A stretch of 27,374 nucleotides of DNA from a virus. Positions 1 to 27,374 of this stretch are shown piece by piece. The notes under the pieces were generated by a model that did no database searches, was not told the DNA's origin, and saw nothing but the letters and a program-made list of their open reading frames with translations. Location: the IMG/VR virus record IMGVR_UViG_3300032032_000019, positions 1 through 27,374 of that record; one strand, 5' to 3'. Made by a program: the position numbers and the translations under genes. Numbering within the stretch: position 1 is the first letter of the stretch; each line of letters opens with the position of its first letter.

Positions 1-2803
1 TTTAGACGATATTAAAATTACAAAAACTGATAACAAAAGATATACAATGAGAGATATTGGTAATTTAGAAAATAGAATTGAGAGTATGGAATATTATACT
101 CAATTATCATTGTTAGAAACACAAGCACAAAATTTACAAATACAAGACGCAAATGGTTTTGATAGATTTAAAAATGGAATTATAGTAGACAACTTTAGTG
201 GTCATAATATAGGTGATGTTGGTAATACAGATTACAAAGCATCCATTGATATGGCGCAAGGTCAATTAAGACCTATGTTTAATGAGGACGCAGTACAATT
301 AATAGAAGCAGATGATGATGGTACTACTATTCAAGCGTCTGATAGAACAGATGGTAGTTATCAAAAAACTGGAGATTGTTTAACATTACCTTATACTGAA
401 ACTGCTTTAATAACACAACCTTTCGCAAGTAAGAGTGTCAATGTAAATCCATTTGATGTATTTACTTGGTCAGGTGCAATAGAATTAACTCCACCTTCAG
501 ACGAGTGGAAAGAAACTGAAAGAAGACCCGAGTTAGTTATCAATAATGTGGGAGGTTTTGATACGTTAGTTTCTGGAATTCCAAACAATGGTTTAGAAGG
601 TGTTGAAATTGGAACTGTATGGAATGATTGGCAAGATTTCTGGTCAGGTGCGACTAGAGATGTTTCAAGTAGACAAGTTGGCGGCGGAAGAAGTGGAAGA
701 AGAGTATTTGCTGTTGATGAAATACAAACTGAACAAACAGTCCAACAAACAAGAACAGGATTAAGACAAAGATTAGTTCCTCAAGTAGTAAGAAATTCAA
801 TAGGCGACAGAATTGTTAATGTTGCTTTTGTACCATTTGTTAGAAGTAGAACAATAACATTTAATGGAACAAGGATGAAACCAAATACAAGAGTTTATCC
901 TTACTTTGATAACATTGCAATATCAACTTATTGTACACCAAATGGTGGTTCATTAGGAGGTAATATTGTAACAGACGCTAATGGTGCGTGTTCAGGTACT
1001 TTTGCAATTCCTGATCCAACTGTTGAGGCAAATCCAAGATGGCGTACTGGTCAAAGAGTATTCAGATTAACAAGTTCAGTTACAAATGATACAAGTACAG
1101 ATGTAGAAACTTCAGGAGAAGCAGATTATATCGCAAGAGGAATTTTAGAAACTGTACAGAATACAATTATATCAACAAGAGAACCTAGACTTGAAAGACA
1201 AGCTACAAATGAAAACAGAAGTATTACAAGGTCATCTACAAGACGAAGTGAAAGAACGGTTGGTTGGGTTGACCCATTAGCACAAACATTTATGATTGAT
1301 GATGTTGGTGGTGTATTCTTAACTTCTGTTGATTTATATTTTGGTACTAAAGATAATAATATTCCAATTACAGTTCAAATAAGAGAAGTTGTAAATGGAT
1401 ATCCTGGATCAATAATTGTACCATTTAGTGAAACAACATTAAATCCAAGTTCAGTTAATATAAGTGCTGATGGAACAGTAGCAACTAAATTTACTTTTTC
1501 TGGACCTGTATATGTACAAGAAAATGTTGAGTATTGTTTTGTTGTACTTGCAAACTCAAATGAATATACTGCTTATGTTGGAAGATTAGGCGAAACAGTA
1601 TTAGGTTCTGATAGAACAATATCACAACAACCATATGCTGGTGTTATGTTTAAATCTCAAAACGGTTCAACTTGGACTGCTGAACAAAATGAAGATATTA
1701 AATTTATAATGAATAGAGCAGAATTTTCAAATGTAGTTGGTAGAATTACACTTTGCAATGAATCATTACCAGCAAGAAAATTAAGAAACAATCCAATTAG
1801 AACAACGCAAGGTTCAGATGTAGTTAGAGTTTATCATCCAAATCACGGAATGCATAGTGTATCAAACAATGTAACTATATCTGGAGTTCCTTCAGGAACA
1901 TACAACGGATTGGCACATAGTTCTATTAACGGAACATATACGACTATATCAAACATAACTTTAGATAGTTATGATGTACAAATACCAGGTTCTACAAACG
2001 CAAATACTTCAGGAGATATTGGAAGTAATGCTGTTTATGGTTCACAAAATAGATTGTATGATGTTATGAATTTAAATTTATCAACAATGAGTGTACCAGG
2101 TACAAGTATATCTTATAAATTAAGACCTACTACTGGACAATCAATGCACGGTTCAGAATCAGAATTTACTACAGTATCAGTTGCAAACGCTGGTTCAGTA
2201 ATTGCAAATGATAATATCTATTGTACTTCACCTAAAATGGTTGCAAGTCAAATAAATGAAACAAATGAAATGAACGGTTTAAAATCTTTGTATGTAAATG
2301 TAGAAATGTCAAGTTCAAATACTAAACTATCACCACTTATAGATTTACAAAGAGTTAGTGCATACACAATACAAAACAGATTAAATAGTCCAACAACAGG
2401 TAATACACCAGACTTTGTTGCTGATACTACTCCAACTGGAACATCAACAGCAGCGGTGTACTTAACTAGACCAATAGTTTTAGAAAATAATTCTACTTCT
2501 CTTGATATAAGACTATCAGCAAATGTTCGTTCAAGTTCACAAATTAGACTTTACTATAGAACATCTGGAGGTGCAGAAACTAGAAAAATTGAAGATATAA
2601 ATTGGTTGCCATTTAATTCAGATGGTAGCGAAGATATTACAATTGCTCCTGCAGAAGATGATTTAACATTTAGAGAATACAAATATTCAGCAAGTGACTT
2701 AAATGATTTCACTTCATTTCAAATTAAAATTGCAATGAAAGGAACTATATCATCTTATCCACCAATCTGTAAAGATATGAGAGGAATTGCATTGGCAATA
2801 TAA
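1..2803 (+). CDS. Large virion structural protein, DUF4815-type (5' truncated)
   Basis: The reading frame is open from base 2, before the first ATG at 47, so the gene begins outside the window. The codons before that ATG encode a stretch ending KRYTMRDIGNLE, which continues without a break into RIESMEYYTQLSLLE. That junction is the conserved region near the DUF4815 domain of large structural proteins in cyanophages and pelagiphages. Further on are FVPFVRSRTITFNGTRMKPN, NPRWRTGQRVFRLTSS, and around residue 409 (counting from the ATG) WVDPLAQTF followed by VFLTSVDLYFGTKD. All are typical of the same family, which is thought to belong to the tail/baseplate periphery. The C-terminal half is rich in Ser, Thr and Asn and looks beta-rich and fibre-like. 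At least 933 residues lie in the window. Virion role is confident; exact position in the particle is not. Confidence 0.85.
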   Translation, partial: LDDIKITKTDNKRYTMRDIGNLENRIESMEYYTQLSLLETQAQNLQIQDANGFDRFKNGIIVDNFSGHNIGDVGNTDYKASIDMAQGQLRPMFNEDAVQLIEADDDGTTIQASDRTDGSYQKTGDCLTLPYTETALITQPFASKSVNVNPFDVFTWSGAIELTPPSDEWKETERRPELVINNVGGFDTLVSGIPNNGLEGVEIGTVWNDWQDFWSGATRDVSSRQVGGGRSGRRVFAVDEIQTEQTVQQTRTGLRQRLVPQVVRNSIGDRIVNVAFVPFVRSRTITFNGTRMKPNTRVYPYFDNIAISTYCTPNGGSLGGNIVTDANGACSGTFAIPDPTVEANPRWRTGQRVFRLTSSVTNDTSTDVETSGEADYIARGILETVQNTIISTREPRLERQATNENRSITRSSTRRSERTVGWVDPLAQTFMIDDVGGVFLTSVDLYFGTKDNNIPITVQIREVVNGYPGSIIVPFSETTLNPSSVNISADGTVATKFTFSGPVYVQENVEYCFVVLANSNEYTAYVGRLGETVLGSDRTISQQPYAGVMFKSQNGSTWTAEQNEDIKFIMNRAEFSNVVGRITLCNESLPARKLRNNPIRTTQGSDVVRVYHPNHGMHSVSNNVTISGVPSGTYNGLAHSSINGTYTTISNITLDSYDVQIPGSTNANTSGDIGSNAVYGSQNRLYDVMNLNLSTMSVPGTSISYKLRPTTGQSMHGSESEFTTVSVANAGSVIANDNIYCTSPKMVASQINETNEMNGLKSLYVNVEMSSSNTKLSPLIDLQRVSAYTIQNRLNSPTTGNTPDFVADTTPTGTSTAAVYLTRPIVLENNSTSLDIRLSANVRSSSQIRLYYRTSGGAETRKIEDINWLPFNSDGSEDITIAPAEDDLTFREYKYSASDLNDFTSFQIKIAMKGTISSYPPICKDMRGIALAI

Positions 2804-2807
2804 AAAA

Positions 2808-3029
2808 ATGGCAAATGGAATATTGAAAGTTGAAGGACACGAAGATTTAATTAGAGATGTTAAAACTAATGCAATAATTAGAACAAGTAATGAATATGCT
2901 GTTTATATGAAAAGAACAAGAGATAGAGAAGAGAACGCAGACAGATTAAGAGGTATGTGTTCCGAGATAAATAATTTAAAGAAAGAATTAAGAGAAATAA
3001 AAGATTTAATTAAGAAGGTTGTAAAGTAA
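2808..3029 (+). CDS. Small coiled-coil protein, probable virion-associated
   Basis: A 73-residue protein beginning MANGILKVEGHEDLIRD. I chose the ATG at 2808, five bases after the upstream stop, over an in-frame TTG at 2787 that lies inside the upstream gene. The N-terminal half (residues 1-30) has the look of a short beta segment. The C-terminal half is charged, with a heptad-like pattern (INNLKKELREIKDLIKKVVK), so it probably forms a coiled coil and oligomerises. It sits between two virion genes with almost no spacing and is likely co-translated with them. I recognise the type as a small protein that recurs beside large structural genes in T4-like marine phages, but I cannot name its function. 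Confidence 0.7.
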   Translation: MANGILKVEGHEDLIRDVKTNAIIRTSNEYAVYMKRTRDREENADRLRGMCSEINNLKKELREIKDLIKKVVK

Positions 3030-3030
3030 A

Positions 3031-3918
3031 ATGGCAGTAAGACAAATATTACCAGAACAAACGTTAGAAACTTTAAGAACGGAGTTTAACGCATTAGCGA
3101 AGGATGATTTCGGCGATATAGCTACGTTAGACGCCACAATGTCAGCAACTAACGTTATTGGTGCTGTTAATGAATTAGCTGGACAAATATTTTCTGCTGC
3201 TGGTTGGAAGATGGAAGACTCTACTTCAACAACACAAACAGTTGGTGCAGGTCAAACAGGTAGATTTCTTGGAACATCAAACCAAATAAATGCTGTTGTA
3301 TCTGTTCCAGATACATTAACAATGTCATTAACAGATGATGTAACTATTACAACTTCTATATCATCTCCAACTGTTAATGCAGGTAATTTAACTTTATCAA
3401 GTGGTTATATTACAGACTCAAGTGGTACTATAAATTTTGATAATGAAAATATAACAACAACTAATGAAGTATCTGCTGGTTCAATGTCTGCTGGAACACT
3501 TACAGGTACAGGCACAACTCATACATTAGGAACAGTTCAAATTTCAGGTAATACTATTAATTCAACTGATTCAACTGAATTAATTATTAATGATAGCTTA
3601 CGAGTTTTAGGTAATGTACTAGCAAATACTTTTATTCCTTTATCAGGAGACCAAATTACTATAAATTCTAATTTAGAAATAGGTCAAAATAAAAGTATCT
3701 TCTTTGAAGGTGCAACAAACGATAGTTTTGAAACTGAATTAACTGTTGAAGATCCAACAACTGATAAAATAATCACACTTCCTAACGCAACAGGTACAGT
3801 TCTATTAGAAAATAAAACAGGATGGGCAACTGGTAGTATTTTTACATTGTCATCATCTTTAGTAATATACAATTCAGCAGGGGTAGCGCAAAAGACGATT
3901 GTTGGTAGTGCTACATAG
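3031..3918 (+). CDS. Tail-fibre-like virion protein
   Basis: A 295-residue protein. The N-terminal helical part (residues 1-55, MAVRQILPEQTLETLRTEFN onward, ending near NVIGAVNELAGQIF) resembles the attachment segment of marine phage fibres. The rest is a low-complexity, Ser/Thr/Asn-rich beta region with repeated short strands, as in trimeric fibre shafts. Near residues 228-255 it carries a motif of the form FFEG-x6-FET-x-LT-x-E-x-PTTD followed by LPNATGTV. A matching motif is in the gene at 25874-26260, so the two proteins share a module. The start ATG follows the previous stop by one base; an AAGAAGG stretch upstream can act as ribosome binding site. Fibre or baseplate-appendage role is inferred from composition, motif and neighbours. 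Confidence 0.75.
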   Translation: MAVRQILPEQTLETLRTEFNALAKDDFGDIATLDATMSATNVIGAVNELAGQIFSAAGWKMEDSTSTTQTVGAGQTGRFLGTSNQINAVVSVPDTLTMSLTDDVTITTSISSPTVNAGNLTLSSGYITDSSGTINFDNENITTTNEVSAGSMSAGTLTGTGTTHTLGTVQISGNTINSTDSTELIINDSLRVLGNVLANTFIPLSGDQITINSNLEIGQNKSIFFEGATNDSFETELTVEDPTTDKIITLPNATGTVLLENKTGWATGSIFTLSSSLVIYNSAGVAQKTIVGSAT

Positions 3919-3929
3919 GAGATTAAATT

Positions 3930-4859
3930 ATGGCTATACGAGCTCCTTTATATTATAGCGCAGGCAATTTGAGAGAAATGACTTCTCCTGAAGTTGATGA
4001 AATAATTACACAAACAATCTATCAATATTCATTAGCACCATCTGTTGCATTATCAGTAGTTAGTTCTGGTGGTAATGTTGGATCAATAACAGATACAAGA
4101 CAAGCGGCGGGTGTCCATTCAACAGACGCTTCAGCTTTTCCTAATGAGGCAACAACAGCAGAACCTACAACGGTAACTGTTACCTACGATAAAATACAAT
4201 CAACAACAAACTCTGGTTCAGCTCCAACTGATTCAGGAAAAACTTGGCCTTGTTATAGAACAGCGACTAATAATATTCAAGCAATGTCATTGGAAGATGT
4301 TAAAGATACTTTTCTTCATCCTGCAATAGATAAATTAGTGGCGGCGACTTTAACAACTGAACAAGGTGGAACATATCATATTAACACTTCAAATAATGTT
4401 GCAGGTTCTACTTTAGTTAATGGAACACCAATTTTTGTAAATACTCAAGCAGATACAACTGCTTATGACCCTACAACAATTGGAGACCACGCATTGGATA
4501 ATCCTACAACAATTCAAAATTATTATTTACATCAAATAGATGGTGCTAATCAATCTACAAAAACACCACTTTATGTTACCGCTGGAAATGATTTAAGAGA
4601 ATATGTAACAGCAGATTTTAATACTTTAATAGGCAATGCAATTAAATATACAGCAGCTGCTTCAGCAGATGGTTTTAGAATAACTTATAGTTATATATCA
4701 GGAACAAATAGAGGTTCTGGTATGGCAGATACAATATTGACAGGTTCAGGAGATTATCAAACTCGTCAAGTGGATGCTGATGATTATAGAGCGCAAGAGT
4801 TTCCAAATGGTACAGCTTCAACATCAAATACTTGGTATTTGAAAATAAATAAAAGTTAA
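3930..4859 (+). CDS. Probable virion structural protein
   Basis: A 309-residue protein beginning MAIRAPLYYSAGNLREMTSP, rich in Thr, Ser, Asn and Ala with no catalytic motif that I can see. The phrase APLYY..GNLREMT near the start reappears in weaker form near residue 211 (TPLYVTAGNDLREYVTADF), so the protein probably contains a duplicated small domain. It ends NTWYLKINKS, a beta-strand-like tail. An AGGAG ribosome binding site at 3917-3921 overlaps the upstream stop and lies eight bases before the ATG. Its place directly after fibre-like genes, its composition and the absence of enzyme motifs point to a structural protein. It is the last gene of virion block A before the enzyme cassette. Confidence 0.7.
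   Translation: MAIRAPLYYSAGNLREMTSPEVDEIITQTIYQYSLAPSVALSVVSSGGNVGSITDTRQAAGVHSTDASAFPNEATTAEPTTVTVTYDKIQSTTNSGSAPTDSGKTWPCYRTATNNIQAMSLEDVKDTFLHPAIDKLVAATLTTEQGGTYHINTSNNVAGSTLVNGTPIFVNTQADTTAYDPTTIGDHALDNPTTIQNYYLHQIDGANQSTKTPLYVTAGNDLREYVTADFNTLIGNAIKYTAAASADGFRITYSYISGTNRGSGMADTILTGSGDYQTRQVDADDYRAQEFPNGTASTSNTWYLKINKS
4844..4851 (+). promoter_or_regulatory. Candidate T4-type late promoter AATAAATA
   Basis: AATAAATA fits the NATAAATA late-promoter form used by T4-like marine phages (TATAAATA in T4). It ends 24 bases before the first gene of the accessory cassette, a spacing close to that of the clearer late promoters on the right side of the window. It overlaps the last codons of the upstream structural gene and encodes part of KINK. 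In DNA this A+T-rich such an octamer also occurs by chance, so only its position supports the call. Confidence 0.4.
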
Positions 4860-4875
4860 ACAATGAGATTTTATT

Positions 4876-5622
4876 ATGAAAATATTATTAACTGGTTCTG
4901 ATGGATTTATAGGAAAAAATCTAAAGACATATCTACAAATAAAAAGACATACTATTATTGAGATAGACCGTAATAGTGGTAATGATTTACTAACTTGTAA
5001 TTTAAAATATGATGTTGATTGGGTAATACATTTAGCAGGACTATCTGGTGTTAGAGATAGTTTTAAAAATCCTACAGACTATTGGAAACATAACGTTATC
5101 GCAAGTCAAAGAGTATTTGACCATTTCAAAGACACAAAAATTTTATACGCAAGTTCAAGTACTGCATACGAACCCTGGAGAAATCCATATGCAATGAGTA
5201 AGTATTCTATGGAACAAATTGCACCAAAAAAATCTGTTGGTTTGAGATTTACTACAGTCTATGGTCAAGGTGCTAGAGATACTATGTTGATACCTAGAAT
5301 ATTGAGAAATGATGTACCATATGTTAATACAAACCATTGGAGAGATTTTATTCACGTAGACGATATATGCTCAGCGATAAATACTTTAATATCTTCAACT
5401 GAAAGAGTAATACCATTTGGAGATATTATAGATATTGGTGCTGGAGAATTACATAAGCTAACTGATATACTACAATACTTTAAGATTGATACTAAAGAAC
5501 AATTAGCAGATGAATCTGAAAGAATATTGAATAAAGCAGATATAGGATTTTTAAAATCTTTAGGTTGGAATCCTGAAGTGAATTTAAAAACATATATAAC
5601 AAAGAACAGGAGAACAAATTAA
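4876..5622 (+). CDS. NAD-dependent sugar epimerase/dehydratase (extended SDR)
   Basis: A Rossmann-fold nucleotide-sugar enzyme. The N-terminal TGSDGFIG (residues 6-13) is the glycine-rich NAD(P) loop; HLAG at 52-55 follows; SSST (93-96) and YAMSK (Tyr105, Lys109) supply the catalytic Ser/Thr-Tyr-Lys triad; RDFIHVDD (156-163) is the conserved motif of the UDP-glucose 4-epimerase, GDP-fucose synthase and dTDP-glucose dehydratase group. At 248 residues it is clearly shorter than the usual 310-340, mainly in the C-terminal substrate domain, so its substrate cannot be read. It opens the accessory cassette, and its stop overlaps the next start by one base. Likely role: forming or epimerising a nucleotide-activated sugar for the downstream glycosyltransferases. 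Confidence 0.88.
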   Translation: MKILLTGSDGFIGKNLKTYLQIKRHTIIEIDRNSGNDLLTCNLKYDVDWVIHLAGLSGVRDSFKNPTDYWKHNVIASQRVFDHFKDTKILYASSSTAYEPWRNPYAMSKYSMEQIAPKKSVGLRFTTVYGQGARDTMLIPRILRNDVPYVNTNHWRDFIHVDDICSAINTLISSTERVIPFGDIIDIGAGELHKLTDILQYFKIDTKEQLADESERILNKADIGFLKSLGWNPEVNLKTYITKNRRTN

Positions 5623-6098
5623 TGATAACTAAAGAAAATTACATTACAGCAAGTTTTATAGATAATGAAAGAAAGAATATTGAAGTTTTATTAAGAGATG
5701 AAAAAAATGAAAAAGTTATTTCACATATAGTTGAATATGATGAGAAATATCCAGTTTGTCAAGAGTTATTAAAGATTATTACTTTAGATGACCTTCACGA
5801 AAATACATATCAGAAAAAGCAAAAAGAAAAAAAGGCAGTTGAAGAAATGGTAGTGAGGATTGCTAAAAGAGATGGATTAGTATTTGATGAACATAGATTA
5901 GATACAAAATTCTATCCTACTATTGTTAAAGCAATGTTTGAAGAAACAGAAAATGAAGACCATTTATTTGCTTTGAAACTTGCATTGTTTGAATTAAAAC
6001 AAATTAGAGATTCAAAAGATATTGAAGTTAAAAAGAAATTAAGACAAGCTAAAAATAAAATTGAGTTATTAAAGATTGCTATAGATTTAATGAGTTAA
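5622..6098 (+). CDS. Conserved phage hypothetical protein
   Basis: A 158-residue protein that I do not recognise by function. The first 55 residues (MITKENYITASFIDNERKNI onward) look like a small beta domain. The remainder is highly charged and helical, with a Lys/Glu-rich stretch at about 66-80 (KKQKEKKAVEEMV) and a C-terminal helix with heptad character (KKKLRQAKNKIELLKIAIDL). The overall pattern resembles roughly 150-residue hypothetical proteins found among virion genes of T4-like marine phages, so it may be a virion or assembly protein left inside the cassette rather than an enzyme. A strong AGGAG at 5608-5612, nine bases before the ATG, supports the start. No catalytic motif is visible. 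Confidence 0.65.
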   Translation: MITKENYITASFIDNERKNIEVLLRDEKNEKVISHIVEYDEKYPVCQELLKIITLDDLHENTYQKKQKEKKAVEEMVVRIAKRDGLVFDEHRLDTKFYPTIVKAMFEETENEDHLFALKLALFELKQIRDSKDIEVKKKLRQAKNKIELLKIAIDLMS

Positions 6099-6099
6099 T

Positions 6100-7485
6100 A
6101 TGATATTGAATATAGTATGTACAGGTAAACCTGGTGATGGATTATTACGTTATAGTTATGAACATTGTTGTTATCTCAATTCAGTAGGTATTGAAAGTCA
6201 ATGTGTAATAATACCCAATCCTAAACACCCAAAAGAAGATTATATAAAAGCAATTAAAGACCAATATAAGACTTATGAAAATATTGTCTTTGACTATTAC
6301 ACACCATCTACAGATGAATTAACTTTAGTACTAGGTAGAAGTATGATAACTTTACCATACCTAGATAAACACAAATATACTAAAGAACAATTATTAACTT
6401 TACATTTATTATTCAATAATAATGTAATAGCACTTTATTCAGAAAATCATCCTGAAGAATATCCTTTAGCATTAAGATATTTTAAAACTAAAAAGGTTTG
6501 GAACTTATGCGACCACGAAGTCTATCAAAATGGTGTAGGTAAACAATATGAGAAGATAATTAACTTTGATGTATATAAACCTGTGAAAGATGATATACAA
6601 TATAAACATTTATTTTTAGGAACAAATGAAATATATTATAAAGAAATTGAAAAAGTAATTAAAAAGTATCCAGACCACGGTATTATAACATATAACGAGA
6701 AGTGGATTAATCGTAATTCAAATAATCTATTTGCGCCTATATCTAATATATTAGGTAAATTTGAAACATATGTCTATACAAAACCAAACTTTGATCCTGC
6801 ACCTAGACTTTTTGTAGAATTTAGATGGTTAGGTAAAAAAGTAGAGTATTTAAGAGATAAGAATATAAAAGATGGTGGTATGGTATACTGGAACAGACCT
6901 GTACCCACAAAGCAGATATATTCTGACAACATAAATATTCTTATTGATTTAATAAAGAAAATAAGAGTACTTATTGAAAAGTATGGAAATGTGAATATAG
7001 TAAGACGTAAAAGAAAAAGTATGTTAGGTGTTATTGAAGAGGTGCAAAGAAAATATTTACCAGCTATGAAAAAGGGTTGGGACGATAATATCTTACCACA
7101 GACTTCTAACTTATATTATAAAAGAGGTTGGGATAAGAATCCAAAATTTCCTAAAGGTCAACAAGAAATAGAGTTATCTAAATTATGGATAGATAAATCT
7201 ATACAAGCAGAAATAAATGTTGATACAGTAGATAGAATTATAAAGAATTTTAATCCTAGTAAATGTTTACCAATTGAATGTATTAAATCAAAACATAAAT
7301 CGTCAAGAACATCTATAGATGTTCCTGAAGACAAGTATTATGTAATTGATGGAAGACATAGAGTTATAGTTTTTGGAATATTAGGTATTACTAAAATACA
7401 AACTATAGTTCAAGATGAAAGACTTATTGAAGATTATTATAGAGAAAATAATCCGATTTTAGTTGACGCTGAAACAAGAATATGA
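6100..7485 (+). CDS. Glycosyltransferase-like protein with C-terminal ParB/sulfiredoxin-like domain
   Basis: A 461-residue protein with at least two parts. The N-terminal about 300 residues begin MILNIVCTGKPGDGLLRYSY and carry features of a GT-B-like sugar transferase: an early glycine-containing strand-loop, Rossmann-like strands, and a late segment near 225-245 with NFDPAPRLFVEFRWLGKKVE, similar to the donor-site helix where related proteins read P-R-xx-E. The C-terminal region, from about 355, contains LPIECIK (390-396), then YYVIDGRHRV (413-422) and a following GI. The D-G-x-H-R motif after a hydrophobic strand is the hallmark of the ParB/sulfiredoxin fold, a nucleotide-binding domain found in partition proteins, nucleases and small kinases. 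The ATG lies one base after the previous stop, and the stop overlaps the next ATG (ATGA). The ParB-like call is fairly sure; the glycosyltransferase call is tentative. Confidence 0.6.
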   Translation: MILNIVCTGKPGDGLLRYSYEHCCYLNSVGIESQCVIIPNPKHPKEDYIKAIKDQYKTYENIVFDYYTPSTDELTLVLGRSMITLPYLDKHKYTKEQLLTLHLLFNNNVIALYSENHPEEYPLALRYFKTKKVWNLCDHEVYQNGVGKQYEKIINFDVYKPVKDDIQYKHLFLGTNEIYYKEIEKVIKKYPDHGIITYNEKWINRNSNNLFAPISNILGKFETYVYTKPNFDPAPRLFVEFRWLGKKVEYLRDKNIKDGGMVYWNRPVPTKQIYSDNINILIDLIKKIRVLIEKYGNVNIVRRKRKSMLGVIEEVQRKYLPAMKKGWDDNILPQTSNLYYKRGWDKNPKFPKGQQEIELSKLWIDKSIQAEINVDTVDRIIKNFNPSKCLPIECIKSKHKSSRTSIDVPEDKYYVIDGRHRVIVFGILGITKIQTIVQDERLIEDYYRENNPILVDAETRI

Positions 7486-8201
7486 GAAAAATATTATTAA
7501 CTGGTGGTTGTAGTTATACAGATAAAGATTGGTGTAGTGATTTTCACGATATAGGTCCTAACGCTTGGCCTTTCTGGCCCGAGATACTAGGAAAAAAATT
7601 AGATATGGAAGTTATTAATCTTGCTCATAGTGGAGCAGGTAACGAATATATTTACTATAGTCTATTGGACAAAATAGCGACTATTGATAATATAGGATTG
7701 GTAATACCTGCTTGGTCTGTATGTCAAAGGCGAGATTGGAAAATAAAAGGAAAGTGGTTTAATAATACCCAAGTTTGTAATACAGGTAAATTAGCAGTTG
7801 GTTTTTTTGGTTATGGTTCAAATGATATGTTTGGTTTTTTGGATAAAAGTATTGGATATTATTATAGTCTTCAAGAGATATGTAAATCTAAAAAGATACC
7901 TTTAAAACAAGTTCAAATGCTTCATATATTTCACGGTTGGTGGTACAATCCAGCTACACAAAAACAGGACGCCGTGGAAATGGATAATAGTAGATTTTTA
8001 CAACATATTAATAATAATATTTATTGTGATAAGATAGATAAAAATTTTATAGGTTGGCCTGGCGATCCAGGTATAGGTGGGTTTAGTATAAAGAGTGATG
8101 TATTAGGATATGGTAAATATGAAGTTTCAAAAAAAGATACTCATCCTACTGCAAAAGGACAAGAAAAAATAGCGGAGTTTATATATGACAGGTTGGGATA
8201 G
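7482..8201 (+). CDS. SGNH/GDSL-family hydrolase
   Basis: A 239-residue protein with the block pattern of SGNH hydrolases (esterases and acyl-sugar deacylases). Block I is TGGCSYTD, with the likely nucleophile Ser11; a second block is NLAHSGAGNEYIYY (46-59), offering oxyanion-hole Gly and Asn; block V is KDTHPTAKGQ with Asp219 and His221, the usual Asp-x-x-His or Asp-x-His pair. Trp-rich segments between them (PFWPEILG, FHGWWYNP) are typical of the marine phage members of this family. It has no signal peptide, so it acts in the cytoplasm, probably removing or transferring an acyl group on a glycan or intermediate. It overlaps the upstream stop by ATGA and runs 17 bases into the aminotransferase gene, indicating translational coupling. 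Confidence 0.8.
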   Translation: MRKILLTGGCSYTDKDWCSDFHDIGPNAWPFWPEILGKKLDMEVINLAHSGAGNEYIYYSLLDKIATIDNIGLVIPAWSVCQRRDWKIKGKWFNNTQVCNTGKLAVGFFGYGSNDMFGFLDKSIGYYYSLQEICKSKKIPLKQVQMLHIFHGWWYNPATQKQDAVEMDNSRFLQHINNNIYCDKIDKNFIGWPGDPGIGGFSIKSDVLGYGKYEVSKKDTHPTAKGQEKIAEFIYDRLG

Positions 8202-9450
8202 AGAATATTTAGCAAACAAAGAAGCATATTTAAAAATCTTTGATAGTGCTATGCAACAAGAACAGGAACAAAATGTAGAGTTCCTTGAAAAGAGTCTTAC
8301 TAAAATAACAGGTAGAAAGTATGCTGTCGCTTGTAATAGTGGTACAGACGCATTACATTTTGCTTTAATTAGTTTAGGTATTGATTCTAGATATGATGTA
8401 ATGACAACTCAATTTTCTTGGATAGCAACAGCGTCTTGTATATCTATGGTAGGTGCAAGACCTGTGTTTTGTGAACCTAATATTTTAACTTATCATATGG
8501 ATTTAGATAGTATTAAAAGAGAGTGGACGCCGAGAGTAAAAGCGATAGTGTATCCACATTTATTTGGTAGTATGTCTGATACAAAAGAGATATTAGATTT
8601 TTGTAAAGAAAAGAATATTGCATTTATAGAAGACGCCGCTCAGTCATTAGGTGCTAGTTTAAATGATGTTAAAGCAGGTTCAATAGGAGATGTTAGTTGT
8701 TTAAGTTTCAACGCAAATAAAGTTGTAGCTGGTATAGCAGGTGGTGGGGCAATCTTAACAGATGATAAAGACAAAGCAGAATTGTTTAGAAAGTTAAGAA
8801 GACACGGCAACAATGAAGTGTTAGGTCGTAACTCAAAAATGTTAATGCTTAATGCTTGTTTTATTAACTTTAGATTAAAGAAGATGAACGAATGGATATC
8901 TAAAAGACAAGAGATAGCAAAACAATATGATGAACAATTAAAAGATTATGTAACAGTACAACCTACAACAAATGGTCTTAACCATAACTATCACAAATAT
9001 GTTATTAGATTACAGAATAAAAAAGTAAGAGATATGGTTAAAGATAGACTTGGTGCGAAAGTGCATTATGATAAACCTTTGTCTGAAAGTCCTATGTATC
9101 AAAACATTAATCATAGAAAAGATAAACAGTATATTAGTAAAATTATTTGTGATACTATATTGACTTTACCTATACACCCTTATATGAAACAAGAGGAGAT
9201 TGATGAAGTTATTAATACAATTTTAATTTTATTAGGACACGAAGAGAATAAGTTTGTAAAAAATATGAAAAGAGTATTAGGTGATGATTTATTTGACGCA
9301 AGTTTAGTCAACGAAACAACTGAACCTATTTACGATTATATTGTAGAGAAGACCTATCAAACACCAGGGTATATTGAAGAAGTTGAGTTTAAGAATAAAA
9401 GAAAGTTGAAGATAGCATTTAATAAGTTTTATGAAAACATCACGAGATAG
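8185..9450 (+). CDS. DegT/DnrJ/EryC1-type sugar aminotransferase with C-terminal extension
   Basis: A PLP-dependent fold-type I enzyme that moves an amino group from glutamate to a keto-sugar nucleotide. Signature pieces: ACNSGTDALHFAL (49-61), which binds the cofactor phosphate; FIEDAAQSLGA (147-157), whose Asp150 pairs with the PLP nitrogen; SFNANK (174-179), with Lys179 as the likely Schiff-base lysine; GGGAILTDD (187-195); and RRHGNN (205-210). The core ends near residue 350 after LTLPIHPYMKQEEIDEVI. About 70 further residues (349-421) with no match to the family that I know follow, which is unusual. Together with the SDR this gene points to an amino sugar as an intermediate. Its start lies inside the SGNH gene. 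Confidence 0.9.
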   Translation: MTGWDREYLANKEAYLKIFDSAMQQEQEQNVEFLEKSLTKITGRKYAVACNSGTDALHFALISLGIDSRYDVMTTQFSWIATASCISMVGARPVFCEPNILTYHMDLDSIKREWTPRVKAIVYPHLFGSMSDTKEILDFCKEKNIAFIEDAAQSLGASLNDVKAGSIGDVSCLSFNANKVVAGIAGGGAILTDDKDKAELFRKLRRHGNNEVLGRNSKMLMLNACFINFRLKKMNEWISKRQEIAKQYDEQLKDYVTVQPTTNGLNHNYHKYVIRLQNKKVRDMVKDRLGAKVHYDKPLSESPMYQNINHRKDKQYISKIICDTILTLPIHPYMKQEEIDEVINTILILLGHEENKFVKNMKRVLGDDLFDASLVNETTEPIYDYIVEKTYQTPGYIEEVEFKNKRKLKIAFNKFYENITR

Positions 9451-10111
9451 ATTTTTCTTTAAAAATAAAAGACTTAATATTGAAGGTACGCCTAGATGTA
9501 CATTGGAATGCTCTATGTGTAAGAGAACAACATATATGTTTTTACATAAGACTAAAGTTGTCCCAGGTAACGATTTAACACCAGATGGATTAAAAAAAAT
9601 ATTAAAATATTGGAATGGTGATATAACTTTTAGTGGACAACTTTCTGACCCTATTTTTAATAAATATTTTATTGAATTATTAAAAATATGTAAAATATTC
9701 TCTTTAAACGGAAAAAAATTTAGAACTAGAGTTAATACAGCTGCTACAGGAAGAAAAGAAGATTGGTATGAAAAAGCATTTTTAGCAAATCCAGAAGCTA
9801 TTTGGACTTTTGGTATTGATGGACCCCCACACTTGAGTCATAATTATCGTGTAAATCAAAATGGTGAATTTTTATTTAAGATGATGTTGATGGCAAGGTT
9901 AATGGGAGTTGAAGCAATTTGGCAATATATTATCTTTGATTATAATAAAAAATATATGGATGAGTGCAAACAATTGGCGAAAAAATATAGTATAGAAATG
10001 ATTTTTATAAAGACACGAAGAGATGAAGATGAAATAGAATATTTACAAAATGCTCAAAGAAATAAGAGGGATAGATTTAAACCACCTAAAATAAAGCGTG
10101 AAGATGAGTAA
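9431..10111 (+). CDS. Radical SAM protein, catalytic half of a split radical SAM/SPASM enzyme
   Basis: A 226-residue protein with the radical SAM cluster motif C-x3-C-x2-C at Cys23, Cys27 and Cys30 (PRCTLECSMC), which holds the 4Fe-4S cluster that cleaves S-adenosylmethionine. FSGQLSDP (67-74) sits where other members have the GGEP strand, and FGIDGP near 127 fits a later strand of the partial TIM barrel. The protein stops after about 226 residues without the Cys-rich tail such enzymes carry; the next gene, in another frame and overlapping by eight bases, supplies it. The substrate is unknown; the family modifies peptides, sugars or tRNA bases by radical chemistry. The start lies within the end of the aminotransferase gene. 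Confidence 0.85.
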   Translation: MKTSRDRFFFKNKRLNIEGTPRCTLECSMCKRTTYMFLHKTKVVPGNDLTPDGLKKILKYWNGDITFSGQLSDPIFNKYFIELLKICKIFSLNGKKFRTRVNTAATGRKEDWYEKAFLANPEAIWTFGIDGPPHLSHNYRVNQNGEFLFKMMLMARLMGVEAIWQYIIFDYNKKYMDECKQLAKKYSIEMIFIKTRRDEDEIEYLQNAQRNKRDRFKPPKIKREDE

Positions 10112-10436
10112 ATTTTGTCCTAAATGTATATACAAAGACCAAGAAGTAACTCTTTCTTGTAATGGATTTTTTACTCCTTGTTGTTGGGTAGATGATGAAT
10201 TATATAGAGACCAAGATTGGATTAAAACTTTGTTTAAAGAACATTTAAAATTAGAAAATAATGAAAATGTTGAAGATATTTTTAAGAGTAAAGAGTGGAC
10301 TGATTTTTATAATATGTTAAAAAATAAACCAGAACAAGCGCCACCTGTATGTAAGAAATTTTGTGGTAGTGATTGGAATAAGGATTCTAAAAAAATAAGA
10401 ATAGTAAACGGAACTAAAGTTATAGAAACACATTAA
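10104..10436 (+). CDS. SPASM-like Fe-S domain protein, partner of the preceding radical SAM gene
   Basis: A 110-residue Cys-rich protein. From the ATG at 10104 the cysteines fall at 5, 8, 19, 26, 27, 83 and 87, including FCPKC, LSCNGFFTPCCW and PPVCKKFC. That spacing, and especially the N-G-x-x-x-P-C-C-W motif, is the auxiliary-cluster (SPASM or twitch) region normally fused to the C-terminus of radical SAM enzymes. Here it is a free-standing gene overlapping the radical SAM gene by eight bases (ATGAGTAA). An in-frame GTG at 10098 is an alternative start, adding two residues. The split could be true (two subunits), a programmed shift, or a recent frameshift. Spacing and overlap favour coupled expression. 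Confidence 0.75.
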   Translation: MSKFCPKCIYKDQEVTLSCNGFFTPCCWVDDELYRDQDWIKTLFKEHLKLENNENVEDIFKSKEWTDFYNMLKNKPEQAPPVCKKFCGSDWNKDSKKIRIVNGTKVIETH

Positions 10437-10437
10437 T

Positions 10438-11262
10438 ATGAAAACCTTACAAGAAATACAGAATAATTATTTGGCGGTAGACTTCTTTCTATCAATGTCT
10501 TGCAATAAAGACTGCCATTATTGTACAAGTTATACTTTAGAAATGAGAAACTTGACAGTAGATATGGTCTTTTTGAAAAGCACTTTAGAGAAATTTAAAA
10601 ACTATAAGATGAGAATATGTTTACTTGGTGGTGAACCTGGACTAATTAAAAATTTAGATAAAGTTATTGCAGAAATTAAAAAGTATCCTAATTTTATTTG
10701 TTCAGTATTATCAAACTCGTTTGTTAGAAAGAGATATCCTAAAGTATTAAAAGATAAAGAAATACTGTATGTTGAACACAATATATTAGACTTTTATGAG
10801 GATGAAGTAAAGATGTTAGGTAACTTTGATTTTGTACCTGAAAATGATATGAATAATTATAATGTAGTTGTAAAGACACCAAACTATTTTAAATACAAAG
10901 ACAATCATAAAGAAGTAATAGAAAAGTTAAATCATAAGAATACTATGTGGAAAGCATTTAATGGTAGGTCACCAGAATTTACAGATGTTATACAAGCAGA
11001 TGAAATAGATAGAAAATTGTGTGCTTCTTTTCCAATGGTGCCTGTAATAAATTTTGAAACAAAAACTATAGTACATTGTAGTAAAAAGTTTGCTAATAAT
11101 AAAGAGTTATCAAAAGAGTGGGACATTACACAGGAGAACGTTGATAAGATGATGAACTTTAGATTATTTAAATATGAAAACTATTGTAAGACTTGTACTG
11201 AATTTGTTCCACCAAAAGGACATTTTCCTATGAGAAAATATGCGAAGGTATTAAATGACTAA
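10438..11262 (+). CDS. Radical SAM protein with terminal cysteine cluster
   Basis: A 274-residue radical SAM enzyme. The cluster motif is C-x3-C-x2-C at Cys22, Cys26 and Cys29 (MSCNKDCHYCT). LLGGEPGL (63-70) is the SAM-binding GGEP motif in full form. The C-terminal part has further cysteines in LCASFP, VHCSKKF and YCKTCTEF, consistent with one auxiliary iron-sulfur cluster as in SPASM/twitch enzymes. It follows the split radical SAM pair by one base and overlaps the carbamoyltransferase by eight. The two radical SAM systems are not close copies of each other: their motifs and surrounding residues differ. The substrate is not readable; given the neighbours, modification of a sugar, amino acid or small peptide is plausible. 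Confidence 0.88.
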   Translation: MKTLQEIQNNYLAVDFFLSMSCNKDCHYCTSYTLEMRNLTVDMVFLKSTLEKFKNYKMRICLLGGEPGLIKNLDKVIAEIKKYPNFICSVLSNSFVRKRYPKVLKDKEILYVEHNILDFYEDEVKMLGNFDFVPENDMNNYNVVVKTPNYFKYKDNHKEVIEKLNHKNTMWKAFNGRSPEFTDVIQADEIDRKLCASFPMVPVINFETKTIVHCSKKFANNKELSKEWDITQENVDKMMNFRLFKYENYCKTCTEFVPPKGHFPMRKYAKVLND

Positions 11263-12823
11263 AATATTTGCAGTTGCATTAAATCTACACGACCATAATA
11301 CTTATGATGGTGTCTTTCATAATCAAAGAGAAAGATATACTAGATTTAAACATAATCTACCATTAAAGGTAGACTCTTATGCTCATCAAGAACAATTAGA
11401 AACAGGTGACTATAAATTAAATAATGAATTTGTTAAAGAGTATTTTAAAAAACCAAAAGATGGTATATTAAGTTTTTCAATGACAGTTGGTGGTATTAGA
11501 ATGTGTAAAGATATATTACCTAAAGAAGTATTAGATTTTAAACCTAAAAAGTTATGGGATCATTATTACAAAGATGATATTTACTTTATAGACCATCATC
11601 AATCTCACGCTACTTATGCGTTTATCAATTCTGGTTATGAACAATCAGATATAGTTGCTATTGATGGTATAGGTTATAAACATAGATGTATATTTGTTGA
11701 TAAAGATTATAATATTAAAGACTTGTCAAAAGAATTACCTATAGGTTGGTTGTGGAATCAAATGTCAAAACGAACTGGATTTGGTTCGTTAGGTGCAAGT
11801 AAATTAATGGGGTTAGTTGGTTATGGAAGATTTAGTTCATATTATTATAATGTATTTGAAACAATACTTGATGATGTTATAAAAGAAAAAAATTATAAAA
11901 CTCACGAATTAATTAATGTAGAAGAATATGGTGTACCAGATTTGGCATTTACATTACAAAAATTTACAAATGATAAAATTAAAGAACATATCTATCCACT
12001 TAAATCTTGCGACAATCTTTGTTTAGCAGGAGGAGTTATATATAACGGATATTTAAATGAAGAATTTACAAAGCATTATAAAAATGTTTATATACCACCT
12101 GCTGTGGGAGATGAAGGACAGGCATTAGGTAATTATCAACACGCTGATTATGTATTGAATAATAATAAACATAAGACAAAAACTTTTGCTGGTAGAAAAT
12201 ATATGTATGGTATAAGTGGATTAAATTTACAGTTGGCAATTGATTTTTATGGCAAAGGAGTTAACTATGAGTATGAAGAGTTAACTTTAGATATGATTAA
12301 TAAAGAAGTAGCACAGGCAATTGCTGATGGAAAGATAGTAGGTTGGTTTCAAGGTAAATCAGAAAGTGGTAACCGTGCATTGGGTAATAGAAGTATATTA
12401 GCAGACCCTAGAAATCCTAATATAAAATATATTATTAATAGTACAATTAAAGATAGAGAAGATTTTAGACCATTTGCGCCAGCAGTATTAGAGGATCATT
12501 ATGAAGATTATTTTGATACTATTGGTGGACCTAGTCCTCATATGTCAAGAATAGTTAAAGTAAAGAAAGATAAAAAATCAATAGTACCTGGTATAACTCA
12601 CGTTGATAATACAGCAAGAATACAAACAGTTAATAGAAAAGATAATGGTAAATTTTATAATTTAATCCATCAGTTTTATAAGATAACAGGTATACCAATG
12701 TTGTTGAATACTAGTTTTAATCGCCACGAACCTATTGTTGAATCACCAGAAGACGCAATTAAAACTTTTAAAAGAACAGCACTAGACTTGTTAGTGATAA
12801 ACGACTATATAGTAAGAAAATGA
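11255..12823 (+). CDS. Carbamoyltransferase, NodU/CmcH/TobZ family
   Basis: A 522-residue enzyme that uses carbamoyl phosphate and ATP to put a carbamoyl group on a hydroxyl of a sugar or antibiotic-like substrate, through a carbamoyl-adenylate. The N-terminal Kae1-like domain has HHQSHATYAF (114-123) with metal-binding histidines, IDGIG (136-140), GASKLMGLVGYGRF (180-193), LAGGVIYNG (258-266) and PPAVGDEGQALG (281-292). The C-terminal YrdC-like domain has GWFQGKSESGNRALGNRSIL (363-382), FRPFAPAV (404-411) and IPMLLNTSFN, all family hallmarks. Every expected motif is present and the length is close to that of known members, so it is probably active. It overlaps the neighbours on both sides (eight and four bases). 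In this cassette it most likely carbamoylates a glycan or nucleotide-sugar. Confidence 0.93.
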   Translation: MTKIFAVALNLHDHNTYDGVFHNQRERYTRFKHNLPLKVDSYAHQEQLETGDYKLNNEFVKEYFKKPKDGILSFSMTVGGIRMCKDILPKEVLDFKPKKLWDHYYKDDIYFIDHHQSHATYAFINSGYEQSDIVAIDGIGYKHRCIFVDKDYNIKDLSKELPIGWLWNQMSKRTGFGSLGASKLMGLVGYGRFSSYYYNVFETILDDVIKEKNYKTHELINVEEYGVPDLAFTLQKFTNDKIKEHIYPLKSCDNLCLAGGVIYNGYLNEEFTKHYKNVYIPPAVGDEGQALGNYQHADYVLNNNKHKTKTFAGRKYMYGISGLNLQLAIDFYGKGVNYEYEELTLDMINKEVAQAIADGKIVGWFQGKSESGNRALGNRSILADPRNPNIKYIINSTIKDREDFRPFAPAVLEDHYEDYFDTIGGPSPHMSRIVKVKKDKKSIVPGITHVDNTARIQTVNRKDNGKFYNLIHQFYKITGIPMLLNTSFNRHEPIVESPEDAIKTFKRTALDLLVINDYIVRK

Positions 12824-13506
12824 ATACATTTGAATTATTAGAAGGAAGACATCACGTAAGAAAATATAGTGATAAAGTTCCACCAAAAGAACAAATAGAA
12901 TCGGCCTTATGGAAAGCGTGGAAGACAACACCAACTAAAAATAATGCTATGCCGTATAAAATATTTGTATATGGTCCCGATAAAAAAGAAGAAAAAGAAA
13001 AAGTTTGGAAGATGGTATATAAAAATCATAAAGTTGCTGAAAGAAGAGCAGTAGCAAGAGGACAAGGAAAAACAACTGAAGGAGGTTTTGCTAATCCTTA
13101 TTATGAACATATAAAATATAATCCTTATTTACTTACTATTCACGCCCAACCAAGAGAACCTAATGAGTTTTATAGAAAACAAGTTGAGAGAGGTATGTTT
13201 TTTGACCAAGCGTGGCCAGAAAGAGTTGATAACTTTATTGATACGTCTGCTGTTGAGGTTGGATTGTTTATTCAAATATTAACATTGTATTTACTAGAAT
13301 ATAAAATTGACCTTTCTTACACTTCTTGTTTTGTAAGGGATGCTAAACAATGGAGAGCAATTGGATTAAAACACGTTGAATATAGACCAATAGTATTAAT
13401 GTCAATGGGTTATAGTGAAGTGTTTAGAAAAGATGTAATAGAAAAGGCTAGACGTACACACGAAGATATAAAACCTGCAATGAGTGAAATGATAGAATGG
13501 ATATAA
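12820..13506 (+). CDS. Nitroreductase-family flavoprotein
   Basis: A 228-residue protein with the nitroreductase fold, which binds FMN as a dimer and performs NAD(P)H-dependent reductions or dehydrogenations. The N-terminus GRHHVRKYSDKVPPKEQIE (9-27) is the conserved arginine-containing FMN-binding start. TTPTKNNAMPYKIFVYG (36-52) matches the A-P-S-x-x-N-x-Q-P-x-x-F/V motif, although the usual Ser and Gln are replaced. RPIVLMSMGY in the last quarter is the strand that normally ends in a G-Y/F loop. The middle region (about 95-140, rich in charged residues and Trp/Phe) is the variable lid. ATGA overlap with the carbamoyltransferase suggests coupling. A second, more divergent nitroreductase lies at 15737-16936. 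The substrate is unknown. Confidence 0.8.
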   Translation: MNTFELLEGRHHVRKYSDKVPPKEQIESALWKAWKTTPTKNNAMPYKIFVYGPDKKEEKEKVWKMVYKNHKVAERRAVARGQGKTTEGGFANPYYEHIKYNPYLLTIHAQPREPNEFYRKQVERGMFFDQAWPERVDNFIDTSAVEVGLFIQILTLYLLEYKIDLSYTSCFVRDAKQWRAIGLKHVEYRPIVLMSMGYSEVFRKDVIEKARRTHEDIKPAMSEMIEWI

Positions 13507-14171
13507 AATTAATACAAAGAATAATAGAAAATTTGATAGCTTCTTCAATGAAAGAGGTCGGAGATAATAAAGACCTATTAGATTCATATAGTCCTAATCA
13601 GTTTAAATCTAAACTTAATTTAATTAATCATATTAAAAGTTTAAATATATTAAATAAAGATTCTGAAATAGTAATATTTGGTTGTTGGTATGGTAGTATT
13701 TTGGTACCAGCATTTTATAATGATGTTAAATTGATTACTGCTATTGATAGTGATAGAAAAGTTATTTTAAGAGCAAAAAATGATTTGTTTAAAGACTATA
13801 AGAAAGTTGATTTTATTGAAGGTGATGTTTTTGATAAAAGAATTTGGCATAGATTTAAAGATGATAAAGATTGGGATTTATTTAAAAGATGTAATTTAGT
13901 TATTAATACGAGTTGCGAACATATGCGTCCAATGAAAGAGTGGGGTCCAGCACCAACTTATAAAAATCCTTGGTGGAAAAGATTTAAGAATACACACTTT
14001 GCTTTTCAATCAAATGCAATGTTTGATATACCAACACATATTAATTGTGTTAAAAATATTGAAGAATTTAAAAAACAATTGCCTGATAATGCAAAAGTAT
14101 TAATTGAAGATGAGATAGAAGATTATAGAGGTACTAGATTTACATTAATAGGAAAAATATGCAACGAGTAA
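13497..14171 (+). CDS. Class I SAM-dependent methyltransferase
   Basis: A 224-residue protein. A helical N-terminal cap (1-55) is followed by a Rossmann-like methyltransferase core. IVIFGCWYGSILVP (58-71) is motif I, with Gly62 and Gly66 in the SAM-binding loop, although the usual Asp/Glu-x-Gly-x-Gly is altered to F-G-C-W-Y-G. TAIDSD (81-86) carries the acidic residue that binds the SAM ribose; DFIEGDVFD (105-113) is the adenine-side motif; LVINTSCEHM (about 130-140) corresponds to the catalytic strand. The type resembles small methyltransferases that travel with sugar-modification genes in marine phages. Overlaps of ten bases upstream and thirteen downstream fix it within the operon. Likely job: O- or N-methylation of the cassette's product; target not identifiable. 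Confidence 0.75.
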   Translation: MDIKLIQRIIENLIASSMKEVGDNKDLLDSYSPNQFKSKLNLINHIKSLNILNKDSEIVIFGCWYGSILVPAFYNDVKLITAIDSDRKVILRAKNDLFKDYKKVDFIEGDVFDKRIWHRFKDDKDWDLFKRCNLVINTSCEHMRPMKEWGPAPTYKNPWWKRFKNTHFAFQSNAMFDIPTHINCVKNIEEFKKQLPDNAKVLIEDEIEDYRGTRFTLIGKICNE

Positions 14172-15007
14172 TATATAGTGTTTATGTTGATGTGCCAGCA
14201 AAAGAACATTATGGTCAATCTAAACAAAGAAATGATACAGTAGCCAAAGCAAAAATAACTGTTAATGCATTTAAAAAACATTATAAAAAATTAGTTGAAT
14301 CTAAACGTAAGTATGCTAAAGCTATCGGTGCAAGTTTTGTTATGTTTGAAAATGATAAACGTTATGAAACATATGAAAGAAATTTACGCAAAGACTTTCC
14401 TCAATTAACAGGTTATGAAATAGTTAATTTCTACAAGATACATTTACTATATGAATTAGCAAAAAAGTATGATGAGATTTTGTATTTAGATTTTGACGCT
14501 GTGCCATTAACTACTGATTCCTTTTTTGATGTATGGGATGTACAAAATCATATTGTTGTTTATAATCAAAACCATATGATTAATAAAGATAGAGATGTTA
14601 GACATAGTATTAGAAGTCCATCAGCAAAGTATTTTAATTGTCAGGCAATGCTTATAGATAAAGGTCTTGATCCTAAAAATGATGTTATCAATACTGCTAT
14701 TATCGGTGCTTCAAAAAAACAAATTTTAAAACTAGATTTTTTTGGTGGGTTTAGAGATACAATAGATTTAATGACAAAATTAAAAACTGATAAGAGTGGT
14801 TTGTATCCACAAAATATTCTTGATATGTTTAGGTATGATAATGAAACAATCTTTTCATATAAAGTAAATGTAAATAAAATTGGTATACAATGGTTAGATA
14901 GAAGATGGCATTACTTCTTTGATACTCAACATTTTATACCAGATGAAGCAAAGATAGTACACGCTGTTTGTAAAGACTTTGATACTGTATGGAGAAAGTA
15001 TGCTTAA
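14159..15007 (+). CDS. GT-A glycosyltransferase with DxD motif
   Basis: A 282-residue protein with GT-A architecture: RVIYSVYVDV at the N-terminus as first strand, a long helical segment, then FYKIHLLYELAKKYDEILYL leading into DFDAVPL (111-117). Asp111 and Asp113 form the metal- and nucleotide-sugar-binding DxD, as in GT8/GT32-type enzymes. Acidic and aromatic residues near 150-160 (SAKYFNCQAMLID) fit the acceptor region that follows in such folds, where N-x-G/A often lies. It has no membrane segment or signal peptide, so it works at the cytoplasmic face or on soluble acceptors. It overlaps the next glycosyltransferase by eight bases. Donor sugar cannot be predicted. Confidence 0.75.
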   Translation: MQRVIYSVYVDVPAKEHYGQSKQRNDTVAKAKITVNAFKKHYKKLVESKRKYAKAIGASFVMFENDKRYETYERNLRKDFPQLTGYEIVNFYKIHLLYELAKKYDEILYLDFDAVPLTTDSFFDVWDVQNHIVVYNQNHMINKDRDVRHSIRSPSAKYFNCQAMLIDKGLDPKNDVINTAIIGASKKQILKLDFFGGFRDTIDLMTKLKTDKSGLYPQNILDMFRYDNETIFSYKVNVNKIGIQWLDRRWHYFFDTQHFIPDEAKIVHAVCKDFDTVWRKYA

Positions 15008-15740
15008 AATTTGTTGCGTATATTTTGATGGTTATTACACACCAGATTATGTATCAAAGTTATATAGAAGTTTAAAAAGAAATTCATCTATACCTTTTGA
15101 GTTTGTTTGTTTAAGTGATACTAAAGATATTGAGGCAGATGTTGTACTACCATATAATCATCACGATAAGATTAAGAAACATTGGCACAAATTAAAATTC
15201 TTTAGTCCGCATTTTGCATATCAAAACCCTGGTGATGATATTATAGTTATGGATATAGACCAAGTTATTACAGGCAATGTAGATGAATTAATAGGATATC
15301 CTGTACAAGATAATGAATTGGTTACCTATGGTGTATGGTGGACTTCAAAATTAAAAACAAATGGTGGGTTTTATAAGTTTAAGTCTGGTAGTTTAAAGCA
15401 TATATGGGACGATTTTGCTGAAAATCCTGACTATTGGCAATTATACTATTATAATAATGGTGATGTAAATTTCAAATACTATGGAGAACAAAATTATGTT
15501 AGTTGGAAACTACAAGAATATAAAACAAAAGTAATTAAAACACCTGAACAATGGATATGTAAATATACAAAATCTTTTAAAGAAAATGTCACACTAAGCA
15601 AAATATATCGTGACAAATTTAAGACTGAATATATGATACTTGGTGACGTGCATAAATATATAAAAGTGGTTCATTTCACAGGTCCAGGCAAGACCATACA
15701 CGAACATAATGAATCCTTTATAAAGGTAAATTGGAAATGA
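15000..15740 (+). CDS. GT-A glycosyltransferase with DxD motif
   Basis: A 246-residue protein starting MLKICCVYFDGYYTPDYVSK. I chose the ATG at 15000, which has GGAG five bases upstream (14991-14994), over an in-frame TTG at 14979 buried in the preceding gene. GDDIIVMDIDQVITGN (78-93) contains the DxD pair Asp85 and Asp87 after a hydrophobic strand. A W-W-x-S-K-x-K-x-N-G-G-F segment follows at about 110-121 and matches the mobile loop and N-G/GG site of small GT-A enzymes. The C-terminus VVHFTGPGKTIHEHN resembles the His-x-x-Gly strand that closes the metal site in GT8-like proteins (H-F-x-G-x-x-K-P-W). ATGA overlap with the nitroreductase fusion downstream. Confidence 0.8.
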   Translation: MLKICCVYFDGYYTPDYVSKLYRSLKRNSSIPFEFVCLSDTKDIEADVVLPYNHHDKIKKHWHKLKFFSPHFAYQNPGDDIIVMDIDQVITGNVDELIGYPVQDNELVTYGVWWTSKLKTNGGFYKFKSGSLKHIWDDFAENPDYWQLYYYNNGDVNFKYYGEQNYVSWKLQEYKTKVIKTPEQWICKYTKSFKENVTLSKIYRDKFKTEYMILGDVHKYIKVVHFTGPGKTIHEHNESFIKVNWK

Positions 15741-16936
15741 TTAAAGATAAAATAATAGAAGATGTTATGAATGAGTTTGAGGTAAAACATAAAGGTGTAC
15801 ATACTGAAACTCAGCATTTTAAATGTGTTAGAGATACAGGTTATAATTTTGACGCTATTGTAGCTGATTTAAAATCAGGTGGAATAAAAAATGTACTAGA
15901 GGTTGCTAAAAGATATTGGCAAGGTACAAAATCTAATTTAGGTGAAGGTGAACAAAATTATGCTATAGAAGTTAATAATTTATTAGAGAAAAGAATGCTT
16001 AAAGAAGATAGAGACCAAGCAGATAAAGTAACTCTTCTTATTAAAGTTATGAATGAAATTGTTAAATTTGGTTTTAAGGAAGTTGACCAGCAAACAAAAA
16101 TTAAACATATGTTTTATGATTGGAATGAAGAAATGGATACCATTCGTAAAATTCAAAAATGCCAGAGAGTTTGGGACCACTCAAAAACAATACATTATGA
16201 ACTTGTAGATTATCTTTTATGGACAGCACAAAATGCTCCTTCAAAACAAGCTGAAGCATATTATGATGTTTATTGGACTGCTGATAGAAAAGTATTAGAC
16301 GAGTTATCAAAATATACTTGGGGATGTACTCATAACCGTCAGCCACCATCAACTTGGAAAAACTCACAACAAAATGCTAATTTGTATATGTTATTCGTGG
16401 CAAAAGAACCAGATACACAATTAAATTGTAATGCTGATGGAACTTTAAAAGGTAATAAAACTGCTGCTCGTTGGGAAAATGCTTATGTAAGTATAGGTAT
16501 AGCAATTGGTTTAGTTATGAGAGCGGCGTCTAAATTAGGGTTTGCTACTGGTGGCAATAAAAGTCATAATGATATAAATGGTGATGATTTTTGGGAAAAG
16601 AAATTAGGCATATTAGATGAAGTTAATAGAGGTGAAAAACAAATAGCATATGGTATTGGTATTGGGTTTCCTAAAAAAGGAGTTGAACGGTGGGAATCAG
16701 ACCAAACAGAATTGGCTATCGGTGCTGCTAATGGTAGTAATTTGAGTACAGATAAATTTAATTTGGACTATCATCCTAGAACAGGAAAAAAGTTTAGAAA
16801 AATTAAAATCGTAGATATTAAAACAACTAATAGAGCGCAAGACCCATATGGAGTTTGGCACGAAATACCAGACAGAGCAGATATTAAAATTAATACTATG
16901 AGAAAAAAGGATATTAAAACTATAGAAATTAAATGA
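15737..16936 (+). CDS. Divergent nitroreductase fused to a virion-type N-terminal module
   Basis: A 399-residue protein from the ATG at 15737 (ATGA overlap; a TTG at 15731 is a worse alternative). Residues 25-85 read TQHFKCVRDTGYNFDAIVAD, then a G-G-x-x-x-x-x-E-x-A-x-x-Y-W segment: a pattern I associate with helical modules of marine phage structural proteins (C-x-R-D-x-G-x-x-x-D-A-x-x-x-D-L-x-x-G-G). From about 145 the sequence changes to a nitroreductase-like domain: DYLLWTAQNAPSKQAEAYYD (158-177) has the N-A-P-S-K-Q motif of the FMN site; RWENAYVSIGIAIGLVMRAA (245-264) is the conserved core helix; AYGIGIGFP is the closing strand. Both parts are in one frame with no internal stop. The oxidoreductase fold is well supported; the N-terminal assignment is from memory of the pattern. 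Confidence 0.72.
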   Translation: MIKDKIIEDVMNEFEVKHKGVHTETQHFKCVRDTGYNFDAIVADLKSGGIKNVLEVAKRYWQGTKSNLGEGEQNYAIEVNNLLEKRMLKEDRDQADKVTLLIKVMNEIVKFGFKEVDQQTKIKHMFYDWNEEMDTIRKIQKCQRVWDHSKTIHYELVDYLLWTAQNAPSKQAEAYYDVYWTADRKVLDELSKYTWGCTHNRQPPSTWKNSQQNANLYMLFVAKEPDTQLNCNADGTLKGNKTAARWENAYVSIGIAIGLVMRAASKLGFATGGNKSHNDINGDDFWEKKLGILDEVNRGEKQIAYGIGIGFPKKGVERWESDQTELAIGAANGSNLSTDKFNLDYHPRTGKKFRKIKIVDIKTTNRAQDPYGVWHEIPDRADIKINTMRKKDIKTIEIK

Positions 16937-17490
16937 GAATAATATGTTGTAAGTTTGGTGATAAGTTTACTAATTGGCACGTTAGAAATTTGAAACATAT
17001 GATAGACACTTATTCAGGTCTAAAGTATGATGAGTTTGTTGTTGTATCATCCGATTTATATGGCAACTGGTATAACAAACTTCAAATGTATGATATCTAT
17101 AGAGATGGAGAAAACTTATACTTTGATTTAGATGTGATTATCTATGATAAACTACCAAACTTAATTAGAAAAGATTTTACATTGTTAGATGATACTTGGT
17201 GGAGAGAACCTGCTCATACACCATTAAACTCTTCTGTTGTATCTTGGACTGGTGATATATCACATATATGGAAAAAGTTTAAAGAAAATGATAAGTATTA
17301 TCTAAACAAATATAATAAAGGTAGTGATGAGTTTTATTATAAACAAATAGATTATAAAACATATGATAAAGTTTGTCCAAAATTTAAAGAAACTAAAGAT
17401 GAAAATTATAGTATGTGTACACTTGGTCAATTACATCATATAATGGAGAAAGGTTGGACTGGTTGGTGGTCGCCTTATTTTATATCGTGA
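16933..17490 (+). CDS. Short GT-A glycosyltransferase-like protein
   Basis: A 185-residue protein beginning MRIICCKFGDKFTNWHVRNL. NLYFDLDVIIYDKL (61-74) contains a D-x-D pair (Asp65, Asp67) at the end of a hydrophobic strand, as in the neighbouring glycosyltransferases. It is followed by WWREPAHTPLNSSVVSW, where an N-S/N-x-G-x-x acceptor-side loop is usual. It is short for the fold and may lack C-terminal elements, although no frameshift is visible. The start overlaps the upstream stop by ATGA. It closely resembles the gene at 15000 in the order of features, so the two may derive from one ancestor. Function as sugar transferase is inferred from the motif and context. Confidence 0.65.
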   Translation: MRIICCKFGDKFTNWHVRNLKHMIDTYSGLKYDEFVVVSSDLYGNWYNKLQMYDIYRDGENLYFDLDVIIYDKLPNLIRKDFTLLDDTWWREPAHTPLNSSVVSWTGDISHIWKKFKENDKYYLNKYNKGSDEFYYKQIDYKTYDKVCPKFKETKDENYSMCTLGQLHHIMEKGWTGWWSPYFIS

Positions 17491-17497
17491 GAATAAT

Positions 17498-18565
17498 ATG
17501 TTATTTGCAGACAATATAGATAGAAAACTTTTACCTAAAAATATACTTATATTAAATGCTCGTATAAAATGGGAAACTCTAGTAGAATTTTGTTTAAAGT
17601 ATGACATTAATTTTAAGATGTTTGAACTAGCTAATAATAATCATTTTAATATAAGTCAAAAATTAAAACCATATACTACATTTCTTCCAAAAGAAAAATT
17701 ATATGATCCGCAATATTATATAAACACTTTAGATTTTGAACCTGAATATATTATGAATTGTAGAGATGAAGAACCAATTACTACTGTAGAATATAAACTT
17801 TCTCTTTACTATAATACTAAAACACAATTTGATAAAAGAGCTTTAAAGCTTTTTACATCTAAAAAAGAACAAGACCGAGTATGTAAATTAATAGGTACAC
17901 CTACTTTAGATGAAGGAAGTATTACAAGGAATGATAAAATTATAATAAAATTAGATTCAGGACAGTCAGGTGGTGGTACTGGTTATAAAGTTGCTGATAA
18001 AAGAAATTATATACCAAAGAAAAATGATTTTATACAAAGATATATTAATTATGATTATACACTCAACTCACACGCAATAGTTGATAATGATGGCGAGTAT
18101 CATATATATCATCACGATATAGGTAAATTTGGAGATGGTCATATTGTAGGTAATAATATTGCATATCTATATCTATATCCATTTACAGAATTTCCAAAAG
18201 AAGAGATAGCTATAGTAGAAGAATTTTATAAAGGATTAAAAGAACATATAACAGTAAAAAATAGGATTTTCTATTCAGAATTTTGTAAAGAAAAAAATGG
18301 TAAACTATATTTTCAAGAACTTAATAGTAGACCTTCTGGTGAATTTGAAATAGGAACGTTTGATTGGAATATAGGTAAATTTAATACACTAGTAGATTAC
18401 TTTACAAATAACGTACAAGAAGAAATAGAATACTATCAACAAACTGTAGAAATATATTTAGAAAGTATTAACAATAATTCACTATTTGGTTGGGGAGGAC
18501 CAGATGGAATGAAAGGAACAACTATTCCATTTTCAAAAAAAATAAAGGTATTTAATACAAAATGA
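17498..18565 (+). CDS. ATP-grasp ligase
   Basis: A 355-residue protein of the ATP-grasp superfamily, whose members activate a carboxylate with ATP and join it to an amine, or carboxylate a substrate. After an N-terminal alpha/beta domain (1-115), SKKEQDRVCKLIGTPTL (121-137) is the entry helix-strand seen before the ATP site. DKIIIKLDSGQSGGGTGYKV (146-165) carries Lys151 and a glycine-rich lid loop. FCKEKNGKLYFQELNSRPSG (262-281) contains Glu274 and Asn276, which bind the two metal ions, and an Arg-Pro-Ser-Gly tail. ITRNDK and DFIQRYINYDYTLN add the strands in between. A second ATP-grasp gene lies at 21103-22233 and is not a close copy. In context it may attach an amino acid to an amino sugar or to a peptide. 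Confidence 0.82.
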   Translation: MLFADNIDRKLLPKNILILNARIKWETLVEFCLKYDINFKMFELANNNHFNISQKLKPYTTFLPKEKLYDPQYYINTLDFEPEYIMNCRDEEPITTVEYKLSLYYNTKTQFDKRALKLFTSKKEQDRVCKLIGTPTLDEGSITRNDKIIIKLDSGQSGGGTGYKVADKRNYIPKKNDFIQRYINYDYTLNSHAIVDNDGEYHIYHHDIGKFGDGHIVGNNIAYLYLYPFTEFPKEEIAIVEEFYKGLKEHITVKNRIFYSEFCKEKNGKLYFQELNSRPSGEFEIGTFDWNIGKFNTLVDYFTNNVQEEIEYYQQTVEIYLESINNNSLFGWGGPDGMKGTTIPFSKKIKVFNTK

Positions 18566-19194
18566 GTTACTTATTTGACACAATAGCTAGATATGGCGAC
18601 ATTATTCCTTTAAAATATAAATTAGATTATAAAAAATTTGAAGAAGGTTTAGAATTATTTGGTGATAAATGGGTTCAATATAATCCTAGAAAAAAGATTC
18701 CTAGGTATGGTTTAAGTATTACTAGTTTGGATGGTGGGTTTTCTGGCAGACCAGATTTGGATTCATTAAAGGAATATAATATAGAACATAATTTAAATCT
18801 TGATGAACCAGATTTTAAAACTCTAACACCCATTTGGCCTTATGTTGAATCAGTATTATCAAAATTTAAAAATCATTTAGGAAGAACTCATATTATTAAG
18901 ATGTCGGCGGGTGGACAATTTCCATCTCATAGAGACCATTATGATAGAGAATTACCAACGTGTAGGTTGTTTATACCAATCTATAATTGCAATCCACCAT
19001 TTAATTATTTTATTTTAGATGATAACCTTTTGCGTTTTGACCACGGAAGATTATATTTTTTAAATACTTGTAAAGAACATATAGTATTTACAAGTGGTCG
19101 TGGTGGGAATCAACAATCAATGTTTATAGTAGCAAATCTTATATTAACGAAAGAATCTGTAGATTTAGTATTACATAATATGAGGAGTAGTTAA
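18562..19194 (+). CDS. 2-oxoglutarate/Fe(II)-oxygenase-like protein (aspartyl/asparaginyl hydroxylase-like), copy 1
   Basis: A 210-residue double-stranded beta-helix protein. MSAGGQFPSHRDHYD (114-128) gives the first metal ligands, His123 and Asp125, in an H-x-D motif. RFDHGRLYFLNTCKEHIVFT (158-177) gives the distal His173 with the G-x-x-x-x-x-N-x-x-x-x-H pattern found in aspartyl/asparaginyl beta-hydroxylase-like enzymes. The N-terminal third has RYGLSITSLDGGFSGRPDLD (48-67), shared with the next gene. Such enzymes use iron, 2-oxoglutarate and oxygen to hydroxylate amino acids, peptides or small molecules. ATGA overlap with the ATP-grasp gene suggests they act on one substrate. All visible metal ligands are intact, so activity is likely. 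Confidence 0.78.
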   Translation: MSYLFDTIARYGDIIPLKYKLDYKKFEEGLELFGDKWVQYNPRKKIPRYGLSITSLDGGFSGRPDLDSLKEYNIEHNLNLDEPDFKTLTPIWPYVESVLSKFKNHLGRTHIIKMSAGGQFPSHRDHYDRELPTCRLFIPIYNCNPPFNYFILDDNLLRFDHGRLYFLNTCKEHIVFTSGRGGNQQSMFIVANLILTKESVDLVLHNMRSS

Positions 19195-19199
19195 TAGTT

Positions 19200-19838
19200 A
19201 TGAATGATGATGACAAAGCGTTATTACGCTTAAATACAATGTCTGATTGGATAGAGTTTCCAGGTTTTAAAAAAGACAAATTATTAGAAGAATTAAAACC
19301 TTTTGATAAAGATTGGAAAAAATATAATCCAAAAAAACCAAACAATCGCTGGGGATTAAGTGTAACTAGTATTGACGGTGGTCTTCACGGCATACCTGAT
19401 TTAACAAGTTTAAGAGATTACAAAATTCAAACTGGACAAGATATACATAACCACGATATAGTTGTTCCAACAGATGTTTGGAAACAATGTCCCACATTAC
19501 AAACAATTTTAGAACCTTGGGCAAAATGGTTAGGTCGTTGTCATTTTTTAAGAATGGATAGAGGCAGTTTCTTTCCAGAACATTTTGATATTAATAAAGA
19601 AGATTATAGTTATGATGAAATTAGATTAGTTGGTTTTGTTAAATGCAATGAATATGATTTTAAATGGATATATGATGATAAAGTTATTAAAGGCAATAGT
19701 GGTTCTCTTTGGTATTTTAATGGCAATAAAAGACATAGTGTTTTTTCTTTTAAAGATGGAATAATTTTATTAGTTATGTGTTTAAAATTTGATAAAGAGT
19801 TGTTTCAGTTTATGTTGGATTATGGTAAGGTAAAATAA
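19200..19838 (+). CDS. 2-oxoglutarate/Fe(II)-oxygenase-like protein, copy 2
   Basis: A 212-residue paralogue of the previous product. RWGLSVTSIDGGLHGIPDLT (50-69) matches the same stretch in copy 1, and KKYNPKK precedes it in both. The metal site is FFPEHFD with His128 and Asp130. GNKRHSVFSFKDG (175-187) has distal His179 and the F-S-x-x-D-G tail typical of the family. It differs from copy 1 in the substrate-facing loops (SGRGG is replaced by FKDG), so the two may hydroxylate different positions or partners. An AGGAG at 19183-19187 precedes the ATG by twelve bases. The stop shares one base with the TctA start (TAATG). Confidence 0.78.
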   Translation: MNDDDKALLRLNTMSDWIEFPGFKKDKLLEELKPFDKDWKKYNPKKPNNRWGLSVTSIDGGLHGIPDLTSLRDYKIQTGQDIHNHDIVVPTDVWKQCPTLQTILEPWAKWLGRCHFLRMDRGSFFPEHFDINKEDYSYDEIRLVGFVKCNEYDFKWIYDDKVIKGNSGSLWYFNGNKRHSVFSFKDGIILLVMCLKFDKELFQFMLDYGKVK

Positions 19839-21106
19839 TGCTTTCTTTATTATGGTGTTTGATTGGAATATTAACAGGTGTTGTCTTCGGAATTATACCT
19901 GGTGCAGGACCTTTTTTAGCAGTTGCAACAATCTATCCTTTACTATTTCTTTTAGACCCTTTTAATATATTACTATTTTATATTTCACTTCTTCTTACAA
20001 CGAATTATACAAATTCAGTTACAAGTATTCTTTATGGAATACCAGGTGACGCTGCCGCTGTAACTACTGCTAGACACGGACATAATCTATTCTTAAAGGG
20101 AGAAGGACATCTTGCAGTAAGTACCAATGCTATTTCAAGTACATTAGGTTCTATATTTGCAATAGGTTTATTCTTAATATTTCTACCTAGTATCTATAGT
20201 ATATTTCAATTTTATAATAGTACTATACAATTATCTATTGTTTGTTTAGCAGTTTTATTATTAACTCTATTATCAAAACAAAAGATGTGGAAGACTATAC
20301 TTCTATTTGTATTTGGTGGCATATTAGCAAAGATAGGATTTGATAATACGACATATGAAACTTGGGGAACATTTGGTATTGATTATCTAACGTTAGGTAT
20401 TCCTTTTAGTGCTGTAATGATAGGGTTGTATATTGTACCTGAAATATTAAAGTTTAGAGATTTAAAGATATCTAAACAAAAACCAATTAGAAAATTTGGT
20501 ATAGCAAAGAGTACATTACCTTCAACAGGAGTAGGAAGTTTTGTTGGATTTTGGTGTGGTCTTGTTCCAGGAGTAACTAATATTTTAGGAAGTTATTTAA
20601 GTGCTAATTTAGTTAAAACAGATATAAAGAAAATAGCGGCTGCCGAATCAGCGAACAATAGTGGTGCGTTAAGTTCTTTGATACCTTTAATAGTACTTGG
20701 TATACCTATTGTTGGTAGTGAAGTATTAATTTACTATTTAATACTAGCACAAGGATTTGTTTTTAACGTAGATAATCTATCTATCTTTACTAATATATTC
20801 TATTACATACCAATCATATTAGCTATATGTTTATTCTTATCTTGGAAGTGTTTTAATTTATTAGGTATGTTAGCATATCACTTGAAGAAACATAAAAATG
20901 TATTGACTTATTTTATTTTACTTTTTATTTCTTTAATGAGTATTTACATATATCCAGTAAGAGAGTGGTTATTAATAACATTAATTGTATTAAGTATAAT
21001 AGGTTATTATTTAAAGAGAGTAGATACTTTTCCAATACTATATGGATTTTTCTTAACAGATTTGTTTTGGGATAACTTAATGAGAGTAATGGTAATATAC
21101 GGATGA
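19838..21106 (+). CDS. tctA: TctA-family large permease of a tripartite tricarboxylate transporter
   Basis: A 422-residue, strongly hydrophobic protein with many transmembrane helices. Family marks are clear: TGVVFGIIPGAGPFLAVATI (13-32), SILYGIPGDAAAV (63-75), then HGHNLFLKGEGHLAV (80-94); the second internal repeat has SFVGFWCGLVPGVTN and AAAESANNSGALSSLIPLIV with GIPIVGSE. TctA is the large subunit that carries citrate or other carboxylates across the cytoplasmic membrane, together with TctB and the binding protein TctC. The length is below the usual about 500, with a shortened C-terminal part. No TctB gene is seen. A TctC-like gene lies 1.1 kb further on the opposite strand. The symbol denotes family membership; the substrate is unknown. 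Confidence 0.92.
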   Translation: MLSLLWCLIGILTGVVFGIIPGAGPFLAVATIYPLLFLLDPFNILLFYISLLLTTNYTNSVTSILYGIPGDAAAVTTARHGHNLFLKGEGHLAVSTNAISSTLGSIFAIGLFLIFLPSIYSIFQFYNSTIQLSIVCLAVLLLTLLSKQKMWKTILLFVFGGILAKIGFDNTTYETWGTFGIDYLTLGIPFSAVMIGLYIVPEILKFRDLKISKQKPIRKFGIAKSTLPSTGVGSFVGFWCGLVPGVTNILGSYLSANLVKTDIKKIAAAESANNSGALSSLIPLIVLGIPIVGSEVLIYYLILAQGFVFNVDNLSIFTNIFYYIPIILAICLFLSWKCFNLLGMLAYHLKKHKNVLTYFILLFISLMSIYIYPVREWLLITLIVLSIIGYYLKRVDTFPILYGFFLTDLFWDNLMRVMVIYG

Positions 21107-22233
21107 AAAATTTAATACTAGGATATAAGAGAGGTTGGAATAAATGGGAATGCCTTCAAAAAGCATTGGAAAATTGTGATGTAGTTACTGAAGACTTTGA
21201 TAAGATTAAAGGACCTTATGATAGAATTTATACGGTTGCAGAAAGTCTATTACCTATACAAGCAAAATTAGAGAAAGAGTGGGGACTAAACAATGTGTCA
21301 GAAAAAGCGGCAGATATTTTATCTGATAAGAAAAAGATGGATGATTTTTGTATTACTATTGGTCTTCAAAGTTTAATACCATATAGTGTCATACCTACAA
21401 GTCCAAAAGATTTAAATTATTGGGAAGATAAACCTTTTATAATAAAACCTATTATTGGTTCAGGTGCTAAACCTGGAGGATTAAATTATACTTATTTTAA
21501 AAATAAGAAAGAGTTTTTAGATTTAAATGATAGTTCGTTATATAAAAGTTGGGAAGACCCAGCATTTAATAATCGTCTTAATCATTATATGGTACAAGAT
21601 AAACTTCCAGATGAAGCAGAATTGTGGGGTTCTTATTATTATGTTAATGAAAGTGGAGTTTTAAAAAATCTATTATGGGTAAGAGGAAAATGTAGAGAAG
21701 GTAGAAATGTTGAATTTATGAGTTTTGATAAGAAAGATGTACCTAAAGATATAGTATATCAATCTAATAATTTTTTTGAAAGATTAGTAGCTACTTTACG
21801 TTTAAAAAATATGTTCTTTTCTGGACCTGATTTTTATAAATGGAAAGATAATATTAAGATGATAGATTGCAATTCAAGAATTGGTCAAGGTTTACAACAA
21901 ATGGATGATGTACATAACAATACAATAGTACCAAAAATTTTACAAAATAAAACGTTCTCTTATGATAAACAAATTTATTGGGTTCTGTCTAATTTAAAAC
22001 CAGGTAAAATAGAATCTGTAAAAGATGTATCTCACTTAAAAGAATATTGGTGTCAGACTAATAATGATAAATTAAGACCTGGAGAAACAATACCAAAGTC
22101 TTTACATCTTACTTCCGAAAAAGTTCCTAGAATAGCTTTCTTAATAACAGGTACTAACGAGTCTGATATGCTAAAAACATACCAGACTGTTAATTCTAAA
22201 CTACAGGATTGTATTACTTATTCAACTCAATAG
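21103..22233 (+). CDS. ATP-grasp-like ligase, second copy
   Basis: A 376-residue protein. The N-terminal domain (1-70) begins MKNLILGYKRGWNKWECLQK. SDKKKMDDFCITIGLQSLIP (74-93) is the helix before the ATP site. FIIKPIIGSGAKPGGLNYTY (112-131) provides Lys115 and the G-S-G-A-K-P-G lid, close to the K-P-x-x-G-S-G-S-x-G of typical ATP-grasp enzymes. FFSGPDFYKWKDNIKMIDCN (238-257) then R-I-G-Q-G carries Asp255, Asn257 and Arg259 of the metal site (usually E-x-N-x-R). The final 80 residues are less clear and include VPRIAFLITGTNESDM. It overlaps TctA by ATGA, and its last 20 bases overlap the end of the opposite-strand solute-binding-protein gene. It is the last gene of the cassette. Ligation of a small carboxylic acid is likely; specificity is unknown. 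Confidence 0.75.
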   Translation: MKNLILGYKRGWNKWECLQKALENCDVVTEDFDKIKGPYDRIYTVAESLLPIQAKLEKEWGLNNVSEKAADILSDKKKMDDFCITIGLQSLIPYSVIPTSPKDLNYWEDKPFIIKPIIGSGAKPGGLNYTYFKNKKEFLDLNDSSLYKSWEDPAFNNRLNHYMVQDKLPDEAELWGSYYYVNESGVLKNLLWVRGKCREGRNVEFMSFDKKDVPKDIVYQSNNFFERLVATLRLKNMFFSGPDFYKWKDNIKMIDCNSRIGQGLQQMDDVHNNTIVPKILQNKTFSYDKQIYWVLSNLKPGKIESVKDVSHLKEYWCQTNNDKLRPGETIPKSLHLTSEKVPRIAFLITGTNESDMLKTYQTVNSKLQDCITYSTQ

Positions 22234-22984
22234 CAGCGTTAACTTTATAAACTAAAGATTCCGCATTTTCATTATCTAAAACATACGTAGTAGGTACTGC
22301 TGATAACCACGCTTCTGTTATTGATAATTCTTTTACTATATTTCTATATTCTTCAAGAGCACCATTTGAAGCATTAACTGATAATATTACATCAACAAAC
22401 GCAAAGTCTAAATCACCATTAGCACTAAAGGCAATACATTTACCATCTGCCTCTACTTTAGCTTGTTTAGTTTGAATTGTAAAAATTGTATCAGCGTCTT
22501 TACCTAGATAACCTCTAGTAGTAGCACCACTACCGTCATATGGAACAATTTCAAAAGTTATATTATTTGCTGTACCATAGTTATCAAGAAATTTTTTAAC
22601 AACTGGAGAATCACCCCACGTTGCTATCTTAATTGTTTGACCAGACATTTCACTAACAGACGAGTAAGTTCTACTACAAAGTATAGTTTCGTATGCTGTA
22701 ACAGCAACGATTGTATCTTTGTTTATTTCAACTGTTGGTAATGTTTCATCTCCTGGCCATTCTGTACTCCACATAGTAAGAACATTTTTCTTGTTAAAAT
22801 GTTTCTCCGCTATTACTGGATTATTTGCTTGTACAAAAGTGTGATTAATTTTGTCGCCAATCATTGTGAGTACGGTTCTAAATGCACCATCATTTGATCC
22901 TGCATTTACGATAGTTGTTGTTGATCCAGCGAATGCTGAGATTGGCAATAATAACAACATCACCGCTATTAATAGTTTTTTCAT
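22214..22984 (-). CDS. Exported TctC/Bug-type solute-binding protein
   Basis: A 256-residue protein whose N-terminus, MKKLLIAVMLLLLPISAFAG, is a clear signal peptide with a likely cut after AFA (residue 19). The mature part has the two-lobed binding-protein look: TTIVNAGSNDGAFRTVLTMI, then ATWGDSPVVKKFLDNYG (about 140-156), then VPYDGSGATTRGYLGKDADT. The last of these matches the V-P-Y-x-G-x-x-x-x-x-x-x-L-G-x-x-x-D pattern of TctC/Bug periplasmic proteins, which catch carboxylates for TctA/TctB. It is shorter than the usual about 320 residues. It is the only minus-strand gene in the window, it converges on the cassette with a 20-base overlap, and it has its own sigma70-type promoter. AAAGGA (22996-23001) is an 11-base-spaced ribosome binding site. 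TctC assignment is probable; another binding-protein family is possible. Confidence 0.75.
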   Translation of the reverse strand: MKKLLIAVMLLLLPISAFAGSTTTIVNAGSNDGAFRTVLTMIGDKINHTFVQANNPVIAEKHFNKKNVLTMWSTEWPGDETLPTVEINKDTIVAVTAYETILCSRTYSSVSEMSGQTIKIATWGDSPVVKKFLDNYGTANNITFEIVPYDGSGATTRGYLGKDADTIFTIQTKQAKVEADGKCIAFSANGDLDFAFVDVILSVNASNGALEEYRNIVKELSITEAWLSAVPTTYVLDNENAESLVYKVNAAIELNK

Positions 22985-23019
22985 AAATTATTCAATCCTT
23001 TAATTAATTTAGTATTCTA

Positions 23020-23048
23020 AATATATCATTATTTAGTGGTTTTGTCAA
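23020..23048 (-). promoter_or_regulatory. Sigma70-type promoter for the solute-binding-protein gene
   Basis: On the minus strand a perfect -35 box TTGACA (23043-23048) is followed after 17 bases by TATATT (23020-23025), five of six matches to TATAAT. The start codon lies about 35 bases downstream of the -10 box. This is the strongest host-type promoter that I can see in the window. It faces away from the late promoter at 23069-23076, so the 123-base gap holds divergent signals of two expression classes. Confidence 0.65.
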
Positions 23049-23068
23049 TGTTGCCTGCTTACAACTTA

Positions 23069-23076
23069 TATAAATA
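23069..23076 (+). promoter_or_regulatory. T4-type late promoter TATAAATA
   Basis: An exact TATAAATA, the T4 late promoter sequence read by the phage sigma factor gp55, in a true intergenic gap 31 bases before the start of the next gene. GGAG follows at 23097-23100 as ribosome binding site. Recurrence of the same octamer before the genes at 23695 and 27336 supports the call. It would restart transcription of virion block B after the cassette. Confidence 0.7.
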
Positions 23077-23107
23077 GTATTATGAATAAATTAAATGGAG
23101 ATGTTGT

Positions 23108-23311
23108 ATGATAACAATTGACGGAAAAGAATATGATGAACAGAAGTTTAGTCCTGAATTACAAAATTACATAGCAGTAAGACAAGAAATTCAAGTAAGC
23201 AAGACTAGACATTTGATTGAAATTGAAAAGATAGATGTTTTAACTAAGCATTATAACGATAAAATAGTCAAATTGATTAAAAAAGAAGTACCAGAATCCG
23301 AGAAAAAATAA
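23108..23311 (+). CDS. Small phage protein of unknown function
   Basis: A 67-residue protein. MITIDGKEYDEQKFSPELQN is a short beta-hairpin-like start of a kind seen in small phage proteins (I-x-I-D-G-x-x-Y). Residues 28-65 are a single charged helix with heptad character (VSKTRHLIEIEKIDVLTKHY), so oligomerisation is likely. I cannot assign a function. It is the first gene after the late promoter at 23069-23076 and touches the next ATG directly (stop then ATG with no gap), which places it in the virion expression unit. Small proteins of this shape occur beside tail genes in other T4-like marine phages, and a chaperone or virion role is possible. Confidence 0.7.
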   Translation: MITIDGKEYDEQKFSPELQNYIAVRQEIQVSKTRHLIEIEKIDVLTKHYNDKIVKLIKKEVPESEKK

Positions 23312-23650
23312 ATGGCAGCAATAGCTAACTTAACCATAGACCAAGGAACAACCTTTAATTCAGACGTAACTGTAAAGGATGCCAATGGACAACCGTTTAA
23401 CCTAACTGGTTATACAGCGGCGGCGAAGATGGCCAAAGGATTTGCTTCCACAAGAACACGAATTAATATGACTACTTCAATAGCGACAGACGCCGCTACT
23501 GGTGTAGTTACTCTCTCATTAACAGCAACCGAATCAAGTGCTTTGGATGCTGAGAGATATGTATATGACCTTGAAATAACTTCGGATGTTGGTGCTGTAA
23601 CTAGAGTTATTGAAGGATTAATTACAGTCCGACCTCAAGTTACTACTTAA
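23312..23650 (+). CDS. Small Ig-like virion protein (baseplate/fibre-associated type)
   Basis: A 112-residue protein. NLTIDQGTTFNSDVTVKDAN (6-25), NLTGYTAAAKMAKGF (30-44), then VVTLSLTATESSALDAERYV (70-89), YDLEITSDVGAVTRVIEG and ITV form alternating strands of a beta sandwich. This pattern (L-T-I-D-Q-G-T-x-F ... L-T-G-Y-x-x-x-x-x-x-R/K ... L-x-A-x-x-Y-x-Y-D-x-x-I) is common in small structural proteins of cyanophages and in the N-terminal domain of some receptor-binding baseplate proteins (BppU-like). No enzyme motif is present. Likely a virion accessory or connector of fibres. Confidence 0.8.
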   Translation: MAAIANLTIDQGTTFNSDVTVKDANGQPFNLTGYTAAAKMAKGFASTRTRINMTTSIATDAATGVVTLSLTATESSALDAERYVYDLEITSDVGAVTRVIEGLITVRPQVTT

Positions 23651-23666
23651 TCAAACTACTTTCAGT

Positions 23667-23674
23667 TATAAATA
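23667..23674 (+). promoter_or_regulatory. T4-type late promoter TATAAATA
   Basis: A second exact TATAAATA in a 44-base gap, ending 20 bases before the ATG at 23695. A strong GGGAG ribosome binding site (23685-23689) lies between them. Position and spacing match the other late boxes. Confidence 0.7.
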
Positions 23675-23694
23675 TAAGATAAAAGGGAGAGAGA

Positions 23695-23943
23695 ATGCCT
23701 GATATAACAGCAAAAATAAATGTAAATACACAATCTGGTCCACAAAAAGTTTCTGTGACCTTGCCGTCTAGTAAGGCACTTCAAAATTCTGCCCTTAAAT
23801 TAGCTCTTCTTGGTGATGTTGATACTACCAATTTAGATGATGGTTCTATGATACAATATAGAGCAAGTGATGGCAAATTTGTAACTAGAACAGAAATAGT
23901 GACCACAACAGGTACACTATTATTTAATTGTGGGAGTTTCTAA
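23695..23943 (+). CDS. Small virion-associated protein
   Basis: An 82-residue protein. The N-terminal half (MPDITAKINVNTQSGPQKVS) reads as beta strands; the middle has LLGDVDTTNLDDGSMIQYRA, which I recognise as a recurring fibre-related phrase in marine phages, where D-V-x-x-x-N-L-x-D-G-x-x-L-x-Y-x-x-x-x-x-x-F introduces strands that stack along a fibre. It ends TGTLLFNCGSF. It sits between a late promoter and the large fibre gene, with a three-base gap to the latter, and is probably expressed with it. A short fibre segment or fibre-attachment protein is likely; the exact role is unknown. Confidence 0.7.
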   Translation: MPDITAKINVNTQSGPQKVSVTLPSSKALQNSALKLALLGDVDTTNLDDGSMIQYRASDGKFVTRTEIVTTTGTLLFNCGSF

Positions 23944-23946
23944 TAA

Positions 23947-25656
23947 ATGGCAACAGTAATACAGATAAAAAGAAGTTCAGCAACATCAGCACCAGCAACA
24001 TTAAAATTAGGTGAATTAGCTTATACTTACGGAACAGGTGCTCAAGCAAACCTAGGAGATAGAATCTTTATAGGGGAAGGTGGAGTTGACGGTAACGGTG
24101 ACGCAAATAACATTTCAGTTATTGGTGGTCAATATTTTATGGATATGTTGGATCACGTTGCTGGAACATTAACAGCAAGTGGTGCTGTACTAGTAGATAC
24201 AAATAAAGCAGTAGACGAATTCATTGTAGGTAATAATGCAAGTGCAGGTGGACAAGTAAAATTTAATGAAGCAACAAATAACGGTTCATCATTTATTGGT
24301 CTTAAAGCACCTAATCAAGTAACTACAACAACAACATTTACATTACCAGACGGAGATGGTTCTGCTGGTCAGTTTTTAAAAACAGACGGTGGTGGAAATT
24401 TAGATTTCGCAACTGTTAATCAATTTATAGATTTAGCAGGTGATACAGGAACAGACCAATACAATACAGCTGAAACATTAACTTTCGCTGGTGGCGCAGG
24501 TATGGATACAGTTGTTACCGATAACAATGTAGAAATTCAAGCAAACACATTAACAGATTCAAACTTATCAGGTAGTGCAGGAATATCAAATGCTAATATA
24601 GCAAATCCTCAAACAACAATAGGTAGTTCAGTATTAACTTTAGGTGCAACTGAAACTGATATTGCAGGATTAACTTCTTTAGTTATTGATGACATTACAA
24701 TTGACGGTCAATCAGTTACAACAACAGCGGCAAATAAAAATATTAATTTAACACCACACGGAACAGGTACAGTTATCTTACCAAGTGGTTATGAAGATAG
24801 AGCAGGATTTCAAAATCAATCAGTTGCAAACAAAGCATACGTTGACCAAGTTGCTCAAGGTTTAGATACTAAACCTTCTTGTAGATTAGGTACAACTGTT
24901 AATTTAGCAGCAACTTATTCAAATGGAACTGCTGGTGTCGGTGCAACTTTAACAGCAAGTTCTAACGGTGCATTATCACTTGATGGATCAACACCAAGTG
25001 TTGCAGATAGAATTTTAGTTAAAAATCAAACAGACGCTTCACAAAACGGTATTTACACAGTTACAACTGTTGGTGCAGGTGGAACTCCTTTTGTATTAAC
25101 AAGAGCAACTCCAGAAGACCAACCATCTGAATTAAGTGGTGGTGCTTTCGTATTCGTTGAAGAAGGAAGTTTAAATGCAAATAACGGTTATGTATTTACA
25201 CACACAGGTGCTCCAACATTTGGAACAACTGATTTAGATGTAGCACAATTTTCTGGTGCAGGTCAAATTACTGCAGGTGCAGGTTTGACTAAAGACGGTA
25301 ATACAATAGACACAAATCCTGACAACAGTTCAGTTGAAGTTAGTGGAGACCAATTAAGAGTTAAAGCATTAGGAATTACAAGTGCTATGTTAGCAGGTTC
25401 AATTGCAAGTGATAAACTTCTTGAACCTTTATATTTTAAAGATGAAACATCAACACAAGGACAAGTTAGAGTTGGTGGAACTTTAGAATTTTTAGCAGGT
25501 GAAGGAATTAATACAATTGCAACTGGCAATCAATTACAAATTGTCGGTGAATTAGCAAGTACATCAAACATTGGTGTTGCTTCTTTTACTGCTGATAACT
25601 TTACAGTTACCTCTGGTGAAGTTGAAGTTACTACTGTTGACGGAGGAACTTTCTAA
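23947..25656 (+). CDS. Tail fibre protein with multi-domain shaft
   Basis: A 569-residue protein. Residues 1-45 (IQIKRSSATSAPATLKLGEL onward, AYTYG) resemble the N-terminal attachment domain of phage tropism/fibre proteins. Residues 102-150 have SSFIGLKAPNQV and FTLPDGDGSAGQFLKTDGGG, a strand-turn module of fibres. At 266-310 NLTPHGTGTV and ANKAYVDQVAQGLDTKP occur. 346-445 holds SVADRILVKNQTDASQNGIY (351-370), LTRATPEDQPSELSGGAFVF and then ITAGAGLTKDGNTID (441-455): a widespread receptor-side fibre repeat. The C-terminus is beta-rich with no chaperone domain visible, so a separate tip protein may exist. It is the most probable host-recognition or shaft component in the window. Confidence 0.85.
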   Translation: MATVIQIKRSSATSAPATLKLGELAYTYGTGAQANLGDRIFIGEGGVDGNGDANNISVIGGQYFMDMLDHVAGTLTASGAVLVDTNKAVDEFIVGNNASAGGQVKFNEATNNGSSFIGLKAPNQVTTTTTFTLPDGDGSAGQFLKTDGGGNLDFATVNQFIDLAGDTGTDQYNTAETLTFAGGAGMDTVVTDNNVEIQANTLTDSNLSGSAGISNANIANPQTTIGSSVLTLGATETDIAGLTSLVIDDITIDGQSVTTTAANKNINLTPHGTGTVILPSGYEDRAGFQNQSVANKAYVDQVAQGLDTKPSCRLGTTVNLAATYSNGTAGVGATLTASSNGALSLDGSTPSVADRILVKNQTDASQNGIYTVTTVGAGGTPFVLTRATPEDQPSELSGGAFVFVEEGSLNANNGYVFTHTGAPTFGTTDLDVAQFSGAGQITAGAGLTKDGNTIDTNPDNSSVEVSGDQLRVKALGITSAMLAGSIASDKLLEPLYFKDETSTQGQVRVGGTLEFLAGEGINTIATGNQLQIVGELASTSNIGVASFTADNFTVTSGEVEVTTVDGGTF

Positions 25657-25874
25657 TGTTTGGTTGGATCAAAAGATTAATTAATAAAACAGTTAGTTCT
25701 TACGACCCAGTTAAACCGAAAAAAGAAGTTATATCATTAAAAGAATTAAAAAATAAAACTAAAAAACAATTAGAGTCTATTGGTAGAAGAATGGGAATTG
25801 AATTAGATAGAAGATTATCAAAATCAAAATTAATAAACAAAATTAAATTTAGAGCTAAATTAAAAAGAAAATAA
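25656..25874 (+). CDS. Small basic protein with SAP/Rho-N-like helices
   Basis: A 72-residue, strongly basic protein (many Lys and Arg). Residues 26-68 read SLKELKNKTKKQLESIGRRM, then GIELDRRLSKSKLINKIKF. This is the helix-extension-helix pattern of SAP/LEM/Rho-N-type small domains (L-x-x-x-T-K-K-x-L-x-x-x-G-x-x-x-G-x-x-x-D-x-R-x-x-K-x-x-L-x-x-x-I). Such domains usually bind nucleic acid or form protein contacts. Its location between two fibre genes, sharing one base with each neighbour, suggests late expression and possibly a virion or DNA-bound role. I cannot say more. Confidence 0.65.
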   Translation: MFGWIKRLINKTVSSYDPVKPKKEVISLKELKNKTKKQLESIGRRMGIELDRRLSKSKLINKIKFRAKLKRK

Positions 25875-26260
25875 TGGCACATAAAACAAAAATCAAACCA
25901 TATCGTTCAGAAGTAGCAACTCGTATTCCATCAGCAGGTAGTATGGATATCGGTGAGTTGGCTATGAACATTCAAGATGGTAAATTTTATACAAAAACAT
26001 CTATTGGACAAATTAAAGAGTTAGGTGGTGCAGGATCAATTACTTTGCAAGACGTAACTGCTAACGGCGCTATTACAGATAGAACAATTACTATGAACGG
26101 TGCAAATTTTATTTTTGAAGGAAATTTAGAAGACGCTTTTGAAACTACTTTAACAATAGATGAACCAACAGCAGACAATGCATTAAAATTACCTAATGCT
26201 TCAGGTACTCTTGGTACGCAAGATGACGCATTAGCATATTCTGTAGTATTTGGTTCGTAG
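25874..26260 (+). CDS. Short fibre-like virion protein
   Basis: A 128-residue protein. The N-terminus has EVATRIPSAGSMDIGELAMN (13-32), then DGKFYTK, the same G-E-L-A-x-N adaptor seen at the start of the long fibre. Residues 74-112 have NFIFEGNLEDAFETTLTIDE, then PTADNALKLPNASGTL, which closely parallels the module near the end of the gene at 3031-3918. The remaining residues are short beta segments. A short tail fibre, adaptor or decoy segment sharing parts with the longer fibres is likely. Confidence 0.75.
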   Translation: MAHKTKIKPYRSEVATRIPSAGSMDIGELAMNIQDGKFYTKTSIGQIKELGGAGSITLQDVTANGAITDRTITMNGANFIFEGNLEDAFETTLTIDEPTADNALKLPNASGTLGTQDDALAYSVVFGS

Positions 26261-26268
26261 GATAAATT

Positions 26269-26640
26269 ATGGCAAGTATATTTAAGAATTCAGGAATAAC
26301 AGTTCCAGTAATAGACGATTCATCTGGCAATATGTATCAAGCGTCTAATACTGAAAAAGCGGTAATTCACGCATTGTTTATTTCAAATAGAAGTGAGTAT
26401 AGTATAGCAAGAGTTAATATAAAAGTAACCGTAGATGGTGCGAAAAATACAAATACTAATCCAACTACATTTAGATTTGTAGCTAAAAATTTAGAAATAC
26501 CTGTAGGTAATACATTGACAATTGATAAACCAATAAATTTAGAAAACAATGATATATTAAGAGTAACTGCTGAACCTTCTCCTGATTCAACTTCTGTTGA
26601 TGTGGAAGCGTTTGCAAGTATTTTGGCAATGACAGAATAG
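26269..26640 (+). CDS. Small beta-sandwich virion protein
   Basis: A 123-residue protein of alternating hydrophobic strands: VIHALFISNRSEYSIARVNI (33-52), KVTVDG, TTFRFVAKNLEIPVGNTLTI (66-85), DKPINLENNDILRVTAEPSP (86-105), VDVEAFASILAM. The pattern (A-x-I-H-x-L-x-I-S-N ... V-x-I-x-V ... N-L-E-x-x-D-x-L-x-V) belongs to a group of small structural proteins common in T4-like marine phages that may decorate the tail or baseplate. No enzymatic residues. An AGGA sequence nine to twelve bases before the ATG is the ribosome binding site. Confidence 0.72.
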   Translation: MASIFKNSGITVPVIDDSSGNMYQASNTEKAVIHALFISNRSEYSIARVNIKVTVDGAKNTNTNPTTFRFVAKNLEIPVGNTLTIDKPINLENNDILRVTAEPSPDSTSVDVEAFASILAMTE

Positions 26641-26653
26641 AAAAAATGAGAAA

Positions 26654-26661
26654 AATAAATA
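26654..26661 (+). promoter_or_regulatory. Candidate late promoter AATAAATA
   Basis: AATAAATA in the 40-base gap before the ATG at 26681, ending 19 bases upstream of it, which is the same spacing as the TATAAATA boxes at 23667 and 27309. It fits the NATAAATA variant of marine T4-like phages. Moderate support only, because the octamer is A+T-only. Confidence 0.45.
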
Positions 26662-26680
26662 TTACAAATAGAGAAAACTA

Positions 26681-27304
26681 ATGTCATATACAGTACCAGG
26701 TAATACTGGAATAAAATATTTAAAACAATTCAATGGGTTAAGACGTACAAAAGAAGGTATGTTATACCTAACTAATGTAAATCCTAACTCTAGCAATGAC
26801 GCAATTCAAGTATCAAACTACTATGAAGATGGTAAATCAGATGCTGTTGGAAGAGACCAAACAGATTACGTTGAAGAAAGATTAGAAATGATTGATGTTC
26901 AATATTTCACAGGCGATGGTTCAACAAAGGCATTTACTTTAAGTTCTCCAGTACTAAATGAAACAAGATTAGCAGTATTTTTAGATGGAGTTAGACAGGC
27001 AGGATATACTAATTATACACTATCAGGAAGTACGTTAAATTTCGTACTAATTCCTAGTGCTAGTGCTAGTATTGTGGTAGGTATAATAGACAGAAGATAT
27101 TTTAATAATGATAGTGATAAGTACCAACAAATTGTTTTTTCAGACGATACTACAACTAGTTTTCTTATAAATAGTACAGACGGAGAGTTAGTTAAAAGAA
27201 GTAAAAAAGGAGTTACAAGGTCAGCAGAAGCAAGTGATGACTTTGATACTTTTGAAAGCACAACGGCAAGTGTAGCTACAACAACATACCAAAGTGCTGT
27301 TTAA
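26681..27304 (+). CDS. Virion structural protein
   Basis: A 207-residue protein. The N-terminal part has IKYLKQFNGLRRTKEGMLYL (11-30), with NPNSSNDAIQVSNY; residues 72-115 include VQYFTGDGSTKAFTLSSPVL and LAVFLDGVRQAGYTNYTLSG, a strand pattern (F-T-G-D-G-x-x-x-x-F-x-L ... V-x-L-D-G-V-x-Q ... Y-x-L-x-G) that recurs in marine phage tail-associated proteins and typically forms a small beta domain. The C-terminus is Ser/Thr rich. The role is inferred as tail or baseplate component from motif and neighbours. Confidence 0.72.
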   Translation: MSYTVPGNTGIKYLKQFNGLRRTKEGMLYLTNVNPNSSNDAIQVSNYYEDGKSDAVGRDQTDYVEERLEMIDVQYFTGDGSTKAFTLSSPVLNETRLAVFLDGVRQAGYTNYTLSGSTLNFVLIPSASASIVVGIIDRRYFNNDSDKYQQIVFSDDTTTSFLINSTDGELVKRSKKGVTRSAEASDDFDTFESTTASVATTTYQSAV

Positions 27305-27308
27305 AATG

Positions 27309-27316
27309 TATAAATA
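27309..27316 (+). promoter_or_regulatory. T4-type late promoter TATAAATA
   Basis: A third exact TATAAATA in an intergenic gap, ending 19 bases before the ATG at 27336, with a purine-rich ribosome binding stretch (GGGAAAAAGAGAG) between them. Its position relative to the ATG is the same as that of the box at 23667. Confidence 0.7.
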
Positions 27317-27335
27317 TTAGGGAAAAAGAGAGAAA

Positions 27336-27374
27336 ATGGCAGATTTCAAACTAGGACGAATAAAATTTAAATGG
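27336..27374 (+). CDS. Start of a further gene, cut by the window edge
   Basis: An ATG after a late promoter and a good ribosome binding site opens a frame reading MADFKLGRIKFKW to the end of the window, 13 codons. It is too short to identify; the location indicates another late virion gene. Confidence 0.6.
   Translation, partial: MADFKLGRIKFKW

Follow-up and report, generated by a model that had tools for sequence, protein, structure and literature searches.

Tripartite tricarboxylate transporters (TctCBA, Bct, AdpC/MatC and other Bug systems) are the cellular systems most comparable to the locus described here, with which they share a TctA permease and a protein of the TctC/Bug fold. The role of their TctB subunit is called unknown in the accessible part of a review of these transporters (PMC5812351). 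Transport genes are also on record in viruses: the accessible parts of two papers describe, for marine viruses, tctA on contigs of SUP05 viruses and tricarboxylate transport on a viral island (PMC4164917, PMC8115048), and part of another reports a megaphage that carries a SusC-type TonB receptor (PMC9723777).

Viral metabolic genes are mostly read singly, as host genes on loan. Here we analyzed a stretch of viral DNA of 27,374 nucleotides (IMG/VR record IMGVR_UViG_3300032032_000019; hereafter, the window) in which three genes stay together, encoding a TctA permease, an ATP-grasp-like enzyme and a TctC-like binding protein. A search of the open-access full-text literature, within the portions of papers that it covered, found no description of this trio. 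Our preferred reading, to which we assign a probability of roughly 0.55, is that the trio forms a putative uptake module that depends on a binding protein, lacks TctB and has the ATP-grasp enzyme as its constant partner.

The permease is encoded on the plus strand at 19838-21106 (422 aa), and its start codon, an ATG, shares bases with the stop codon of the preceding gene. An earlier reading of the window, made from its sequence only, had proposed a phage-borne TctA, and this identification holds: the Pfam family PF01970 (TctA) matches the protein over its full length (model positions 1-415 of 423; E-value 4.3e-64; 217.1 bits, with a cut-off of 28.9). The claim that the TctA motifs are complete in both internal repeats is likewise borne out, as no column of the Gly/Pro motifs, in either half, varies when 18 viral and 8 cellular TctA proteins are aligned. 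The permease was also correctly regarded as shorter than usual. Among 20 alphaproteobacterial TctA ORFs, 18 are 492-507 aa long, and the remaining two are 584 and 707 aa, counted from the first start codon. Aligned with cellular TctA, the protein is missing an extension at the N-terminus, a loop in the middle and the C-terminal end.

A phylogeny with host copies had been suggested as a check, and it gave no indication of a recent host origin. In the tree, viral TctA forms a separate, deep branch (support 100/100) apart from the 20 alphaproteobacterial proteins; this counts against a recent capture from any sampled host. A TctA scan of genome contigs recovered no more than two loci, which lie in a single Rhodobacteraceae MAG. 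We considered these loci as a cellular source of the TctA/binding-protein pair and rejected them, given that both are phage-like by gene content. Outside that MAG, TctA matches had E-values of 1e-25 or weaker in the class, and the best in the phylum was 3.4e-26. A profile of the binding protein found nothing beyond the phage-like MAG contigs in 289 alphaproteobacterial genomes, and in 398 genomes of the phylum no more than three matches, all partial and borderline (E about 0.009). The class and phylum samples partly overlap, and any statement that the protein is virus-only applies to that phylum.

The binding protein is encoded on the minus strand at 22214-22984 (256 aa), and the end of its gene overlaps the end of the ATP-grasp gene. 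Its N-terminus resembles a signal peptide when judged by eye, so that the protein is probably exported. It matches no Pfam family at E<=1. The TctC profile PF03401 has no match in any of 27 related viral records or in any of 21 members of the binding-protein family scanned singly, one of which matches Pfam PBP_like_2 (E 0.00083). A sequence search of solved structures with the protein returned no binding protein among its matches.

For the predicted fold, TctC/Bug proteins fill all of the ten best rows in VIA-align (Z 14.7-10.7), the first being 4x9t (Z 14.7, rmsd 3.5, 228 aligned), and rank 11 (5ub3, Z 10.5) is tied with rank 10. By Foldseek E-values, ABC-type binding proteins lie close to TctC. 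The model is of middling quality (pLDDT 72) and falls below 50 in part of the second loop region (residues 151-161 and 171-180). In hhalign, an alignment of the viral protein matches an alignment of 15 cellular TctC proteins with a probability of 54.8 and E 1.2e-4; a reversed control gave E 0.086, and the best of 100 shuffles gave E 0.0041, with probabilities of at most 8.3. However, these controls contained no other family of binding proteins, and the match therefore shows a relation to the fold class more securely than one to TctC in particular.

Two loops were compared with those of TctC. The domain-1 signature PFxAGGxxD, as given in the accessible part of PMC5812351, is absent from the 21 members; in its position, 20 have N-x-G-S-x-x-G-x-F and the other has Y for F. 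Because this signature is missing, we call the protein TctC-like. The second pincer loop, VP[YF]xGSGxTxxGY[LI], occurs in all 21 (the cellular consensus is VPYxGxG) and pairs with the TctC loop in hhalign. Two Cys residues are also conserved in 21 of 21. The earlier description of an exported, TctC-like protein thus stands on the predicted fold and on a profile comparison that exceeds its controls, despite the lack of a PF03401 match. Its unusual shortness is also confirmed: the TctC ORFs compared measure 322-397 aa counted from first start codons.

The ATP-grasp-like enzyme (21103-22233, plus strand; 376 aa) overlaps the end of tctA by 4 bases at its start. It has no Pfam match, and sequence searches of solved structures with alignments of this protein and of the neighboring hydroxylase-like protein found nothing. 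Its predicted structure (pLDDT 91.4) has an ATP-grasp fold. Foldseek matches it to 3vot, an L-amino-acid ligase, with E 1.1e-17, and VIA-align gives tied scores for 3vot (Z 24.0) and PurK (Z 23.1). The model thus resembles amino-acid ligases and PurK, and ligase chemistry is a candidate prediction.

Of the contigs with enough room to either side of TctA, all 53 encode the binding protein and the ATP-grasp enzyme within 2.5 kb of it; these contigs are not independent lineages, as they contain 40 distinct TctA stretches. Counting in the reverse direction, TctA and ATP-grasp lie near the binding protein in 25 of 25 contigs with room. Two MAG contigs (L072 and L073) are outside the linkage and promoter counts. 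Among 26 contigs with less room around TctA, the binding protein was unseen in 6 and ATP-grasp in 4, each within 2.5 kb of the locus end, and among 37 with less room around the binding protein, TctA was unseen in 18 and ATP-grasp in 10. The phages that carry the trio have diverged to about 50% identity in TctA and about 30% in ATP-grasp. Median dN/dS is 0.155 for TctA (278 non-independent pairs), 0.294 for the binding protein and 0.47 for ATP-grasp, and the three genes are thus under purifying selection.

Two gene orders occur among the 53 contigs: the binding protein is on the TctA strand in 30 and on the opposite strand in 23. In many relatives with the first order, it directly follows TctA, and the window's order is therefore one of two arrangements. 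This bears on the earlier description of a carboxylate transporter split by an ATP-grasp gene. Its coordinates are correct, but the notion of a split is not, as ATP-grasp is a constant partner of TctA and the binding protein and not an interloper. The genes inserted between TctA and ATP-grasp vary among relatives. In one viral group, a gene for a TonB-dependent receptor lies 5' of TctA: a Plug domain was found in 7 of 27 records, and the receptor's gene cluster in 18 of 28 loci of this group.

Where the binding-protein gene is opposite TctA, it usually has a predicted near-consensus promoter of its own. In the window, this is a sigma-70-like site at 23020-23048 on the minus strand (TTGACA, 17 nt, TATATT, the latter preceded by TG), which has 11 of 12 matches and is the best of 39 sites in 17400-23700. 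However, such sites are no commoner there than in shuffled sequence (39 versus a mean of 41.1), and we therefore used only aligned upstream regions for the promoter claim. In the opposite-strand arrangement, 21 of 28 distinct upstream regions, which are related by descent, have a promoter with at least 10 of 12 matches (3.3 expected). Where the binding protein follows TctA, 1 of 16 does (0.86 expected). These counts exclude loci that have no TctA match or fewer than 100 nt of upstream sequence, as well as repeats of an upstream sequence. The core of the T4 late promoter, ATAAATA, is rarer than chance in the window (12 versus 29); one copy is at 23070, and no promoter was assigned to it.

The absence of TctB, a 4-TM subunit, was also proposed earlier and agrees with our searches: no match exceeded the cut-off in 53 viral records (0 of 1 for the window's own record, 0 of 27 and 0 of 25 for relatives), with the caveat that most of these are fragments and that the TctB model is weak, exceeding the cut-off in 3 of 14 known control genomes. 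Two sub-threshold matches (E 0.035 and 0.09), inside frames of 335 and 285 aa, were taken as noise. We also considered a hidden TctB in relatives where 650-850 nt separate TctA from the module gene that comes next, and found no ORF for a small membrane protein in these gaps; as read from their sequences, the gap ORFs resemble an FkbM-type methyltransferase, a dioxygenase-like protein or another methyltransferase-like protein. The module offers a natural test of whether a TctA that depends on a binding protein works without TctB.

The trio lies in an island bordered on the left by a VrlC-like structural gene (2-2803, plus strand, open at the window start) and on the right by a gene resembling those for tail-fibre assembly (23312-23650, plus strand; PHROG 3304, L-shaped tail fibre protein assembly, E 1.4e-21). 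Directly 5' of tctA is a hydroxylase/dioxygenase-like gene (19200-19838, plus strand) with no Pfam match in its product, preceded by a paralogue (18562-19194, plus strand; hhalign probability 99.5, 33% identity to the family of the former). A gene of this type lies within 2.5 kb of TctA in 31 of the 53 contigs with room; as it is missing in 22, we excluded it from the core. The same island is found between VrlC and tail-fibre genes in Pelagibacter phage Mosig EXVC030M (MT647606), where the VrlC-like protein is 65% identical to a putative VrlC, the right-border protein is 77% identical to one annotated as a putative tail fiber protein, and the relative of 19200-19838 is annotated Asp_Arg_Hydrox. 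Counterparts exist in Mosig for 18 of the 22 window proteins searched. In the stretches of Mosig that were examined, TctA, ATP-grasp, the binding protein and the protein of 17498-18565 were not found, and a search of a phage collection gave no Mosig match for TctA or the binding protein. Mosig is a cultured phage of SAR11, and SAR11 is among the most abundant groups in the sea. By way of Mosig, SAR11 is the likely host group of the window's relatives.

In the preferred reading, the TctC-like protein would be exported, bind a small carboxylate-bearing solute in the periplasm and hand it to TctA, which, with no TctB subunit, would use an ion gradient to move it inward. The ATP-grasp enzyme would then activate a carboxylate with ATP and couple it to an amine, which would trap the imported compound or feed it into the surrounding biosynthetic island. 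Here we infer the ligand, the direction of transport, the ion coupling, the independence from host TctB and the action of ATP-grasp on the imported compound. An uptake function, as proposed by the sequence-only reading, is likely, if putative.

That reading further suggested that TctA and the binding protein, as auxiliary metabolic genes, plug into the host's TctB and raise the host's carboxylate uptake; ATP-grasp would then be incidental cargo. We consider this unlikely. It does fit the organization of cellular loci, in which TctC mostly adjoins TctA and a TctB-like cluster was recognized by BLAST clustering at 13 of 20 alphaproteobacterial TctA loci, and it fits the variable cargo of the island, where the genes between TctA and ATP-grasp differ. 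However, incidental cargo would hardly be kept in all 53 contigs and through a change of gene order, and the viral TctA and binding protein are so distant from sampled host copies that a fit to host TctB is not expected. It is rather improbable that the trio instead serves the cell surface, moving precursors for, or taking part in, a modification of the envelope or tail fibre that affects receptor choice or superinfection. Such roles are proposed in general terms for the pelagimyophage host-recognition island in the accessible part of PMC7029224, which describes the site between VrlC and tail-fibre genes as a host recognition cluster, and the trio's neighbors include glycosyl-, carbamoyl- and aminotransferase-like genes (names taken partly from annotation). 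Yet the hallmark of uptake is a periplasmic binding protein under a promoter of its own, and in one group a TonB-dependent receptor joins the operon.

It is also conceivable, though very doubtful, that TctA works by itself with some other function, as is suspected of stand-alone TctA in archaea, or exports a product of the island, while the binding protein serves separate sensing or scavenging. According to the accessible parts of PMC5898192 and PMC10133366, TctA without TctB or TctC is common in archaea, and one archaeal TctA, in Methanococcus, is needed for DNA uptake in transformation. However, the binding protein accompanies viral TctA in every one of the 53 contigs and, in one strand order, is encoded directly 3' of it.

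Returning to the uptake module, the trio persists across strongly diverged marine phages and a change of gene order, and the binding protein gains a promoter where it is separated; this is hard to explain without a shared function in infection. That the three genes travel together suggests that, for infection, the virus brings its own means of taking up a small nutrient and using it. Tentatively, we extend this to a pathway of import and ligation that evolved in viruses, composed of a TctB-less TctA, a virus-only TctC-like protein and a dedicated ATP-grasp ligase, with a TonB receptor in one group; we regard this as possible but not probable. If true, marine T4-like and larger phages would have a transport module in it and not a recently borrowed host gene, and in the group with the TonB-dependent outer-membrane receptor it would be a virus-encoded route across both host membranes.

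Among described systems, the SUP05 viral contigs are alike by description, as tctA is one of four AMGs there that also include a 2OG-Fe(II) oxygenase; the accessible parts of these reports (PMC4164917, PMC8115048) give a domain match or annotation only and do not describe a binding protein, an ATP-grasp partner or the loss of TctB. In BFVD, five of the nine matches to the binding protein at E<=0.001 bear Bug or PBP2_Bug_TTT names; these proteins, from uncultured Caudovirales phages, have the same fold, with 12-16% identity in the alignments. The ATP-grasp enzyme has a whole-chain likeness of fold to PurK and the L-amino-acid ligases (BL00235, RizA, BacD/YwfE), with an identity of only about 10-15%. 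Compared with the tripartite tricarboxylate transporters, TctB was not found in the viral module, the binding protein is short and divergent, without a signature of the PFxAGGxxD type, and an ATP-grasp enzyme is a constant partner.

The window, a virus record of 27,374 bases, opens with a gene for a VrlC-like structural protein; then comes an island of enzyme genes, followed by tail-fibre genes. The VrlC-like protein is 65% identical to that of Pelagibacter phage Mosig EXVC030M, a cultured SAR11 phage whose version of the gene is the closest among phage records; in pelagimyophages, a passage of PMC7029224 describes the same place as a hypervariable host recognition cluster. Near the island's right end lie tctA (19838-21106, + strand) and an ATP-grasp-like gene (21103-22233, +), with the gene of a TctC-like, putatively exported protein (22214-22984, - strand) convergent to the latter. 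Because gene ends overlap (tctA starts at the last base of the preceding hydroxylase-like gene and shares four bases with the ATP-grasp gene), these three + strand genes look co-transcribed. The 355-amino-acid protein of 17498-18565 resembles a second ATP-grasp enzyme by our reading of its sequence, with no Pfam support.

We compared 22 window proteins with two stretches of the Mosig genome and found 18 of them there. The two islands have in common an aminotransferase-like gene (8185-9450), a radical-SAM-like gene (9431-10436), a carbamoyltransferase gene (11255-12823; Pfam E 2.9e-67) and a nitroreductase gene (12820-13506; E 1.2e-11), a block that is mostly inverted in Mosig. No match in the two stretches was found for TctA, the adjacent ATP-grasp enzyme, the binding protein or the 17498-18565 protein, and a search of the whole phage collection gave no Mosig match to TctA or the binding protein. 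Because 18 of the 22 proteins are found in these Mosig stretches but the trio is not, the trio is a discrete gain or loss within a shared island. The host of Mosig is Pelagibacter ubique HTCC1062, and SAR11 is a reasonable guess for the host of the window's phage.

The trio is constant among relatives. A TctA alignment match was present in 79 viral contigs, 53 of which have 2.5 kb on both sides within the fetched stretch; both the binding protein and the ATP-grasp enzyme lie within 2.5 kb of TctA in all 53, and the hydroxylase-like gene is nearby in 31. The 53 do not count as independent cases, as they contain 40 distinct TctA stretches; clustering at 85% identity leaves 18 representatives. 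Even with less room, the binding protein was seen in 20 of 26 contigs and the ATP-grasp enzyme in 22. Starting from the binding protein instead, we found TctA and ATP-grasp at all 25 loci with enough room. We also picked 57 loci by hand, partly the same ones; all 57 have TctA, and 56 have each of the two partners, with contig L023 as the one exception for both. The most distant relatives share about 50% identity in TctA, about 45% in the binding protein and about 30% in ATP-grasp. The binding protein is on the same strand as TctA in 30 of the 53 contigs and on the opposite strand in 23, the main orders being TctA-ATP-grasp with the binding protein reversed and TctA-binding protein with ATP-grasp reversed. 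Thus, the transporter parts are indeed close together, as the sequence-only reading held, but their being split by an ATP-grasp gene is one of two orders, and that gene is a partner in 53 of 53.

Other genes accompany the module in places. PP-loop-type (nucleotide-activating) enzyme genes, named by our reading, occur nearby in both viral groups (4/29 loci of the first, which includes the window, and 6/28 of the second; e.g., L072:2490-3305 and L191:2301-3044). Contigs L072 and L073, from the MAG 'Rhodobacteraceae bacterium Water_Bin34' (a species-level genome in a GTDB-based collection), carry the module and appear to be phage contigs that were binned with the bacterium; again by our reading, L073 further encodes a haem oxygenase-like protein (2431-2973) and a PiT-type phosphate permease-like protein (4228-5193).

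The permease matches Pfam TctA over nearly the whole profile (E 4.3e-64), and alignment bears out the earlier statement that its motifs are kept in both halves. It is also, as had been noticed, short: about 80 residues below most cellular copies, a feature common to viral relatives (421-429 amino acids in representatives). A median dN/dS of 0.155 (278 non-independent pairs) shows purifying selection on the viral TctA genes. In an unrooted tree with a narrow cellular sample of 20 alphaproteobacterial TctA, a long branch (support 100/100) separates the 18 viral representatives from the cellular proteins. Loci L008 and L230 each have one in-frame stop in the stretch around TctA, in the gene or before its start (TGA, G007; TAG, G028:C173).

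The binding protein matched no Pfam or NCBIfam family above its cut-off, and the TctC profile found nothing in 27 related viral records. Its structure model is middling (pLDDT 72). With VIA-align, the ten best solved folds are all TctC/Bug, led by Polaromonas TctC 4x9t (Z 14.7, rmsd 3.5, 228 aligned, 11% identity), and the first unrelated fold, 5ub3 (Z 10.5), ties with the tenth; plain Foldseek gives comparable E-values for TctC/Bug proteins and for ABC-type ones, and its ranking intermixes the two. Comparing profiles of 21 viral proteins and 15 cellular TctC gave one collinear match (215 columns, probability 54.8, E 1.2e-4), against 0.7 for the reversed alignment and at most 8.3 (best E 0.0041) for 100 shuffles. 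All 21 members keep the second loop, VPYxGSG, and two Cys that possibly form a disulfide. A passage of PMC5812351 gives PFxAGGxxD as the domain-1 signature of TctC; the 21 aligned viral proteins lack it, and 20 of them have NxGSxxGxF instead, the other having Y for the F. One of the 21 matches Pfam PBP_like_2 (E 0.00083). Because of this replacement and this match, we call the protein TctC-like rather than TctC despite the agreement in fold, profile and second loop; the original label survives on those three, but not on the Pfam TctC profile or the domain-1 signature.

The third transporter part, TctB, had been called missing. Its profile had no match in the window's record or in 27 relatives, and none above cut-off in 25 further relatives. 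However, the absence is probable rather than proven, because the completeness of the records (the largest 127-257 kb) is not stated and the model is weak, exceeding its cut-off in just 3 of 14 control genomes. For comparison, we clustered the ORFs that surround tctA at 20 alphaproteobacterial loci, setting aside overlapping frames by eye; 13 of the loci have a TctB-like cluster and 17 have TctC ORFs.

Upstream of the window's binding-protein gene, TTGACA and TATATT stand 17 nt apart, and a TG precedes the TATATT box; of the 39 promoter-like sites in 17400-23700, this one scores best. Among distinct upstream regions in the convergent order, 21 of 28 score at least 10 of 12 (four perfectly), versus 3.3 expected from shuffles; where the gene follows TctA, 1 of 16 does, versus 0.86 expected. 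A host-type promoter when the gene is alone, and none when it is readable with TctA, fits joint use of both genes. Because upstream regions share descent, this contrast is suggestive and not a formal test. Between this promoter and the tail-fibre-assembly gene is a short unlisted ORF (23108-23311), with TATAAATA at 23069, 5' of it; a similar small gene, judged by eye (representative L018:9911-10207), occurs in 3/29 and 10/28 loci.

ATP-grasp enzymes use ATP to activate a carboxylate, which is then joined to a nucleophile. The model of the linked enzyme is confident (pLDDT 91.4); its best Foldseek match is the L-amino-acid ligase 3vot (E 1.1e-17), also best with VIA-align (Z 24.0), with PurK tied (23.1). 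In the second viral group, an ORF of locus L182 (2352-3992) encodes the Plug domain of TonB-dependent receptors (E 4.6e-17) and ends at the first base of tctA, which the binding protein then follows. Plug is present in 7 of 27 records searched, and the receptor gene cluster occurs at 18 of this group's 28 loci and at none of the 29 in the window's group. In these viruses, outer-membrane receptor, periplasmic binder and inner-membrane carrier would together make a path through both the outer and the inner membrane.

For the module, we observed the protein families and folds, the gene linkage, the promoter, purifying selection and the lack of a detectable TctB; from there we infer export, ligand, direction, energy source and coupling to the enzyme. 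We favor, with a probability of about 0.55, a TctB-less, binding-protein-dependent TctA that imports a carboxylate-bearing solute used by the linked ATP-grasp enzyme. The periplasmic binding protein would bind this solute and pass it to TctA with no TctB, and the enzyme would use the imported compound.

Parts of this arrangement have precedents. A passage of PMC4164917 names viral TctA in SUP05 viruses as a 'protein domain hit only', part of PMC8115048 reports a viral island with tricarboxylate transport, and an excerpt of PMC5898192 covers stand-alone TctA in archaea. Bug-type proteins carry such annotation in uncultured phages. The literature searched yielded no constant trio, divergence from sampled host copies or receptor-carrier operon.
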